This document shows, in pieces, positions 1 through 64,000 of a DNA stretch of 64,000 bases. The stretch covers positions 1-64,000 of the forward strand of contig JAIQEY010000010.1 in NCBI GenBank assembly GCA_020073565.1, written 5' to 3'. Made by a program: the position numbers and the translations under genes. The notes under the pieces were generated by a model, which had not been told where the DNA came from, did no database searches, and worked only from the letters and a program-made list of their open reading frames with translations. Source of the DNA: Terriglobia bacterium. GTDB lineage: Bacteria > Acidobacteriota > Terriglobia > Terriglobales > Acidobacteriaceae. The stretch's first letter is position 1, and every line of letters starts with the position of its first letter.

Positions 1-243
1 CTGTTGAGCCAGTGTCTCCGAATCTGCTTCCGCGGATTGCATGCGTTTGCTCAAATCAGCAATTTGCTTCTGGCTGGCGGTTTGTTCCTGCGTCACTTTG
101 TCCAGCTTTGCGCGCTGGTCGAAGATGAAGTACGCCGACGCTGCGACGTATGCGATGGCGACCGCAATGAGGATCCATTTCCCCGTGGTGCTGTGTGTCT
201 CTGTGTGATATACAGCGGGCTGCTCGCCTTCTTGTTCCGGCAT
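1..243 (-). CDS. Hypothetical single-pass membrane protein with coiled coil (partial, N-terminus only)
   Basis: The reverse strand reads in frame from an ATG at 243 to the window edge, giving 81 residues with no stop, so the C-terminus lies outside. The protein starts MPEQEGEQPAVYHTE, has one hydrophobic segment at about residues 23-41 (WILIAVAIAYVAASAYFIF), then a charged heptad-like stretch rich in K, Q, E and A (AKLDKVTQEQTASQKQIADL) that looks like a coiled coil. The topology is probably N-in with a periplasmic helix. No family was recognised. It is divergent from the thiO-like gene at 360, leaving a 116-base promoter region between them. The call rests on the open frame, the clear TM segment and the sensible composition. 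Confidence 0.6.
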   Translation of the reverse strand, partial: MPEQEGEQPAVYHTETHSTTGKWILIAVAIAYVAASAYFIFDQRAKLDKVTQEQTASQKQIADLSKRMQSAEADSETLAQQ

Positions 244-359
244 AAGCGTGTATCTCCGAATGAGAGTGGGAACCGTACGTATTCTTCGGCACGGACGGCA
301 GCGCTGTCAATTGTGTTTCCGGTACTTGGCCGGACGGAACCAACCGCTAAAATGAGACG

Positions 360-1487
360 GTGAGAATTTGGGACGCGGTCATTGTCGGGGCTGGGATCAT
401 CGGTCTTTCTCTGGCCATCGAGCTCCGGAAGACTGGTGTGTCGGTCCTGATCGTAGAAAAAGGCGAACCCGGCCGTGAAGCTTCCTGGGCCGCTGGTGGC
501 ATGCTGGCCGACTTTGGGCTCGAGATCCCATCCTCCCTGCAGGCACTGGCCACGGCCAGCGCGCGCCTGTACCCGGAGTTCGTGCATGAACTGGAGGATG
601 AATCCGGGCTGAAAATCGATCTCCGGCCCGAAGGCACTCTCCTCATCCTCAACGAAGATCCGGACCACGGTCTTCAGGAATCTCATCCTCTACCTACATC
701 GCTGGAAACACTCGAACCAGCACTGCAGACTCCCGCGCATCCAGCGCTGTTCCTGAACGAACAGAGCGTCGATCCGCGCCATTTGACGGCGGCAGCGATT
801 GCCGCTGCTCGCCATCGCGGCGCTGACTTCTCTTCGGGAGATCCGGTTCTGGCGATCGAAATTATTGACGGCAAGGCCGCCGGCGTGCGCACCAACAGGA
901 CTCGATTTGCATCCGCTGTTGTAGTCAACTGCGCCGGAGCATGGGCCGGGCAGATTGGCTACGATGCTCGTGTGGGAACGGACGCCTCGCCCGTCCAAGC
1001 CGAGCACACCTCTGCGGCGTTTTTCGCCGTACCCACTCGCCCCGTAAAGGGTCAAATGCTCTGCGTCGCGATGCCTGAAAAGAACCTAGTCCGCCACGTC
1101 GTGCGCACTCCCAACGTCTACTTGATCCCGCGCAGCGACGGCCGCTTATTGATCGGCGCCACCCAGGAAGAGGCCGGCTTCGACAAGCAGACCGTACCAC
1201 AAACGCTTCAGAAGCTTAGGCAGGCGGCTCTTGACCTAGTTCCCAAACTGGCCGACGCACGCATTCTCGAGGCTTGGGCCGGCCTGCGACCCGGCACGCC
1301 CGACAAACTTCCGATCCTCGGCGCCACCCCCACCCCTGGCTATTACGCAGCCACTGGCCATTTTCGCGACGGCATCCTGCTGGCGCCCATCACTGCGAAA
1401 AGCATGGCCAGTCTCATCAGCGGAGGCGAGTGCCTCCATGATCTAAGTGCGTTCACAGCGGCAAGATTTCACCTGCTAGCCGGTTAG
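360..1487 (+). CDS. thiO: Glycine oxidase ThiO-like FAD-dependent oxidoreductase
   Basis: A 375-residue DAO-family flavoprotein beginning at a GTG. The N-terminus carries the FAD Rossmann motif VGAGIIG (about residues 9-15), followed by an acidic beta-2 end (VLIVEKGEPGREAS) and the WAAGGML stretch typical of ThiO-type glycine oxidases. The C-terminus holds WAGLRPGTPDKLPILG and a GHFRDGILLAP motif, the conserved second FAD-contact region of this family. ThiO oxidises glycine to iminoacetate for the thiazole half of thiamine. Other thi genes are not adjacent, so a different small amino-acid substrate cannot be excluded. Length is normal for the family, and the GTG start places the FAD motif at the usual distance from the N-terminus. 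Confidence 0.85.
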   Translation: MRIWDAVIVGAGIIGLSLAIELRKTGVSVLIVEKGEPGREASWAAGGMLADFGLEIPSSLQALATASARLYPEFVHELEDESGLKIDLRPEGTLLILNEDPDHGLQESHPLPTSLETLEPALQTPAHPALFLNEQSVDPRHLTAAAIAAARHRGADFSSGDPVLAIEIIDGKAAGVRTNRTRFASAVVVNCAGAWAGQIGYDARVGTDASPVQAEHTSAAFFAVPTRPVKGQMLCVAMPEKNLVRHVVRTPNVYLIPRSDGRLLIGATQEEAGFDKQTVPQTLQKLRQAALDLVPKLADARILEAWAGLRPGTPDKLPILGATPTPGYYAATGHFRDGILLAPITAKSMASLISGGECLHDLSAFTAARFHLLAG

Positions 1488-1616
1488 GGTAAAGACTCCG
1501 GGGCCAGCCACCTCCTCCGGCCTTACCGCCTCGCAGGAATCCGTCGCGGTATACTATGGGGTCTTCACGGCATACAAATCTGCAGTAGTGCGTTCTCCAC
1601 CAGAAAGGATGAGCCT

Positions 1617-2990
1617 ATGGCTTCCGCAGCAGTCGATTTTGCGCGCAATAATCAGCCCCGTTTCCTGAACGAACTCAAGGACCTGCTCCGCATCCCCAGT
1701 ATCAGCACGCTCGAAGAGCACAAAGGTGACGTGCAGAAAGCCGCCGAGTTTGTCGCCAATGAATTGCGGCGCATCGGCCTGAACAATATCGAGATCATTC
1801 CTACCAAGGGACATCCCCTGCTCTACGCTGACTGGCTCAACGCGCCCGGTAAGCCGACTGTGCTGATGTACGCGCACTACGACGTGCAGCCACCCGACCC
1901 GGTCGATGAGTGGCATACGCCCCCCTTCGAACCGACCGAGCGCAATCAAAACATCTACGCCCGCGGCGCCGTCGACGATAAAGGCCAACTCTGGATGGAA
2001 GTCAAAGCCCTCGAGTCCCTCATGCAGGCGCATGGCGGCAAGCTGCCGATCAACGTCAAGATCATCTTCGAAGGAGAGGAAGAAGTTGGCGGCGAGTCGA
2101 TCGCCGACTACGTGCGCAAGCAGAAAGCCAAGCTGAAAGCCGACTTCGCGCTCGTCTGCGATACAGAACTGTTCGCGCCCAATCTTCCGACCCTGTGTGT
2201 TGGCCTGCGTGGATTGGTATACACCGAAATTGAAGCCGTCGGCGCCAAGACCGACTTGCATTCCGGCATGTATGGCGGCGCCGCGCCCAATCCGCTGTTC
2301 GCGCTCGTCGAGATCATCAGCAAGATGAAAGACTCCAAGGGCAAGGTGCTGATCCCTGGCTTCTACAAGAATGTCAAAGCTCCAACCAAGGACGAATTGA
2401 AAGCCTGGAAGCGTCTGCCCTTCAACGAGGAGCACTACCGCAAGACGGAAGTCGGATCGAAAGTGCTGACCGGCGAACCCGGTTATTCCGTCCTCTACCG
2501 CACCTGGGCGCGTCCGACACTCGAAGTCCACGGGATGCCCGGCGGGTTCATTGCTCCCGGCGCTAAGACCGTAATTCCCGCAAAGGCTTCCGCGAAGGTG
2601 TCTATGCGCATGGTTCCCAACCAGGATCCCGACGACATCCTCAAGCGCTACACAGCGTTCGTAAAGAAACACACGCCCAAGGGGATTGAGACGAAGATCA
2701 AAGTCTGGAGTAAAGGCCCGGCCTGCGTGGTCGGCACCGATAACCATTTTATTCGGGCTGCCACCGAAGCGCTCCACGACACGTTCAAGAAAGACACCGT
2801 CTTTATCCGCTCCGGCGGCTCGATTCCCATCGTCACCGACTTTCAGGATGTGCTGAAGATTCCATCGGTCATGATGGGTTTCGGCCTCCCCGACGACAAC
2901 CTGCATGCCCCGAACGAGAAGTTTCACATCCCGAACTTCCATCGGGGTATCGAAACCATCTGCCTGTTCTTTGAGAAACTGGGCGGATAG
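1617..2990 (+). CDS. M20 family metallopeptidase (dipeptidase)
   Basis: A 457-residue dizinc peptidase of the M20 (ArgE/DapE/carnosinase-like) family. Metal ligands are visible: H87 and D89 in AHYDVQPP, bridging D120 in RGAVDDKGQ, and the catalytic base pair E154-E155 in FEGEEEVGGE. A dimerisation/lid domain occupies roughly residues 210-350, and the last His ligand is near the C-terminus in LPDDNLHAPNE. It probably hydrolyses dipeptides in the cytoplasm, since no signal peptide is seen. The ATG start has an AAGGATGAG ribosome-binding site a few bases upstream. It is followed by an intergenic repeat, so it is probably monocistronic. The exact substrate cannot be told from sequence. Confidence 0.9.
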   Translation: MASAAVDFARNNQPRFLNELKDLLRIPSISTLEEHKGDVQKAAEFVANELRRIGLNNIEIIPTKGHPLLYADWLNAPGKPTVLMYAHYDVQPPDPVDEWHTPPFEPTERNQNIYARGAVDDKGQLWMEVKALESLMQAHGGKLPINVKIIFEGEEEVGGESIADYVRKQKAKLKADFALVCDTELFAPNLPTLCVGLRGLVYTEIEAVGAKTDLHSGMYGGAAPNPLFALVEIISKMKDSKGKVLIPGFYKNVKAPTKDELKAWKRLPFNEEHYRKTEVGSKVLTGEPGYSVLYRTWARPTLEVHGMPGGFIAPGAKTVIPAKASAKVSMRMVPNQDPDDILKRYTAFVKKHTPKGIETKIKVWSKGPACVVGTDNHFIRAATEALHDTFKKDTVFIRSGGSIPIVTDFQDVLKIPSVMMGFGLPDDNLHAPNEKFHIPNFHRGIETICLFFEKLGG

Positions 2991-2998
2991 AGCGACAA

Positions 2999-3025
2999 CC
3001 ACAGAGGACACAGAGGAACACAGAG
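2999..3025 (+). repeat. Short CACAGAG-type degenerate intergenic repeat
   Basis: Directly after the M20 gene the sequence holds three near-tandem copies of an ACACAGAGGA-like unit. The same kind of low-complexity string recurs between genes of many soil bacterial genomes, as far as I recall. No gene or hairpin is evident in it. Confidence 0.5.
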
Positions 3026-3105
3026 TCAGACGAACACACTCTCAACTTCTGGTTGTCCCCTGTGGGTGGATCTCCCATTGTTTTGCGCTGAAATCGGCAC
3101 CTGCT

Positions 3106-3567
3106 ATGAAACCAAGAGTACTCACCATTCCTGTTGTCATATTGCTCTGCTCGTCTCTCGGGCATGCCCAGGCAATCGATGATCATGCCAAAGACCGAGC
3201 CTACATCCGTCAGGCTGAATCGGACTGGGCTGAATCCTCCGTCAAAAGGGACGTCACCCTGCTGGAGCGCATTCTCGCCGAAGATTTCGTTGGCGTGTCC
3301 CACGACGGGAAGCGGTACTCAAAGGCGGATGAGATCAATGAGAGTCCCACGAAACCCTCCGAATATCTATCCAACCACTTGATCGACGTTGAGATTCGTT
3401 TCTTCGGCGATGCGGCCGTAGCACAAGGCAGCGAGGAGTGGAAGAAGAAAGATGGCACAACCGGAAGATACGTCTGGACAGATACCTGGATCCGGCGAGG
3501 CGGGAAGTGGCAAATCGTGGCTGCTGAGGACTTGGTTCCGCCGGCAGATTCAAGCCCGCCACACTAA
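3106..3567 (+). CDS. Exported NTF2-like/SnoaL-like (DUF4440) protein
   Basis: 153 residues from the ATG at 3106, chosen because it begins a clean signal peptide (MKPRVLTIPVVILLCSSLGHAQA) with a likely cleavage after AQA. The frame is open further upstream, but that part is not protein-like. The mature part has the NTF2-like cone pattern: an N-terminal helix (AYIRQAESDWAESSVKRD), LLERILAEDFVGVSHDGKRYSKAD, then beta strands ending in TDTWIRRGGKWQIVAAEDL, which is the hallmark of DUF4440/SnoaL-like proteins. These are ligand-binding or minor enzymatic domains. The function here is unknown; the signal peptide puts it in the periplasm. Confidence 0.8.
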   Translation: MKPRVLTIPVVILLCSSLGHAQAIDDHAKDRAYIRQAESDWAESSVKRDVTLLERILAEDFVGVSHDGKRYSKADEINESPTKPSEYLSNHLIDVEIRFFGDAAVAQGSEEWKKKDGTTGRYVWTDTWIRRGGKWQIVAAEDLVPPADSSPPH

Positions 3568-3662
3568 TATCAGAGGCCTGTACCCTGGCTGATCCCGTAC
3601 ACCGCCGGTACTCGGCCAATCTTGTGCCTTCAGGTAAAATAAGTGTTTCGAGGAGATTCCGT

Positions 3663-4121
3663 ATGCGGCAGCGAATCTTGGCCGTGTCCCTGCTGTTCTT
3701 GCTGGTCACGATGGTGTCGGCCCCCTGGCTGCAATCCGAAAGCGATCAGGGAGTTCCACATTTCAACGCAGCTCCCCCGGCCAAGGGCGCCAAGCTGGAA
3801 CCAATCCTTACCAAAGATCAGCTATGGGGTGAGAACGCTCAATATCCATACCAGACTCATGCCTACGAACTCGCGGCCAAAATTCCGGATGTGATTTACC
3901 AGCAGCCCTGCTATTGCTACTGTGATCGTGGTATGGGACACAACAGCCTGCACAGCTGCTTCGCCGGCACGCACGGGGCGCAGTGCGGAACCTGCCTCAA
4001 AGAACTCTACTACGCATACACCATGCACAAGCAGGGCAAAACCGCCCGGCAGATCCGGGCCGGAATCATCAAGGGCGACTGGAAGCAGTTCGATCTATCC
4101 ACGGCAGCGAGCATCGAGTAA
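3663..4121 (+). CDS. CYCXC-family secreted protein
   Basis: 152 residues from the ATG at 3663, preceded by GAGGAG at good spacing. An N-terminal hydrophobic segment (about residues 4-22) is a signal peptide or anchor. The core holds the PCYCYCDRGMGHNSLHSCF motif followed by a C-x2-C pair (CGTCLKE), the signature of PCYCGC/CYCXC-family proteins. Some members carry selenocysteine in the CYCXC position; here all positions are TGC/TGT/TGC cysteine codons, with no in-frame TGA. The cysteine and histidine cluster suggests metal or redox chemistry outside the cytoplasm. It sits just before a TPR-protein gene on the same strand (58-base gap). Confidence 0.75.
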   Translation: MRQRILAVSLLFLLVTMVSAPWLQSESDQGVPHFNAAPPAKGAKLEPILTKDQLWGENAQYPYQTHAYELAAKIPDVIYQQPCYCYCDRGMGHNSLHSCFAGTHGAQCGTCLKELYYAYTMHKQGKTARQIRAGIIKGDWKQFDLSTAASIE

Positions 4122-4179
4122 TAGTGCGTTGCAGAATGTGGTTTTTCTATTTCCATATTTCTTGACCCGAGGCGGTTGA

Positions 4180-4740
4180 ATGGCACAAAAGGTAACTCTC
4201 AAGAAGCAAGTGGCAGAAGATCCCCGTCACACCCAGGCCGTGCAAAACTACGAACAGGGGCTACGTGCCCTGCAAGAGCACAAGTTCGACAAAGCCAAAG
4301 GACACCTGCAAAAAGTCCTCAGCGGGCCGAATAAGTCCCTGGTCGACCGGGCCATGGTCCATATCCACGCTTGCGACCAGCACCTGGAAAAACCGGCCCT
4401 CCAATTTAAGACACCCGAGGAGCACTACGACTTCGCGGTGTCCCTCATGAACACCGGCGACTACGTGGCGGCGCGCGAGCACATGGAGAAGTTGCTCAAA
4501 CAATCCAAGTCGGATTATGTGCTCTACGGCCTGGCCGCGCTCAGTTGTTTGACCGGGCACGTCGAGGATGCGCTCAAGACGCTCGACGAGGCGATCCACG
4601 CAAACCCAGCCCTGCGCTTCCAGGCTCGTAATGATTCCGACTTCCAGAACCTGGCCGAGGATCCGCGCTTCACGGAGTTGCTGTATCCGGATCCGGGAGC
4701 CGAGGACGCTGACTCGCAGGAAGAAGTCAACGCATACTAA
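4180..4740 (+). CDS. Tetratricopeptide repeat protein
   Basis: 186 residues of mainly helical sequence with TPR-like pairs: AVQNYEQGLRALQEHKFDKA, then HYDFAVSLMNTGDYVAAREH and YGLAALSCLTGHVEDALKTL. The C-terminal AIHANPALRFQARNDSDFQNL region followed by DPRFTELL is typical of TPR proteins that end with a last canonical repeat. No signal peptide or TM segment is present, so it is probably a cytoplasmic scaffold. A GAGGCGG sequence precedes the ATG. It lies 30 bases upstream of yvcK and may be co-transcribed with yvcK and glmU. The partner is unknown. Confidence 0.8.
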   Translation: MAQKVTLKKQVAEDPRHTQAVQNYEQGLRALQEHKFDKAKGHLQKVLSGPNKSLVDRAMVHIHACDQHLEKPALQFKTPEEHYDFAVSLMNTGDYVAAREHMEKLLKQSKSDYVLYGLAALSCLTGHVEDALKTLDEAIHANPALRFQARNDSDFQNLAEDPRFTELLYPDPGAEDADSQEEVNAY

Positions 4741-4770
4741 CCGGCTGGCGATCGCCCTTTGAGGTGCTGC

Positions 4771-5826
4771 ATGGTCCCCCAGCAGCGCACGAACTCGTCC
4801 GACAAACCCGTTCCTGATCTCCGCGTGGTCGCCATCGGCGGCGGCACCGGCCTCTCGACCCTGTTGAAAGGCCTGAAGCGTTACGTTCTTACACCCACAC
4901 TCGCCGCATCAGGTCAGCTCGCGATCCATGAGTTATGTGGTGTAGTTACGGTCACCGACGATGGCGGCTCTAGCGGACGCCTGCGCAAAGAGCTGAACAT
5001 GCTGCCACCCGGCGACGTGCGCAACTGCATCGTCGCCCTCTCCGAGGATGAAGCACTCCTTTCCAAGCTTTTTCAGCACCGCTTTCGGAAGGGATCGGGG
5101 CTGGAAGGCCACAGCTTCGGCAACCTTTTTCTCGCTGCGCTCACTTCGATTACCGGAGATTTTGCCGAGGCCGTTCGCCTCTCCTCCGAAATTCTTCTCA
5201 CGCGCGGGCGTATCTACCCGTCCACCACTTCCAACGTCGAACTCGAAGCTCTGATGGAAGATGAGACCCGTGTTCGGGGCGAAACCCGTATCACCGCCAG
5301 CAAGGGAAAGATCCGCGAGCTTGTCCTGGTCCCACCCGACGCCGAACCTCTCCCGCAAACCCTCGAAGCCATCGCGCATGCCGACCTGATCACCATCGGT
5401 CCCGGCTCGCTGTTCACCAGCCTCATTCCCAACTTGCTGGTGCGCGGAATCGCTCAAGCTATCACCGACTCGCATGCTATTAAAGTATTTGTTTGTAACT
5501 TGATGACACAGGCAAATGAAAGTCTTGGATTAAGTGCGGCGCAGCACATCCGCGCGCTTACTTCGCACGCCGGCGCCCAATTGTTCGACTACGCCCTCAT
5601 CAATCAGAAGGCCGTGTCAGCCGAGATGAAGGCCAAGTATGCCCTGGAAGGCGCATCGCAGATTGTGGTTGACCTGGAAGCCATCGAGGCCCTCGGCGTT
5701 TGCCCCGTGCTGGGCGACTACCTCGACGAAGGCGCTGTCGCTCGTCACGCCACCGACCGCGTTGCCTGTGACCTGATGGCTCTGATGGCTCGGGCACCCG
5801 AACGGCAAGCCGCGTCGAAATCGTAG
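4771..5826 (+). CDS. yvcK: YvcK/CofD-like UDP-sugar-binding protein (gluconeogenesis factor)
   Basis: 351 residues from the ATG at 4771, which has a GAGGTG ribosome-binding site five bases upstream; a TTG four codons earlier overlaps that site and is less likely. The N-terminus shows VVAIGGGTGLSTLLKGLK and then VTDDGGSSGRLR, the nucleotide-sugar-binding signature of YvcK and of CofD-like proteins. PPGDVRNCIVALS and GHSFGNLFLAAL follow, then IGPGSLFTSLIPNLLV. YvcK binds UDP-GlcNAc and links cell-wall precursor synthesis with central carbon flux. The next gene encodes GlmU, which makes UDP-GlcNAc, so this order fits a cell-envelope role. Confidence 0.92.
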   Translation: MVPQQRTNSSDKPVPDLRVVAIGGGTGLSTLLKGLKRYVLTPTLAASGQLAIHELCGVVTVTDDGGSSGRLRKELNMLPPGDVRNCIVALSEDEALLSKLFQHRFRKGSGLEGHSFGNLFLAALTSITGDFAEAVRLSSEILLTRGRIYPSTTSNVELEALMEDETRVRGETRITASKGKIRELVLVPPDAEPLPQTLEAIAHADLITIGPGSLFTSLIPNLLVRGIAQAITDSHAIKVFVCNLMTQANESLGLSAAQHIRALTSHAGAQLFDYALINQKAVSAEMKAKYALEGASQIVVDLEAIEALGVCPVLGDYLDEGAVARHATDRVACDLMALMARAPERQAASKS

Positions 5827-5896
5827 CCTCGACCGATGACGAGGGCTCTTTTCTGACCGCGACTCCAAGCCTTTGCTCGCGATATATTGGCTGAGA

Positions 5897-7348
5897 ATGG
5901 CAAAAACAACTCATACCAGCACGAAATCATCCAGCATTCGTCCGCCGCGCGTGGCGATTGCAGTCATGGCGGCCGGCAAGGGAACGCGGCTGAAATCCAA
6001 ACACCCCAAGGTGCTCCACGAAATTGGTGGCAAGCCGATCCTCGCCCACGTCATTGCCACCGCGGCGAAAGTCGTGCCGCCTTCGGACATCTTTGCGATC
6101 ATCGGCCACGAGGCTGACCGCGTGCGCGCAGCCCTCGCCGAGACCGGCGTCAATTTCGTCCTACAACCCGAGCCGCGCGGCACTGGACATGCCCTCATGG
6201 TTGCCCGCGAAGCGCTCTCACCGTACGACCAAGTTATCGTGCTCTCCGGCGACGCCCCGCTGATCACGCCCGAAACCATTCAGAGGCTCCGCGACTTCCA
6301 CACGGGTCAGAAGGCAACCATGACCCTGCTCTCCGCCGATCTTGCCAATCCCTTCGGATACGGCCGCGTGCTGCGCAAGAGCGCGAAGAGTCCCGAGGTC
6401 CGCGCCATCGTGGAAGAAAAGGCCGTCACCCCCCAGCAGAAGAAGATCCACGAGATCAACTCCGGCTTCTACGCGTTCTCAGTCCCAGCGCTCTACGAAC
6501 ACATCGGCAGTCTCTCTACTGACAACGCCCACCACGAGTACTACCTCACCGACATGGCCGCAGTCTTCTGCCGTGCCCGCAAGAAGGTGGTTGCGATGAA
6601 GACCTCGGACGCCGGAGAGGTCCTCGGCAGCAACACCCGTGCTGAGATGATGGATCTCGATGCCCTGCTCCGACTGGCAAAATGCCAGCAATTGTTGTCG
6701 GAAGGAGTAACGATCTTTTACCCACAGAGCTGCGTTATCGACAGCGACGTAGAAATCGGCGCCGACACGGTCATCGAACCCTTCGTTCAGTTGCTCGGCA
6801 AGACAAAGATCGGCGGCGATTGCCGCATCCGTTCCTACAGCGTGATCAGGAATTCTGAAATTGGCGACAACGTAACCGTGAATCCGGGCACGATCATGGA
6901 CGATTCCCGAGTTGCCGCGAGTGCCATCGTTGGCCCGTATTCGCGTCTGCGACCCGGCAGCGAGATCGGCGAAGGCGCCCATGTTGGAAATTTTGTTGAG
7001 ACCAAAAAGACCAAGCTAGGCAAGGGCTCGAAGGCCAACCACTTGACCTATCTGGGAGACACCGAGATCGGCGAAGGCGTCAACGTAGGGGCGGGCACGA
7101 TCACCTGTAACTACGACGGTGCCAACAAGCACAAGACGGTGATCGAAGACGGCGCCTTCATCGGCAGCGATTCCACCCTGGTAGCGCCGGTCACGATCGG
7201 CCGCGGTTCCTACGTTGCGGCCTCATCCTGCATCACCGAAGACGTCCCCGCCGATTCCCTTGCGCTCGGCCGGGCCCGCCAAACGGTCAAAGAGGGCTGG
7301 GCAGCAGCCAAGCGAGCGAATCAGGCAGTCCTGAAAGCCAAAGGATGA
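5897..7348 (+). CDS. glmU: Bifunctional GlmU: N-acetylglucosamine-1-phosphate uridyltransferase / glucosamine-1-phosphate acetyltransferase
   Basis: 483 residues from the ATG at 5897. The N-terminal pyrophosphorylase domain carries VMAAGKGTRLKSKHPKVLHE (about residues 23-42), with a 20-residue Ser/Thr-rich extension before it. PRGTGHAL and VLSGDAPLI are further nucleotide-sugar contacts. The C-terminal half is a left-handed beta helix of hexapeptide repeats with RLRPGSEIGEGAHVGNFVE and the acetyl-CoA/active-site stretch NHLTYLGDTEIG, then GAGTITCNYDG. It catalyses the last two steps to UDP-GlcNAc for peptidoglycan and LPS. An in-frame TTG lies eight codons upstream, but the ATG gives the more usual N-terminus. 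Confidence 0.95.
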   Translation: MAKTTHTSTKSSSIRPPRVAIAVMAAGKGTRLKSKHPKVLHEIGGKPILAHVIATAAKVVPPSDIFAIIGHEADRVRAALAETGVNFVLQPEPRGTGHALMVAREALSPYDQVIVLSGDAPLITPETIQRLRDFHTGQKATMTLLSADLANPFGYGRVLRKSAKSPEVRAIVEEKAVTPQQKKIHEINSGFYAFSVPALYEHIGSLSTDNAHHEYYLTDMAAVFCRARKKVVAMKTSDAGEVLGSNTRAEMMDLDALLRLAKCQQLLSEGVTIFYPQSCVIDSDVEIGADTVIEPFVQLLGKTKIGGDCRIRSYSVIRNSEIGDNVTVNPGTIMDDSRVAASAIVGPYSRLRPGSEIGEGAHVGNFVETKKTKLGKGSKANHLTYLGDTEIGEGVNVGAGTITCNYDGANKHKTVIEDGAFIGSDSTLVAPVTIGRGSYVAASSCITEDVPADSLALGRARQTVKEGWAAAKRANQAVLKAKG

Positions 7349-7350
7349 AA

Positions 7351-7378
7351 GAAAGTCAAAAGGAGAAAGTCAAAAGGA
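7351..7378 (+). repeat. Perfect 14-bp tandem duplication after glmU
   Basis: GAAAGTCAAAAGGA occurs twice in direct succession right after the glmU stop codon. No protein or hairpin is associated with it. It may be a polymerase-slippage product in the 3' untranslated region. Confidence 0.7.
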
Positions 7379-7433
7379 AGAAGTAACACCTCAGATACGC
7401 CAGCCTCTCACCTCTTCAATTTGATTCTTGACT

Positions 7434-8390
7434 TCAATCCGACTGCACCGCCTCAGCCTGCATCTCCGCATGACGGTCTCCGCGCTGCACCAATACGATC
7501 GCGCCCAGGATTACCGCAGTCGCAATCACGATGCGGGTGCTCAGTGGCTCCGCCGCCCAGAGCCAACCCACCAGCACTGCCACCAGCGGATTCACAAATG
7601 TGTGCGTTGCCACCAGCGTCGGCGAGCAGCGCTGCAGCAACCAGGTGTAGGCGGTAAATGCCACGACTGAGCCGAACACGATCAGGTAACCAAGGCCCAG
7701 CAGCGACCTGACGGATACAACACTCCAATGGACCGCCGAGAACTCTCCCGACACTCCAGCGGCGATGAGCAACATTGCCCCTCCACAAACCACGGGCACC
7801 GCCGCCCGTCCCACCGCATCTGCGGGTAGGCGCAACCGCGGCGAGATGCAAACACCGATCGCCCATGACGCTGCTCCGGCCAATACCGCGACCACCGCCC
7901 AAGTCAGAGAGGTCCACGCAGTCAACTCAGGGAGCGTGAGAATGGTGACGCCGGCCAGTCCCAGCAGTAGCCCCAGTCCGTTGAGCCAGTTGAGCTTCTG
8001 CTGGCGCATGGCGGCGCCGATCAGCAGAATCCATAGAGGTTCACTGGCAACCAGCAACGCCGCCAAGCCCGACGAGACATACTTCTCGGCCCAGTGCAAA
8101 CTCCCGTGCCCGATTAGGAAAAACAGGGTTCCGACCACGCTTCCGGCGATCCAGTGTTCGCGGCGCGGGCGAAAACCTCGCGACCAGGCAATCCCCATCA
8201 AGATCGCTCCCGCCGTCGTGTGCCGGACCGCTGCGGTAACCAGGGGAGGGATCGTCTCCACCGCATAGCGAATCGCCAGGTACGTCGTTCCCCACACAAC
8301 GTAGATCACGAAGAAGGCCAGGGCCATCGTTAGCCGAGAAGGAGCTGTTCGTTCGCGCGGGTGGAGCGCAACTGCCTCAAGAGTCGCCAT
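7434..8390 (-). CDS. EamA-family drug/metabolite exporter (YedA-like)
   Basis: 318 residues with about ten hydrophobic segments and two tandem EamA domains (about 20-150 and 165-300). The first begins with FFVIYVVWGTTYLAIRYAVE, a close match to the YedA/RhaT branch of the DMT superfamily, and is followed by PPLVTAAVRHTTAGAIL. The second ends in the usual PLVAVLVGWLWAAEPL and a basic C-terminus. It is an inner-membrane exporter of small metabolites or amino acids; the substrate is unknown. It is transcribed away from the CGNR regulator gene, with a dyad-rich 100-base gap between them, so that regulator is a good candidate to control it. Confidence 0.88.
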   Translation of the reverse strand: MATLEAVALHPRERTAPSRLTMALAFFVIYVVWGTTYLAIRYAVETIPPLVTAAVRHTTAGAILMGIAWSRGFRPRREHWIAGSVVGTLFFLIGHGSLHWAEKYVSSGLAALLVASEPLWILLIGAAMRQQKLNWLNGLGLLLGLAGVTILTLPELTAWTSLTWAVVAVLAGAASWAIGVCISPRLRLPADAVGRAAVPVVCGGAMLLIAAGVSGEFSAVHWSVVSVRSLLGLGYLIVFGSVVAFTAYTWLLQRCSPTLVATHTFVNPLVAVLVGWLWAAEPLSTRIVIATAVILGAIVLVQRGDRHAEMQAEAVQSD

Positions 8391-8435
8391 AACCTCTAGA
8401 TATCCTTTCAGTGGTTATACCCTACCGCTCTGAAC

Positions 8436-8466
8436 ATAACCCGTCAACATAATGTTTACAGGTTAT
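8436..8466. promoter_or_regulatory. 31-bp dyad operator between exporter and CGNR regulator
   Basis: ATAACC at 8436-8441 pairs with GGTTAT at 8461-8466, and inside them AACAT-A-ATGTT at 8446-8456 is a second perfect dyad. Both are centred on base 8451. A third GGTTATA lies at 8413-8419. The site is in the divergent promoter region and ends 27 bases before the regulator start, which fits autoregulation. Confidence 0.6.
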
Positions 8467-8492
8467 AGTAGAATGTGGATGAGGGACGCGGC

Positions 8493-9095
8493 GTGAAGTT
8501 TCAAATTATTGCGGGCGATATTTGCCTGGATTTCATCAATACGCTCGACAACCGTCCCGACCCCGCGCGGCAGCAGGAATTGCTGAACTCGTACGAGGAC
8601 CTGGCGGATTGGGCGATGCAGGCCGGCGCGATCAGCGCCATCCAGCGCGCTTCCCTATTGCGCATGGCCAAGGACCGTCCCCAGGCGGCGCGGATCGCTC
8701 TTCGAAACGCCATCCATCTCCGCGAATGCCTGTACCGGCTGGTGACTGATCTTCTGGAACGGCGCCGCCCCGCCGAGGCTGACCTCCGCACCTTCAGCGG
8801 ATACCTGGGCGAAGCCCTCTCCTACCTGCAGCTTCGGTCCGTACCCGAAGGTTATCGCCTGCAGTGGACCGAGGACCCTCTCCGGCTTGAATTCATCCTT
8901 TGGTCCATCGCGAAATCAGCCAGCGGATTGCTGACCTCCGTGGATTCTCAGTTGATCCGCCACTGTGACGCCGAAACCTGCCGCTGGTTTTTTGTCGACC
9001 ACAGCAAGAATCACACCCGCCGCTGGTGTGACATGAAGGTGTGCGGCAATCGCGCGAAGGCCCGAAAATTCTATCGGGAACAGAAGAGAACCTGA
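8493..9095 (+). CDS. CGNR zinc-finger transcriptional regulator (ABATE domain)
   Basis: 200 residues from a GTG at 8493 that has GAGGGA upstream and gives the family-typical N-terminus MKFQIIAGDICLDFINTLD; an in-frame GTG at 8475 is an alternative. The N-terminal part is the ABATE domain (FQIIAGDICLDFINT and following helices). The C-terminus is the CGNR zinc finger: two Cys/His-rich turns, C-x3-C-x-W-FFVDHS, then RRWCDMKVCGNRAKARKFY. These proteins are thought to be stress- or metabolite-responsive DNA-binding regulators. The 31-bp dyad just upstream is a likely operator. It is divergent from the EamA exporter, which is the probable target. Confidence 0.85.
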   Translation: MKFQIIAGDICLDFINTLDNRPDPARQQELLNSYEDLADWAMQAGAISAIQRASLLRMAKDRPQAARIALRNAIHLRECLYRLVTDLLERRRPAEADLRTFSGYLGEALSYLQLRSVPEGYRLQWTEDPLRLEFILWSIAKSASGLLTSVDSQLIRHCDAETCRWFFVDHSKNHTRRWCDMKVCGNRAKARKFYREQKRT

Positions 9096-9169
9096 GGCTA
9101 GAGTCCGACACTGGGCCGGCTTGCGGCCTTAGTAACTCCGCCTGCGCCGGGGTCAGAGTGGGTTGAGGA

Positions 9170-12100
9170 TCACCGTTTGTGGACGGTCTCAAACTCAACT
9201 TCCCCACTCGCCGGCGCATGCTGTTTGCCTGGCAGGCCGGGAGTCGGACCTCTTTTTCTCTTACGCAGTGTGTACAGCCAACTCTGGAACGAATCCATGT
9301 AGATGTAGAAAACAGGGGTGATGTACAAGGTCAGCAGTTGCGAGAAGACCAAGCCTCCGACGACCGCCAGGCCCAGCGGGCGCCGCGATTCCGCGCCGGC
9401 TCCCAACCCGAGCGCGATGGGCAGAGTTCCCATCAGGGCTGCCATGGTGGTCATCATGATGGGGCGGAACCGGAGCAGGGCGCCCTGGTAAATGGCTTGG
9501 TGGGAGCTTTCGCCGTGTGTGCGCTGTTTCTCCAGGGCAACGTCGATCATCATGATGGCGTTTTTCTTTACGATGCCCACCAGCATGATGATGCCGACAA
9601 AGGCATACAGGTTCAGGTCTACATGAAACAGCCGGAGCGTAAGCAGGGCGCCGAAACCTGCGGACGGCAATCCCGAGAGAATCGTGAGGGGATGAATGAA
9701 GCTCTCATACAGAATTCCCAGCACGATGTAAATCACCAGAATGGCCATGGCGAGCAACATGCCCAGGCCAGTTGCCGAGGAGAGGAAGGCCTGCGCGGTG
9801 CCCTGAAAACTCGTGCTGATGGTCGCGGGCAACATCTGTTGAGCCGCGTCATTCACCGCGGTTACCGCGTCGCCTAGAGAGACTCCCGGCCGCAGGTTGA
9901 AGGAAATCGTTACTGCCGGCAACTGCCCGAGGTGGTTAATGCTCAACGGGCCGACGTCGTACCTTAGTTTGGCCACGGCGTTGAGGGGCACCAGTTGCCC
10001 TGTTGTCGAGTGCACGTAGAGCAGCGAAAGCAGCGAAGGATCCAGTTGATACTGCTCTTCCGTCTCCGTGATCACCCGATAGGAATTGTTGGGAGCGTAA
10101 ATGGTGGAAACCTGGCGCTGGCTGTACGCGGTATTGAGGGCGTCCTCGATCTGGTTTGCGGTGATGCCCAGGGAGGAAGCCCTGTCGCGGTCAATGTCCA
10201 CATTGACCTGGGGATTCTTGATCTGCAGGTCGGTGGTGACATCCTGCAGCAAGCTGCGGAACTTTGGATCAGTGCGCAGCCTGGTTTCGAGCTTGGGCGC
10301 GTGTTCGTAGAGTTCGCTCGTGTTGGGTGTCTGCAACGTGAATTGGTACTGGCTCTTGGTCAGCTGGCCGCCCATTCGAATCGGGGGCAAGACCTGGGGA
10401 TAGGCATTGAGACCGGGAACCTGTGACAGTATCGGGCGCACTTGCTGCACCAGTTCCATAGCCGACCTGCGCGTGTTGCGCGGGGTAAGGCGGACGAACA
10501 TGCGTCCCGCGTTCCCGCCCGCGGCCGTGGACATGAACGAATCGACCCATGGCTGTTTGACCATGATCTGGTTAAGAGCTCGCTGGTGCTCAACCATCCC
10601 GTCGAAGGAAATTCCCTGCGCACCCTCGGTGAAGACGAAGATCTGCCCCGTATCCTCGTCGGGGAGAAAACCCTTGGGCGTGATCAGGAACAGGTAAATG
10701 GTGGCGACCAGCACGGCTGCCGAGACCAGCATCGTGGTCGCGCGATGCTTCAGCGTGATCCGCAGGGTGCGCTCGTAGAGGCGGAGAAGGGCGGTGAAGA
10801 AGCGTTCGGAAGCGTTGTACAGGCGGCCGTGATGCACTTCCTGCGCGGGTTTCAGGAACCGGCTGCACAGCATGGGCGTCAGGCTGAGGGAGACGAAACC
10901 GGAAACCAGGATCGCGGCGGTGATGGTAACGGCGAACTCGTGCAACAGGCGGCCCAGGATGCCGCTCATGAACAGCACTGGGATGAACACGGCCGCCAGC
11001 GACAAGGTCATGGAGAGGATCGTGAAGCCGATTTCTTTCGCGCCCCGGAACGCTGCCTCCATGGGAGGCTCGCCCATTTCCATGTGGCGAACGATGTTCT
11101 CGAGCATGACAATGGCGTCGTCCACCACGAAACCCACCGAAAGGGTCAAGGCCATCAGCGAGAGGTTATCGAGGGAGTATCCCTGTACATACATGACCGC
11201 GAACGTGCCCACGATCGACATGGGCAGCGCCATGCTAGGAATCACGGTGGCGGAGAGATTCCGCAAGAACAGGAAGATGACCAGGATCACCAGGCAGAGC
11301 GCCAGAAACAGGGTGGAGCGAACGTCATTGACCGAATCGCGAATGGACACCGAACGGTCATACAGAATCTGCAGGTCGACGGCGGGAGGCATCTGCGTAC
11401 GGAAACTGGGCAACAGTTTCTTGATGGAGTCCACCACTTCCACCGTGTTGGTGCCGGGCTGGCGCTGGATGGCCAACACGATGGCGCGGCGCAATCCTTT
11501 TTGCCGGTCGAAATACCAGCTGGCGGTCTTGTCAACCTCCACGCCGTCGACGACCTGTCCCAAATCCTGCAGGCGAACGGGGGCACCGTTGCGATAGGCG
11601 ACGATGAGAGGCGCGTAATCAGCGGCCCTCCGCAGTTGCCCGCTGGCTTGGACCGCAAACGCCTGGTGCTTGCCATACAGAATGCCGGTGGGCTGGTTGA
11701 CGTTGCCGTTGGCAATGGCGTTAGCGACGTCGTCCATGCCGATTTGCCGGCTGGCCAGCGCCTTGGGATCCAGCTTCACGTGCACGGCATATTTTTGCGA
11801 GCCGTATACGCTTACCTGCGCTACGCCGTTAATCATCGACACCCGCTGGGCGATCAGGGTCTCGGCGTACTCGTCCACATCGGACAAGCGCAGGGTCGGC
11901 GAGCTGAGCGACAGGTACAGAATGGGCGAATCCGCCGGGTTCACTTTCTGGTAGGAGGGCGGATACGGCATGTTCTGCGGAAGATCGCGCGCCGCTTTGG
12001 CGATCATCGACTGCACGTCCTGCGCGGCTGCGTCCAGACCGCGGCTCAAGCTGAACTGTAAGGTAATCTGCGTGGAGCCCTGGCTGCTGGTCGAGGTCAT

Positions 12101-12337
12101 CGAGTCCAGACCTGCGATGGTGGAGAATTGCTTCTCTAACGGCATGGCGACGGCAGACCCCATGGTGTCCGGAGTAGCGCCGGGCAGGCTTGCGGAAACT
12201 AGAATCGTGGGGAAATCCACGTTGGGCAAATCGCTGACCGGCAGCAGGCGGTAGCCCATCACGCCGAACAGCAAGATGGCCGCCATGACGAGCGTTGTCA
12301 TGACCGGGCGCTTGATGAAGAGTTCCGCGATGTTCAC
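9170..12337 (-). CDS. RND multidrug efflux permease (MdtB/MdtC-like, HAE1 family)
   Basis: 1055 residues, normal length for an HAE1 RND pump. The N-terminus MNIAELFIKRPVMTTLVMAA is classic, with a first TM helix, then LPNVDFPTILVSASLPGATP and the porter domain. Twelve TM helices fall in two halves, with VVDDAIVMLENI in TM4 carrying the paired acidic proton-relay residues and VGIVKKNAIMMIDVA in TM10. The sequence is closest in feel to MdtB/MdtC. It exports drugs or metabolites across the inner membrane using the proton gradient. The GTG start overlaps the stop of the adaptor gene by four bases (GTGA), so the two are translationally coupled. An outer-membrane channel gene is not adjacent. The C-terminus is a basic, Pro-rich tail. 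Confidence 0.93.
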   Translation of the reverse strand: MNIAELFIKRPVMTTLVMAAILLFGVMGYRLLPVSDLPNVDFPTILVSASLPGATPDTMGSAVAMPLEKQFSTIAGLDSMTSTSSQGSTQITLQFSLSRGLDAAAQDVQSMIAKAARDLPQNMPYPPSYQKVNPADSPILYLSLSSPTLRLSDVDEYAETLIAQRVSMINGVAQVSVYGSQKYAVHVKLDPKALASRQIGMDDVANAIANGNVNQPTGILYGKHQAFAVQASGQLRRAADYAPLIVAYRNGAPVRLQDLGQVVDGVEVDKTASWYFDRQKGLRRAIVLAIQRQPGTNTVEVVDSIKKLLPSFRTQMPPAVDLQILYDRSVSIRDSVNDVRSTLFLALCLVILVIFLFLRNLSATVIPSMALPMSIVGTFAVMYVQGYSLDNLSLMALTLSVGFVVDDAIVMLENIVRHMEMGEPPMEAAFRGAKEIGFTILSMTLSLAAVFIPVLFMSGILGRLLHEFAVTITAAILVSGFVSLSLTPMLCSRFLKPAQEVHHGRLYNASERFFTALLRLYERTLRITLKHRATTMLVSAAVLVATIYLFLITPKGFLPDEDTGQIFVFTEGAQGISFDGMVEHQRALNQIMVKQPWVDSFMSTAAGGNAGRMFVRLTPRNTRRSAMELVQQVRPILSQVPGLNAYPQVLPPIRMGGQLTKSQYQFTLQTPNTSELYEHAPKLETRLRTDPKFRSLLQDVTTDLQIKNPQVNVDIDRDRASSLGITANQIEDALNTAYSQRQVSTIYAPNNSYRVITETEEQYQLDPSLLSLLYVHSTTGQLVPLNAVAKLRYDVGPLSINHLGQLPAVTISFNLRPGVSLGDAVTAVNDAAQQMLPATISTSFQGTAQAFLSSATGLGMLLAMAILVIYIVLGILYESFIHPLTILSGLPSAGFGALLTLRLFHVDLNLYAFVGIIMLVGIVKKNAIMMIDVALEKQRTHGESSHQAIYQGALLRFRPIMMTTMAALMGTLPIALGLGAGAESRRPLGLAVVGGLVFSQLLTLYITPVFYIYMDSFQSWLYTLRKRKRGPTPGLPGKQHAPASGEVEFETVHKR

Positions 12338-13560
12338 GAGCGCACTTCCTTGCGGAGAACTGGGCGCGGCTCCCGAAACTGATCCCTCTTCGACGTGGGT
12401 TGAGGTGCGACTGCGATCCTAATGTCGACCTTCGATCCGGGCACGAGGCGAAGCTGACCGTCGGTGACCACGCGCTCGCCGGCCGTCAATCCCTTGTCGA
12501 TGATGGACTCTCCGCTGCTGGTGCGATTCACGGTCACAGGACGAGCTTCCACTGTCAGATCGGGATGGATCACGAAAACGAATTGCCCCTGCTGACCGTT
12601 CTGGACGGCCTGCGAGGGTACGACAATCGCGCTCGGCTGCGCGTGCAGGGTCAAGGTGACATTCACAAACTGTCCCGGCCACAGGCGACGATCGGCATTC
12701 GCGAACTGCCCCTTCAACTTGATCGTCCCGGTGGATTGGTCTACCGCGTTGTCAATAAAGCTGAGCTTCCCCAGAACTGGCCGGTTGTCTCCCGGAATGG
12801 TAGCCTTCACGGCCAAGCTGCCGGCAGCGGCGAATCGTTTGATGTCCGCCAGGTACTGTTCCGGCACCGGGAAGGTAACATAGATCGGCTCAATCTGATT
12901 AATGGTCACCAAGAACGGGGTATCGTTCGCCTTGATCATGTTGCCCTGGTGAATCATCAGCGTTCCCGTGCGGCCAGTGATCGGCGAGTAGATGGAGCAG
13001 TAGATCAACTGGACGCGCGCGTTTTCCAGCGCAGCGTTGTCCGCCTGGACTGCGGCGTCGAGCGCCTGGGCGTTGGCCTGCGCCTGGTCGTACTGCTGCT
13101 TGGAGACCACGCCCTCCTTGAACAAGCCGGCATAGCGATCCGCGTCCAGATGGGCGAGGTGGGCCTGAGCAATGTCACGTTGGAGATTGGCTTCCTGCCG
13201 CTTGATCTCAGCCTCAAAGGGACGCTTGTCCAGCGTGAAGATCAGGTCTCCCTTTTTGACGTCCTGTCCCTCCTTGAAGAAAACGCCCGTGAGTTCGCCG
13301 GTGATCTGCGTTTTCACGGATACGGTGGAGCGGGCCTCCACGGCGCCGATGGCCTGCACGTCCACCGGCATATCCTTTTGTTCGACGGCCGCCGCTAATA
13401 CCGGGACTGCGGGCACAACCGGTGGGGCAATCTTCTCTCGCGAACACGCGGGCAGCCAGGCGCAAGTCGCAAGAGCTGCCCACACGGCTAGCCTCTGGCT
13501 CGTGCTGTGGAACAACGCTCTACGAGTTCTGCAGAAACCGTGCACAATCACAATTTCCAA
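12334..13560 (-). CDS. RND efflux periplasmic adaptor (MdtA-like membrane fusion protein)
   Basis: 408 residues. The N-terminal hydrophobic stretch ends in WLPACS, a lipobox, so it is probably a lipoprotein. Then come PVDVQAIGAVEARSTVSVKTQITGELTGVFFKEGQDVKKGDLIFTLD (lipoyl-like half), an alpha-helical hairpin (about residues 120-190), RTGTLMIHQGNMI, and a beta-barrel domain with PVTVNRTSSGESIIDKGL near the end. It bridges the RND permease to an outer-membrane channel. The start is uncertain: a TTG at 13560 or in-frame GTG codons at 13551 and 13545. It is first in the adaptor-permease operon, and a CRP-type palindrome lies about 100 bases upstream. Confidence 0.9.
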   Translation of the reverse strand: MEIVIVHGFCRTRRALFHSTSQRLAVWAALATCAWLPACSREKIAPPVVPAVPVLAAAVEQKDMPVDVQAIGAVEARSTVSVKTQITGELTGVFFKEGQDVKKGDLIFTLDKRPFEAEIKRQEANLQRDIAQAHLAHLDADRYAGLFKEGVVSKQQYDQAQANAQALDAAVQADNAALENARVQLIYCSIYSPITGRTGTLMIHQGNMIKANDTPFLVTINQIEPIYVTFPVPEQYLADIKRFAAAGSLAVKATIPGDNRPVLGKLSFIDNAVDQSTGTIKLKGQFANADRRLWPGQFVNVTLTLHAQPSAIVVPSQAVQNGQQGQFVFVIHPDLTVEARPVTVNRTSSGESIIDKGLTAGERVVTDGQLRLVPGSKVDIRIAVAPQPTSKRDQFREPRPVLRKEVRS

Positions 13561-13655
13561 CCCCCAACCAGACTCGACCAGAATTGAAAACGAGGACCGT
13601 TTCTCACCGTCCTCGCTGGACGCTTCGACAATTCTGTACCGATTATTGCCAACGC

Positions 13656-13675
13656 TATGTGACCCGGCTCACATA
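13656..13675. promoter_or_regulatory. Perfect CRP-type palindrome upstream of the RND operon
   Basis: TATGTGA-CCCGGC-TCACATA is a perfect 7-bp inverted repeat with a 6-base centre. It matches the classic TGTGA-N6-TCACA site of CRP-family regulators. The 390-base gap from 13561 to 13951 otherwise holds no convincing gene. The nearest start downstream of the site is the efflux adaptor on the minus strand. Confidence 0.6.
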
Positions 13676-13951
13676 TCTCCGTTGCAGCTAGCGCATGACC
13701 AATCGCAGATTCGTGCTGCCCGGCCGGGCACTTTTCGAGTGCACCTAATCTTCCTGCGGCGCGCACCTGCATGCAAGTGGAACTGCGACCGACGGCGTTG
13801 CGCTCGTGGTTCGCGGCCGCCAAGGCCGCGGGTCGAAACTGACGTGCCGCATAAATTAGAGAGGTGGATTCTGGCGCGCAAGAACCAATGAGGATGGCCC
13901 CGCGGAGTTTCCCAAGTGCAATCACCTGGCGGTCGGACAGACCGGGGCTTC

Positions 13952-14128
13952 TCAGAGCATGCCGCCCGTTTGCACACCCAAAATGGCGAGGGCCATTTCC
14001 AGCTTATTGATCGCTTGCCGTAGTTCGGGGTGTTCCCCGAGTTCTTCCTGCAGGGCCTTCAGCAGAGTATGAGCCCCCGTCACATGTTCGGCCGCTTCCT
14101 CACGTCGGGATTCGTCTTGCGTTGGCAT
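13952..14128 (-). CDS. Small hypothetical helical protein (58 residues)
   Basis: Starts at the ATG at 14128, which has AGAGGTGA at ideal spacing; an in-frame GTG three codons earlier overlaps this site. The product, beginning MPTQDESRREEAAEHV, is short, charged and predicted to be mostly helical (AHTLLKALQEELGEHPELRQ and AINKLEMALAILGV). No TM segment or known domain is seen. It may form a helical hairpin or dimer. The strong ribosome-binding site and amphipathic pattern support a real gene; the function is unknown. Confidence 0.6.
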   Translation of the reverse strand: MPTQDESRREEAAEHVTGAHTLLKALQEELGEHPELRQAINKLEMALAILGVQTGGML

Positions 14129-14461
14129 GCCGCTCACCTCTGCTTAAATTGTAGACCCACGGAGCCGGGAATGAGCATGACCTAGTTCCGGCATGCTTCT
14201 CGTCCGACTTCTCTCCGATGACACCTTGCCGGCTGCGCTCGCAGGAAGTGCTTCCCTGCCCCTGCTCCAGTCCCCGGTGTCCGGCTCCCGTCTTCAGACC
14301 CCGCCGAAAAAGGCTTAGGGAGCGTATGATCGACTCGTTTTATCTCGGGCTGCCCGTAGATCGTCGGTGACGATGAATTGCTGACCGCGAATCGCGGATC
14401 GGCGCGACGCAGTTTGATCGCGGTGCTGGTCCGAACTGCTACTGCGTTCGAGGGAAATGCG
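14129..14461. other. 333-base divergent intergenic region, no gene seen
   Basis: This stretch lies between the small minus-strand gene and the Oar-like receptor. Open frames in it are short and lack ribosome-binding sites. A CGCGAATCGCG palindrome is near 14390, but no clear promoter boxes or known regulatory element could be identified. GAGGGA just before 14462 is the ribosome-binding site of the receptor. Confidence 0.5.
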
Positions 14462-17400
14462 ATGAAACAGGAGCTAGGGATCTCGGCTGTGGGTGTGCTA
14501 GTCGTGGTTCTTGCGCATCTTGCGGTCGCCCAAGACACCGCGTCATTGACGGGAACGGTTCGAGACGCTACCGGAGCAGTCTTGCCAAAGGCAAGCGTAG
14601 TGATCAAGAGCAGCGCCACCGGGTTTGCCCGACACCTCGTCACGAATGCCGACGGTGAGTACCTGGCAGCCGCGCTCGCACCGGGACAATACGACATCAC
14701 GGTAACGGCTCAAGGTTTCCGCACATACCAAGCAACGGGTGTCATCCTTCGAGTAGCCCAGAGCGCACGCATCGACGTCGCCTTGCAGGTGGGCGATGTC
14801 CACAGTGAAGTAACTGTGCAAGGGGAAGGCCTGGCCAAAGTTAATACGCAAACGTCCGAGATGGCGGGAACGATCACCGGCAAGGAAATTACTCAGCTGC
14901 AATTGAACGGCCGCAACTTTACCCAGTTGATCACGCTGGTGCCCGGTGTCAGCAACCAGACCGGTCAGGATGAAGGAAAAGTCGGCGTCGAAGGCAACAT
15001 CAACTACAGCGTGAACGGAGGCCGCACCGAAAACAATAATTGGGAAGTCGACGGCGGCGACGTGATGGACAACGGCAGCAACTTCACGCTGAACGTCTAT
15101 CCCAGCGTCGAGGCCATCGACGAGGTCCAGGTTCTGACCTCGAATTACGGAGCGCAATATGGCAAGAATGCCTCCGGAACCGTCGAGGTCGAAACCAAGT
15201 CGGGAACCAATGCGTTCCACGGCTCGGTCTATGAATTTCTGCGGAACGAAGCCTTCAATGCGCACTACTACTTTGATCCTGCGGGCGCGCCCAAAGCGCC
15301 GTACAAGAAGCACGAATTCGGTTACACGGTCGGGGGGCCGATCTGGAAAAACCATACGTTCTTTTTCTGGTCGCACGCGTGGCGCCGGGAAAATCTTCCC
15401 CAGAATTTCCTGCAGCCTGTCCCTTCAACGGAGAATCGGCAAGGAAATTTCAGCGACCTTTGCCCATCCACACCCGCGGCATTCCAGCGCGATGATTTTG
15501 AAGCGGACGCCTATTTCCCAGACTGTCCCGGGACGCCGGGCGCAGTCGTCGGCGGTACTCAGATGTACAACCCTTACGTTACTGACGGCGTCCTCAACCA
15601 GATTCCGTTCATTGATCCCAACGGCCAAGCGCTGCTGCCCATGATTTCCAGCCCGACCAGCGGTTCCGGGCCGCACTCGATCTTTCAGGCTTCGGTCGGC
15701 CAGCCCATGCATTGGCGGGAGGAGTTGTTTCGCATCGACCACGATTTCAATTCCAAATTCCGGGCTACCTTTCGCTACATTCACGATTCCTGGAACATCC
15801 AGCAGGCCGCCGCAACCTGGAGCGGCAACAACTTCCCGACGATTGGCAGCCACTTTGTGGGTCCGGGCGTCAGCATGGTCGCGCGAGTGAGTGCGGCGCT
15901 GTCGCCGGCCCTGCTGAACGAATTCGTGGCCAGTTATACAACCGATCACATCATCATTACTAATACCCATCCGGAAGTCTGGCAGCGTGGCAATGGCAAC
16001 GACTTCACGATGACCGGATTCTTCCCGGATTTCGGCGGTAAGCTGCCCAGTTTCTGCATCTCCACATTCAGCGCCTACCAAGGTGGATTTTGTGCCGGGC
16101 CCACGTCGCTTCCCTGGAACAACTCCAACCCGACCTATACCTATCGCGACAATGTCACGAAGAGTTGGGGCAAGCACAACCTGCAGTTTGGCGGGTATTT
16201 TGCGGCGGCACAGAAGAATGAGATGGCGGCTGTCGATGTGGAAGGTGTCCTGGGATTCGACAGCACTGCCCCCGTCTCGACCGGAAATTCCTTTGCCGAC
16301 CTGCTCATGGGCAATATCGCGAACTTCTCTCAGGATAGTGCCCAGCCGAAATACTATGTCCGGTACAAACTGTTCGAGCCCTACATTCAGGACGATTTCC
16401 ACGTCTTCAAGAATCTCACATTGAATTTTGGACTCCGTGTAAGCATGTTCGGCACCTTCCGCGAGATCAAGAGACAGGTCGCCAACTGGGACCCTGCCGC
16501 CTACAATCCAGCCCTCGCTCCCAGGATTTTTACGAATATAAATAGTGACCACGAGGGATCGCTCATCATAAAGGCGGGGACTACGCCGTTCGACGGGGTC
16601 GTGCAGTGTGGGGTCGCGGGCGTACCCCTGGCTTGCATGGGAGAGCATCTATTCAACCCAGCGCCTCGCATCGGATTTGCATGGGATCCGTTCGGCAACG
16701 GGAAGACGTCGATCCGCGCCGCTTATGGAATTTTCTTCGACCACACCAATGGCGAAGAGGGAAACGCCGAAACCCTGGAGGGCACGCCTCCGCTGGTGCA
16801 GGAACCTACGCAGTACAACGTGACTGGCTACACGAATCTCGGCGGCGACGGCCTGCTCTTTCCGCTTTCGGCCACCTCCATTTCATCCGATCATGCGATC
16901 TGGCCCTCGGTGCAGCAGTGGCACCTGGATGTGCAGCGCGATCTCTCGCGAGATTTCGTCGCGACCGTATCCTACGTGGGCAGCAAGGGGACTCATCTGA
17001 CCCTGCAGCGCGAACTCAACCAATTGCTGCCCATACCGGCATCCGACAACCCTTTTCAGCCCGGCCAGCCCGTCACCGATCAGATCTGCAATTCGATGAG
17101 AGGATGGCCCAACAATCTGAGCTTCAAGGTCAACGGACAAAGATTCGGGGGCCAGCCGGCCATCAACCTGGCCGTCGCCTGTGGGAACGATCCCAACCCA
17201 TTTCGTCCCTTCTACAGCGTTGGGTCGCTGCAGAGAGTGGAGCCGCAGGCTAATTCCACATACAACTCATTGCAGATCTCAGTTCGTCGAACCAGGGGCC
17301 CCCTCACGCTGGACTTGGCTTACACTTACAGCCACTCTCTCGACGATTCTTCCGACAAGGCGGACAGCAACTTCGTGGATTCCTCCAACCTGAAAAAGAA

Positions 17401-17989
17401 TCATGCCAGCTCCAACTTCGACCAGCGGCACATCCTCACGGTGAGTTGGGTGTACGACCTGCCCTTCTTCCGCAAACCAGGGCTATCGCGCGGCATTCTG
17501 GGTGGATGGCAGTTTGCCGGTATCATGACCTCGCAAAGCGGCACGCCGTTCTCGGTTTTCAATGGAGTCTATGGAGACAGCGCCGGTACAGCCAACGGCG
17601 TCGCCACCTATGGCGCTGGCTCAGGGTCGTTTGCCGATCTGGTGGGAGACCCCAACGCCATACCCGCCGACAGGAAATACGATCCGAATGTCAAGGGACC
17701 GCTGCTCTTCAATCCAGATGCCTATGTGCAGTCACGGGGCCTAACCTACGGCAACTCTGGCCGGAATAGCCTCAATATGCCGCACCGCGCCCAGTTTGAC
17801 ATGTCGCTTTACAAGACTTTCAAACCGACGGAGAAGGTGGACGTGCAATTCCGCACGGAAGCATTCAATGCCCTCAACCATACGCAGTTCTCAGCTCTCA
17901 ATACCTGGGCGGACACCGACAATTTCATGCGTACGTATAGTGCCCACCTGCAGCGCGTAGTTCAGCTGGCGTTGAAGGTGGTGTTCTAA
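14462..17989 (+). CDS. Oar-like TonB-dependent outer-membrane receptor
   Basis: 1175 residues from an ATG with GAGGGA upstream. A signal peptide ends near AHLAVAQ. Residues of about 25-110 form a carboxypeptidase-regulatory-like Ig fold (SLTGTVRDATGAVLPKASVV, then LAPGQYDITVTAQGF). The plug domain follows (about 120-230: GKEITQLQLNGRNFTQLI, YGKNASGTVEVETKSGTN). The rest is a beta barrel ending in VQLALKVVF with the terminal Phe of outer-membrane proteins. Such receptors take up large or poorly permeable nutrients. Unlike the other two Oar genes here, it has no adjacent cytochrome c gene and stands alone. The substrate is unknown. Confidence 0.88.
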   Translation: MKQELGISAVGVLVVVLAHLAVAQDTASLTGTVRDATGAVLPKASVVIKSSATGFARHLVTNADGEYLAAALAPGQYDITVTAQGFRTYQATGVILRVAQSARIDVALQVGDVHSEVTVQGEGLAKVNTQTSEMAGTITGKEITQLQLNGRNFTQLITLVPGVSNQTGQDEGKVGVEGNINYSVNGGRTENNNWEVDGGDVMDNGSNFTLNVYPSVEAIDEVQVLTSNYGAQYGKNASGTVEVETKSGTNAFHGSVYEFLRNEAFNAHYYFDPAGAPKAPYKKHEFGYTVGGPIWKNHTFFFWSHAWRRENLPQNFLQPVPSTENRQGNFSDLCPSTPAAFQRDDFEADAYFPDCPGTPGAVVGGTQMYNPYVTDGVLNQIPFIDPNGQALLPMISSPTSGSGPHSIFQASVGQPMHWREELFRIDHDFNSKFRATFRYIHDSWNIQQAAATWSGNNFPTIGSHFVGPGVSMVARVSAALSPALLNEFVASYTTDHIIITNTHPEVWQRGNGNDFTMTGFFPDFGGKLPSFCISTFSAYQGGFCAGPTSLPWNNSNPTYTYRDNVTKSWGKHNLQFGGYFAAAQKNEMAAVDVEGVLGFDSTAPVSTGNSFADLLMGNIANFSQDSAQPKYYVRYKLFEPYIQDDFHVFKNLTLNFGLRVSMFGTFREIKRQVANWDPAAYNPALAPRIFTNINSDHEGSLIIKAGTTPFDGVVQCGVAGVPLACMGEHLFNPAPRIGFAWDPFGNGKTSIRAAYGIFFDHTNGEEGNAETLEGTPPLVQEPTQYNVTGYTNLGGDGLLFPLSATSISSDHAIWPSVQQWHLDVQRDLSRDFVATVSYVGSKGTHLTLQRELNQLLPIPASDNPFQPGQPVTDQICNSMRGWPNNLSFKVNGQRFGGQPAINLAVACGNDPNPFRPFYSVGSLQRVEPQANSTYNSLQISVRRTRGPLTLDLAYTYSHSLDDSSDKADSNFVDSSNLKKNHASSNFDQRHILTVSWVYDLPFFRKPGLSRGILGGWQFAGIMTSQSGTPFSVFNGVYGDSAGTANGVATYGAGSGSFADLVGDPNAIPADRKYDPNVKGPLLFNPDAYVQSRGLTYGNSGRNSLNMPHRAQFDMSLYKTFKPTEKVDVQFRTEAFNALNHTQFSALNTWADTDNFMRTYSAHLQRVVQLALKVVF

Positions 17990-18079
17990 TCTGCCATCTC
18001 CGAACGGCGCGTTTCCCTCACGTGGTCGAAGCCGTCCTGTTGCTCGGAGGGACGCAAGTTGCCCGAGCGCCGCAGGTTT

Positions 18080-19754
<1,675 letters not shown>

Positions 19755-19847
19755 GTTTCCTCCCTAACGTCGTGAGAGTGTTCCTGATCCTGTAACTTCC
19801 GGCTTGGCCGTCGATTCGAGGGACGGCCAATTGATTCGAGACCGAGT

Positions 19848-22800
19848 CTAGAACGTAAACTTCGCTGAAAATTGAAGCTGCCGCGGGTTGAACATCGTTC
19901 TCGGTGTCCCAAAAAGCGGATTGGGAATCGGAGCGCCGCCGTTACTTGCCGCGTCACAAGTGACTTGGAAGTGCTGAATCGCAACCGACGCAGCATCCTT
20001 GTAATACTTTGGAACTGCACCGCAGAAGTCAAACGTCCCGCCACCATACACCGACGTCACTTCATCCACGTTGGGCCGATTGAACACGTTGAACGCGTCC
20101 ACCGCCAGTTGCAGCTTCTTGCTCTCCGTGATACCGAACAGGTACGCGAGGCGAACGTCGTTGGAGTAGAGATGGTCACCGCGGTACGAATTCCGCGGCG
20201 ACAGGCCGACGCGGTCCGTTACGGGGTTGGTGTCGTTGTTGATGTCATTGCCAACGAAAATCGTGAACGGCCGGCCCGACTGCAGATTCAGAATGTCGCT
20301 GAATTCGAAATTCCTCAGGAAGGTTTTCGACGGGCCGTGGGCCACAAAGTTCGCGATGAAGCGATGCCGAACGTCCTGAACCGAATTCGCCCGTTCGGCA
20401 TTTCGGTTGTACAGATCCTGCGGCGTGCTGACGAACGTAGTGAAGGTGCCATCGTCGAAGGTATGGGAAAAAGTGTAGTTCGCATTGAAGTTGAAGTTCT
20501 TCATGCGTCCGGTTAGTGAGACGCTGCCTCCGTGGTAAACGGAGACGCCGCTGTTGTCCAGGTAATACATCAGGCCAGCGTTGGAATACAGGGGACCGCT
20601 GAAGGCATCTCTGCCGTCAGGAAGCTTGTCGTTCACAAATGCGGGGTTAACCAGGTGGGCCGCAGGACAGAACGTGGCATCGTTCGCCAGTCCGCCCGGT
20701 GGACAGACGTTCAGGTTCTCCGGCCGCACTTGTTTGTGCGAGGCCACAAAGAGATAGCCCACGCTGAGCACCAACCCTTTGCCGAGTTCCTGATCAATTC
20801 CCAAGCTCGCCTGCTCGGAATAGGGGATGCGGCTGTTGTGATCAATGCCGCCGCCGCTCTGGGTGACGAGCGAACCCGGAGGTCCGCTACTGAAGTTGGG
20901 TGGAAACATTCCATTGAGAATCAGATTCTTGGCCGCGTCAGCCGGCAGTGGCGGAGTTTGCCCGGCGGGATCACACCCGGGTGTACTTGGATCGGCCGCG
21001 CAGGCTGGGTACTTCAGCCCTCCAAAGACAATGGGCTGAAAGGGCAGCAGGTTCAAGGCCCACGTCGCCGTCTCATTGCCCTTGCGCACCCAGGGTTGCG
21101 GCGCGTTCGGGATCACGACCTCGCGCTGTGGATAAGTTACAAACAGGAAGGTCATGTTGTAGTGGTCATCGAAAATTCCAAATCCGCTGCGGATGACCGT
21201 GTGCTTGGTGGGTGAATAGGCCAAGCCGATTCGCGGCTGGAAGCCGCGATAGTCATGATTGATGATCTGAGTGAGGCCGGTCTCGAAATCCCAGCGCAAG
21301 CCGTAATTCACGGTCAGCTTGGGCGTAAGCCGCCACTGGTCTTGCGCGAACCCACCGATATACCCGTGGTTGATTTTGACGAAGTAATCCTCGGGGTTGA
21401 CATAGGCGTTCTGCCAGGTTGTGGGCACGGACGGGGGAAGGCTTCCAGGCGTGATTGGTCCAGTGCCCACGGGTGCACCCCAAAATACGATCGGGACACC
21501 GTTCAGAAAGGGTGGCAACCCTAGATCCCCGCAGGTCGGGCCCGCAGCAGGAGCGACAGTATCGGGCCCTGCAACAAAATTGGCGAAATCCACCATGCAG
21601 TTGAGGTTGGGGAAGATAATCCGCATCGGGGTGAATCCCGGCCAGATCACAAAATCCCAGATGTGATTGAAATCTCCGCCAAACCGCCAGTAGTGTTTGC
21701 CCTTGATCCAGGCGAGGCTGTCGGAGAACTGCACGCGGCTCTCATTGCTGGCATCGAAGGTGCCAAAATTGTGGCCGAAAAGGAGTGTGTTCGGGAGATC
21801 AAGATTGGGTTGTCCAGTAACAGCCGGGAAGGTGTTGTGACGTCGCGAGTACTGCATCAGGGCTGTGTTCACCAGTTCCGGCCTGATCAACGTGTTGAGC
21901 GTACCGACCAGGGATTGATCGCGGATAAAGCTGTCGTGTCCACTGCTGGGTGCGCCGATACCGCCACCATCAAGAGTAGCGCCTACCAGCACGTTGCGGT
22001 TGCGGGCGTCGAACGCCCCATAGTGAACGGTCAGACGGTTGTTACTGTTCAGTTGATGATCAAGCCGGACAAACCCGTTGTCGTGATCGAGCGTGTTCAA
22101 AACGCTCAGGTCTTCCGGGGGAAGATTTAACGCCGCCTTGACGTCCTGGACAGTCTGCAGGTTGTCGATCAGGGTGGCCGGATAGGTAGGCGATTGCGCA
22201 AACCGCTGACCATCGTAGTTCATGAAAAAAAACGTTTTGTCTTTTTTGAGCGGCCCGCCCAGGGTTCCGCCAAACTGTCCCCGGCGATATTGATCGAATT
22301 CCGAAGTCTGCAGAAGCGACCGGGCATTCGCCGCACGGTTACTCAAATATCCATACAGGGAGCCGTGCAGGTCGTTGGTTCCGGACTTGGTGACGATGTT
22401 TACGATCCCGCCCAGGGCCCGGCCATATTCGGCTCCGAAACTGTTGTTCACCACGCGGAATTCGCTGACTGCTTCCTGGGAAGGTGTCGAGCGCTGCGAA
22501 CCTGTCCCCAGATTGATGTAGTCGGCGCCATCCACGGTGACCGCATTGCTCAAGTCGCGCATCCCTCCGAAAGAAATGCGGGTCACTTCCGTTTCCGTGA
22601 ACGTCGATTGAATGCTGGTCCGTCCCGTCGCGACGCCGGGGGTCAGGAGGGCAAAATCTACAAATTGGCGTCCATTGGTCGGCAGGTTATCGATGTGGGC
22701 GGTGTCGATCACCTGGCTGGTTTCCGACCGGGTCGTCTCGACCGGTGGAGCTTCGGTAGTGACTTTGACGATTTCGGTGGTAGAAGCTACCTGCAAGGTG

Positions 22801-23132
22801 ACATCGATCGTGGCCGTCTGGCCGACGGTCAGGGGGATGCCTGTCTGCACATACTTGGCGAACCCCGAGCTCTGCACGGTCAATTCGTAGTGCCCCGGTG
22901 GAAGATTCGGCACGACGTAGAAGCCGGGTGCGTTGGAGGAAGCGGTGTAAGTCCGGTTGGTGTCCAGATCGCGCAGCGTCACCGCGGCTCCAGCGATCGT
23001 CCGGCCAGTCGAGTCCAGGATCGTCCCGTTGAGTTGAGCAAAGCTAACTGTGGCCTGTCCCACGGCACGCGGCGTCAGGCCCGCGCCCATGACTGCCATC
23101 ACGCACAGAGTCAACACTCGACGAAGTTTCAT
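19848..23132 (-). CDS. Oar-like TonB-dependent receptor of the pobA operon
   Basis: 1094 residues from the ATG at 23132, chosen because it starts the signal peptide MKLRRVLTLCVMAVMGAGL. The N-terminal Ig-like regulatory domain is LNGTILDSTGRTIAGAAVTL to LPPGHYELTVQSSGF. The plug contains IDNLPTNGRQFVDFALLTPG and FGAEYGRALGGIVNIVTKSG, and the barrel ends in LQFSAKFTF. It is an outer-membrane importer. It leads the cytochrome c and pobA genes on the same strand (93 bases to the cytochrome) and is divergent from the LysR gene. Strong similarity to the 50730-54377 receptor shows they are paralogues. The cargo is probably an aromatic acid or its precursor. Confidence 0.9.
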   Translation of the reverse strand: MKLRRVLTLCVMAVMGAGLTPRAVGQATVSFAQLNGTILDSTGRTIAGAAVTLRDLDTNRTYTASSNAPGFYVVPNLPPGHYELTVQSSGFAKYVQTGIPLTVGQTATIDVTLQVASTTEIVKVTTEAPPVETTRSETSQVIDTAHIDNLPTNGRQFVDFALLTPGVATGRTSIQSTFTETEVTRISFGGMRDLSNAVTVDGADYINLGTGSQRSTPSQEAVSEFRVVNNSFGAEYGRALGGIVNIVTKSGTNDLHGSLYGYLSNRAANARSLLQTSEFDQYRRGQFGGTLGGPLKKDKTFFFMNYDGQRFAQSPTYPATLIDNLQTVQDVKAALNLPPEDLSVLNTLDHDNGFVRLDHQLNSNNRLTVHYGAFDARNRNVLVGATLDGGGIGAPSSGHDSFIRDQSLVGTLNTLIRPELVNTALMQYSRRHNTFPAVTGQPNLDLPNTLLFGHNFGTFDASNESRVQFSDSLAWIKGKHYWRFGGDFNHIWDFVIWPGFTPMRIIFPNLNCMVDFANFVAGPDTVAPAAGPTCGDLGLPPFLNGVPIVFWGAPVGTGPITPGSLPPSVPTTWQNAYVNPEDYFVKINHGYIGGFAQDQWRLTPKLTVNYGLRWDFETGLTQIINHDYRGFQPRIGLAYSPTKHTVIRSGFGIFDDHYNMTFLFVTYPQREVVIPNAPQPWVRKGNETATWALNLLPFQPIVFGGLKYPACAADPSTPGCDPAGQTPPLPADAAKNLILNGMFPPNFSSGPPGSLVTQSGGGIDHNSRIPYSEQASLGIDQELGKGLVLSVGYLFVASHKQVRPENLNVCPPGGLANDATFCPAAHLVNPAFVNDKLPDGRDAFSGPLYSNAGLMYYLDNSGVSVYHGGSVSLTGRMKNFNFNANYTFSHTFDDGTFTTFVSTPQDLYNRNAERANSVQDVRHRFIANFVAHGPSKTFLRNFEFSDILNLQSGRPFTIFVGNDINNDTNPVTDRVGLSPRNSYRGDHLYSNDVRLAYLFGITESKKLQLAVDAFNVFNRPNVDEVTSVYGGGTFDFCGAVPKYYKDAASVAIQHFQVTCDAASNGGAPIPNPLFGTPRTMFNPRQLQFSAKFTF

Positions 23133-23426
23133 TTCCCTTGGTTCCTCTCTGAACATTCCACTGTGAAAGTCCAGAAGTCGTTTGAAACGGCTTCGTGGCC
23201 ATTTCTCCTCTCGCATGGCGAGGAGGGCGCGATCCTGAAAATCGAATTCACTTTAGCCATGAGTAACGCGACGGACTTTTTTCTCGGAACCCCACGTTCC
23301 GATTGCGTTTGAGCGCGTCGTTTTGCCGCCCACACGCATGGGGGCACGAACAGCTCGCTCTAACCCGTGCCGCCGAGAATGGGACCAAAACGAAAACCTG
23401 TCCAATACATCTTTCAGCACGGGAGT

Positions 23427-23443
23427 GATACCTTTCGGGTATC
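23427..23443. promoter_or_regulatory. LysR-type operator, ATAC-N7-GTAT (T-N11-A) box
   Basis: GATACC-TTTCG-GGTATC is a perfect 6-bp inverted repeat. It contains T-N11-A and exactly the ATAC-N7-GTAT pattern bound by CatM/BenM-type LysR activators. It sits about 70 bases before the LysR start, in the 373-base gap that also carries the promoter of the receptor-cytochrome-pobA operon. No other gene is seen in this gap. Confidence 0.65.
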
Positions 23444-23505
23444 AGCTGAGAAACAGCGTGTCAATCGATGTTTGCGGAGACGCGAAACCAGAAGGGCGTT
23501 GCGGG

Positions 23506-24495
23506 ATGTACAATGCCCGCGTGGAACTGCGCCATGCTCGATATTTCGTTGCAGTTGCCGAGTGCCTGAACTTCCGTCAGGCTGCGCAACAGTTACACCT
23601 AGCGCAGCCGCCGCTCAGCCGCCAGATCCGTCAATTGGAGGAAGACCTGGGCGTCACCCTCTTTGTGCGCGACAAGCGAAAAGTCGAATTGACCAAAGCT
23701 GGCCACGCGTTTCTCGAGGAAGCGCGCAAACTGATCGTGCAGGCTGGTCATGCCGCAGATGTCGCCCGTCATACCCAGAAAGGCGAGGTCGGCACTGTGC
23801 GGATAGGTCTCTCTTCCGGTCTAGGCGACACAGTCAGCAAAGTCGTTTTTGAACATCGCGGACGGCATCCAGCCATCGAAATCGAATGCCGGGATATCTT
23901 TTCCAGTTTTCAGAACGAGGCTCTGCGCCGGCAGGAGATTGATGTTGGTTTTCTCCGTCCGCCGGTAGACGAGCTGAATCTGGATTGCGAAGCGCTCTAC
24001 GATGAAGAGTTCGTCGTGATCCTGCCCAAGACTCACCGTCTAGCGAAACGCCGGTCGGTTCGACTAAGAGATATTGCCGAGGAACCGCTGATCGGTTTCA
24101 ACCGAAAACTTTCGGGACTCCAGGACAAGCTGATGGGCATGTTCAACCGGCAAGGGTTCGCACCCCACGTAGTCATGACGCACGTGGAAGCTCACGAAGA
24201 AGCCGGAGCCATTATGGTGGCCACGGGAAAAGCGATCTTCGTTGGCCCGGGCGCAATCTTGAATCACTCGATCTCCGGCCTTGAGTTGGCTTCGCTGCGT
24301 CTCAACGAACCGGAAGCCAGGATCCAGGTCTATGCCGCATGGCGTAAGGGCGAAGATTCACCCGCCGTGTTGGGATTCCTCGGCTCGGTTCGCGCAGCAT
24401 TTCCGTCTCCGGTCGACAAAAGATCAATCGACTTGAGAAGAACAAAACTCAAGATAGAAGTGGGGCGAACCAAGTCTTTCCCCCAGCGTGTGTAG
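23506..24495 (+). CDS. LysR-family transcriptional regulator (CatM/BenM-like)
   Basis: 329 residues from the ATG at 23506 (AGAAGGG upstream); a GTG at 23521 would give the canonical MELRHARYFVAVAE start. The N-terminal winged HTH is ELRHARYFVAVAECLNFRQ followed by LHLAQPPLSRQIRQLEEDLG. The effector-binding domain follows, starting near GTVRIGLSSGLGDTVSKVV. The N-terminus resembles CatM, BenM and CbnR, which sense aromatic catabolites such as muconate. It is divergent from the Oar-cytochrome c-pobA operon and has a matching ATAC-N7-GTAT box, so it probably activates that operon. The C-terminal basic tail is longer than usual. Confidence 0.9.
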   Translation: MYNARVELRHARYFVAVAECLNFRQAAQQLHLAQPPLSRQIRQLEEDLGVTLFVRDKRKVELTKAGHAFLEEARKLIVQAGHAADVARHTQKGEVGTVRIGLSSGLGDTVSKVVFEHRGRHPAIEIECRDIFSSFQNEALRRQEIDVGFLRPPVDELNLDCEALYDEEFVVILPKTHRLAKRRSVRLRDIAEEPLIGFNRKLSGLQDKLMGMFNRQGFAPHVVMTHVEAHEEAGAIMVATGKAIFVGPGAILNHSISGLELASLRLNEPEARIQVYAAWRKGEDSPAVLGFLGSVRAAFPSPVDKRSIDLRRTKLKIEVGRTKSFPQRV

Positions 24496-24638
24496 CGCGG
24501 GCACCTGTCCGCGAGGTCGCGAAGCCGGCAAACATATGCCGCTTTCGCGCCTTGCGTAGGCTCCGGCAAGGATAGGGAGATCGAATCGCGAGCAATTCCA
24601 CTGCACAGTGAAAGCGATTCTTGCTAGTCTTTCCTTCC

Positions 24639-25802
24639 ATGAAATCGCAAACCATGAAGCGCCTCACGACTCTAGTTCTCGCCTGCTCAATATCAGGACT
24701 AAGCTGGTCTCAGGATCTTGCAAAGGATCGCGTCGTCGGCCAACTCGAGGTGGTTACGACCTTCAACGGTCCAATGCCCACCGGTGTCACCGTGGCCAAC
24801 GATGGACGGATCTTTGTGAACTTTCCCAGGTGGGGCGACAACGTCGAATACACCGTTGCGGAAGTCAAGGACGGCAAGACATTGCCCTACCCGAACGCCG
24901 ACATCAACCGTTATGTGGACGGCGACGATCCGGCCGCCAAACTGATTTCTGTGCAGAGCGTCGTGGTTGATCCCAGCGGAAACCGCCTGTGGATTCTCGA
25001 CACCGCCAGCATCGCGTTCGGTCCAGTCAAGCCGGGCGGTCCCAAGTTGCTCGCGGTTGATCTCAACACGAACCAGGTCGAAAGGAAAATCATCTTCCCC
25101 GCGGACGTTGCGCTGCCGACGACCTACTTGAATGACGTCCGGTTCGACTTGCATCGTGGTGCAGGGGGGATGGCATTCATCACCGATTCCTCATCGGCGG
25201 GATCAAATGGCATTATCGTCGTGGAGCTGGCTTCGGGAAAGAGCTGGCGCCGCTTGAACGACCATCCTTCAACCAAGCCGGATCCCGTGTTTGTTCCGGT
25301 CGTCGAAGGAGAAATCCTTCAACTGCGGATACCCGGACAGCCGCCTGGGCGGTTCGCGGTCGGCGCGGATGGGATCGCGATCAGCCCGGACGGCAAGACA
25401 CTCTACTACTGTCCGCTCACAAGCAGACATCTTTACAGCGTGAGTGTCGATGTGCTCGGTGACCGAACCAAATCTGATGCCGAGGTCGCAGCAACGGTCA
25501 AAGATCTCAGCGAAAAAGGCGGAGCCAGTGATGGTCTCGAGTCCGATAACGAGGGGCGTGTCTATCTCAGCGACTACGAGCACGATGCGATTCGTCGATT
25601 GACCACGACGGGAGTGATCGAGACGCTCGTCCACGACCCGCGCGCGCTATGGCCCGATACGCTGTCCCTAGCGACGGACGGTTATCTCTACTTCACCGCG
25701 AACCAAATCGAACGCGGCGCCGGATTCCATAACGGTCAGGATCTGCGCCAGAAACCATACGTGTTGTTCCGCGTGAAAGTTGACGGGACAAAAATCCACT
25801 AG
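24639..25802 (+). CDS. Major-royal-jelly/Yellow-family secreted beta-propeller protein
   Basis: 387 residues from the ATG at 24639; an ATG at 24654 (MKRLTTLVLACSISGLSWSQ) starts the signal peptide proper. The mature sequence matches the MRJP/Yellow pattern: MPTGVTVANDGRIFVNFPRW, then YPNADINRYV, LISVQSVVVDPSGNRLWILD, YLNDVRFDL and ADGIAISPDGKTLYYCPLTS, ending with the GLESDNEGRVYLSDYEHDAI blade. Bacterial members are periplasmic six-bladed propellers with poorly known functions, related to lactonases or dopachrome tautomerase. Its presence beside the LysR gene is consistent with a role in aromatic or lactone turnover, but this is a guess. Confidence 0.8.
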   Translation: MKSQTMKRLTTLVLACSISGLSWSQDLAKDRVVGQLEVVTTFNGPMPTGVTVANDGRIFVNFPRWGDNVEYTVAEVKDGKTLPYPNADINRYVDGDDPAAKLISVQSVVVDPSGNRLWILDTASIAFGPVKPGGPKLLAVDLNTNQVERKIIFPADVALPTTYLNDVRFDLHRGAGGMAFITDSSSAGSNGIIVVELASGKSWRRLNDHPSTKPDPVFVPVVEGEILQLRIPGQPPGRFAVGADGIAISPDGKTLYYCPLTSRHLYSVSVDVLGDRTKSDAEVAATVKDLSEKGGASDGLESDNEGRVYLSDYEHDAIRRLTTTGVIETLVHDPRALWPDTLSLATDGYLYFTANQIERGAGFHNGQDLRQKPYVLFRVKVDGTKIH

Positions 25803-25856
25803 AGCGAATGCCACGTAGCCGCACTCCGATCGTGCGGGATCGCCCTGGTTGCGTAG

Positions 25857-25878
25857 GGACAGCCGCCCTCAGCTGTCC
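25857..25878. repeat. Intergenic hairpin of the GGGACAGC family
   Basis: GGACAGC and GCTGTCC form a 7-bp stem with an 8-base loop in the convergent gap between the Yellow-type and reductase genes. The preceding GTAGG links it to a similar hairpin at 46521-46542. It may act as a bidirectional terminator or be a dispersed repeat. Confidence 0.5.
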
Positions 25879-25951
25879 AAACCGAGCGCAGCTCGGCAGT
25901 CGCGGCGGTCACAGATACTCTGGAGTCGTCATGGCAAAACCGATTGAACGA

Positions 25952-26881
25952 TCACGATGGATCTGTCCAGGAATGTTCCAGTCCCTTCACTAGTCGCCAG
26001 ACCGCCCGATTCAATGGCACTGGGACGCCGAGTTTTTCTCCACAATCCGCGATCGCGCCATTGATGAAGTCCACTTCCGTTGGGCGCTGCGCCAGAATGT
26101 CGAGCAGCATGCTCACGTTTCTTTTTCCAAGCGCTCGTGCTCCTTCCGCAATCATTTCTCGCGGGTCAGAATGCAAGGTGATCTCCATCGCTTTCGCCAC
26201 CGACTCTCCTTCCTGCAGGAGAGCTTCGTAGAGCGCAGAGGTTGGTGAAAAGCGGTGAGCGGCGCCATGATGAAGTTGGGTAAGAGCGCCAACGGGATTG
26301 CATGCAGAATTGAAAACAAGCTTCGTCCACTGCGCGCCGCGGGCATCCTCGAGCGCGACCACCCGCAATCCCGAACATTTCAGCAGGTCTGCGAGTTGTT
26401 GTACACGCTCAAACGGCGTTCCAGAAGGCTCGAAGGGGCCAATCCACAAATTGCTGTTGAACTCGAAGCCGGCATGGCCTGGCCCACGCATGTGGGCGGC
26501 CATCGTCGTGGCGCCGCGAATGACATAGCGCACGCGCTCGGCGATGATTTCTTCGTTGCCGAGGCCATTCTGCACCGAACACACTGCGCCCGACGTGCCA
26601 AAAATGTGTGCCGTCTGTTCCACCGCGGCTCTGGTGTGCAGGCTCTTCGTCGCAAAGATTCCAAAATCGCAGACTGGGATTTCCTTTGCCTCCGAAGTTG
26701 CACGAAGCTTAATCGTGAATTCAACCGCGCCGCTGATCTGTAATCCGCTTTCCCGAATGGCGCGCACGTGTTCCTGGGAAACGTCGTAGGCATAGACCTC
26801 AACGTCGTCGAGGCGCGCCAAATGTGCAGCAAATACGCTGCCTAGCGCGCCACAGCCCACAATGCAGATCTTCACCGACAT
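25952..26881 (-). CDS. 2-dehydropantoate 2-reductase family protein (PanE/ApbA-like)
   Basis: 309 residues. The N-terminal NADPH motif is ICIVGCGALGSVFAAHLA (about 5-22), then a middle FATKSLHTRAAVEQ, the SVQNGLGNEE motif, and the C-terminal substrate domain with AQWTKLVFNSACNPVGALTQ, in which K and N are the catalytic and substrate residues of ketopantoate reductases. The family reduces 2-ketopantoate for CoA synthesis, but members outside pan operons often reduce other 2-oxoacids. It sits divergent (160 bases) from a benzoylformate-decarboxylase-like gene, so a 2-oxo-2-arylacetate substrate is a reasonable alternative. Confidence 0.85.
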   Translation of the reverse strand: MSVKICIVGCGALGSVFAAHLARLDDVEVYAYDVSQEHVRAIRESGLQISGAVEFTIKLRATSEAKEIPVCDFGIFATKSLHTRAAVEQTAHIFGTSGAVCSVQNGLGNEEIIAERVRYVIRGATTMAAHMRGPGHAGFEFNSNLWIGPFEPSGTPFERVQQLADLLKCSGLRVVALEDARGAQWTKLVFNSACNPVGALTQLHHGAAHRFSPTSALYEALLQEGESVAKAMEITLHSDPREMIAEGARALGKRNVSMLLDILAQRPTEVDFINGAIADCGEKLGVPVPLNRAVWRLVKGLEHSWTDPS

Positions 26882-27041
26882 ACGGTCACGTCAAACTGTC
26901 CATCTACGGCTCGACGTCGAGTGAGAGACAATACCATCTCCCGAAATGCGAATTCAACCAAACCGCTGCGAGAGAACGTTGACGGCGCATCGGAAGGTAG
27001 TGGTATAACTTTCCACAACTCGATCGAATCCGGAGCCGACT

Positions 27042-28655
27042 GTGAGCACGGTACGAGAAGTGACTTACGAAGTTTTGCGCAACCTGGGCATGACTGTGAT
27101 GTTCGGAAACCCGGGGTCGACCGAATTACCTTTTCTCCGGGACATGCCTTCGGATTTCAAGTATGTCCTCGGCCTGCATGAACGCGTGGCTGCCGGCATG
27201 GCGCTCGGTTATTCCCTCGCTAAGGGAGACGCGGTATTCGTGAATTTGCATTCCATCGCGAGCACCGGCAACGGACTTTCCGCAATTCAGGATGCGTGGC
27301 ACCTGCACGTTCCGTTGGTGATTTCCACGGGACAGCAGGATCGCCGGCATCTTTTGGCCGAGCCGTTTCTCACGAGCCGCGCGGTTGAGACGGTGAAGCC
27401 GTATGTGAAGTGGGCCTACGAACCCCTGCGCGCCGAAGACGTGCCCGCTGCGATTGCACGGGGATACTACCTTGCAACGCAACCTCCCATGGGGCCGGTA
27501 TTCATCTCTATCCCCATGGACGACTGGGCTCACGAATGCCAGCCCGTACCCACTCGTGCAGTCCGCGGGAAGGTTCTGTCGAATCCGGCTGCACTCGACG
27601 AGGTCGTGGACGCGCTGAATGCAAGTCGAAATCCCGCGCTGGTCGCTGGTTCTCAGATCGAAGAAGACCGCGGATGGCATGAAGTCGTCGCTTTGGCCGA
27701 GCACCTCAACGCCGATGTCTACCAGGACCCGATTTCGCCGCGCTGGACGTTCCCGCGCAGTCACCCGCAGTTTAAGGGAGGTTTGCTGCCCGCCCAGCAG
27801 CCGCTCGCGGATCAGTTGGCTGAACATGATGTCGTCGTCGTGTTGGGTGCACGGATTTTCTTGTTCTATGCCCACGTGCCGGGTCATCCGATCAGGCCCG
27901 GGACAAAACTATTCCAGATCACCAATTCACCACTCGACGCAGCGGCGGCCCTCGCGGGAACGAGCATCGTGGGCAACGTTGCTGAATCCGCCGAATACAT
28001 CCGCGCACACAGCAAAGCGAGGCAACGCCCGGCAAGAACGTCTGTTCCGGCGCCCGAACCGAAATCCGACTATCCCATCACGCCGGCTCTGTTATTCGCC
28101 GTCTTGAACCGAGTGCTGCCACACAACGCCGTCATCGCCGAAGAGTGCCCCTCATCGAAGGGCGACCTCGACCGTTATCTCGTGTTAGATGAGCCAGGGT
28201 CGTTTTACTCTGTACCCAACGGCGTTCTGGGATTTGGTCTGCCGGCAGCGGTCGGCCTGCAGATGGCGCACCCTGAACGGCGAGTGGTCTGCCCAATCGG
28301 CGACGGGTCGATCCAATACTCCATTCAGGCACTGTGGAGCGCAGTTCAACAGCAAGCGCCTGTGATCGTGATCGTGTTGCGCAATTCGGACTACTCGGCC
28401 TTGAAAGGGTTCTGCGATTTTACTCAGGTGGGGCGCAACGTTCCCGGCATGGATATCCCCGGCATCGACATGGTAAAGATCGCCCAAGGATACGGCATGG
28501 CCGCGCAAGAGGTGGATCGGCCGGAAGACCTTGAACCCGCGCTGAGAGCGGCATTCGCGGCGCACGAGCCTCGGTTGATCAGCGTCAATGTGGCAAAGGG
28601 TGGACAAAAGTGCATGGGAATGGATCAGTCGGTCCACCCTCCGAACTACCGTTGA
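27042..28655 (+). CDS. Benzoylformate decarboxylase-like thiamine-diphosphate enzyme
   Basis: 537 residues from a GTG. It is co-linear with the MdlC benzoylformate decarboxylase of Pseudomonas: S26 (FGNPGS), E47 (GLHE) and H70 (NLHS) fall at the same numbers, and the ThDP motif GDGS...RNSDY is near 425-455. The second active-site His of MdlC (H281, FRYHQY) is instead Tyr276, with a His two positions later (FLFYAH), so the substrate or rate may differ. It would decarboxylate an aryl-2-oxoacid to an aldehyde. The next two genes code for a Tat-exported subunit and a GMC oxidoreductase on the same strand, and they are probably co-transcribed. Other ThDP 2-oxoacid decarboxylases remain possible. 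Confidence 0.85.
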   Translation: MSTVREVTYEVLRNLGMTVMFGNPGSTELPFLRDMPSDFKYVLGLHERVAAGMALGYSLAKGDAVFVNLHSIASTGNGLSAIQDAWHLHVPLVISTGQQDRRHLLAEPFLTSRAVETVKPYVKWAYEPLRAEDVPAAIARGYYLATQPPMGPVFISIPMDDWAHECQPVPTRAVRGKVLSNPAALDEVVDALNASRNPALVAGSQIEEDRGWHEVVALAEHLNADVYQDPISPRWTFPRSHPQFKGGLLPAQQPLADQLAEHDVVVVLGARIFLFYAHVPGHPIRPGTKLFQITNSPLDAAAALAGTSIVGNVAESAEYIRAHSKARQRPARTSVPAPEPKSDYPITPALLFAVLNRVLPHNAVIAEECPSSKGDLDRYLVLDEPGSFYSVPNGVLGFGLPAAVGLQMAHPERRVVCPIGDGSIQYSIQALWSAVQQQAPVIVIVLRNSDYSALKGFCDFTQVGRNVPGMDIPGIDMVKIAQGYGMAAQEVDRPEDLEPALRAAFAAHEPRLISVNVAKGGQKCMGMDQSVHPPNYR

Positions 28656-28688
28656 ACATTGCCGAGTCACTGCGGCAGAGGATTACCG

Positions 28689-29234
28689 ATGGACGAAGCG
28701 ACAATGCATCGCCGAGAGTTCCTCAAAACAACCACTGGCCTGTTGACGGGCTTGGTCGTCGCAGGAAGTCCACTGGCGCTGATTGCGCCGGGACGAGCGT
28801 GGGCAGTGGATCTGACGGCCTTTACCAGTTCAGAGGCGGCCATGCTCATGGCCGTAGCACGCACCATCGCACCACACGACAAACTGGATGACGCGGCCTA
28901 CGCGCTCGTCGTTCAGGCCGTGGATTCGGACGCTACCAAAGACGGGAACACTCGGAGGATCTTCCGAGAAGGCCTCGCTCGACTTGGGACAGAGTTTATC
29001 CAGGGGACGGAAGCAGATCGGGTTGCCGCTCTGAAAAAAATCGAGTCCTCAGAATTCTTTCAGAGCGTGCGCCTGAAAACCTTGCAGGTGCTCTACGCCA
29101 CTCCGATGGCCTATGCCTACTTCGGGTATGAGGGCGAGGCATTTTCCAAGGGAGGCTATGTGCTGCGCGGATTCAACGATCTGCGCTGGTTGCCCGAGGT
29201 GCCGCTCGCAGACAGCGGTCCGGTGCCGATGTGA
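28689..29234 (+). CDS. Tat-exported small subunit of a GMC dehydrogenase (gluconate 2-dehydrogenase subunit 3-like)
   Basis: 181 residues from an ATG with AGAGG eight bases upstream. The N-terminus has a twin-arginine signal MHRREFLKTTTGLLTGLVV (RREFLK) cleaved near AWA. The rest, with SSEAAMLMAVARTIAPHDKL and YATPMAYAYFGYEGEAF, resembles the small subunit of gluconate/sorbitol dehydrogenase-type complexes. Such subunits escort the FAD-GMC partner through the Tat system. The large-subunit gene follows with a 25-base gap and has no signal of its own, so it would be exported by hitch-hiking. No haem motif is seen here. Confidence 0.8.
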   Translation: MDEATMHRREFLKTTTGLLTGLVVAGSPLALIAPGRAWAVDLTAFTSSEAAMLMAVARTIAPHDKLDDAAYALVVQAVDSDATKDGNTRRIFREGLARLGTEFIQGTEADRVAALKKIESSEFFQSVRLKTLQVLYATPMAYAYFGYEGEAFSKGGYVLRGFNDLRWLPEVPLADSGPVPM

Positions 29235-29259
29235 TTGGTAGTTGATTCGAAATTTGGAC

Positions 29260-30828
29260 ATGGCGAAAATCGACTTCAAAGACGACAGCGCAGTTGTGAT
29301 CATCGGGTCCGGTGCCGGCGGCGGCACGCTGGCACACGAACTGACCCGCTGCGGAATCAAGGTGGTGCTGCTCGAAGCCGGCAAGCGCCACTCCCTCGAT
29401 ACGTTTTCGCAGGTTCCCGGAGAAGCTTTTGCTCAGCTGACTTGGCTCGATGCGCGCACCCAGAGCGGCAATTGGGGCGTCGCCCGCGACTTCCCTACCC
29501 TGCCGGCATGGCACTGCAAAACCGTCGGCGGCACAACGGTACACTGGACCGCGTCTGCGCCCCGCCTTCAACCGTGGGAACTTCGCGCGAGGAGCACTTA
29601 TGGGAAACTGGCCGACACATCGCTGATTGATTGGCCGATCGCCTACGACGAACTGGAAAGATTCTACCTCGTCGCCGAGCGCCGAATGGGCGTCACGCGC
29701 CGCAACGACATGCCCGGCTTGCCCGCCTCCAACAATTTCAAGGTCATGTATGCGGGTGCCAGGAAACTCGGCTACAAGCAGGTGCACACCGGCCACATGG
29801 CCATCAATTCGCGTTCCTATGACGGGCGCGGATTTTGCATCCAGCAAGGTTTTTGTGTGCAGGGCTGCAAGATGGGCGCGAAGTGGAGCACACTCTACAC
29901 CGAGATCCCAGACGCGGAGGCAACCGGCAACTTGGATCTCCGAAGCGAGTCCACGGCCACGAAGATCGAACACGGCGCCGACGGACGGGTCAGCGCGGTG
30001 GTCTACCGCGATAGTCAGGGCCATGAGCAACGGCAGAAAGCTCGTCTGGTCTGCGTTGCTGGCAATGCGATCGAGACTGCACGACTCTTACTGCTCTCGG
30101 CTTCCTCAAAGTATCCGCAGGGCCTGGGCAATTCCTCTGATCAAGTGGGAAGGAACTACTGTCACCAGATCACCGGATTCGTCTGGGGAATTTTCGACAA
30201 GCCCGTCTCCTCCTGGCGCGGAGCCACACTCGCAGGAGTCGTCGAGGACGAAGTAGTCAACGACCCGCGCCGCGGATTTGTCGGCGGGTATCGGATCGAA
30301 CTGCTCGCCCTCGATCTGCCCACCCTGCCTCTCGTCGGCCTGCCCTACGGTTGGGGCCGCGACTTCGCGTCCATCATGGAAAACTACCGCAATCTCGCCG
30401 GCATGTTCATCAACGGCGAAGATCTACCGCGCTCCGACAACCGCATCACCCTGAACTCGAATGTCAAAGATGCCTACGGCCTGCCGGTGGCGAACGTTCA
30501 TGTGGACGAGCATGCCAACGACCGGGCCATGCGCAATCATGCGCAGGGGCAAATGTCCCGGATGTACGAGGCGATCGGCGCGAAACGGGTGGTTCTTGGG
30601 CCAACTCCACCGGCGACTCACAATTTGTGCACGGCCCGCATGAGCACTGATCCACGAGACGGAGTCACTAACGCCTGGGGCCAGACGCACGACATCAAGA
30701 ATCTGTTCGTTTCCGACGGCAGCGTCTTGACCACTCCGGGCGCGGCCAATCCCACTTTGACCATTGTGGCCTTAGCGCTGAGGCAGGCGGAGTACATCAG
30801 CCAACAGATGAAGGCCGCGAATATTTGA
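29260..30828 (+). CDS. GMC-family FAD oxidoreductase (large subunit)
   Basis: 522 residues from the ATG at 29260. The FAD motif is VVIIGSGAGGGTLAHELT (about residues 12-29). A TVGGTTVHWTASAPRLQPW motif is next, then the Cys-rich GFCIQQGFCVQGCKMGAK segment seen in gluconate-dehydrogenase-type GMC enzymes. The C-terminus has the active-site region THNLCTARMSTDP and VSDGSVLTTPGAANPTLTIV, the usual GMC end. It oxidises an alcohol or aldehyde in the periplasm and passes electrons to a cytochrome. It is paired with the Tat small subunit and lies in an operon with the ThDP decarboxylase, so an aryl alcohol or hydroxy acid is a likely substrate. Confidence 0.87.
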   Translation: MAKIDFKDDSAVVIIGSGAGGGTLAHELTRCGIKVVLLEAGKRHSLDTFSQVPGEAFAQLTWLDARTQSGNWGVARDFPTLPAWHCKTVGGTTVHWTASAPRLQPWELRARSTYGKLADTSLIDWPIAYDELERFYLVAERRMGVTRRNDMPGLPASNNFKVMYAGARKLGYKQVHTGHMAINSRSYDGRGFCIQQGFCVQGCKMGAKWSTLYTEIPDAEATGNLDLRSESTATKIEHGADGRVSAVVYRDSQGHEQRQKARLVCVAGNAIETARLLLLSASSKYPQGLGNSSDQVGRNYCHQITGFVWGIFDKPVSSWRGATLAGVVEDEVVNDPRRGFVGGYRIELLALDLPTLPLVGLPYGWGRDFASIMENYRNLAGMFINGEDLPRSDNRITLNSNVKDAYGLPVANVHVDEHANDRAMRNHAQGQMSRMYEAIGAKRVVLGPTPPATHNLCTARMSTDPRDGVTNAWGQTHDIKNLFVSDGSVLTTPGAANPTLTIVALALRQAEYISQQMKAANI

Positions 30829-30849
30829 CAGTCTGTTGTGTATGAGATT

Positions 30850-30908
30850 CGTATCGGGGCATGCCTTCAGGCATGCCGAGATTGCAGTTTACAGCGCCTT
30901 CAGGCGCT
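30850..30908. repeat. REP-like tandem hairpins, copy 1
   Basis: Begins TTCGTATCGGGGCAT. Two hairpins, each with a TTCA loop, follow: GGCATGCC stems at 30858-30877 and AGCGCC/GGCGCT at 30893-30908. It lies in a convergent gap. The same TTCGTATC-rGGkCAT leader recurs at 37919 and 42713. Confidence 0.65.
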
Positions 30909-30956
30909 GGATTTCGAAACTCGAGTTTCATCACAGCCCCCACACGTTGCTAAACA

Positions 30957-32561
30957 TCAATGGGCCCCAGCTTTTTCCGCTCCCAATCCAGTTTGTGATC
31001 GCACCAGCAACTCGTTGAACTTGGTTTCCGCGCTTGGCTCCTTGCCGAGTACTGTGCCGACGAACGCTGCCAGAAACCCAAGCGGCACGCTGACAATCCC
31101 GACATTTTCAAACGGGAACCAGGGGCTCGCCTGAATCAAGTGACGTGCCGCTCCGGCTGCGTTTGGCGGATCGATCCCCATGACATTCGGCCCCGCCACG
31201 ATCAGGCCGACGCTGGCGAGTAAGCCCACCGTCAGGCCCGCCACAGCGCCCGCGGTGTTGAATCGGCGCCAGAAGATTGAGCAGGCCAACACGGGAAAAT
31301 TCGCTGAGGCCGCCACCGCCATCCCAAAGGTCGCCAGAATCAGGACGTTCGACCCCGGCCCTAGCGCAATCGCAATTAGTATTGAAATTGCACCCACCGC
31401 GAGGGCCGCGACCCGCGCCACCAGCACGCTCTCCCCGGATTTTCGTTCTGTCCCGCGATGAACCACGTTCGTCCAGAAATCATGGGCAAAGGAGGTCGAT
31501 GCGCTGATCATGAGTCCGGCCACCACCGCAAGGATCGTGGCAAACGCAACCGCCGACACGACCGCCAGGAAAGCGTTCCCTCCCAAAACCTGCGCCAGCC
31601 GTGGACCCGCCATGTTCGTTCCGCCGTGGGTCACGATGTCATCGGGGCCAAGCAGAACCGCCGACCCGAAGCCAAGAATCGAGGTCATCAAGTAGAAACT
31701 GCCGATCAAAATCATGGCCCACACCACGCTGTGGCGCGCCGTCTTTGCGTCAGGAACGGTATAGAACTTCACCAGAATGTGGGGCAGGCCCGCGGTTCCG
31801 AAGGCGAATATCAAACTCAAGGAAATCAAATCGAGCGGGCCATGAGGGAGTTTGTAATGTAATCCCGGCTGAAGAAAATCGCTAACGACCGCTTGTCCAT
31901 GCTGGACGTGCTTGATCTGACTGGCTGCCGCAAAGAACTCGACCAGGTGAAAATGAAAGTGCCGAAGCACCAGCAGAGTCAGGATAAGAGAGCACGCGGA
32001 GAGCAGCATGGCCTTAATGATCTGCACCCAGGTGGTCGCTAACATGCCTCCGAAAACGACGTAGACCATCATCAGGATGCCCACCCCGATGACGGCACCG
32101 TTGTAGCTAATGCCCGAGTCCGCCAGCAGCAGCGTGACCAGCGCCCCTGCGCCCACCATCTGCGCAATCATGTAGAACGTCGCTACCGTCAGCGTGCTCA
32201 GCGCCGCCAACGCGCGCACCGGGCGCGGCCGCAACCGGTACGCCAGCACATCGCCCATCGTGTACTTGCCGGTATTACGCAGCGGTTCCGCAACTACCAG
32301 CAGAATCGTCACGAAGGCGACGAAACCGCCCACGGAGTACAGAAATCCGTCCATGCCTTGCAGCGCGATTAAGCCGATGAGCCCGAGAAACGACGCCGCG
32401 CTCATGAAATCCCCCGCCACGGCAAAACCATTTTGCCAAGCGGTAATTCGTCGCCCGGCTGCGAAATAGGCGCTCGCGCCCCGCGATCGTTTTGCGGCCC
32501 AATAGGTGATTCCCAGCGTACTGGCTACGAAGAGCAGAAACACTGAGAGTGAGATCGACAC
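30957..32561 (-). CDS. actP: Sodium:solute symporter, ActP (cation/acetate)-like
   Basis: 534 residues with about 13 hydrophobic segments, starting at a GTG that directly follows the stop of the DUF485 gene. The sequence near the N-terminus (ASAYFAAGRRITAWQNGFAV, then AGDFMSAASFLGLIGLIALQ) and GKYTMGDVLAYRLRPRPVRA are strongly conserved in ActP acetate permeases. It imports acetate or another short carboxylate with sodium. Its place between an aromatic-alcohol oxidation unit and a carboxylase cluster leaves open uptake of an aromatic or other acid, but ActP-type transport is the default. It forms an operon with DUF485, as in the yjcH-actP pair. Confidence 0.9.
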   Translation of the reverse strand: MSISLSVFLLFVASTLGITYWAAKRSRGASAYFAAGRRITAWQNGFAVAGDFMSAASFLGLIGLIALQGMDGFLYSVGGFVAFVTILLVVAEPLRNTGKYTMGDVLAYRLRPRPVRALAALSTLTVATFYMIAQMVGAGALVTLLLADSGISYNGAVIGVGILMMVYVVFGGMLATTWVQIIKAMLLSACSLILTLLVLRHFHFHLVEFFAAASQIKHVQHGQAVVSDFLQPGLHYKLPHGPLDLISLSLIFAFGTAGLPHILVKFYTVPDAKTARHSVVWAMILIGSFYLMTSILGFGSAVLLGPDDIVTHGGTNMAGPRLAQVLGGNAFLAVVSAVAFATILAVVAGLMISASTSFAHDFWTNVVHRGTERKSGESVLVARVAALAVGAISILIAIALGPGSNVLILATFGMAVAASANFPVLACSIFWRRFNTAGAVAGLTVGLLASVGLIVAGPNVMGIDPPNAAGAARHLIQASPWFPFENVGIVSVPLGFLAAFVGTVLGKEPSAETKFNELLVRSQTGLGAEKAGAH

Positions 32562-32927
32562 TTAGTTGTCCCCCTGCTGTTCGTCTTTGTGTGCAACGAC
32601 GCTCGCCAGAATATCTCTCGTGAGCGCGTCGAATCTCGTGGAGGCGAGCAGGTACAGACCGGCAATAGTCCACCCCACAAGAAATTGTGAGAGTGCGAAC
32701 AGATAGGCTACGGTCACAGTCCCGATCACGCGCGTGGAGGCCAGTTTGGGCGCGTACCCTACCACGACTGCCAATGCGAAGTAGTACACAAAGAAACAGA
32801 CCAATGCCGGAATGATGAACATTTTCTTGATCTGCAGCAGATCTTTGAACTGCTCGCTGTCGGCAATACGATCCCATTGCTTCTGATCGGACAGTTGCGG
32901 TGAACTGTTTTCCGCTGTGTTGCTCAT
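32562..32927 (-). CDS. DUF485 (YjcH-like) membrane protein
   Basis: 121 residues from the ATG at 32927. An N-terminal hydrophilic part (SDQKQWDRIADSEQFKDL) leads to the characteristic LLQIKKMFIIPALVCFFVYY, then two TM helices in all, the second being VAYLFALSQFLVGWTIAGLY. DUF485 proteins accompany ActP-type symporters and are thought to assist them. The stop codon touches the start of the symporter gene. An ATG 21 codons upstream is also in frame but gives a non-conserved tail. Confidence 0.88.
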   Translation of the reverse strand: MSNTAENSSPQLSDQKQWDRIADSEQFKDLLQIKKMFIIPALVCFFVYYFALAVVVGYAPKLASTRVIGTVTVAYLFALSQFLVGWTIAGLYLLASTRFDALTRDILASVVAHKDEQQGDN

Positions 32928-33081
32928 TGGCAGAGTCCTCAGTGCCGAAGCATTGTATCCGAGATGAATCACAGGGCAACTCAGGAACAAGTTGCAAAAG
33001 GCGTCCCAGATGCACTAGAAGAGTAAGCATTTGCTGAAGCCGACGGGTTCGTGACAGGCGCAAGGTCACGGGAGAAGGCGA

Positions 33082-33927
33082 ATGAAACGCGATATTGAGT
33101 TGCTCGCGTCCTACTGGACGATTTCGGCGGGAAGACCGCACACCGACCGGGAGTACAGTCCCTTCGACTTCCGGGACCGTGTGGAAGCCGCGGCCAGAGC
33201 CGGGTTCAGGGGTTTTGGCATTTGGCACGCGGACCTGGACCACGCACTCAAGCGGCGAACACTCCACGAGATGAAGCTGATCCTCGACGACAACGGCATC
33301 AAACATGTCGAACTGGAATTTCTGACTGACTGGTTTCTGGATGGAGAGAGGAAGGCGAAGGCGGACATTCAGAAGGAGAAATTGCTAAATGCCGCCGAAG
33401 TGCTCGGCGCTCGACATGTGAAGGTTGGAGACTTTTTTCAGGAAAGTTGCCCGATGCCACGCCTTATCGAGGCGTTTCAGGCGCTGTGTGCGGAGGCTGC
33501 CCGTCACGGCACGCGGATTGCATTTGAACTGATGCCGTTTGCTATGATCCGGACGTTGGAGGAGACGTTGGCCATGGTCAAGGGGGCGGACGCGAAGAAC
33601 GGTGGCATCTGCTTCGATCTGTGGCATATGGTGAAGCTCGGCATCCCGTACGAAGAGATCGCCCGGGTTCCGATCGAATACATCGTGAGCGTGGAACTGA
33701 ACGATGGAACCTTCACCGCGCCTTGGAGTCTTCACGAAGACACCATCAACCATCGCCGGCTCTGCGGTGAGGGCGAGTTCGACGTCAAGAGCTTCATCGA
33801 CTGCTTACAGCGAGCCGGATACACCGGGCCTTGGGGAATTGAGGTGCTGTCCGAGGATCTGCGCAAATTGCCCTTGGAAGAGCTGACTTCCCGCGCATTC
33901 AAGACGACGATTGCGCAGTTCTGCTAG
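33082..33927 (+). CDS. Sugar phosphate isomerase/epimerase-like TIM-barrel protein
   Basis: 281 residues of the xylose-isomerase-like TIM-barrel (AP-endonuclease 2) superfamily. RVEAAARAGFRGFGIWHADL is strand/helix 1-2, GIKHVELEFLTDW follows, then GTRIAFELMPF and GICFDLWHMVKLG, where E and D/H are typical metal ligands, and YIVSVELNDG with a C-terminal CGEGEFDVKSFIDCLQRAGY and GPWGIEVLSE. Members isomerise or dehydrate sugars or 2-oxo compounds using a divalent metal; the exact reaction is not clear. GGAGAAGG precedes the ATG. It is followed 31 bases later by a cupin gene, so the two may act in one step. Confidence 0.78.
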   Translation: MKRDIELLASYWTISAGRPHTDREYSPFDFRDRVEAAARAGFRGFGIWHADLDHALKRRTLHEMKLILDDNGIKHVELEFLTDWFLDGERKAKADIQKEKLLNAAEVLGARHVKVGDFFQESCPMPRLIEAFQALCAEAARHGTRIAFELMPFAMIRTLEETLAMVKGADAKNGGICFDLWHMVKLGIPYEEIARVPIEYIVSVELNDGTFTAPWSLHEDTINHRRLCGEGEFDVKSFIDCLQRAGYTGPWGIEVLSEDLRKLPLEELTSRAFKTTIAQFC

Positions 33928-33958
33928 GATCGGCAATCTTTTGCCGATGGAGATCGCA

Positions 33959-34345
33959 ATGGGCCAACTTCCCGCGCACTCACTCCAGCAATCTTGGCCG
34001 TGGCCGGATTCGCTCGATGCACTGCGGGCCGCACCGGCATATCACGAACTCTTCCTTGAGAACGACCGCGTGCGAGTAATCCATACACACATTCCGGCGG
34101 GCGAAGTAGTTCCCCTTCACACTCATCGCTGGCGGGGCGTGGCTTATCTAATAAGTTCAAGCCATTTTGTTCGGCGCGATCACGAGGGGAAGGTCCTGCT
34201 CGATAGCCGCCAGGCCTCAACTGCTGCACCCAACGCTCAATCCGTCCAGTGGCTGGAGCGTCTGCCCCCACACACCGTGGAAAACGTGGGGAGTTCGGCG
34301 ATCAGTATCCTGATTATTGAACTCAAGGACGATCCTCCGGGGTAG
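33959..34345 (+). CDS. Small cupin-domain protein
   Basis: 128 residues from the ATG at 33959, which has GGAG at normal spacing; the ATG at 33947 is an alternative. The core is a cupin: VRVIHTHIPAGEVVPLHTHR carries the first metal-binding G-x5-H-x-H motif, and the second motif is LPPHTVENVGSSAISILIIE with a His. It probably holds one metal ion and acts as an isomerase, dioxygenase or sensor. It is next to the TIM-barrel gene and just upstream of the CoA-ligase/Apc operon, but on the far side of that operon's promoter. The substrate is unknown. Confidence 0.75.
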   Translation: MGQLPAHSLQQSWPWPDSLDALRAAPAYHELFLENDRVRVIHTHIPAGEVVPLHTHRWRGVAYLISSSHFVRRDHEGKVLLDSRQASTAAPNAQSVQWLERLPPHTVENVGSSAISILIIELKDDPPG

Positions 34346-34402
34346 ACATGTCGTCGTTTGAAGGGTCGCCTACGAAATGCTTCCTAAGTAAATAAAGAGA
34401 AT

Positions 34403-34416
34403 TGACTCGGGAGTCA
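34403..34416. promoter_or_regulatory. Perfect 6-bp dyad upstream of the CoA-ligase/Apc operon
   Basis: TGACTC-GG-GAGTCA is a perfect inverted repeat just upstream of the TetR-type site. No T-run follows it, so it is more like an operator than a terminator. The binding protein is unknown. Confidence 0.4.
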
Positions 34417-34438
34417 GATATAAAGTTCTTGCCAAGCA

Positions 34439-34456
34439 GAACGGACGTTCGCTAGA
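34439..34456. promoter_or_regulatory. TetR-type operator, site A (CoA-ligase/Apc operon)
   Basis: GAACGGACGTTCGCTAGA lies 60 bases before the ligase start. It shares 16 of 18 positions with site B at 50697 and 15 of 18 with site C at 56841. The core GAACG-n-ACGTTC is a near-perfect dyad. Confidence 0.6.
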
Positions 34457-34516
34457 GTGCTGCGCACGCGGAACGACACAGACCTGAAGGGCAACGCGAA
34501 TAGGGAGTGTGGGGCA

Positions 34517-35854
34517 ATGCGGGGTCACGACTATCTGGACCGGGAGATCGAAACAGCCAGCTTAAAGACGATCCACAAGCTCCAGGAATCCCAGCTGGCA
34601 CGACAGCTCGACTACCTATTTTCCCGTTCGCTTTTTTATCAGGACAAGTTTCGGAGCATGGGAGTGCGGCGCAAGGACTACCGGAAGCTGCGTGACCTGG
34701 CCCGCTTTCCATTTACAAGCAAACACGAGCTGCGCGAAAGCCAGACCGCACATCCACCTTTGGGACGCCACATTGCCGCCGATTGGCGCAACGTGATTCG
34801 GGTGCATAGCTCGACGGGCACCACCGGCGAGCCCAGTTTTGTGGGAATCACCCGCCGCGACGCACGCATGTGGACAAGACTCACCGCGAGATCCTTCTAC
34901 ACCCAAGGTTGCAGGAAGACCGACGCCGTTGTTCACGCAGCGGGCCTCACTCTGTTCGTTGCCGGGTTGACATCCAAGGATGCGATTGAATCGATTGGGG
35001 CCGTTTTTATTCCACTGGGAACGGGAGCGTCGGAGAAAGCGCTGTCCGTGATTCCTCTGCTGGGTGTGAATGCCATGCACTGTACTCCGTCCTATGCGTC
35101 TTACTTCGCTGACTTTGTGCGACGCGAAGCGGGGATCGAGCCGCGAGAACTCGGGTTGAAGAAGTTGTTTTGCGGCGCAGAGCCCGGCGCAGGAATTCCC
35201 GCCGTGCGCGCGAGGATGCAAGAAGATTTCGGCGCGCGCGTCACGGAGGGACTTGGCAACGCGGATATGGCGCCGATCATCTTCAGCGAATGTCCGGAAC
35301 AAGCCGGAATGCATTTCAATGGACCCGACTTCGTAGTTGCTGAAGTGATCGACCCCGACACGGAAGAGAATCTGCCGATCGAAACCGGAGTAACCGGCGA
35401 ACTGGTATACACCAGCCTGCAACGGGAATGCGTTCCTTTATTGCGGTTTCGCACGCGTGACCGAGTTACAGTGCTGGGAACCTCGTGCGCCTGCGAGCGC
35501 ACCGGCTTCCGCCTGCGATGCGTCGGCCGCACCGACGACATGCTCATTGTCCTGGGTGTGAATGTGTTTCCCTCTGCGGTCCGCGACGTAGTCTCCGGCT
35601 TCCATCCTCGGACAACCGGAGAGATTCAGATTCTGCTGGAAAGACCCGGGCCTAAGGTGGATCCGCCGCTGCGAGTTGTGGCCGAGTGCGCAGGTCTCCC
35701 TTCGGCGAACGACGAACTGCAGGGTGAGATCGAGCGAAAGATTCGGGCCACCCTGATTGTGCCCGCAAGGGTGGAACTCGTACCCGCAGGTACACTGCCG
35801 CGCTATGAGATGAAGGGACAGTTGGTAAAACAGGTTGAGCAGAACAAAGTGTAA
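34517..35854 (+). CDS. PaaK-type aryl-CoA ligase (phenylacetate-CoA ligase family)
   Basis: 445 residues from the ATG at 34517 with GGGAG upstream. The adenylate-forming motif is SSTGTTGEPSFVG (about residue 100), the middle has HCTPSYASYFADFVR and KKLFCGAEPGAGIPAVRARM, and the C-terminal domain carries GRTDDMLIVLGVNVFPSAV, the hallmark of PaaK-like ligases. It activates an aromatic acid with ATP and CoA, AMP being released. As the first gene ahead of the Apc-like carboxylase genes, with an operator-like palindrome 60 bases upstream, a 3-oxo-3-arylpropanoate or related acid is the best-guess substrate. Length is normal for PaaK proteins. Confidence 0.9.
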   Translation: MRGHDYLDREIETASLKTIHKLQESQLARQLDYLFSRSLFYQDKFRSMGVRRKDYRKLRDLARFPFTSKHELRESQTAHPPLGRHIAADWRNVIRVHSSTGTTGEPSFVGITRRDARMWTRLTARSFYTQGCRKTDAVVHAAGLTLFVAGLTSKDAIESIGAVFIPLGTGASEKALSVIPLLGVNAMHCTPSYASYFADFVRREAGIEPRELGLKKLFCGAEPGAGIPAVRARMQEDFGARVTEGLGNADMAPIIFSECPEQAGMHFNGPDFVVAEVIDPDTEENLPIETGVTGELVYTSLQRECVPLLRFRTRDRVTVLGTSCACERTGFRLRCVGRTDDMLIVLGVNVFPSAVRDVVSGFHPRTTGEIQILLERPGPKVDPPLRVVAECAGLPSANDELQGEIERKIRATLIVPARVELVPAGTLPRYEMKGQLVKQVEQNKV

Positions 35855-35922
35855 GACATGGTCTCATAGTCAAAGGTTTTGGGTAGACCATCTACAGTTG
35901 AACGAGCGGGTTGGAACGATCC

Positions 35923-37905
35923 ATGTATAGCGTTGACATCGACGTAGGCGGAACCTTGACCGACGGCCTCTTCAGCGACGGCCAACGTACAGTGTGTACG
36001 AAGGTGGATTCCACACCCCACGATCTGACCGTGTGTTTGTTTGACTGCCTGTCGCAAGGAGCGGCCCGGCTGGGTTTCTCCGATCTCGGAAGCCTGCTGG
36101 AGAAGGTGGAACTGCTCCGGTGGTCGACGACGATCACTTCCAATGTGCTGGCGGAGCTGCGCGGCCCCAAGCTTGGTTTGCTCGTAACCCAGGGACACGA
36201 GAAGGATCTGTACGGCAGCGACGATACCAGTGTCCTGCTCAACAAACTAGTAAACGAAAACAATGTCATCGGGATTGATGGGGTGCACGACCCTGCGGTT
36301 TTGAATGCGGTGCGATTGTTGCTCGAAAACGGGGTTCGCCGAATTTGCATCAGCCTGAAAGGGGCGCTGCAGGATCCGGAGTCGGAACAACGGATCAAGC
36401 GGATCATCGATGAACAGTATCCCGACCACTACCTCGGATCGGTGCCGGTGCTCACCGGGAGCGACGTCTGCCAGAACCCGGATGACACGACGCGCACGTA
36501 CTACGCGGTGATCAACGCCTACCTCCACAGCGCGTTGGCGGCCACGCTGTTCAAGGCCGAAGACGAGTTGCGGTATGCGCAGGGATATTCGCGGACATTT
36601 CTCATCAGTCACATCAATGGCGGCGTGGCCGGCGTTTCGAAAACACGCGCCATTGACACGCTCGAGTCCGGACCTGTGCTGGGGATTTACGGCGCAGCGT
36701 ATCTGGCAAAAGCGTACGGCTTGAAGCGCGTCCTCGCCATGGACGTGGGAGGAACCACGGCCAAGCTCGGCATTATCCATGACGGTGAGCCGCTGCATAC
36801 CCAGCAGAGCGATCTATTTGGTATTCCTGTGCGAGTCAACCTGCCGTATCTGCGTTCCATTGCACTGGGCGGTGGCAGCGTGGTCACGGCGCATGAGAAT
36901 GGCGTGCGGCTGGGTCCGGAGAGCATGGGTTCGTTTCCGGGGCCAGCTTGTTATGGGCTCGGCGGAGACAAGGCGACGCTGACCGATGCTTTCGTAACCG
37001 CGGGATTCATTGACCCGGAGTATTTTCTCGGGGGCAGCAAGCACCTGGACTTAGCGGCCGCCCGCGAAGCCATTGACGGCCAAGTGGCGCGTCCCGGAGG
37101 AATTTCCGTCGAACAGGCGTGCGGCGCAATCATCGACACGGCGGATGACATGGTTGCGGGCATGATCACCAAAGCTAGTCAAGAGATCGGCCAAGACTTA
37201 TCGGATCACGTCCTATTTGCCTACGGCGGAAACGGCGGGCTGTTTGCTTGCGGGGTTGCGCAACGGGCCGGGATCCGGACGACCTATCTATTCGACCTGG
37301 GCCCTGTGTTCAGCGCGTTTGGATCGTCGGTGTCGGACATCTGCCATGTCTACGAGCGCTCGTTCCATCTCTTGCTGCGCGACGGCGCGGAAGTAACGCC
37401 GCTCAACCAGATCCTGGAAGAAATGCGCAACCAGGGAGTGCGTGACCTGTTGGGCGAGGGGATTACACCCGAGAATACGGAGTGCTCCGTGGAACTGGAA
37501 GTCTCGCGGGCCGGCGATACGACGCGATGCGTAAAGTCCCTGAAGCCGAGCTTCGACAGCGACGCGGAACTCCGGCGTATTGTTACGCCCGATCTGCCCG
37601 GCGGAAACGCCACCGTGGAATTGGTGCGCATGCGATTGAAGAAAGCAATCTCAAAACCGGCTTTGGTGATGAAGGAAAAAGGGGACCACGACCCGAGCGG
37701 TGCGCAACTCGGCATGCGTAGAGTGCTGCAACAAAGCGGCAAGCAAGAAGCCACCCTCTATCGCTGGGAGTTGTTACGACCGGGCAACGTCGTGCCGGGA
37801 GGATCGATTCTCGAGTCTGCCAATAGCACCTACCTGGTTCCGCCGCGGTGGAATCTGGAGATCGATCATTACGGTAACGCATTGATCAAGCGTGGCGCGA
37901 GTTGA
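35923..37905 (+). CDS. HyuA-family subunit, acetophenone carboxylase ApcA-like
   Basis: 660 residues (about 71 kDa) from the ATG at 35923. The ATPase N-terminus MYSVDIDVGGTLTDGLFSDG (DxGGTxTD phosphate loop) and WSTTITSNVLAELRGPKLGL are HyuA marks; RVLAMDVGGTTAKLGIIHDG is the second ATPase lobe, and VLFAYGGNGGLFACGVAQRA is near 435. The size and place as first of four genes match the 70-kDa alpha subunit of Aromatoleum acetophenone carboxylase. That enzyme makes benzoylacetate from acetophenone and bicarbonate at the cost of ATP. It could instead belong to a hydantoinase or acetone carboxylase. It is separated from the next gene by a 217-base hairpin-repeat spacer. Confidence 0.85.
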   Translation: MYSVDIDVGGTLTDGLFSDGQRTVCTKVDSTPHDLTVCLFDCLSQGAARLGFSDLGSLLEKVELLRWSTTITSNVLAELRGPKLGLLVTQGHEKDLYGSDDTSVLLNKLVNENNVIGIDGVHDPAVLNAVRLLLENGVRRICISLKGALQDPESEQRIKRIIDEQYPDHYLGSVPVLTGSDVCQNPDDTTRTYYAVINAYLHSALAATLFKAEDELRYAQGYSRTFLISHINGGVAGVSKTRAIDTLESGPVLGIYGAAYLAKAYGLKRVLAMDVGGTTAKLGIIHDGEPLHTQQSDLFGIPVRVNLPYLRSIALGGGSVVTAHENGVRLGPESMGSFPGPACYGLGGDKATLTDAFVTAGFIDPEYFLGGSKHLDLAAAREAIDGQVARPGGISVEQACGAIIDTADDMVAGMITKASQEIGQDLSDHVLFAYGGNGGLFACGVAQRAGIRTTYLFDLGPVFSAFGSSVSDICHVYERSFHLLLRDGAEVTPLNQILEEMRNQGVRDLLGEGITPENTECSVELEVSRAGDTTRCVKSLKPSFDSDAELRRIVTPDLPGGNATVELVRMRLKKAISKPALVMKEKGDHDPSGAQLGMRRVLQQSGKQEATLYRWELLRPGNVVPGGSILESANSTYLVPPRWNLEIDHYGNALIKRGAS

Positions 37906-37918
37906 CAGGTTGCGGCGT

Positions 37919-38043
37919 TTCGTATCAGGGCATCGCTTCAGCGATGCCGTGAGCGGTTGGACTTGGTTTCAAGAAACCGTTTTGGGAAGGGCACGGCTTT
38001 TAGCCGTGCCGCTCAGACAGCATAGGAAGTTGGGCTGTAGCCC
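37919..38043. repeat. REP-like tandem hairpins, copy 2 (inside the Apc operon)
   Basis: Begins TTCGTATCAGGGCAT. Four stems follow: GGCATCGC-TTCA-GCGATGCC (37929-37948), GGTTTC-AA-GAAACC (37965-37978), GGCACGGCT-TTT-AGCCGTGCC (37990-38010) and GGGCT-GT-AGCCC (38032-38043). The leader matches copies at 30850 and 42713. The hairpins may tune mRNA stability between ApcA- and ApcB-like genes. Confidence 0.7.
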
Positions 38044-38122
38044 CTGAGGTCAAGACGCAGGCCGCGAGAATTTGTTCGCGACCTCTTAACACAGCAATCG
38101 ACGAGTCGGAGACGCAGTCATC

Positions 38123-38506
38123 ATGGCCACAAGAGGCGATCGTATTCGCATTACTGAGTACCTCGATCTGGATCTGGATCGGGAGCAGTGGCTCTGTAAT
38201 CGCTGCAACCGCGTTCTGGGCCCGGCGCGCGAGAACTACAAGAAGGGACTCCTGCTGTACGACCGGGACCCGCGCGAGGTTCACACTCCGATCGTCGAGG
38301 GCAATTTCAGTTTCGCACCCGATCCGCTGTGGGTGCGAATCGTCGAGTTCTATTGTCCCGGATGCGGCACGCAGATTGAAACCGAGTATCTGCCGCCCGG
38401 TCACCCGATTACCCACGACATCGAGATCGATCTCGAAGCGCTGAAAAAGAGGCTGGAGAGCGGAGAACTCGTCCTGAAGAACCAGCGACTCGAGGCGGCA
38501 CCATGA
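38123..38506 (+). CDS. Zinc-binding small subunit, acetophenone carboxylase ApcB / acetone carboxylase gamma-like
   Basis: 127 residues (about 15 kDa). Two C-x2-C knuckles are present: C25-C28 in WLCNRCNRVLG and C78-C81 in YCPGCGTQIETEY, forming a likely structural zinc site. The size and the position between two HyuA genes match the 15-kDa beta subunit of acetophenone carboxylase; acetone carboxylase gamma is the nearest other family. The sequence between the knuckles (YKKGLLLYDRDPREVHTPIV) is typical of these subunits. Its stop overlaps the next start by ATGA, so the subunits are made in fixed ratio. Confidence 0.85.
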   Translation: MATRGDRIRITEYLDLDLDREQWLCNRCNRVLGPARENYKKGLLLYDRDPREVHTPIVEGNFSFAPDPLWVRIVEFYCPGCGTQIETEYLPPGHPITHDIEIDLEALKKRLESGELVLKNQRLEAAP

Positions 38507-40620
38507 ATTCGATCGACATCGACGTGGGCGGAACCTTCACCGACTTGGTGTTGAACTATGCGGGGCAAACCGTCATTCGCAAAGTTCCGACCACGCCCTA
38601 TGATCTGTCGGTTTGCTTTTCGAATGTGATCCAGGAAGGTGCGCAAGCACTGGGCTTGCGCATGGAGAACCTGCTGCCGGCGGTCGACATGATCCGCTAT
38701 TCCACCACCATAGCTCTGAACCGTCTGATCGAAAGAAAAGGCCCGCGCCTGGGGCTGATCACGACCGAAGGACACGAGGACACGACGCTGCTCGGACGGG
38801 GCGCCCAGTGGATTGACGGGACGCGGGTGCAGGAGCGGCGCAATCTCAGCATTCAGCACAAGCCCGACCCGCTCATTCCTCGCGACATGATCGTCGGAGT
38901 GAAGGAACGCGTGGATTCCGGGGGACACGTGCTCCGCCCGCTGGATGAAAACGATGTGCGTGAAAAAGTCCGGTATCTTGTCAGCCGGGGCGCACGCGCC
39001 TTCGTGGTCTCGCTGCTCTGGGGATTCCTGAATCCTCTCCACGAGCGGAAAGTGAAAGACATCATTCGCAGCGAGTACAAGGAATTCCATATCGGGTACA
39101 TGCCCGTCGTGCTCGCCGGTCAAGTGTCCGGGAAGCTCGGCGAGTACGAGCGGACCATGGCGGCGATTCTCGATGCTTACCTGCAGCGCTCGATGCAGAT
39201 CGAACTCTCCACGTGCTGGGACAAGCTGCGCGATCGCGGGTACAAGCGCTCCTTGTCGATGATCCAGAGTTCCGGCGGCATTGCCGAAGTTTTCAAGACA
39301 GCCGCCAGCCGGACCTTTAACAGCGGACCGGTTTCCGGCCTGATGGGCGCCCACCACGTTGCCAAGTCGCTGGGCGTCCACAACGTGGTGATGGCGGATA
39401 TGGGCGGCACCAGCTTTGACGTTGGCCTGGTGGTCAAAGACAGCGTGCGCAGTTATGACTTTCGTCCCATCATCGACCGCTGGATGGTCGGGATCACCAT
39501 GATCAAGACGCTGTCGATCGGCGCAGGCGGCGGGTCAATCGCGTCACTGAACAAGCTGCTGAAGAACCAGTTGCAAGTGGGACCGCGGAGCGCGGGGTCC
39601 ATGCCTGGGCCGGTGTGTTTCAATCGCGGTGGTACCGAGCCCACCGTGACGGATGCGGATGTTGTGCTGGGCTACATCAATCCTGCGTACTACTACGGAG
39701 GAAAGCTCGCTCTCAACGCGGGCAAGGCAGCGCAATCGATCCGCGAAAAGATCGCCAAGCCGCTCGGGCTGGCTACGGAAGAGGCCGCCGCCATCATCCG
39801 CAAGATTGTGGATGAAAACATGTCGTCGGCCATCATGAAAGAAGTGCACCTGCGGGGTTACAGCCCGGAGGAGTTCATCCTGTTCGCCGCCGGGGGCGCC
39901 GGACCCACCCACGTCGAGGGCTTCCGCGCCGATATTCCGAAGGCCGTCATATTCCCATTCTCGCCGGTGTTTTGTGCCTGGGGATCGTCGACGATGGACA
40001 TCATGCACGTCTACGAACACTCAAAGAAACTGACGTTGATGGAGCCCGGCACCCATCAACTCACGAATGAATTCGAGCGGTTCAACAACGCTGTCTCTCT
40101 GCTGATAGAGAATGCAAAAAGGGATCTGGCGGGAGAAGGCTTGGATCCCGCAGCGGCGAATTTTGTTCTGGAATTGGACATGCTCTATGGAGGCCAGTTC
40201 CACGTGAAGCGGACGTTGTCGCCCTTACTGTTTGTCCGCGGCCAGGAAGACATTCGGTCCATCTGCGACGCCTTCGCCAAGGAATTCAGCGAAGCGTTCA
40301 GCCCATTCGTCGTAAACCCCGACGGTGGCGTTTTCCTAGATACCTTCGTTCTGAAGGCGATTGTTCCGGCCCAGAAGGTGAACTTGCCCAAGCTGCCGCT
40401 CGAAGGCCACAGTCCTGAGGCCGCAAACAAGGGCTCGCGTATGGTGTACTGGCCCGACAAAAAAGATTTCTGCATTACTGGGATTTATTCGTTCGAGAAA
40501 CTGCGGCCCGGCAACATGACTCACGGGCCCGCCATTGTGGAAGGAGAGTACACAACTCTGGTCGTTCCCGAGCCGCTGCGATTTTCCATCGATCAGTACG
40601 GCCTGGGAATTCTGGAGTAG
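38503..40620 (+). CDS. HyuA-family subunit, acetophenone carboxylase ApcC-like
   Basis: 705 residues, second HyuA paralogue of the operon. The N-terminus MNSIDIDVGGTFTDLVLNYA is the ATPase phosphate loop, then YSTTIALNRLIERKGPRLGL, VMADMGGTSFDVGLVVKDS and the C-terminal FILFAAGGAGPTHVEGFRAD. It is somewhat smaller than the 87-kDa Aromatoleum ApcC but holds the same place. Two different HyuA subunits plus one HyuB is the arrangement of acetophenone carboxylase, whereas acetone carboxylase has a single HyuA. The ATGA overlap with the 15-kDa gene and the 13-base gap to the HyuB gene show tight co-expression. Confidence 0.87.
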   Translation: MNSIDIDVGGTFTDLVLNYAGQTVIRKVPTTPYDLSVCFSNVIQEGAQALGLRMENLLPAVDMIRYSTTIALNRLIERKGPRLGLITTEGHEDTTLLGRGAQWIDGTRVQERRNLSIQHKPDPLIPRDMIVGVKERVDSGGHVLRPLDENDVREKVRYLVSRGARAFVVSLLWGFLNPLHERKVKDIIRSEYKEFHIGYMPVVLAGQVSGKLGEYERTMAAILDAYLQRSMQIELSTCWDKLRDRGYKRSLSMIQSSGGIAEVFKTAASRTFNSGPVSGLMGAHHVAKSLGVHNVVMADMGGTSFDVGLVVKDSVRSYDFRPIIDRWMVGITMIKTLSIGAGGGSIASLNKLLKNQLQVGPRSAGSMPGPVCFNRGGTEPTVTDADVVLGYINPAYYYGGKLALNAGKAAQSIREKIAKPLGLATEEAAAIIRKIVDENMSSAIMKEVHLRGYSPEEFILFAAGGAGPTHVEGFRADIPKAVIFPFSPVFCAWGSSTMDIMHVYEHSKKLTLMEPGTHQLTNEFERFNNAVSLLIENAKRDLAGEGLDPAAANFVLELDMLYGGQFHVKRTLSPLLFVRGQEDIRSICDAFAKEFSEAFSPFVVNPDGGVFLDTFVLKAIVPAQKVNLPKLPLEGHSPEAANKGSRMVYWPDKKDFCITGIYSFEKLRPGNMTHGPAIVEGEYTTLVVPEPLRFSIDQYGLGILE

Positions 40621-40633
40621 CCAAGCAGAAGTT

Positions 40634-42691
40634 ATGCCCATACCAACCTTGGCGGAAAAGTTGCAGTGGCTGAAGCCGGCGCCGGCTACCGACTATGAGA
40701 AGGGATGTGTCCAAACGATCAAGCACGGCAGCTACGAGATCGGCGTGCAGATCACCAATGACATTCTCGACGAGGCCATGGAAGTCTTCGTCCGCTCGTC
40801 GCGCAGCTATTTTGGCGTCTCCGGCGATTCCATGGTGGCCATCTTCACTGCCGGTGGAGACCTGATCAATGGCTCATGCGGCACCTATCTCCACGCCATC
40901 ATTCAGCCCATCATCATCAAGTTCATTTTGAAGTACTACCAGGAGAACCCCGGCATCCGCGACGGAGATATTTTCTACACCAACGACGCGCTCTACGGCG
41001 GAATCCACAATCCCGATCAGGTGGCGATCATGCCCGTGTTTCACGACGGCAGGCTGATTGCCTGGGCGACCGCCGCCTTGCATACAACGGAGACAGGAGC
41101 GATCGAACCGGGAGGCATGCCGGTTAGCGCCAAGTCGCGCTTCGAAGAAGGATTGAATATGCCGCCGATCAAGATCGGCGAGAACTTTAAGTTACGGAAT
41201 GACTTTCTGGAGTTCTATTCGGTATACGGCCTGCGCGCGCCCGCCATGTTCATTTCTGATTTGCGGGCCCGCTGCACCACTGCCGACCGCGTGCGTGTCC
41301 GCTTGCTGGAACAAATCGAAAAGCGAGGCGTCGAGTTCATCGTCGGCCTGATGCGGAAGATGCTGGACGTCGCCGAGGCCGGCGCATTCCAGAAAGTGAA
41401 GTCTCTGCCCGACGGCAAATTTCGCAGCGTGGTATTCAACGATGCCATCGGTTGGACCCCAGCCCTGGTCCGCGCCTGCTTCCTCACGCTCACCAAGGCG
41501 GGCGACCGCCTAACGTTCGACTTTGAGGGCACCTCGCCCGAGAACCCTTCCTCCTATAACGTTCACACGCAGGCGGTCGTGGGACACATTGCCAACTTCA
41601 TGTACGAGTACTTCTTCCACGATTTGCCCATTTGCAGCTCCACATTCGCGCCCATCGATTTTGTCTTCCCGGAAGGCATCATTTTGAATCCCGACAAACT
41701 GGCGGCGACCAGTTGCTGCGTGTACATCGGTATGCAGACGCGCTGCGCAACTCACAACTGCTTCGCCAAAATGATGTACGCGACCAATCTCTGGACGCAG
41801 GTGGCCTCGGCGCCCGGAAGCCAGCACACGGCACAAATATGCGCCGGCCATTCGCAGTGGAATCTCGCCGTCTCCGATGTGCTCTCGTTCTCGCTCAACA
41901 CGCAGGGGCAAGGCGGGCGCGCCGCCGATGACGGGATGGATGCTTATGGTTTCGCGTGGTGCGCCTTCGGACGCGCTCCCGATTGCGAACAAGTGGAAGG
42001 AGAGTTGCCCATCACCGTCAACCTGTCGCAGCACTGGAAGGATTCCTCCGGTCCCGGCCTCCACCGCGGCGGCTCCGGCGCTGTGCAGCAGTGGATGATT
42101 CACAAAGTGCCGAACATGCTGTCTCTGTGTATGGGCAATGGCAGCAAAGTACCGCTCGGCCAGCCCTTGTTCGGCGGGTATGCTTCGGCGCCGATCCCCG
42201 GTATCAGCGTATGCAAAACCGATATGCTCGTACGCATGCGAGAAGGCGATCCGGAATTGACTCTGGACCTCCGTGAACTTCTGGCAGGCCGCTCCACGCA
42301 TGGGGATTGGACGTTTGAACTGATCGCCCGCACTCCGAAGATGTACAGCGAGGGTGACCTGCTCTTCGGCTTCAGCGGAGGCGGACCAGGCTACGGCGAT
42401 CCGCTGGAGCGGGCACCGGAGAGTGTGGTCGTGGACTTGAAGAAGAAGATCATCTCGGAATGGACGGCAACCAATGTCTACCGTGCAGCCTTCGATACCG
42501 AAAGGGGCAAAGTGGACGCCGCACGAACGGACGAACTGCGGGCGGCCGAGCGCAAGGCCCGGCTGGCGCGCGGAAAGCCCTACGACGATTTTGTGACGGA
42601 ATGGAGCAAGCAATCACCGCCGCAGGAAATTCTGCAGTATTACGGTTCCTGGCCAGATGCTAAAACCACCGGCCCAGTCTTCCGGCCTTAG
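40634..42691 (+). CDS. HyuB-family subunit, acetophenone carboxylase ApcD-like
   Basis: 685 residues (about 75 kDa) from the ATG at 40634, since the open frame upstream only overlaps the previous gene. HyuB landmarks are EIGVQITNDILDEAMEVFVR, GDIFYTNDALYGGIHNPDQV, a central AALHTTETGAIEPGG and the C-terminal LFGFSGGGPGYGDPLERAPE. The HyuB subunit carries the carboxylation site and works with the HyuA ATPase subunits. Size and order fit the 75-kDa subunit of acetophenone carboxylase. A hairpin-repeat spacer (132 bases) follows, then the UroD-like gene. Confidence 0.88.
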   Translation: MPIPTLAEKLQWLKPAPATDYEKGCVQTIKHGSYEIGVQITNDILDEAMEVFVRSSRSYFGVSGDSMVAIFTAGGDLINGSCGTYLHAIIQPIIIKFILKYYQENPGIRDGDIFYTNDALYGGIHNPDQVAIMPVFHDGRLIAWATAALHTTETGAIEPGGMPVSAKSRFEEGLNMPPIKIGENFKLRNDFLEFYSVYGLRAPAMFISDLRARCTTADRVRVRLLEQIEKRGVEFIVGLMRKMLDVAEAGAFQKVKSLPDGKFRSVVFNDAIGWTPALVRACFLTLTKAGDRLTFDFEGTSPENPSSYNVHTQAVVGHIANFMYEYFFHDLPICSSTFAPIDFVFPEGIILNPDKLAATSCCVYIGMQTRCATHNCFAKMMYATNLWTQVASAPGSQHTAQICAGHSQWNLAVSDVLSFSLNTQGQGGRAADDGMDAYGFAWCAFGRAPDCEQVEGELPITVNLSQHWKDSSGPGLHRGGSGAVQQWMIHKVPNMLSLCMGNGSKVPLGQPLFGGYASAPIPGISVCKTDMLVRMREGDPELTLDLRELLAGRSTHGDWTFELIARTPKMYSEGDLLFGFSGGGPGYGDPLERAPESVVVDLKKKIISEWTATNVYRAAFDTERGKVDAARTDELRAAERKARLARGKPYDDFVTEWSKQSPPQEILQYYGSWPDAKTTGPVFRP

Positions 42692-42712
42692 CAGGCCGCG
42701 AAACAATAGGAG

Positions 42713-42780
42713 ATTCGTATCAGGTCATTGCTTTATCGATGACGTAACCCGCACGTTTTCAACCGCCCCTTTAGGGGCGG
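42713..42780. repeat. REP-like tandem hairpins, copy 3 (inside the Apc operon)
   Basis: Begins ATTCGTATCAGGTCAT, followed by an imperfect GTCAT/ATGAC stem at 42724-42743 and a perfect CCGCCCCT-TT-AGGGGCGG stem at 42763-42780. It sits between the HyuB and UroD-like genes. No T-run follows, so a classical terminator is unlikely. Confidence 0.65.
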
Positions 42781-42823
42781 TGGTCTGCACCCTTACTGCT
42801 TCGGCAAGCGGTTAGGAGGACTG

Positions 42824-43825
42824 GTGGCTGAACTGACACCGCGAGCGATGATTCGGTCAATGCTGCAAGGCGATCGGCTGCCGCGTCCCTTGCTGCTGCC
42901 CATCGTCTTCGCGCTCGGCGCCAGGCTCGAGAATCTGTCCCCGCGCGCGTTCCTCGGAAATGCCACCAGGATCGCCAGCTCGCAACGCCAAATCCGCAAC
43001 GTGTTGGGGCTCGATGGCGTCACTTGCTATTTCGATCCATATTTGGAGGCTGAAGCTTTCGGTTGCGAGCTCACGTGGAGCGCAGATGAAATGACCCGCG
43101 TACTTCGTCCGCGCGGAGGAAATGCGACGGACTTGCGAGAACAACTGCGAGCGCCGGGAGAGATTGCGGGACGAGGCCGGATTCCTGTGGCCTGCGATGT
43201 GCTGCGGCGGCTGAAAGTGATGTTGCCGGGGGAACCGGCGTTGATGGCGGGTGTGTCCGGACCATGCGCTCTCGCCGACCTGCTGGTGGGAAGCGCGCGC
43301 ACCGCCGAATCTTCACGTCCTGAGGAAGTTGAGTTCGCCGCGGAACTAACGGCGTCGGTTTGCACGAGCTTCCTTGAGTCCGACGCTAACGTGATCTTCA
43401 TTCGCGAGGACGGCGCGTCCATCCAGAATTGCAAGCAATGGGCGGAGTTGTTGTCCCCGATTGTGAACGCCATCCGTTTCTATGAGGCGTTGCCCGTACT
43501 TCTCTTTGATGGCTTTCCGCCAGAAGCCGCGCTGACTGCATTGGAAGCAGGTTGCGAGGGTGTGATTTGTCCGAGCGCGATCGACTTGGCATCGGGAAGA
43601 ATCCTGTCGGCATCTGCCGCTTTGCCATCCGCGTATTTGCCCGAGACATGCTTGTTGCCAGGCCAAGACGAAGATGGCGCTCTGGGCAGATTATTGCAGG
43701 CCCTGGCACGGGACACCAACCTGTGTCTGTTAACGTCTCAGCGAGATGTTCCGAAAGACGTAGATGTGAAGTCCTTGGCCAGCTTGTTCAGCGGTCTGCG
43801 CAGTGTGTCGCGAGTCATGGCTTGA
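42824..43825 (+). CDS. UroD/MtaA-fold protein, possible epsilon-type subunit of the carboxylase cluster
   Basis: 333 residues (about 35 kDa) from a GTG with AGGAGG five bases upstream. The pattern PRAMIRSMLQGDRLPRPLLL, then VTCYFDPYLEAEAFGCELTW, a PALMAGVSGPCALADLL motif and the ALPVLLFDGFPPEAALTALE region, resembles the uroporphyrinogen decarboxylase / MtaA superfamily. The HxC zinc motif of MtaA-type methyltransferases would fall at LFDG and is absent. Its mass and its place after apcABCD-like genes recall the 34-kDa ApcE subunit; I cannot confirm the homology. It is 24 bases upstream of the thioesterase. It may be a non-catalytic or novel carboxylase accessory. Confidence 0.65.
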   Translation: MAELTPRAMIRSMLQGDRLPRPLLLPIVFALGARLENLSPRAFLGNATRIASSQRQIRNVLGLDGVTCYFDPYLEAEAFGCELTWSADEMTRVLRPRGGNATDLREQLRAPGEIAGRGRIPVACDVLRRLKVMLPGEPALMAGVSGPCALADLLVGSARTAESSRPEEVEFAAELTASVCTSFLESDANVIFIREDGASIQNCKQWAELLSPIVNAIRFYEALPVLLFDGFPPEAALTALEAGCEGVICPSAIDLASGRILSASAALPSAYLPETCLLPGQDEDGALGRLLQALARDTNLCLLTSQRDVPKDVDVKSLASLFSGLRSVSRVMA

Positions 43826-43849
43826 TGACGGGGAGGTTTGATTCACAAC

Positions 43850-44317
43850 ATGTTTGTCAATCGCAAGCGCATCTTGATCGAATTCGGGGATTGCGATCCC
43901 GCTGATATCGTTTTTTTCGCCAACTATTTTCGTTGGTTTGACGACTGCACAAGCGCCCTTTTTGCAGCCGTTGGACTCCCGATTCGCGATCTCTTCAAGT
44001 CCTACGGTGTGGTGGGTATTCCCATTGTGGACGCCCAGGCGCGCTTCATCACGCCGTCCACGTATGGCGATGAACTGGAAGTTGAGTCTCGCGTCACGGA
44101 ATTTCGCAAGAGCAGTTTCGTCATTACCCACAAGTTCTACAGGGATGGGCAACTTGCGCTGGAAGGCCAGGAGACGCGGGTGTGGGCGGCCGCTCACCCG
44201 ACCGAGTCGAACCGAATGAGAGGTGTTCCTCTGCCCAGGGAAGTGATCGAGAAACTTTCGCAGAACGCAAAACGGGCCGTCCGTAAGGCGAAACGAGGGG
44301 CGCGTTCCCACAACTGA
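43850..44317 (+). CDS. 4-hydroxybenzoyl-CoA thioesterase-type hotdog protein
   Basis: 155 residues. The N-terminus FGDCDPADIVFFANYFRWFDD is the 4-hydroxybenzoyl-CoA thioesterase active site, with the catalytic Asp at D16, and a hotdog fold follows (helix CTSALFAAVGLP, then GDELEVESRVTEFRKSSFVI). It hydrolyses aroyl-CoA to the acid and CoA. The start is chosen at the ATG (43850); a TTG at 43838 lies nearer to the GGGAGG site. Located 24 bases after the UroD-like gene, it could release the free aromatic acid, e.g. 4-hydroxybenzoate, for PobA. Confidence 0.88.
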   Translation: MFVNRKRILIEFGDCDPADIVFFANYFRWFDDCTSALFAAVGLPIRDLFKSYGVVGIPIVDAQARFITPSTYGDELEVESRVTEFRKSSFVITHKFYRDGQLALEGQETRVWAAAHPTESNRMRGVPLPREVIEKLSQNAKRAVRKAKRGARSHN

Positions 44318-44351
44318 AATAGTGTGGGCAGCAGAGTTACCGAGGAGCAGA

Positions 44352-46487
44352 ATGAGCCGGCTTATCGACGCACGAATTGCGCTTGTCTTGACCGTGGCGA
44401 TGTCCTGCGCCTGCAACCGGTCCGCAACCAAGGAATCTCAGCTGCAATCGGCAGGGCCAGAAAACGTGACCGATGCGAGGCTGGTCAACGCCGAGCGTGA
44501 ATCAGGCAACTGGCTAACCTATGGGCGCACCTACAACGAGCAGCGCTTCAGTCTACTCATGGATATCTCCGACCGAAACATCAACCAACTGGGGTTAGCT
44601 TGGTCGTTCGATTTGGATACGCGCCGCGGGCAGGAAGCAACGCCGATCGTCGTGGATGGCGTCATGTACTTCACCTCGGCCTGGAGCAAGGTGTTCGCGC
44701 TGAATGCCGCCACCGGCGCGCTGCTCTGGTCCTACGATCCCAAGGTTCCACCGGAGTGGGGAGTGAACGCGTGTTGCGATGTTGTCAACCGGGGCGTCGC
44801 GCTTTGGAAGGGGAAGGTCTACTTCGGAACGCTGGACGGAAGGCTGGTCGCGCTCGACGCCGCCACCGGCAGGCTGGTGTGGGAACAACTGACCATTGAC
44901 CGGGACTGGCGCTATACCATCACGGGCGCGCCGCGCATCGTCAAGGGGAAGGTGCTCATCGGCAACGGCGGCGGTGAGTTCGGTGTACGCGGCTATGTTT
45001 CCGCATACGATGCGGAAAGTGGCCAGATGGTTTGGCGGTTTTATACCGTGCCCGGCGATCCTTCGAAACCTTTCGAAAGTCCGATTCTGGCGCAAGCGGC
45101 GAAAACGTGGTCGGGCGAATGGTGGAAGGTTGGAGGCGGCGGGACGGTTTGGGACGCCATCGTCTACGATCCCGAACTCGATCTCTTGTATGTAGGGACC
45201 GGTAACGGCGGACCGTGGAACAGCAAGATCCGTAGCCCGAAGGGCGGCGACAATCTTCTTACCTGCTCCATCGTAGCTCTGCGGCCAGAGACGGGAGAAT
45301 ACGTGTGGCACTATCAGGAAGACGCAGCCGACGACTGGGACTTCGATTCGTCGGAACAGATCATCCTCGCTGATATCGCAATCGACGGCAAGACGCGAAA
45401 AGTGCTGCTGCACGCTCCGAAGAACGGTATCTTCTATGTGATCGACCGGGAAAACGGAGCTCTCATTTCGGCGAAACCCTACACGTTCATCAACTGGGCT
45501 ACTGGAGTGGATCTGAAAACCGGGCGCCCAATAGAAACGGATATTGCCCACTACCCCGGAAAGAATCCGCCTCCGATTGTTCCTGGGCCATTAGGTGCCC
45601 ATAGCTGGCAACCTATGTCTTATAGCCCAATCACCGGACTAACTTACATCCCCGTGAACGATGTTGGGTTCAAGTTCAAGTCGGCAGATACTTTCGCATT
45701 CAAGAAGCTGGCGGCGAATTACGGTATTGATACGGTGGCGGCGGGAATGCCACAGGATCCGAACATCAAAAAGGCGATTCTCGACACCGTCAGGGGCAAA
45801 CTGGTCGCGTGGAATCCGGTGCAGCAAAAGCAAGCATGGGCAGTCGAGCGGCCTGGACCATGGAATGGCGGAACTCTTGTCACCGCTGGAAATCTCGTCT
45901 TCGAGGGCACGGCTGCGGGGCGTTTTGAGGCGTATCGCGCCGATACCGGCGAGAAGGTGTGGTCGTTTGACGCGCAGACAGGCGTAATGGCTGGTCCTGT
46001 GACCTATATCGTTAATGGCGAACAGTACATCGCAATTCTCGCGGGATGGGGTGGAGTGTTTCCGCTGGCGACGGGCGAGGTTTCGTTCAAGTCCGGCCGC
46101 GTGCGGAATGTCAGCCGTATGCTGGCCTTCAAACTGGGCGGGAAGTCAAGTTTGCCTGCGCTTCCAGAAGTGGAAGAGCCAGTGCTGAAGCCGCCGCGTT
46201 CGGTGGCTAACACTGCCACGATTCACCGCGGCGAAGCGCTCTTCCAACGTTTCTGTGCTTCCTGCCATGGCGACGTGGCAGTCAGCGGAGGAGTGCTGCC
46301 GGATCTTCGCTATTCCAGCACGCTGGCGAATGATCGGTGGTTCAAGATCGTACGCGACGGGGCTTATCAGTCGCTAGGAATGGTTTCGTTTGCGAAGGAA
46401 GTTTCGCAGAAGAATGCTGCGGACATTCGAGCCTATGTCATTTTTCGAGCGAACCAAAGCAAAACAAATCAAATGCTGCACAAGTAG
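44352..46487 (+). CDS. PQQ-dependent alcohol dehydrogenase with fused cytochrome c domain (quinohaemoprotein)
   Basis: 711 residues from an ATG with GAGGAG upstream; the signal ends in MSCAC, perhaps a lipobox. An eight-bladed PQQ propeller covers about residues 45-585, with the vicinal disulphide pair CC in VNACCDVVNRGVAL, repeated AxDxxTGxxxW tryptophan-docking motifs, and the catalytic Asp region DDWDFDSSEQI. A C-terminal haem c domain has CASCH at about 635 with a Met ligand in LGMVSFA. It oxidises primary or secondary alcohols in the periplasm. In this context, 1-arylethanols giving aryl methyl ketones would be the logical substrates, which is an inference. Confidence 0.9.
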   Translation: MSRLIDARIALVLTVAMSCACNRSATKESQLQSAGPENVTDARLVNAERESGNWLTYGRTYNEQRFSLLMDISDRNINQLGLAWSFDLDTRRGQEATPIVVDGVMYFTSAWSKVFALNAATGALLWSYDPKVPPEWGVNACCDVVNRGVALWKGKVYFGTLDGRLVALDAATGRLVWEQLTIDRDWRYTITGAPRIVKGKVLIGNGGGEFGVRGYVSAYDAESGQMVWRFYTVPGDPSKPFESPILAQAAKTWSGEWWKVGGGGTVWDAIVYDPELDLLYVGTGNGGPWNSKIRSPKGGDNLLTCSIVALRPETGEYVWHYQEDAADDWDFDSSEQIILADIAIDGKTRKVLLHAPKNGIFYVIDRENGALISAKPYTFINWATGVDLKTGRPIETDIAHYPGKNPPPIVPGPLGAHSWQPMSYSPITGLTYIPVNDVGFKFKSADTFAFKKLAANYGIDTVAAGMPQDPNIKKAILDTVRGKLVAWNPVQQKQAWAVERPGPWNGGTLVTAGNLVFEGTAAGRFEAYRADTGEKVWSFDAQTGVMAGPVTYIVNGEQYIAILAGWGGVFPLATGEVSFKSGRVRNVSRMLAFKLGGKSSLPALPEVEEPVLKPPRSVANTATIHRGEALFQRFCASCHGDVAVSGGVLPDLRYSSTLANDRWFKIVRDGAYQSLGMVSFAKEVSQKNAADIRAYVIFRANQSKTNQMLHK

Positions 46488-46520
46488 CGTCCGGAGTCCC
46501 GAGCCGAGCCGCGCTCGCCC

Positions 46521-46550
46521 GGACAGCCGAGGACGGCTGTCCCTACGTGG
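46521..46550. repeat. Intergenic hairpin, GGACAGCCG family
   Basis: GGACAGCCG-AGGA-CGGCTGTCC is a perfect 9-bp stem (46521-46542) followed by CTACGTGG. Its reverse complement contains the GTAGGGACAGCC string also found at 25854. It lies in the convergent gap and could serve as a two-way terminator. Confidence 0.6.
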
Positions 46551-46558
46551 GTCGCGTG

Positions 46559-48211
46559 CTACGGGCTTTCCCAAACTTCCGTCCGGAAGAAATTGATGCT
46601 GACCGTCGCCAGTTCTGACGGTGGAAACTTGCATTGGTGTCGTTCGTCCGCCCAGAGGCCTGCTTCCCGGGCGCAGTCGAGGAACAACGGTAACTCAACC
46701 AAGTATTGGTCGGAGAATCCGTGCGTGCCGTCGTAAGCGACCGCGGGAGTGTGCTCCAGGTGTTTTGCCGTCACTTCGGGAGGCAGCGTGTGGAGTTCCA
46801 GGACGAGCAGTCCGAAACGGCCGACATAGGGCGCCCATCGGCGCAGGTGACGAACCAGATTTTCTTCCAGTTCGTCGCAGGGAATTTCTTCTCCCAGATG
46901 AGCGAACGCTCCCGTTGATCTTCCCGGACGCGCCCCGGATGCGTAGTTCGCCGGAGGAATATAAGGGCGGTTGTGGTCGAGGAACGACCGGACGTGGAGG
47001 AGATCGTGAATGTCCAGGTCCAGGGCTTCAAGGTCGCTGGCTAACTGCGCCGGACGATTGATGTCGCCCGAGATCACGTGATAAACGGGAATGCCGGCCT
47101 TACGCAATGTTTGCTTGGCTACGCGCCTTGCTACTTTGTTGAAATCCGCGCCCACCAGGACGAGGGGATCCTTGTCCAGAACCTGGCCGCGTACGGTGTG
47201 GTTCTTCACTACGAAGTAGAGATGCTCAAGAAAAGTAGCGTCGCCACATCCCATGTCGCAAATCCCGCGAGGTTGCAGATTGAGCGAGCGGTTGAAGATC
47301 TCGATGATGATCTCGTCGACTTTCTTGAAGTAAGTGCGGTGGGCGCCGCCGCTTCCCCACACGTTCATCCCGCGATTAACGAGCAACTCAACGCCGCTTT
47401 CGTCGAGTCGCGAGATCCGTGCATTGCCAAACAGCAGCGTGCTCAGGTTGTCGAAGAGAGGCAGATAGGAAATGGTCACGCCATAAGAGGTTGCAATCTG
47501 GGCGGCGTAGCGGCCGCATGGGGTGAGGCTCACAGTGTTTTTGTCGCGCACGATCCAGCCTTGGGCGGCGAGCAGATCGAGGATGTACGCGAAACTGGCG
47601 CGATTGGCGGAAATCGAGTTCACGTCCACGGGCCCCTGCTCGAGTTGAGCAAGGATGCCGCCGCGCGCCAGAGCCACCATGGTTGGACCAATGATCATGC
47701 CATCGAGGTGCCTGCAAATCTGATTCCGTACCTGTTCGGCGACTGGGTCCGATTGCGGTTGCAGGCCCCATTGTTCCTTCGACCGGCGAACCAGTTCTTG
47801 CAAAGAAGGGAGCATGGGGCGATCGGATTCGCCGAACAAAAAGTCTTCGAGGAAAATTGCTTTTGAGACGAAGGAGAGCACTTCGCCGTAGAGGAGCGGC
47901 GCCATGCTGAGGGCGATCTTCCCTTCGTGAGTCAGCGAGTAGCACGGCGGGCGGCCATGTTCGACCCGCTGCCGCAGCCAACCGCACGATGACAGCAGGC
48001 GAAGAGCCGCACGCAGGTAGCCCCGATTGGCGCGGGTCTGATCAAGGACATGATCGAGTTCGACCCACTCGTCGCCCGCCTCGAACAGATCGAAGACGCG
48101 CCGGTCCCACAGCGCTTTGACAGTGGGCGCCAGAACAACGCCGGCCAGGTGTCCGAAAACGACGGCGCGGATCTGCGCTTTTTCCGCGTCGCTGATGGAT
48201 GGAGTCCCCAT
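46559..48211 (-). CDS. SAM-dependent methyltransferase with two winged-helix-like N-terminal segments
   Basis: 550 residues. The SAM motif I is ICDMGCGDATFLEHLY (about residues 315-330), with later LVGADFNKVARRVAKQTL and DIHDLLHVRSFLDHNRPY. Before it, two similar segments look like winged helices of the O-methyltransferase dimerisation type: APTVKALWDRRVFDLFEAGD...YLRAALRLLSSCGWL and GPTMVALARGGILAQLEQGP...FAYILDLLAAQGWIV. The duplication makes it longer than a usual O-methyltransferase (350-400). The MetE-like gene on the same strand ends 12 bases upstream, so the two form an operon. The acceptor substrate is unknown, perhaps an aromatic hydroxyl. Confidence 0.75.
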   Translation of the reverse strand: MGTPSISDAEKAQIRAVVFGHLAGVVLAPTVKALWDRRVFDLFEAGDEWVELDHVLDQTRANRGYLRAALRLLSSCGWLRQRVEHGRPPCYSLTHEGKIALSMAPLLYGEVLSFVSKAIFLEDFLFGESDRPMLPSLQELVRRSKEQWGLQPQSDPVAEQVRNQICRHLDGMIIGPTMVALARGGILAQLEQGPVDVNSISANRASFAYILDLLAAQGWIVRDKNTVSLTPCGRYAAQIATSYGVTISYLPLFDNLSTLLFGNARISRLDESGVELLVNRGMNVWGSGGAHRTYFKKVDEIIIEIFNRSLNLQPRGICDMGCGDATFLEHLYFVVKNHTVRGQVLDKDPLVLVGADFNKVARRVAKQTLRKAGIPVYHVISGDINRPAQLASDLEALDLDIHDLLHVRSFLDHNRPYIPPANYASGARPGRSTGAFAHLGEEIPCDELEENLVRHLRRWAPYVGRFGLLVLELHTLPPEVTAKHLEHTPAVAYDGTHGFSDQYLVELPLFLDCAREAGLWADERHQCKFPPSELATVSINFFRTEVWESP

Positions 48212-48223
48212 GGCTGCCGTCCC

Positions 48224-49225
48224 CTAGGCTCTCCCTTCAAAAAGGTTTCTTCCCTCGACCAAGGCCCGCATCTTGCGGTCGGCGACACTGCGCTGCAGCA
48301 TCCAGAAGCCACAATCGGGATGGACGTAGCGCAGGCGCTCGGGCCCCAACGTCTTCACGACCTTTTCGATGCGCGAGGCGATCAGCTCAGGGCTTTCGAC
48401 CTCGTTGTCCTTGATGTCAACAAGGCCGATTCCCAAGGCGATCTTCGGGTCGAGATCAGAAAAAACCTCCAGTTCGTCATAGCCGCGACGCGCAAATTCC
48501 AGCACCAGGTGATCGGCATGCAGCGCATTGAGAAAAGGAATCAGATCGCGCCAGAAGCCACGCAGCATAGGCTGTCCACCGTAGTTGCCGAAGCAGATGT
48601 GCACTGCGCTCTCATTGAGGACGCCGTCGAGAACATGGTTGATCGCTTCGGCGGCCCAGGAAGAATCCTGGGGATAGCCAGCGATGCAGGCTTCGTCGAG
48701 TTGCACCGTGTCGGCTTCCACGAGTTCAATCTGGCGACGCAGCACACCGGCAACCTCCATGGCCAACTCGGGAATGTCTTTGTAGAAGCAGTTGGTCACC
48801 ATGCGCGAGAGCATGTGTGGTCCGGTGCACGTGAACTTCAGCGAAGTTCGAGTGAGCGTGGCAACCAGTTCGTAGTCGCGAGGCAGGTTGAGCGTACCCT
48901 CGCCAATTTTGCCGACCACCATGCCGGCGGTCAGCAAACCCTGACTGGAAGCGCGGTCCGCGCGATAGCGGTCGAAGTCCGACGTCGCAAAATGGCTGCG
49001 GATCCCCTCCATTTGGGACACAAAATAGTCCACCATGCCGTTCGTCTCGGGATGGCTGGGATCAAAACGAACGAGCTCTCCATCGGTGATCAAGTCAAGC
49101 CCCGCCAGTTCCTGGGTCTTGAGCACGGTCATGATGGCATCTCGCAGTACCAGGCGCGAAGTGTTGCCCACCAGCCACGAAGGAACGGGATAGCTACCGA
49201 CTACCGTGGCTTTGATGCGCGTCAT
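48224..49225 (-). CDS. MetE-like (cobalamin-independent methionine synthase II) family zinc methyltransferase
   Basis: 333 residues from the ATG at 49225. The fold is the C-terminal MetE barrel: the N-terminus TRIKATVVGSYPVPSWLVG and TDGELVRFD are typical. Zinc ligands of MetE are all present: H209 and C211 (VHICFGNYGG), E243 (LEFARRGYD) and C305 (HPDCGFW). The N-terminal folate-binding half of full MetE is absent, so the methyl donor may not be methyl-folate. It is first in a two-gene operon with the methyltransferase and divergent from a second MetE-like gene. Thiol or homocysteine methylation, or a related alkyl transfer as in epoxyalkane-CoM transferase, is possible. Confidence 0.83.
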   Translation of the reverse strand: MTRIKATVVGSYPVPSWLVGNTSRLVLRDAIMTVLKTQELAGLDLITDGELVRFDPSHPETNGMVDYFVSQMEGIRSHFATSDFDRYRADRASSQGLLTAGMVVGKIGEGTLNLPRDYELVATLTRTSLKFTCTGPHMLSRMVTNCFYKDIPELAMEVAGVLRRQIELVEADTVQLDEACIAGYPQDSSWAAEAINHVLDGVLNESAVHICFGNYGGQPMLRGFWRDLIPFLNALHADHLVLEFARRGYDELEVFSDLDPKIALGIGLVDIKDNEVESPELIASRIEKVVKTLGPERLRYVHPDCGFWMLQRSVADRKMRALVEGRNLFEGRA

Positions 49226-49432
49226 CGGATCTCTCGCATAGCTACGCGTACCTCCGTCGCGCGTCATGATAACCCGAGGTACTTCTTCTTTCAGTAGGGC
49301 ACTTGAAAGTAACCGGTTGTAGGCAGCCAAGAAGTCGGATAAATTGATGCCCGCTTTTGGAAAGATTCAGCCGCACCCCGGATTGCGTTTTCGACACGGG
49401 TGCTGAGAGAGTCGGCCCTTGGGAGGTATCGC

Positions 49433-50539
49433 GTGTACCGCAGTGACGTAGTAGGGAGCCTGTTACGCCCGCCTTACCTGAAGGAAGCGCGAGAACTGCA
49501 TGCGGCAGGCAAAATCTCGGATGCCGCTTTCAAACAAGTCGAAGATCGAGCGGTGGACGAATGCGTTGACCTGCAGATTCGCACTGGCATTGAGGTGCTC
49601 ACCGACGGAGAAGTACGCCGCTACGCCTTCTACGGGCACTTGATCGACGCGGTCGAGGGCTTCGACAAATACGGCGGCTGGGCAATTCCGTTTCGCGATG
49701 AGAAGGGTGAGCAATTAGTCCTGCCGCGCCCGGTAGTGGTTTCGAAGTTACGCCGCAAACGGCCCTTGTGCGCGGAGGAGTTCACCTACGTCCGCGCGCG
49801 CACCAAGCACCCCGCCAAAACCACCATGATCAGCGCGCAGCAGGCCGCGGCCTATTACGACAGCAACAAGTCTTCTGGATCTTATGCCACGGTTGACGCC
49901 TACTTGGCGGACCTCGTCGGGATCTTGCGGGATGAGGTGGAGGAACTGATCCGGCTGGGCTGTACTTACATTCAGATCGACTCTCCGCAATACACCGCAC
50001 TCCTGGACCCGGACTTGCGCGAGGGATACCGGAAGCGCGGCAATGATCCCGATCGTTTGCTCGACTTGTCTATCGAGATGGACAACGCCGTAGTCGGAGA
50101 TCATCCCGGCATCACCTTCGGCCTGCACCTCTGCCGCGGAAACAACCAGAGCAAGTTCTACGCCGCCGGCGACTACGGCCCGATCACAAAAGTGTTTCGC
50201 AATACAAAGTTCCACAGATTCCTGCTGGAATATGACGACGAGCGTTCCGGCGGTTTCGAGCCGCTGCGCCAGATGCCAGCAGACCGAACGGTTGTGCTCG
50301 GTCTGATCAGTTCCAAGAAGCCAGACTTGGAGAGCAAGGACGAACTGAAGCAACGGATTGAGGCCGCATCTGCCTTTGTTCCGCTGGAACGGCTTGCCCT
50401 CAGTCCGCAGTGCGGTTTCGCCTCCACCATGGAAGGCAATGCCCTTACGCCTGCGGACCAGGAGGCGAAACTCCGCTTGGTGGCCGAAACAGCGCAGGAA
50501 GTCTGGGGCAAGTCCGTCTCACTGGCGCACAGCGCCTGA
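49433..50539 (+). CDS. Second MetE-like zinc methyltransferase
   Basis: 368 residues from a GTG at 49433, which has GGGAGG six bases upstream. N-terminus MYRSDVVGSLLRPPYLKEAR, TDGEVRRYAFYG, then zinc ligands H232 and C234 (GLHLCRGN), E266 (LLEYDDERSG) and C327 (SPQCGF). Such single-barrel proteins (often named methionine synthase II or YxjG/YxjH-like) handle methyl transfer to a thiol. It is the divergent partner of the MetE-like gene at 48224, with a 207-base shared promoter region without a recognisable SAM or cobalamin riboswitch. Its location within an aromatic cluster suggests methyl-group disposal from methoxy-aromatics, unproven. Confidence 0.85.
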   Translation: MYRSDVVGSLLRPPYLKEARELHAAGKISDAAFKQVEDRAVDECVDLQIRTGIEVLTDGEVRRYAFYGHLIDAVEGFDKYGGWAIPFRDEKGEQLVLPRPVVVSKLRRKRPLCAEEFTYVRARTKHPAKTTMISAQQAAAYYDSNKSSGSYATVDAYLADLVGILRDEVEELIRLGCTYIQIDSPQYTALLDPDLREGYRKRGNDPDRLLDLSIEMDNAVVGDHPGITFGLHLCRGNNQSKFYAAGDYGPITKVFRNTKFHRFLLEYDDERSGGFEPLRQMPADRTVVLGLISSKKPDLESKDELKQRIEAASAFVPLERLALSPQCGFASTMEGNALTPADQEAKLRLVAETAQEVWGKSVSLAHSA

Positions 50540-50696
50540 GAAGTTAGGTGGGTTAGGTTTTTTTTCACGTAACGATGCGCCGCGGGTCGCGGCGCCGGAT
50601 GTTCGAACGGGTGGGGATGGTAGGAATCCAGACCTAGCTGGAGGCGTAAAGCTCTGTGTTCTGCGGTTGGAAAAAGGCTGTTATGTTCGCAAAATC

Positions 50697-50714
50697 GAAC
50701 GTACGTTCGCTCGA
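50697..50714. promoter_or_regulatory. TetR-type operator, site B (second receptor operon)
   Basis: GAACGTACGTTCGCTCGA. With the C at 50696 the core CGAACGTACGTTCG is a perfect 14-bp palindrome. It lies 15 bases before the AGGAGG-led receptor start. It fits the CNAACGNNCGTTNG pattern that I recall for Thermus PaaR. Confidence 0.65.
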
Positions 50715-50729
50715 ATGACAGGAGGTCCT

Positions 50730-53700
50730 ATGAGCTCACGTCGGCTGTTTGCCTGCTGGTGTGGCCTGTTGGTGGCTTTGGTTTGGACTCAATATGCCGC
50801 AGCCCAAGCCACGATCAGCTATGCCTTGCTGAATGGAACCGTGACGGACGAGGCGGGACGAACTGTTGCCCAAGCCAAAATCACCGTCCGCGCGCTCGAT
50901 ACTAACCAGACCTTCACCGCAGTATCGAACGATGCCGGGTTTTACGCGGTGCCCAGTCTGCCGCCAGGACAGTACGAACTCTCGGTGAGTTCCGCAGGCT
51001 TCGGAACATATACGCGCACGGGCGTCGTGTTGACAGTCGGTCAAACCGCTACCATCAACGTGACTCTCAAGGTAGCTGCGGTCAAGGAGGTGGTTGTTGT
51101 CAGCACCGAGGCGCCGGCCGTGGAGGGGACCCGCTCCGAGGTGAGCCAGGTCATCGATACCAGGCAGATCGCGAACCTGCCAATCAGCGGCCGGCTTTTC
51201 ACCGACTTCGCGCTGCTCACTCCCAGCGTGGCCACCAGTCGAACCGCCCTGGGAACAACCTTCACCGAGTTCGAGGTCACACAAATCTCTTTCGGGGGCA
51301 TGCGTTCGTTCAGCAATGAGATCACGGTGGACGGTGCCGATTTCGTCAACACCATTACCGGTGTTCAGCGCGCCACGCCCCCGCAGGATGCCGTGCAGGA
51401 ATTCCGCGTTGTGAACAACAGTTTCGGAGCGGAATACGGCCGGGCGCTCGGCGGCATTGTCAACATCGTTACCCGGTCTGGCACGAACGAGCTTCACGGT
51501 TCGGTGTATGACTACCTGCAGAGCAGCGCCGTCGACGCACGCTCGCTGCTGCAGCCAGCGCCGTTACCTCACGAATTGCGCGAGAATCAGTTTGGCGCCA
51601 CCCTCGGCGGTCCGATCCAGAAAGACAAAACCTTTTTCTTCCTGAACTACGAGGGGAAACGGCGCGCTGCTTCTCCCACCTATGCCCCGGACCTGTTCGC
51701 GCAAATTGATGAAATCGATCTGGCCAAGAGCTATATGGGGCTCTCGCCCGAGGGCTGCAATCTCAAGCCTGCGCAATGCACGGGTTCGCCCGTCTCTTAT
51801 CTTCAGTCGGTCCTGAAGACGGTCGACAACGATTACGGCTTTGCGAAACTCGATCATCAGATCAACACCAATAACCGCTTCGCGCTGCGTTACGTCGTCG
51901 AGGATGCGCGCGATCTGGGAGAACTGATCGGCAACACGGAAGATGGCGGCGGCATTGGTACTCCGAGCGGGGCACGCAATCTTTTCATCCGCGACCAATC
52001 GCTGGTGGGCACGTTGAATTCGGTGCTCAGACCGAACCTGGTCAATACCGTCCTGGGACAGTACTCAAGACGCCACTACAACTTCCCTGGAGCTACCGGC
52101 GAACCCGACTTGAGCGTCGTCAACAACCTGGAGTTTGGGCACAACTTCGGTACCTACGACGCGATCTACGAGAGCCGGGCACAATACGCCGACTCTATCT
52201 ACTGGGTCAAAGGCAACCACGTCGCCAAGTTTGGATTCGATGGCAACAACGTGTGGAGCTACAACAACTACCCGGGGTTCACGCCGGAGCGGATGCTATT
52301 TCCGACTCTCGACTGCGTTTACGCGTTTGCCGACACAGTGAGCCTTTTGACGACGGGCACGTATGGAACGATTCCGGTTCCGGACAAGGGCTGTCCGCTT
52401 GGCACCCAAGCCGATGGACTAGCATTCATGTACTGGGGAATTGCGGTTCCGCGAACCGGTTTCACGAACGGATACCAGCCGCTTCCGCCGACCGATGGGG
52501 GCTTCGGCAGCGGATGGCCTAACGCATTTCCAACCAACATGTATTCCAACTTCGCTTATACCTTGAACCACGGCTACTTTGGATTCTTTGGACAGGATCA
52601 GTGGCGAGTCACTCCCAAGTTGACTGTGAATTACGGCTTGCGCTGGGACTTCGAAACCGGATTGGGGAACGTAATCAACTCGGACTACCGGGCCTTTCAA
52701 CCACGTATCGGATTTGCCTACTCGCCGGACTCGAAGACGGTCATCCGCGCGGGCTTTGGGATGTTTTACGATCGCAATAACATGACTTTCTTCTTCACCA
52801 CCGGAAACCAGAAGACACTTCCCGGATACCTCTGCAACCCGCCGAGTGCCGACCCCGGTTGCGCCGCAAACGGATTTGCGTCGGGAGTAGCCGCTCCGAT
52901 GATCCACAAAGGAGCGGAGAACGGCGGCTGGCAATTGTCTGCCGCCCCAGGGTTCCCGGGCACGCCTTCCCTCCCTTGCCCGGTCTTGGGTATACCGCAA
53001 TCACTTTGCGATCAACTTCCCGACCCCGACCCCTTAAAAAAGACCATAAGCATCGCCGCTCTTCAGGCTCTCGGCATCCTCGCCGCTGGTCCCCAAGCTT
53101 ACCCTACGGTAAGTCTAACCGGGCCGTGCACTGCTAATCCCTTTAGCGGGGCGCCGACTGGAGCCTGCGGCGTCGGCTCCGGTGGCATCCAGAAGGACGG
53201 CCGGCTTCCCTATGCCGAACAGGGCAGCATCCAAATCGATCGCCAGATCGGAAAAGGCCTCACGCTCCAGTTGGGATATCTCTTCGTGGGGGCGCACAAA
53301 CTGGTTCGAGGTAACAACCTCAATATCCCGTGCCCACAGGGTACGGCCAAAGCCGCCAATCCTTACTATGCCCAAGGGCTCCTCAATCCGGACGGCAGCC
53401 TCACACCTTGCGAGGGAACTCCGAGCCCTGGACCCTTCGGATTGGGTCCGTTTTTCGCCACGTTAGCCAATCCTTCTGGATTGGAATTTGGTGTGCCCGG
53501 GGGAGTCGGTGCTCCGCCGACGCTCAGCGGCGGCCTTCTCGACTACAACAACAACGTGGCCAACGCCGTTTACCACGGCTTGACTTTCACCGCGCAGGAG
53601 CGCATGAAATATTTCCGGATGACCGCCAACTATACGTATTCCCACACCATCGACAACGGGAATTTCACCACTTTTATCAACCTGCCCGTTAACCAGTTCG

Positions 53701-54377
53701 ACTACGGTAACGAGCGGGCCAACTCCAACCAGGATCTGCGCCACAACCTAGTGACGAACTTCACCGCGACCCCGCCCGAGCACAGTTTCCTGCGCAACTT
53801 CGAACTCAGCGGCATTGTCACGATACAGTCGGGTCGGCCCTTCACCTTGTTCGTCGGGCAAAATACGTTTGGCGATGTTGCCGGCCTGAGCACGGATCGT
53901 GTCGGCGGACCACCCGTTGCCGGCAGCTGTTCTTCCGTCTCGAACTGCTCAACGACCGTCAGCAGAAACACCTACGTCGGCGCCCCGCTGCGTTCCTTGG
54001 ATCTGCGCCTGTCGCGGAAGTTTCGCGTGGGCGAGGGCAAGCAACTCGACTTTGGTGTCGACTTTTTTAACGTGCTCAACCACCCGAACGTGGATGAAGT
54101 GAGTTCGGTTTACGGCTCCCCGGCTTTCTGCGGGGCTAGTCCGGCCATTCCTCGCCACTACAACGACTCGATCACGCGGGCCATCCAGTCGCAAGATACG
54201 TCGGTGTCGTGCGCGACGCAGCAGGCCGTAATAGACGCGCCGGGACCTCCGGGATTGTGGATCATAGATGGGCTTTTGCCGGTCGCGATTCCCCCTTCTC
54301 CGAATCCGACTTTCGGCAAGCCAAGAACTGTCTTCAACCCGCGCCAGTTGCAATTCTCGTTGAAGTTCTCATTTTGA
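50730..54377 (+). CDS. Oar-like TonB-dependent receptor, second paralogue
   Basis: 1215 residues from the ATG at 50730 (AGGAGG upstream). Signal peptide MSSRRLFACWCGLLVALVWT to AAAQA; regulatory Ig-like domain LLNGTVTDEAGRTVAQAKIT; plug with QIANLPISGRLFTDFALLTP and FGAEYGRALGGIVNIVTRSG; barrel ending in RQLQFSLKFSF. It closely resembles the 19848-23132 receptor over the whole length and is longer by inserts in the barrel. The next gene encodes a cytochrome c paralogous to the one beside the first receptor, so the receptor-cytochrome pair was duplicated as a unit. A TetR-type palindrome precedes it. The cargo is probably an aromatic compound. Confidence 0.9.
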   Translation: MSSRRLFACWCGLLVALVWTQYAAAQATISYALLNGTVTDEAGRTVAQAKITVRALDTNQTFTAVSNDAGFYAVPSLPPGQYELSVSSAGFGTYTRTGVVLTVGQTATINVTLKVAAVKEVVVVSTEAPAVEGTRSEVSQVIDTRQIANLPISGRLFTDFALLTPSVATSRTALGTTFTEFEVTQISFGGMRSFSNEITVDGADFVNTITGVQRATPPQDAVQEFRVVNNSFGAEYGRALGGIVNIVTRSGTNELHGSVYDYLQSSAVDARSLLQPAPLPHELRENQFGATLGGPIQKDKTFFFLNYEGKRRAASPTYAPDLFAQIDEIDLAKSYMGLSPEGCNLKPAQCTGSPVSYLQSVLKTVDNDYGFAKLDHQINTNNRFALRYVVEDARDLGELIGNTEDGGGIGTPSGARNLFIRDQSLVGTLNSVLRPNLVNTVLGQYSRRHYNFPGATGEPDLSVVNNLEFGHNFGTYDAIYESRAQYADSIYWVKGNHVAKFGFDGNNVWSYNNYPGFTPERMLFPTLDCVYAFADTVSLLTTGTYGTIPVPDKGCPLGTQADGLAFMYWGIAVPRTGFTNGYQPLPPTDGGFGSGWPNAFPTNMYSNFAYTLNHGYFGFFGQDQWRVTPKLTVNYGLRWDFETGLGNVINSDYRAFQPRIGFAYSPDSKTVIRAGFGMFYDRNNMTFFFTTGNQKTLPGYLCNPPSADPGCAANGFASGVAAPMIHKGAENGGWQLSAAPGFPGTPSLPCPVLGIPQSLCDQLPDPDPLKKTISIAALQALGILAAGPQAYPTVSLTGPCTANPFSGAPTGACGVGSGGIQKDGRLPYAEQGSIQIDRQIGKGLTLQLGYLFVGAHKLVRGNNLNIPCPQGTAKAANPYYAQGLLNPDGSLTPCEGTPSPGPFGLGPFFATLANPSGLEFGVPGGVGAPPTLSGGLLDYNNNVANAVYHGLTFTAQERMKYFRMTANYTYSHTIDNGNFTTFINLPVNQFDYGNERANSNQDLRHNLVTNFTATPPEHSFLRNFELSGIVTIQSGRPFTLFVGQNTFGDVAGLSTDRVGGPPVAGSCSSVSNCSTTVSRNTYVGAPLRSLDLRLSRKFRVGEGKQLDFGVDFFNVLNHPNVDEVSSVYGSPAFCGASPAIPRHYNDSITRAIQSQDTSVSCATQQAVIDAPGPPGLWIIDGLLPVAIPPSPNPTFGKPRTVFNPRQLQFSLKFSF

Positions 54378-54505
54378 GGGGCCACAGCCACGCTGGCCGT
54401 TCGCTCCCCCGAGCGGCCAGTGTGGCGGTCGTGTTCTACTTCAAGCATCGGTCACGCGAGGACGCCACGGACAACAGAAACCTCGGCGACCACAGGAGGG
54501 ATCAA

Positions 54506-54940
54506 ATGGGTATGCGCTATTTCGCTTGCTGGGTGACGCTGGTCCTCGCAAGCATGACGGTTGCCTCAGCACAGGAAGCAAAAACTCAAGTCAAACATGA
54601 GGCGGCGCCAGCAACCTCGCCCGCATCCGGCAAGGATATGTTCGTGAGTTACTGTGCCTCCTGCCACGGTAAGGACGCAAAAGGCGACGGCCCAGCCGCA
54701 GGCGCGCTGAAATCGCTGCCTGCCGATTTGACCACCCTGACCAAACGCAATGGCGGGAAATATCCATCGGACAAAGTGACCAGCATTCTACGCGGCCAAA
54801 CCAATCTGGTTCCTCACGGCGATCAGGAAATGCCCGTGTGGGGCCCAGTATTCTGGCGCATGAGCCAGGGCCACGAAGAGCAGGTGCAGCAACGCATCGC
54901 GAACCTGAACAGGTATATAGAGTCCCTGCAGGCAAAGTAA
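54506..54940 (+). CDS. Exported monohaem cytochrome c, second paralogue
   Basis: 144 residues from an ATG with AGGAGG six bases upstream. Signal peptide MGMRYFACWVTLVLASMTVA. Haem motif C50-ASCH, with the sequence DMFVSYCASCHGKDAKGDGP; likely Met ligand in QEMPVWG. It ends [11 protein letters not shown]. It is near-identical in pattern to the cytochrome at 19323. It follows the second Oar receptor by 128 bases, consistent with one operon under the TetR site. It probably accepts electrons in the periplasm from a dehydrogenase acting on the imported substrate. Confidence 0.92.
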   Translation: MGMRYFACWVTLVLASMTVASAQEAKTQVKHEAAPATSPASGKDMFVSYCASCHGKDAKGDGPAAGALKSLPADLTTLTKRNGGKYPSDKVTSILRGQTNLVPHGDQEMPVWGPVFWRMSQGHEEQVQQRIANLNRYIESLQAK

Positions 54941-54948
54941 GCTCGTGT

Positions 54949-55064
54949 GGGGCGGACACTCCTGTCCGCCCCCGTGTCGCCCAGCAAAGCTGCACCTCGC
55001 CGCCAGTTCTCGCGACCGTAGCGCCGACGACCCGCCGGCTGTTCCGAGGGCGCCCCGCCCTCGG
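54949..55064. repeat. Two strong hairpins in the convergent gap
   Basis: GGGGCGGACA-CTCC-TGTCCGCCCC (54949-54972) and CCGAGGGCG-CCC-CGCCCTCGG (55044-55064) are perfect stems of 10 and 9 bp. They lie between the cytochrome and the converging CoA-ligase gene and may act as terminators. They resemble the other GC hairpin repeats of the window. Confidence 0.6.
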
Positions 55065-55099
55065 ACCGCAACGAGCGAGATGTGGAAGGCGATCCCGCT

Positions 55100-56713
55100 C
55101 TACCCTTCCCAATTCCAATCCTGAAAGCGTCGTCGCAGCTCCGTCTTCAGGAGTTTCCCGGTCGAGGTGTGTGGAAGCTCATCGACTACTAAGAACGAGT
55201 CGGGCAATTGCCACTTGGCAAACCGATCGGAAAGAAATTTCCGGAGTCGGTCAGGATCGAGTTGCGCACCCTCTCTCAATGTTACAACTGCGATCGGCCG
55301 CTCCTGCCACCTGGGGTGAGGGACCGCTATGACCGCTGCTTCGCGCACGTCGGGATGCGCAACCAACGCGTTCTCCAGGTCCATCGAACTGATCCATTCT
55401 CCGCCAGACTTAATCAGATCTTTGGTGCGGTCCACGATTTTTAGGTAGCCCTCGCCATCAACCGTGCCGATATCGCCGGTGCGGAGCCAGCCGTCTTCGG
55501 TCCACTTGTCGGCTTCAGCGGCAAGATTGTAGTAGCTGGAGGCGACCCAAGCGCCCCGCAGCTGAACCTCGCCCATCGTCGCGCCGTCCCACGGAACGTC
55601 ACCGCTTTGATTCATGACTCTTCGCTCTACAAAGGGTACGGGTATCCCAGCCAGGGCCTTGATCTGATGGCGTTCTTCCGCGGGCCAGTCCTTCATGTGG
55701 GCTTTGAGTTGACTGGTGGTGGCCTGGGGGCTGCTTTCCGTCAGGCCCCAACCCTGCTCAAGACTCATGCCATGCTGATGGAGCTTGCGGACGAGCGTTA
55801 GTGGAGGCGCTGCGCCACCGACGAGTATCCGCATGGGACCAAGCGTCCACCGGCCAGGATGTTTGTCGAGCGCGTCAACAACGCTTAACCAGATGGTGGG
55901 AACGCCGCCGGCGACCGTGACGCGCTCTTGCTCGCAGAGGTCCAGAAGACTTTCGGGATCGAGATGAGGGCCGGGAAGAACTTGTTTCGCTCCCACCAGC
56001 GTGCTCGAAAAAGGAAGGCTCCAGCCATTTACGTGAAACATGGAGACAGCGGGCAGAACAGAGTCGGCATTGCAAATCGCGAAGTTATCCACGGTGGTCA
56101 GAAGAAAGGAATGCAGCACGACCGAGCGATGGGTATAGACGACGCCTTTGGGCGCGCCGGTGGTGCCGGAGGTGTAGCACATGGATGCGGCTTCGTTCTC
56201 GTCGAGGTCGGGATAGCGGAAGTTTCCGGCGGCTGTGGCCAGAAATTCCTCATAGCCTTCAAGTTCTCCAGTCGCCGAGGATGGGTCCCAGCGCACGACG
56301 AAGGCGCGCTCAAACTCGACTGAGTCCCGGATCTTCTCATAGAGAGGTAAGAGGACGTCGTCCACAATCAGAAAGCGATCGCCGGCGTGGTTGGCGATGC
56401 AGGCGATCTCCGATGGGGCGAGGCGAAGGTTCAGCGTGTGAAAAACTCCGCCGGCGATGGGAATCCCGAAGTAGGCTTCGAGATGCGCGTGGTGGTTCCA
56501 CATCAAGGTGGCGACCCGGTCTCCACGTTTGAGACCAGCTGTTTGCAGCGCTTCGGCCAAAGCTCGAGCCCGGCGGTAGAGATCGGCATAGGTGTATCGG
56601 TGCAGGGAGCGGTCGGGCCGGCGGGAAACAATCTCGACTCGCGGAAAGTACTTGCCAGCGCGCTCCAGAATGTGGACCAGCGTCAGCGGATATTGCATCA
56701 TTGTGCCTTGCAT
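55100..56713 (-). CDS. Acyl/aryl-CoA synthetase (AMP-forming)
   Basis: 537 residues from an ATG with AAGGA upstream. Signature motifs are [18 protein letters not shown] (A3), [15 protein letters not shown] with GWGLTESSP (A5), the [20 protein letters not shown] (A7-A8) and the catalytic Lys in [14 protein letters not shown]. It belongs to the long/medium-chain fatty-acid-CoA ligase branch. It is divergent from the TetR gene, and the TetR-type palindrome lies between them, so its expression is probably repressed by TetR. It could activate a fatty acid or an aryl-alkanoic acid such as a benzoylacetate. Confidence 0.9.
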
Positions 56714-56840
56714 GGAAGTCCTTGTAATGCCGTGGCCGGACTGAGGCCTCCGGTGAGCGCGAGACCTTGGATCGTACTCTCGATCGCCTCCTCCTTATTC
56801 TTGCCATCGGGGAGGAAGCGGGCCTAAGATGATGCGGAGA

Positions 56841-56858
56841 TAACGAACGTTCGCTCGA
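56841..56858. promoter_or_regulatory. TetR-type operator, site C (TetR/CoA-ligase intergenic region)
   Basis: TAACGAACGTTCGCTCGA ends three bases before the TetR ATG; CGAACGTTCG is a perfect 10-bp palindrome inside it. It is 16 of 18 identical to site B. Overlap with the TetR start suggests a leaderless, autorepressed transcript. Confidence 0.65.
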
Positions 56859-56861
56859 TCT

Positions 56862-57494
56862 ATGCCCCGATCTTCGTCCGCGCCCGAACCTCTGACACCG
56901 AATTCCGACAGTCGGTTCGATCGCCAACTCGCCAGAATCCTAGAACATGCGACCGCGATCTTCTATGAAAAAGGATATGAAGGCGCCTCGATGCGCGACC
57001 TCTCCCGGGTCAGCGGTCTGTCGCTGGCTGGCCTGTACTATTACTTCGATTCCAAGGAGCGGCTACTCTACCTGATCCAGAGGCACTTGTTCCTTTCGGT
57101 CATGGACCTGGTGCGGGAACGGTTGATGGACGAAAGCGATCCGGAGCAGCGCATTCGTATCTTTATCCGTACTCACTTGGAATACTTTCTTGCAAAACCC
57201 GAAGCGATGAAAGTGCTCTCCCATGAAGACGACGTGCTGAAAGAAGAATTGGGAACCGAGATCAGCAGTCTGAAGCGCCAGTACTACCGCTGTTGCGCCG
57301 ATCTGGTGGGGGCTCTGAAAACGGCCAAAGGGCTGCAATTCAATTCTCGAGTCGCCGCGCTCAGCCTGTTCGGCATGATGAATTGGATCCATACCTGGTA
57401 TAACCCGCGCGTGGATGGTGATGCCCAAACGGTCGCCGGGGAGATCGCCGATGTTTTTCTGCGCGGCATTTATTCGACCGCGATTCCCGCATGA
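56862..57494 (+). CDS. TetR-family transcriptional regulator (aryl/acyl-CoA type)
   Basis: 210 residues. HTH region: ARILEHATAIFYEKGYEGAS followed by MRDLSRVSGLSLAGLYYYFD and SKERLLYLI. The C-terminal ligand domain, with IRTHLEYFLAKPEAMKVLSH and LFGMMNWIHTWYNPRVDGD, is like the TetR_C domain of FadR/PaaR-type acyl-CoA sensors. No ribosome-binding site is visible before the ATG, because site C occupies that stretch. It is probably the repressor bound to sites A, B and C. It converges with the thiolase gene, leaving 12 bases between them. Confidence 0.9.
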   Translation: MPRSSSAPEPLTPNSDSRFDRQLARILEHATAIFYEKGYEGASMRDLSRVSGLSLAGLYYYFDSKERLLYLIQRHLFLSVMDLVRERLMDESDPEQRIRIFIRTHLEYFLAKPEAMKVLSHEDDVLKEELGTEISSLKRQYYRCCADLVGALKTAKGLQFNSRVAALSLFGMMNWIHTWYNPRVDGDAQTVAGEIADVFLRGIYSTAIPA

Positions 57495-57506
57495 GGGACG
57501 TCCGCG

Positions 57507-58745
57507 TCAATTGCCTGGATTCTCCAGCAGCAGGGCGATTCCCTGCCCCCCACCGATGCATGCGGACGCAATTCCGAAGCGTCCGCCAGAGCGCTTCAAT
57601 TCGCGGGCGATAGTGATTGCGAGCCTTACTCCCGTCGCGCCGAGCGGATGGCCAATGGCAATCGCCCCCCCGTTCACGTTCAGCTTGGAACGATCCAATC
57701 CCAGTTCCTGCTGGCATGCGAGTACTTGGGCTGCGAAGGCTTCGTTAATTTCAAGACGGTCGATCTGCTGCAGCTTCATTCCCGCGAAGTCGAGAAGACT
57801 CTGAATGGCTGGCACCGGTCCGATTCCCATAAGTTCGGGCGGAACACCGACTACAGTTCCCGCCACCACCTTGGCCAGAGCTGGCTTTTCGGTGCGGCGT
57901 GAATAGTTGCCCGAAGCGACCAACGTAGCGGCTGCTCCGTCCACGATGGCTGAGCTGTTTCCTCCGGTCTGCACTCCACCGAAAGACGGCTTGAGCTTGG
58001 CTAGAACTTCCAGCGGTGAAGGCCGGATGTGGGTGTCCTGTTCCAGTTTCTCGGTGCCTCGCGCCAGTTTTATGCCGCGCGGTTGATAACCTGCGAGTTC
58101 GAAACTCTCGTTGACCAGCGGCACGATCTCGCCGCTCAGGAAGCAGCTCTTTTGGGCAGCCAAGGCGCGGGCAAAACTCTCGGCGGCAAATTCGTCGGCC
58201 TCTTCCCTTGAAATGTGGCGCTGGCGAGCCAGCTTCTCTGTGCTGCCGCCCATAGTCTCGTTCGGGCACGTGTCTAACAAGGCCTCCCACAGGAAGTCCT
58301 TGAATTCCACTTGTCCCATGCGGAATCCGCTGCGGTGAGTGTAGGCAGCGATTGGGTTCCGCGACATGGATTCGGTTCCCACCACGAGTCCGAGTTGCGC
58401 TTTGCCGAGCTGAATTGAGTCCGCCGCGGTCAAGATCGCTTCGATGCCGGTACCGCACACGCGCTGCACCATGTGCGCCGGCACTTCGATCGGGACGCCG
58501 GAGTAAAGCCCGATATGACGCGGCAAGACGTACGCGTCAAACGAGGCTTGCGCCATGTTTCCCGCGACCACCAGATTGACTTCTTTGGGTGGTACGCCGG
58601 TCCGCTGGAAGATCGCGCGGGCTGCCTTGATGCCGAGGTCGGTAGGAGACACCAGTCCCAACACGCCGCCGTAGTCCGCCAACGGCGTGCGAACGCCGTC
58701 GAGGAGCCAGATGTCGTCATAGCGCGCTCTCAGGCCTGCGGTCAT
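57507..58745 (-). CDS. Acetyl-CoA C-acyltransferase (thiolase)
   Basis: 412 residues. Catalytic residues visible: acyl-accepting C97 in QRVCGTG, H366 in [10 protein letters not shown] and C396 in [10 protein letters not shown]. The [10 protein letters not shown] motif is also in place. N-terminus has [20 protein letters not shown], a typical thiolase fold start. It cleaves or forms 3-oxoacyl-CoA; in this cluster it would split an aroylacetyl-CoA into aroyl-CoA and acetyl-CoA. Its ATG overlaps the stop of the HxlR gene (ATGA), so the two are coupled. Ordinary acetoacetyl-CoA or fatty-acid thiolysis is the alternative. Confidence 0.92.
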
Positions 58746-59200
58746 AGAGGTCGATTGCTGCGCATTGCCTGCGACGGATCAATCGGCCGCGGCATGGGCA
58801 GCACAGGAACTCCATTGGGAATGGGAGGCGGCGTGGTGACAGCTAGCTCCTCGTGACTTGCGTGCGCCTTAGCCAAGCCATAGCGGGCACGGTGCCGGTT
58901 TCCCCAGGCTGACATCAGTTTGAGAATGGGTTTCAGAGTTTCCCCGTGCCGGGTGAGAGAGTATTCCACGCGTGGCGGCACCTCGGGATAGACTTTGCGA
59001 CGGATGATTTCGTCTCGTTCCAGCTCTCGCAGGTGCTGGGTGAGCATCTTCTTGGTCAATTGTGGAATCAGCCGCTTGAGCTCGCTGAAACGCCGGGTGT
59101 GTCCTTCCAAGTAGAAAAGGATGAGAGGCTTCCACTTGCCGCCGATGATGTCAGTGGTCAGCTTTACAGGACAATAGAATTCTTCCATGGCAGTCCCCAA
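58742..59200 (-). CDS. HxlR-family transcriptional regulator
   Basis: 152 residues. The winged-helix core is [20 protein letters not shown] with [39 protein letters not shown] and [16 protein letters not shown], typical HxlR/DUF24. The short C-terminal tail is Pro-rich ([18 protein letters not shown]). HxlR proteins react to aldehydes or redox stress in several bacteria. It is the first gene of a coupled HxlR-thiolase pair and is divergent from the saccharopine-dehydrogenase-like gene. The inverted repeat in the shared promoter region is a likely operator. Confidence 0.9.
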
Positions 59201-59231
59201 CAGGTACCCCAGGTTACCGAAATGTGCCTAC

Positions 59232-59273
59232 TAGCCAAAAAGACACTTTTGCCTAGAATAGGCGCTTTGGCTA
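59232..59273. promoter_or_regulatory. Long inverted repeat, likely HxlR operator
   Basis: TAGCCAAA at 59232-59239 and TTTGGCTA at 59266-59273 form a perfect 8-bp inverted repeat with a 26-base spacing. Inside it CCTA-GAA-TAGG is a shorter dyad. The site is in the 149-base divergent gap between the HxlR and reductase genes. Confidence 0.5.
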
Positions 59274-59349
59274 TAGAGAATACCTGATTCCAAGGGTCTT
59301 GAAAATACCGTCGGGTAGGGTTAGGGACTCACATTTAGGGACACAAACA

Positions 59350-60462
59350 ATGAGCGACAAGAGGCCGGTGGTCATCTACGGCGCAAATGGCTTTTCTGGA
59401 CGGTTGGTAGCGGAATTCCTGCGCGAGTTCAACATTTCTTTCATCGCGGCGGGCCGCAGCCGTGCCCGGCTCGAGGAAGTAATGAATCACGTGCCCGGGA
59501 TCGAGACCGCTGACTATGAAATTGTCGAAACCGCAGGTTCCGAAGAGGAGCTCGCCCAACTTTTTTCTGGAGCCAAGGTCGTCTGTAACACGGTCGGCCC
59601 ATTTATCTACAACGGACCGCGCGTGATCGAAGCCGCGCTGGAGGCGGGATGCCACTATCTGGATATCGGCGGCGAGCAGGCATGGTTGCGGCAAGTGTCG
59701 GAAAAGTGGGGTGAGCGCTTCGCAAAACGCGGACTGCTAGCTGCGCCCGCTACTGCGTTCATGTCGGCGGTTAGCGATTCTGCGGCGCGCCTTTGTCTGG
59801 AGAGCGGCGCCATTGATACGCTCGAGATTCTCACCATGTTCAAGGGCAATCCCACGTTTGGATCAACACAAACGATTTTTGCGGTGATTCAGACCGAGGC
59901 GTACTACCTGGAGCAGAATCAGTACAAGCCCTGGCCACGCGCCACGCGCTACGAAGTCGCCGTGCCCGGTACCATTCAGATGCAACTCGCCCTGGCGTGG
60001 GGCGGCTTTCCGCATCCGGTGTGGTTCAAAGGTCATCCGCAGGTAGCGAATGTTCGGTCCTTCGGAGGATTGCTCGACCGTCAAATCATGGAAGGGATCG
60101 CGGCGACAGAGAAAGTCTTTGAGGAGCAGATTCGGCCGCTGCCGCGCCCGGAACAGGAAAAGCGTCTGGCGGAGATGGCCAGTGCGGTGCAAGGTGGCAC
60201 ACCCCCGCGCGAGAATTCCCGGGAGCACCGCACCATTGATGTTGTGGTCGGGCGTGGCAGTACCGATCATGTGCAGTGCACGGTGTTTGGGACCTGTTGT
60301 TACCGCCAGACTGGACTGATTCAGGCATTTGCGGCGCAACAATTGGTCCGCGCGGCTCCGCGCAAGGTCGGGTTTGCGTCGGCGGCGGAGGCATTTGGCG
60401 CGCGGGAGATTCTTCGGGTTCTTGAAAGCCGGGGTCTCTCGAAAGCAAGAATGTCGTGCTGA
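59350..60462 (+). CDS. Saccharopine dehydrogenase-like NAD(P)-binding protein
   Basis: 370 residues from the ATG at 59350. N-terminal Rossmann motif VVIYGANGFSGRLVAEFL (about residues 7-24), then VVCNTVGPFIYNGPRVIEAA and CHYLDIGGEQAWLRQV, the Sacchrp_dh_NADP pattern also found in trans-acting enoyl reductases. The C-terminal half (GGFPHPVWFKGHPQVANVRS) is less typical. It probably reduces or oxidises a CoA- or acid-bound intermediate with NAD(P)H. It is divergent from HxlR and 92 bases before the next CoA ligase. The exact reaction is unknown. Confidence 0.8.
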   Translation: MSDKRPVVIYGANGFSGRLVAEFLREFNISFIAAGRSRARLEEVMNHVPGIETADYEIVETAGSEEELAQLFSGAKVVCNTVGPFIYNGPRVIEAALEAGCHYLDIGGEQAWLRQVSEKWGERFAKRGLLAAPATAFMSAVSDSAARLCLESGAIDTLEILTMFKGNPTFGSTQTIFAVIQTEAYYLEQNQYKPWPRATRYEVAVPGTIQMQLALAWGGFPHPVWFKGHPQVANVRSFGGLLDRQIMEGIAATEKVFEEQIRPLPRPEQEKRLAEMASAVQGGTPPRENSREHRTIDVVVGRGSTDHVQCTVFGTCCYRQTGLIQAFAAQQLVRAAPRKVGFASAAEAFGAREILRVLESRGLSKARMSC

Positions 60463-60554
60463 TCTGACACGAAACCGGGCCGGACGTGTATGTTCGGCGA
60501 TCAGCAACGGAAAGGCGGCAAGCCGCGTCTCTACAGCATGTTCCTTCAGAAGTC

Positions 60555-62123
60555 ATGCGAGCGATCGACTACTTCGACAAGAGCGCCGAGATTTATTCTG
60601 ACCGGATCGCGATCCAAGACGGCGATACCCGGTACTCCTATGCTGAGACGCGTTGTTCGAGCGAGCGGATCGCGCGCGCCATGTGGGCGAATGGCTTAAC
60701 GAGCGAACAGCGAGCCGCCATCTACTCGCAAAATCATCCGGCCGTACTGTTCTGCATGCTGGGCATTCTGCGGGCTGGCGCAGCATGGGTCCCAATCAAC
60801 TTTCGCAATGCTACCGACGCGAATGTCGAGTACTTGAACTATTCGGAAACGGCCTGGCTTTTCTACCACAGCCGATTTCGGGACGAGGCGAGCAAGATCA
60901 AGGATCGGGTCCGCTCATTAAAACATTTGATCTGTCTCGATGCGGACGACGGAGACAATCCTTCGCTCGCAAGTTTCCTGGCACACGGCGCCGACGCACA
61001 AGAACCGGACTGGGCCGATGCTCACGGCAACCTGGATCGCATGATGGGATTGGTGCCCACCGGCGGCACGACCGGTCCCGCCCGCGGGGTCCGCGTTACG
61101 AACCTCGCCTGGGGCACGATGACAGAGATGGCCACGCATTACTGGAGAGGCAGCGACTGCGCTCCGATATGCTTGTGCACCGCGCCTTTGTCTCACGCAG
61201 CCGGGGTCGTGGCGTTCACGATGTTTGCGCTCGCGGGAACGAACGTTATCCTGCCCGGCTTTGATGCGCTGGCTGTTTTGCGCGCGATCGAGCAGTTCCG
61301 TGTGACGCACCTTTTCCTTCCCCCGACTGCGTTCTATGCTCTACTGGCGCACCCAGAAGTGGGCAAATTCGACTACTCCAGTCTGCGGATCTTTCTTCTG
61401 GCGGGTTCACCAGTATCTCCTGACAAGTTCAACAAGGGCGTGGAAATCTTCGGACCTTGCATGTGCCAGTCTTATGGGCAGACCGAAGCGCCAATGCTTC
61501 TGACCTTTCTGGACCCAGCCACGACAGCAGCGGCAGCGGCCGGCGATCACCCGGAGCGTCTTCGCAGCTGTGGCAAGCCAACCTCGGCGGTGCGGGTTGC
61601 CATCATGAACGACGCCGGCAAGATTCTTCCGCCGCGCCAATGCGGAGAGATCGTGGCGCGCGGGACGCTGGTTGCTGGCGGCTATCACAATCTGCCCGAA
61701 GCCACGGCGGAAATCCGAGCCTACGGCTGGCATCACACCGGCGACGTTGGCTACATCGATGAGGACGGATACGTGTACATCGTCGACCGCAAGAAAGACA
61801 TGATCATCAGCGGCGGTTTCAATGTATATTGCGCGGAAGTCGAATCGGCCATCATGGCATTGCCGGAGGTTCAAGAGTGCGCTGTGATTGGAGTGCCCGA
61901 CGAGAAGTGGGGTGAGGCGGTCAAGGCCATTGTTGTCCTGAAGGATGGTGAGTCGCTGAACGAGGACGCTGTCCTCACCCACTGCAAGGCGACGCTGGGC
62001 AGCGTGAAGTCTCCCAAGTCGGTGGAGTTCTGGCGAGAGATCCCCAAGACTCCGGCCGGGAAGTTAGACCGCAAGACGATGCGCAAGCCCTATTGGGCCG
62101 CCGCGGATCGCGAAGTTCATTGA
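60555..62123 (+). CDS. AMP-dependent acyl/aryl-CoA synthetase
   Basis: 522 residues from the ATG at 60555. Motifs: VPTGGTTGPARGVRVTN (P-loop variant, with R in place of K), CQSYGQTEAPML, GWHHTGDVGYIDEDGYVYIV and DRKKDMIISGGFNVYCAEVE, and the C-terminal catalytic Lys in TPAGKLDRKTMRKPYW. It resembles medium/long-chain and aryl acid ligases. Followed at 43 bases by a lipoyl protein and the 2-oxoacid-dehydrogenase genes on the same strand. It could activate an aryl acid arising from the Apc route or a fatty acid. Confidence 0.9.
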   Translation: MRAIDYFDKSAEIYSDRIAIQDGDTRYSYAETRCSSERIARAMWANGLTSEQRAAIYSQNHPAVLFCMLGILRAGAAWVPINFRNATDANVEYLNYSETAWLFYHSRFRDEASKIKDRVRSLKHLICLDADDGDNPSLASFLAHGADAQEPDWADAHGNLDRMMGLVPTGGTTGPARGVRVTNLAWGTMTEMATHYWRGSDCAPICLCTAPLSHAAGVVAFTMFALAGTNVILPGFDALAVLRAIEQFRVTHLFLPPTAFYALLAHPEVGKFDYSSLRIFLLAGSPVSPDKFNKGVEIFGPCMCQSYGQTEAPMLLTFLDPATTAAAAAGDHPERLRSCGKPTSAVRVAIMNDAGKILPPRQCGEIVARGTLVAGGYHNLPEATAEIRAYGWHHTGDVGYIDEDGYVYIVDRKKDMIISGGFNVYCAEVESAIMALPEVQECAVIGVPDEKWGEAVKAIVVLKDGESLNEDAVLTHCKATLGSVKSPKSVEFWREIPKTPAGKLDRKTMRKPYWAAADREVH

Positions 62124-62166
62124 GAGCTGCTGTAAGAGGCTGGGGAGGTCTGTCATTATCACCACG

Positions 62167-62421
62167 TTGAAAGTCCCGAAGGCTGGCGGGATTCCTACGA
62201 CCAAGGCTAGCGTCCTGCGCTGGCTCAAGCACGAGGGAGATTCCATTCGCCCAGGCGATCCAGTCGTCGAGCTTGAGACCGACAAGGTGAGTTACGAACT
62301 GGAATCTCCGACGGAAGGGACTCTGCTGAAGATCATCGCGGAAGAGAATACGCAGGTTCCGGTGGGCGGGCCATTGTGCCAGATCGGCCAGCCGGGTGAT
62401 TCTGTGTCGTCAAAGGAGTGA
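62167..62421 (+). CDS. Stand-alone lipoyl/biotinyl carrier domain protein
   Basis: 84 residues made up of a single lipoyl domain: LKVPKAGGIPTTKASVLRWL, then HEGDSIRPGD and the attachment motif LETDKVSYELESP with Lys in DKV, ending QIGQPGDSVS. No peripheral-subunit-binding or catalytic E2 domain is attached. The start is odd: the TTG used here is 18 bases from GGGGAGG, whereas an ATT at 62155 would have normal spacing and give MITTLKVPKAGG. It is three bases before the E1 alpha gene, so it belongs to the E1 operon. The E2 catalytic domain, if any, must lie further downstream or elsewhere. Confidence 0.8.
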   Translation: MKVPKAGGIPTTKASVLRWLKHEGDSIRPGDPVVELETDKVSYELESPTEGTLLKIIAEENTQVPVGGPLCQIGQPGDSVSSKE

Positions 62422-62424
62422 TGT

Positions 62425-63462
62425 ATGCCAATACCAATGAGAGAAGACCTGGGAAACGATCGGCTGATCTGGATGTACAGGCAGATGGCCCGTATTCGCG
62501 AGTTTGAGGAGCACGTGAAGCGCACTTTCCTGGAACATCCGGGAGCGATGCGCGGGCACACGCACTTGGCCGATGGAGCGGAGGCTTCCATCGTTGGAGC
62601 ACTGGCCACGCGTCACGCGAACGATCTGGCCATGCCCAGCTACCGTTGCCACGCGCAGCCGATCGTGCTGGGAACGCCGCCACGAAAAATGATGGCCGAA
62701 CTCTATGGCCGGAAAGACGGGTTGTGCAAGGGGTTTGGCGGGTCTATGCACCTTTCGGATCCGGCAAATCATTTTCCGGGTACGTCGGGCATTGTGGGCC
62801 AGAGCATCGCGCATGCCGCCGGGGCCGCACTGACCGCTCAGGTCAAAAAGACCGGCCAAGTCGTCTATTGCTTTTTCGGAGATGGCGCCGCCAAACAAGG
62901 AGCATTTTTCGAAACGTTGAACCTGGCGGCCGTGTGGAAGTTACCGGTCGTTTTCATCCTCGAAAACAACGAATACCAGGCCTACACGCATATCAGCCTG
63001 GAAGATGCTAACTACATGGCGGGGGATCCGCTTTCGAAGAAGGCTGCGGCGTTCAGTATTCCGGGCGTGACCGTGGATGGCACCGATCCGCTGAAGGTCT
63101 ATGACGAAGTGAGGAAAGCCGCGGCTCGTGCCCGTGCCGGAGACGGCCCGAGTCTCATCGAGTCCAAGTTCTATCGCTTCAGCGCGCACGGCAATGCCAT
63201 CACGGTGCCGCCCGCGCCCACGCAGTTCCCTGAGCATGAGGCGGTGGGCGTCTATGGCAACAAGGACGAGTACAAGGCAGCCCGGGAGCGGGATCCAAAC
63301 AAGCTCTTCCGAGCCTTGCTGCTCGGTCAGGGTGTGCTCACAGAAGCCGATGCGAAAAAAATCGAAGACGCAGCGCGCGCAGAAATGGATGACGCGGTGG
63401 CCTTTGCCCTAGCCAGCCCGTTGCCGTCGCCGGAGGAAGCGACCAACTACGTGTACGCATAG
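62425..63462 (+). CDS. 2-oxoacid dehydrogenase (acetoin/pyruvate-type) E1 component, alpha subunit
   Basis: 345 residues from an ATG with AAGGAG upstream. RQMARIREFEEHVKRTFLE, then MRGHTHLADGAEASIVGALA, the ThDP motif FFGDGAAKQGAFFETLNLAA ending in ILENNEYQAYTHI, and a C-terminal helix. It is the ThDP-binding alpha chain of a pyruvate/acetoin/branched-chain-type dehydrogenase. With E1 beta and the small lipoyl protein it would oxidatively decarboxylate a 2-oxoacid or acetoin to an acyl group on lipoate. Next to aromatic CoA genes, an unusual substrate is possible. Confidence 0.9.
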   Translation: MPIPMREDLGNDRLIWMYRQMARIREFEEHVKRTFLEHPGAMRGHTHLADGAEASIVGALATRHANDLAMPSYRCHAQPIVLGTPPRKMMAELYGRKDGLCKGFGGSMHLSDPANHFPGTSGIVGQSIAHAAGAALTAQVKKTGQVVYCFFGDGAAKQGAFFETLNLAAVWKLPVVFILENNEYQAYTHISLEDANYMAGDPLSKKAAAFSIPGVTVDGTDPLKVYDEVRKAAARARAGDGPSLIESKFYRFSAHGNAITVPPAPTQFPEHEAVGVYGNKDEYKAARERDPNKLFRALLLGQGVLTEADAKKIEDAARAEMDDAVAFALASPLPSPEEATNYVYA

Positions 63463-63470
63463 GAGATCGT

Positions 63471-64000
63471 ATGGCGCAAGAAATGATGTATGGCGAAGCG
63501 ATGGCGACGGCCATCATCGAAGAAATGCAGCGCGATCCGAATGTCATCTTCTACGGCCAGAATATGGCCATGACCGACCGCGATCCGATGCGGAAGATGT
63601 TCGGGAAGGATCGTGTGCGGATCACGCCGATTTCGGAGACAGCGGAGATCGGAATCGCCGTGGGTGCTGCGCTCACCGGCTTGAGGCCGATCGTCGAGTT
63701 GTGGATGAGCGAGTTCATGCTGGTGGCCATGGATCAGGTCATCAATGAGGCGCCGCGTCTTCGTTATATGTCGGGCGGGCAGGTGAAGGTGCCCATCGTG
63801 CTGAAGGCCGGCTTTGGATTTGCTGCGGGCTGGGCGGGCCAGCATTCCAATTGTCTGTACCACACCATGATGGGAATTCCCGGGCTGAAGATAGCGCTTC
63901 CCTCAACGCCAGCGGATGCGAAGGGCTTGATGACGGCTGCTATTCGCGACGACAACCCGGTCGTGTACTTGCACCACTACATGCTCACACTCGACACCGG
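63471..64000 (+). CDS. 2-oxoacid dehydrogenase E1 component, beta subunit (partial, C-terminus missing)
   Basis: 176 full codons from the ATG at 63471 (GGAGAT upstream) to the window edge, without a stop. MYGEAMATAIIEEMQRDPNV and DPMRKMFGKDRVRITPISET followed by AEIGIAVGAALTGLRPIVEL are the E1 beta Transket_pyr domain; QHSNCLYHTMMGIPGLKIAL comes later. It pairs with the alpha chain just upstream (8-base gap) to form the heterotetrameric E1. The remaining domain lies to the right of the window. Confidence 0.9.
   Translation, partial: MAQEMMYGEAMATAIIEEMQRDPNVIFYGQNMAMTDRDPMRKMFGKDRVRITPISETAEIGIAVGAALTGLRPIVELWMSEFMLVAMDQVINEAPRLRYMSGGQVKVPIVLKAGFGFAAGWAGQHSNCLYHTMMGIPGLKIALPSTPADAKGLMTAAIRDDNPVVYLHHYMLTLDT

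Follow-up and report, generated by a model that had tools for sequence, protein, structure and literature searches.

A candidate Apc-type ketone carboxylase operon in Acidobacteriota and its proposed 4-hydroxyphenyl ketone substrate

We analyzed a stretch of 64,000 nucleotides from a Terriglobia bacterium (contig JAIQEY010000010.1), hereafter called the window. An apc operon was found at positions 34457-46487 on the plus strand, running from a CoA ligase gene to the gene of a PQQ-dependent alcohol dehydrogenase. Its core consists of apcA (35923..37905; alpha' subunit of 660 aa, a proposed bicarbonate kinase), apcB (38123..38506; gamma, 127 aa), apcC (38503..40620; alpha, 705 aa, a proposed ketone kinase), apcD (40634..42691; beta, 685 aa) and apcE (42824..43825; epsilon, 333 aa), the last starting with GTG and preceded by AGGAGG. 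The sequence-only reading had likened this gene order and these subunit sizes to acetophenone carboxylase (Apc), and the ORFs were indeed present in the order apcABCD(E) given for Apc-type ketone carboxylases (PMC5214803). A search of each subunit against solved structures returned the five Apc subunits as best matches. For ApcA to ApcD, these were the corresponding chains of the Aromatoleum enzyme (5L9W): chain b for ApcA (585.6 bits, 44.9% identity, E value of 1.1e-174), chain C for ApcB (172.3 bits, 4.8e-50), chain B for ApcC (1001.1 bits, 61.6% identity, 2.2e-300) and chain A for ApcD (849.8 bits, 53.1% identity, 1.7e-254). ApcE matched 9FOU best (9.5e-16). Therefore, the operon is not a chance arrangement of ORFs.

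The PaaK-type ligase that had been noticed before the operon lies at 34457..35854 (465 aa; alternative ATG at 34517). It contains the Pfam domain AMP-binding_C_2, matches PDB entry 4r1l and the NCBIfam PaaK profile (252.9 bits, below the cut-off of 646.3), and is proposed to be an aroylacetate-CoA ligase. A 4HBT-family thioesterase follows apcE (43838..44317). Its best PDB match was a 4-hydroxybenzoyl-CoA thioesterase (1bvq; modest, at 83.3 bits) and the GDCDPA motif was kept, in line with the aroyl-CoA type claimed before, but its best NCBIfam match was the generic YbgC/FadM family, below cut-off at 54.8 bits; we propose that it acts on 4-hydroxybenzoyl-CoA. The PQQ-dependent alcohol dehydrogenase (44322..46487) scored 666.8 bits with TIGR03075 (cut-off, 480.05) and has a C-terminal cytochrome c domain (PF13442). 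All these genes are on the plus strand, with gaps from the ligase to the thioesterase of 68, 217, -4, 13, 132 and 12 bases. A contig from a Terriglobia metagenome-assembled genome (L015) was collinear with the window from a TPP enzyme through AprMT, with protein identities of 75-96%. The dN/dS values against this syntenic contig were 0.04-0.24 for all eight genes from the ligase to the PQQ dehydrogenase, indicating purifying selection on each. Contamination or misassembly was judged unlikely because of this collinearity and the even composition of the window. No 16S rRNA gene was found in a search of the genome itself, so its taxonomic placement is based on the relatives.

Phylogenetic analysis placed the carboxylase core in the Apc family. 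In the beta tree, ApcD grouped with the Aromatoleum subunit in a 15-row clade (support, 100/100), and the alpha and alpha' subunits each clustered with their Aromatoleum counterparts (SH-aLRT, 100). All three were apart from the acetone carboxylase and hydantoinase references in these trees, which were built on subsets (28 of 77 beta rows and 50 of 165 HyuA rows) and did not include caprolactamase itself. The family claimed earlier was thus borne out. Assignment to the acetone carboxylases (Acx), with a single HyuA, the order alpha-beta-gamma and a clade of their own, was ruled out, and so was assignment to the two-subunit hydantoinases or oxoprolinases, since the operon showed neither their make-up nor their position in the trees. 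Both beta (685 aa versus 776 in 5svb_A) and gamma (127 versus 168 in 5svb_C) are shorter than their Acx counterparts by roughly the 50 aa or so that distinguish Apc (PMC5214803). According to the same source, the alpha fingerprint R/KERiDsxG should be absent from alpha'; it was found as KERVDSGG in ApcC and was absent from ApcA. ATP motifs were kept in both subunits, Glu248, Asp274 and Lys281 of alpha' were kept in ApcA, and the cysteines at positions 25, 28, 78 and 81 of ApcB form the four-cysteine zinc site. We infer that the five genes encode an Apc-type carboxylase, which would act on ketones without biotin and at the expense of ATP, at the 2 ATP per turnover given for this enzyme group (PMC5214803). 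The scores with the NCBIfam equivalog profiles (NF042960 and NF042974-NF042977) were all below cut-off, at 687.1/1250, 197.3/250 (NF042974, ApcB), 1090.8/1500, 898.4/1500 and 74.6/450 bits (NF042977, ApcE), so that identical function is not implied and the exact name acetophenone carboxylase is unwarranted. The earlier likeness to that enzyme therefore holds for the family and not for the function name.

The fifth gene had been described as a 35-kDa protein, possibly subunit E. At an E value of 0.001 or better, its only PDB matches were 9FOU and a methylcobalamin:CoM methyltransferase. An AlphaFold model (mean pLDDT, 88.9) showed a uroporphyrinogen-decarboxylase (UroD) fold, and its first three fold matches were 9FOU chains. 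Both sequence and fold thus identify ApcE as the epsilon subunit of Apc-type ketone carboxylases. An epsilon homologue is encoded by 60 of the 62 related loci that could be assessed, a set drawn from the best 80 of 463 apcB relatives. A remark from 2017 held that epsilon is absent from some operons and has few close orthologues; the wide occurrence in the sampled loci extends this remark and is what one would expect if epsilon takes part in the reaction. A literature search combining Aromatoleum, acetophenone and uroporphyrinogen decarboxylase found no paper.

We compared the loci of these best 80 of 463 apcB relatives, 21 acidobacterial and 59 others, with flanks of up to 10 kb (several contigs end within the locus); genes were scored as present by blastp (E value of 1e-5, at least 30% identity). 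At least 21 loci of this set form, with the operon of the window, a clade of Acidobacteriota. The thioesterase was found in 7 of the 21 acidobacterial and none of the 59 other loci, and PobA, within these flanks, in 2 of the 21 and none of the 59. Thiolases lay near apc in 6 of the 21, at 67-74% identity to a beta-ketothiolase (BktB-like) of the window (57507..58745, minus strand; TIGR01930, 378.7 bits, cut-off 240.55). In two loci (L025 and L026), apcABCDE is followed by thiolase, thioesterase and PobA genes on the same strand, with a ligase between apcE and the thiolase in L026. The window has its own pobA, for 4-hydroxybenzoate 3-monooxygenase (18083..19252, minus strand; TIGR02360, 569.7 bits, cut-off 538.7; PDB match across all 390 residues), the sole match over that cut-off in the genome. 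Neither pobA nor the thiolase gene adjoins the operon: the former is 15 kb away on its upstream side, the latter 13 kb away on its downstream side, and both are on the opposite strand. Their link to apc therefore rests on the relatives. An acyl-CoA ligase (Lig2; 55100..56713, minus strand; PF00501) and a MarR/HxlR-type regulator adjoining the thiolase (58742..59200, minus strand; NF047364, 95.8 bits, below the cut-off of 175) also occur in L016 and L022, where the former is beside apc. A TonB-dependent-receptor-like outer-membrane protein (50358..54377, plus strand; PF25183) has homologues near apc in 12 of the 21 acidobacterial loci. Elsewhere in the genome, PcaH, a protocatechuate dioxygenase subunit, was over cut-off, with a second intradiol gene adjoining; since assembly contamination is 6.02%, this contig (C31) might belong to another organism.

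From the genes, their homology, tree positions, synteny, purifying selection and named residues, we infer a reaction, a substrate and an order of steps. The PQQ dehydrogenase would oxidize a secondary aryl alcohol (aryl-ethanol) to the ketone. Alpha would convert the aryl methyl ketone to an enol phosphate and alpha' bicarbonate to carboxyphosphate, with beta and gamma completing the core and the UroD-fold epsilon joining for turnover. The PaaK-type ligase may then activate the aroylacetate with CoA, the thiolase may cleave aroylacetyl-CoA to 4-hydroxybenzoyl-CoA and acetyl-CoA, and the thioesterase would release 4-hydroxybenzoate, to be hydroxylated by PobA before ring cleavage by PcaGH and the beta-ketoadipate route. 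The probable substrates of the Apc of the window are methyl ketones with a 4-hydroxyphenyl group (4-hydroxyacetophenone or its ring-substituted relatives), plant-type compounds whose oxygen-dependent breakdown the enzyme would start. The thioesterase type, PobA, the protocatechuate dioxygenase and the lack of BoxB and BenA at cut-off in the genome point to a para-hydroxylated ketone, making a 4-hydroxyphenyl ketone more likely than acetophenone as the substrate.

A strict acetophenone carboxylase, using the unsubstituted ketone as in Aromatoleum with benzoyl-CoA or benzoate degraded elsewhere, would agree with the shared gene order and the 44.9-61.6% identity of alpha', beta and alpha, as well as with six of the seven named pocket residues of alpha, which are identical in the window (Leu81, Phe281, Asn282, Pro285, Ile333 and Thr345). 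The seventh, Gln344 of 5L9W, is however lysine in the window (Lys335) and in 21 of 21 acidobacterial loci. Gln344 was kept in 35 of 54 non-acidobacterial alpha rows, with a single Lys (L034); this count omits L052_8007 and L056_8100, labeled ApcA and most likely alpha', the source of two Leu at 344 (gene position was used to tell alpha rows from alpha' rows). With 28 clade-specific columns in alpha, finding one of them among the seven named pocket positions is no significant excess. Moreover, profile searches found neither BenA nor BoxB at cut-off in the genome (the closest BoxB relative, of 396 aa, scored 168 bits against 499.1), and PobA and the 4-hydroxybenzoyl-CoA-type thioesterase go with part of the clade, so that this reading is unlikely.

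The proposed pathway also leaves without a role an isochorismatase/RutB-like gene, the immediate 5' neighbor of apcA in 11 of the 21 acidobacterial loci; of the remaining ten, two break off inside apcA. Its family was confirmed by Pfam in three scanned copies, and four aligned copies keep putative D-K-C positions, which we take to be the triad. These genes, and the hydantoinases among the HyuA/HyuB relatives, would suit an ATP-dependent amidohydrolase or carboxylase for another, possibly nitrogen-containing substrate, with the RutB-like hydrolase as partner. We consider this improbable: alpha', gamma and epsilon, which hydantoinases do not have, are all present with their named residues kept, no RutB-like ORF was found in the window or L015, and an aroylacetate fits the ligase, thiolase and thioesterase. 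A third alternative, very improbable in our view, has this Apc-type enzyme carboxylate hydroxyphenyl ketones that bear methoxy groups (acetovanillone, acetosyringone), while methyltransferases encoded nearby carry out the O-demethylation. MetE-like genes do lie near apc in the window and four other loci (L019, L022, L029 and L030), with a methylene-THF reductase in L019, but the scanned MetE-like proteins are methionine-synthase relatives scoring below cut-off, and no aromatic O-demethylase was found among the proteins scanned. PobA, besides, acts on 4-hydroxybenzoate, not vanillate.

Taking 4-hydroxyphenyl ketones as the substrates, we tentatively suggest a broader picture. Aerobic Acidobacteriota would degrade such lignin-type ketones by a biotin-free Apc route; one operon (as in L025) would supply a candidate for the thiolase missing so far together with a 4-hydroxybenzoyl-CoA thioesterase; a Gln-to-Lys switch in the ketone pocket would be diagnostic of the clade; and epsilon, with its UroD fold and conserved cleft, would be a functional component of nearly all Apc enzymes. 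If true, this would add an aerobic carboxylation pathway in a widespread group of soil bacteria. Substrate choice in the Apc family becomes testable with such a clade, for which a substrate is predicted, a candidate thiolase is at hand and the exchange of Gln344 for Lys offers a one-residue hypothesis of specificity. In a literature search that lay mostly outside subscription journals, no title or abstract described such an operon for Apc in Acidobacteria or with hydroxyacetophenone.

The closest known system is ApcABCDE of Aromatoleum aromaticum EbN1 (5L9W, 9FOU), the only Apc-branch enzyme biochemically characterized at the time of PMC5214803. It shares with the window the five subunits, their order, the alpha, alpha' and beta clades, the ATP and zinc motifs and a CoA ligase gene (bal) beside apc. 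Epsilon is far more divergent than alpha, beta and alpha', and the window differs in Lys at Gln344, the ligase 5' of apcA, and the thioesterase and PQQ dehydrogenase after apcE. According to PMC4729919, Aromatoleum Apc is highly specific for acetophenone, also accepting propiophenone and fluoroacetophenones; 4'-hydroxyacetophenone goes through a different pathway; and the thiolase of the acetophenone route is "so far unknown." The same paper states that A. aromaticum uses this Apc route on acetophenone with and without oxygen, so the aerobic setting stressed by the sequence-only reading is already known and would not alone be a novelty. A soil actinobacterium is also reported to have an Apc core operon (PMC11737030). 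Acetone carboxylase AcxABC (5SVB, 5M45) has homologous alpha, beta and gamma but one HyuA, another gene order, longer beta and gamma, and neither alpha' nor epsilon. The ATP-dependent hydantoinases, oxoprolinases and caprolactamase (6YRA, 7HK5) share alpha and beta and have no gamma, alpha' or epsilon, the reference hydantoinases forming a separate clade. The Hpe pathway of Rhodococcus rhodochrous GD02 (PMC9618137), besides which its authors knew of no aerobic aromatic pathway with carboxylation, resembles our proposal in being aerobic and in leading by carboxylation from 4-hydroxyacetophenone through 4-hydroxybenzoate to the beta-ketoadipate pathway. There, HpeHI phosphorylates the phenol and biotin-dependent HpeCBA carboxylates, followed by a CoA synthetase and a beta-ketoacyl-CoA hydrolase; in contrast, Pfam scans of 40 window ORFs found no biotin carboxylase or HpeH/I-like kinase, and the window encodes a biotin-free Apc-type carboxylase with a predicted thiolase step.

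The apc operon of the window (34457-46487, +) was found to comprise, in series on the forward strand, a PaaK-type ligase, apcA (alpha'), apcB (gamma), apcC (alpha), apcD (beta), apcE (epsilon), a thioesterase of the 4HBT family and a PQQ dehydrogenase that carries a cytochrome c domain. The sequence-only reading had described an acetophenone carboxylase-like (Apc-like) five-gene operon followed by a thioesterase and preceded by a ligase, and this was right, as was its family assignment. For each core subunit, the best solved structure was the matching chain of 5L9W, the Apc of Aromatoleum aromaticum EbN1: alpha' scored 585.6 bits (E 1.1e-174) versus 226.9 for the best non-Apc chain, gamma 172.3 versus 33.6, alpha 1001.1 versus 339.4, and beta 849.8 versus 162.6. 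Identity to Aromatoleum was 44.9% for alpha', 61.6% for alpha and 53.1% for beta. In the HyuA and HyuB trees that the same reading had proposed (50 and 28 rows), the subunits grouped with those of Aromatoleum, beta in a 15-row clade (support 100/100) and alpha and alpha' each in a 16-row clade of the matching chain (SH-aLRT 100). The acetone carboxylase and hydantoinase references, as well as the genome's other HyuA and HyuB proteins, fell outside these clades. Judged by the criteria of PMC5214803 (gene order, tree, length and motifs), the enzyme is, on its sequence, of the Apc type. All five subunits scored under the NCBIfam equivalog cut-offs; therefore, it was not classed as a strict acetophenone carboxylase.

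The draft genome, in 123 contigs, totals 6.1 Mb (completeness 99.97, contamination 6.02). Among named relatives, the nearest at this locus was a Terriglobia MAG contig (L015), collinear with the window over 20 kb. Against L015, dN/dS was lowest for alpha and beta (0.04-0.05), lay at 0.08-0.14 for the ligase, alpha', gamma, the thioesterase and the PQQ dehydrogenase, and reached 0.24 for epsilon. The PQQ dehydrogenase (44322-46487) contains the motif DWDFD, whose second Asp we take to be a lanthanide-type signature. An inverted repeat, CCGCCCC-TTTA-GGGGCGG, lies in the apcD-apcE gap (42692-42823), possibly as an attenuator or processing site. A stand-alone AprA MT2-like methyltransferase (PF23525; 46559-48211) adjoins the operon and was also present beside apc in L015 and two other loci (L033 and L035). 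Elsewhere, a benzoylformate decarboxylase-type TPP enzyme (27042-28655; 615.2, above the NCBIfam cut-off of 493) adjoins a gluconate-dehydrogenase-3-like gene paired with a GMC oxidoreductase.

Among 396 sampled genomes of the phylum, only the window's own gave a strong gamma match (196.6 bits). A further five matched weakly (24-38 bits), and four of these five had a beta-gamma fusion ORF (HyuB-type beta with a C-terminal gamma domain; L004, L005, L006 and L007, same phylum). A four-member gamma alignment, scanned against a single genome of each species, returned 463 relatives; the best 80 of the 463 were used, a sample biased to gammas resembling that of the window. Acidobacteriota MAGs supplied 21 of these best 80 (L015-L033, L035 and L088), and the others came from Myxococcota, Chloroflexota, Dormibacterota, Actinomycetota, Bacillota, Pseudomonadota, Thermodesulfobacteriota and archaea. 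In trees, the window clustered with the Acidobacteriota rows; a Myxococcota locus (L034) was their sister in beta trees (SH-aLRT 100 in one, 21 rows) and nested among them in the alpha' tree. Literature searches by title or abstract turned up no publication describing Apc from Acidobacteriota; to the extent of these searches, the clade is new, its type of chemistry being already known. Two contigs titled 'MAG: Klebsiella pneumoniae' (L073 and L093) carry apc genes and are probably misnamed bins; the L093 beta clustered with environmental Gammaproteobacteria MAGs in a tree without L073. A second apcB/C/D-like set was present just upstream of the first in Paenibacillus naphthalenovorans (L043) and a Desulfobacula MAG (L079).

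The fifth gene, previously only a possible E, does encode epsilon. Its product matched the epsilon structure 9FOU by sequence (61.3 bits), and a model computed from 42 epsilon sequences (mean pLDDT 88.9, pTM 0.91) ranked three 9FOU chains first in a fold search, followed by a methyltransferase (4AY8, 4AY7) and uroporphyrinogen decarboxylases. With an iterated profile (E < 1e-8), epsilon was found in 60 of the 62 assessable loci (apcD present and followed by 600 bases or more) among the best 80 of 463, 18 of the 80 being not assessable. It adjoined the end of apcD in 57 of these 60, lay about 1.1 kb further on in L041 and L048, and lay upstream in L091; the profile detected none in L072 or in L079, the latter judged on its upstream paralogue. 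Beyond the 80, epsilon was clear in a plasmid locus (L012), weak in L013 (E 3e-5) and not detected by the profile in L014. A 2017 statement had epsilon absent from some operons and close orthologues few; the wide occurrence seen here extends it and, to the extent of the searches, is new. Conservation reached 90% or more at six columns of the 42-row alignment: Pro26, Thr48, Gly146, Pro147, Gly187 (where the window has Asp) and Glu195. When a wider set of 59 rows was aligned, these residues were kept in 51, 51, 49, 52, 45 and 44 of them, respectively; the conservation is therefore genuine, though incomplete. In the model, strands are predicted at 23-25, 139-145 and 190-196, and Pro26, Gly146-Pro147 and Glu195 sit at their C-terminal ends or beside them; TIM barrels have their active site on the face at the C-terminal strand ends. 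We infer that epsilon keeps a ligand cleft and is more than a clamp.

Six lines of evidence favor a para-hydroxylated ketone as the putative substrate. The best solved match of the thioesterase was the 4-hydroxybenzoyl-CoA thioesterase 1bvq (83.3 bits), with GDCDPA retained; the 1lo9 variant departs from it at the Asp of this motif. The window's 4-hydroxybenzoate 3-monooxygenase, PobA (18083-19252, -), was the sole match in the genome above the equivalog cut-off (569.7 versus 538.7), and it has Tyr, Ser, Arg and Tyr at the spacing of Tyr201, Ser212, Arg214 and Tyr222, which we take as the reference positions. PcaH in the genome was likewise above its cut-off (363.6 versus 296.4), with a second intradiol gene adjacent, and the BoxB and BenA models matched the genome only below cut-off. 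One relative (L025) carries in succession on one strand a TonB-dependent receptor, a PaaK ligase, an isochorismatase-like gene, apcABCDE, a thiolase, a thioesterase and PobA (541.9, above cut-off); another (L026) has the same set except that PaaK is replaced by a PRK12582-type ligase downstream of apcE, its PobA running off the available stretch (450.8). One unnamed ORF separates the receptor from the next gene in each. Seven alpha pocket positions were taken from the available part of PMC5214803. Among loci of the best 80 of 463, Lys took the place of Gln344 in L034 and in every one of the 21 acidobacterial rows, as it did in the window. Of the 56 other rows, two of them probably misplaced alpha' rows, 35 had Gln at position 344; by itself, this line gave no significant excess. 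Position 81 varied among the 21 rows, and the remaining five were identical in all of them.

Neighboring genes were counted at 30% identity beside the 21 acidobacterial and 59 other loci of the best 80 of 463. The PaaK-type ligase occurred in 8/21 and 22/59, the PRK12582-type ligase in 6/21 and 4/59 (neither in 7/21 acidobacterial loci, within the available stretch), the thioesterase in 7/21 and 0/59, the PQQ dehydrogenase in 6/21 and 2/59, and the thiolase in 6/21 and 1/59. When the identity limit was dropped, a thiolase relative was present in 14 of the 59 others; therefore, the acidobacterial clade is not alone in having a thiolase beside apc. PobA occurred in just 2/21 and 0/59, a point against a para-hydroxylated ketone, and the window's PobA and thiolase (57507-58745, -) lie 13-15 kb from the operon on the opposite strand. 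An isochorismatase/RutB-like gene was counted in 11/21 and 1/59; in these 11 acidobacterial loci it lies directly 5' of apcA (as in L016, 7248-7982), two others are cut inside apcA, and the window has no such gene. It is not accounted for by the proposed pathway and recalls amide chemistry. MetE-like genes, present near some apc loci, might instead indicate methoxylated substrates. We consider a hydroxyphenyl ketone the likely substrate of the Acidobacteriota clade, which would be new so far as the searches show.

According to PMC5214803, alpha and alpha' belong to the ASKHA kinases and are believed to form the ketone enol phosphate and carboxyphosphate; their sites are about 50 A apart, and activity needs epsilon. 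The window retains the ATP motifs and alpha' Glu248, Asp274 and Lys281, as do 19/19 scored acidobacterial alpha' rows; in other rows, these residues held in 39/57, 57/57 and 39/57, respectively (rows sorted by position, loci from the best 80 of 463). Homology and context suggest that the aroylacetate formed by the carboxylase would be ligated to CoA and cleaved by a thiolase, the product then being hydrolyzed and entering a protocatechuate route.

In the available part of PMC4729919, the Aromatoleum Apc acts on acetophenone both aerobically and anaerobically and is termed highly specific, 4'-hydroxyacetophenone taking another pathway; the thiolase of the acetophenone route was unknown. PMC13101465 (2026) makes no mention of acetophenone carboxylase or carboxylation. 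An Apc core operon was reported from soil Paraconexibacter in the accessible portion of PMC11737030. The authors describing the Rhodococcus Hpe pathway stated, in what is available of PMC9618137, that no further aerobic pathway for aromatics involving carboxylation was known to them; in the Hpe pathway, it is a biotin enzyme that carboxylates phosphorylated hydroxyphenylethanones.
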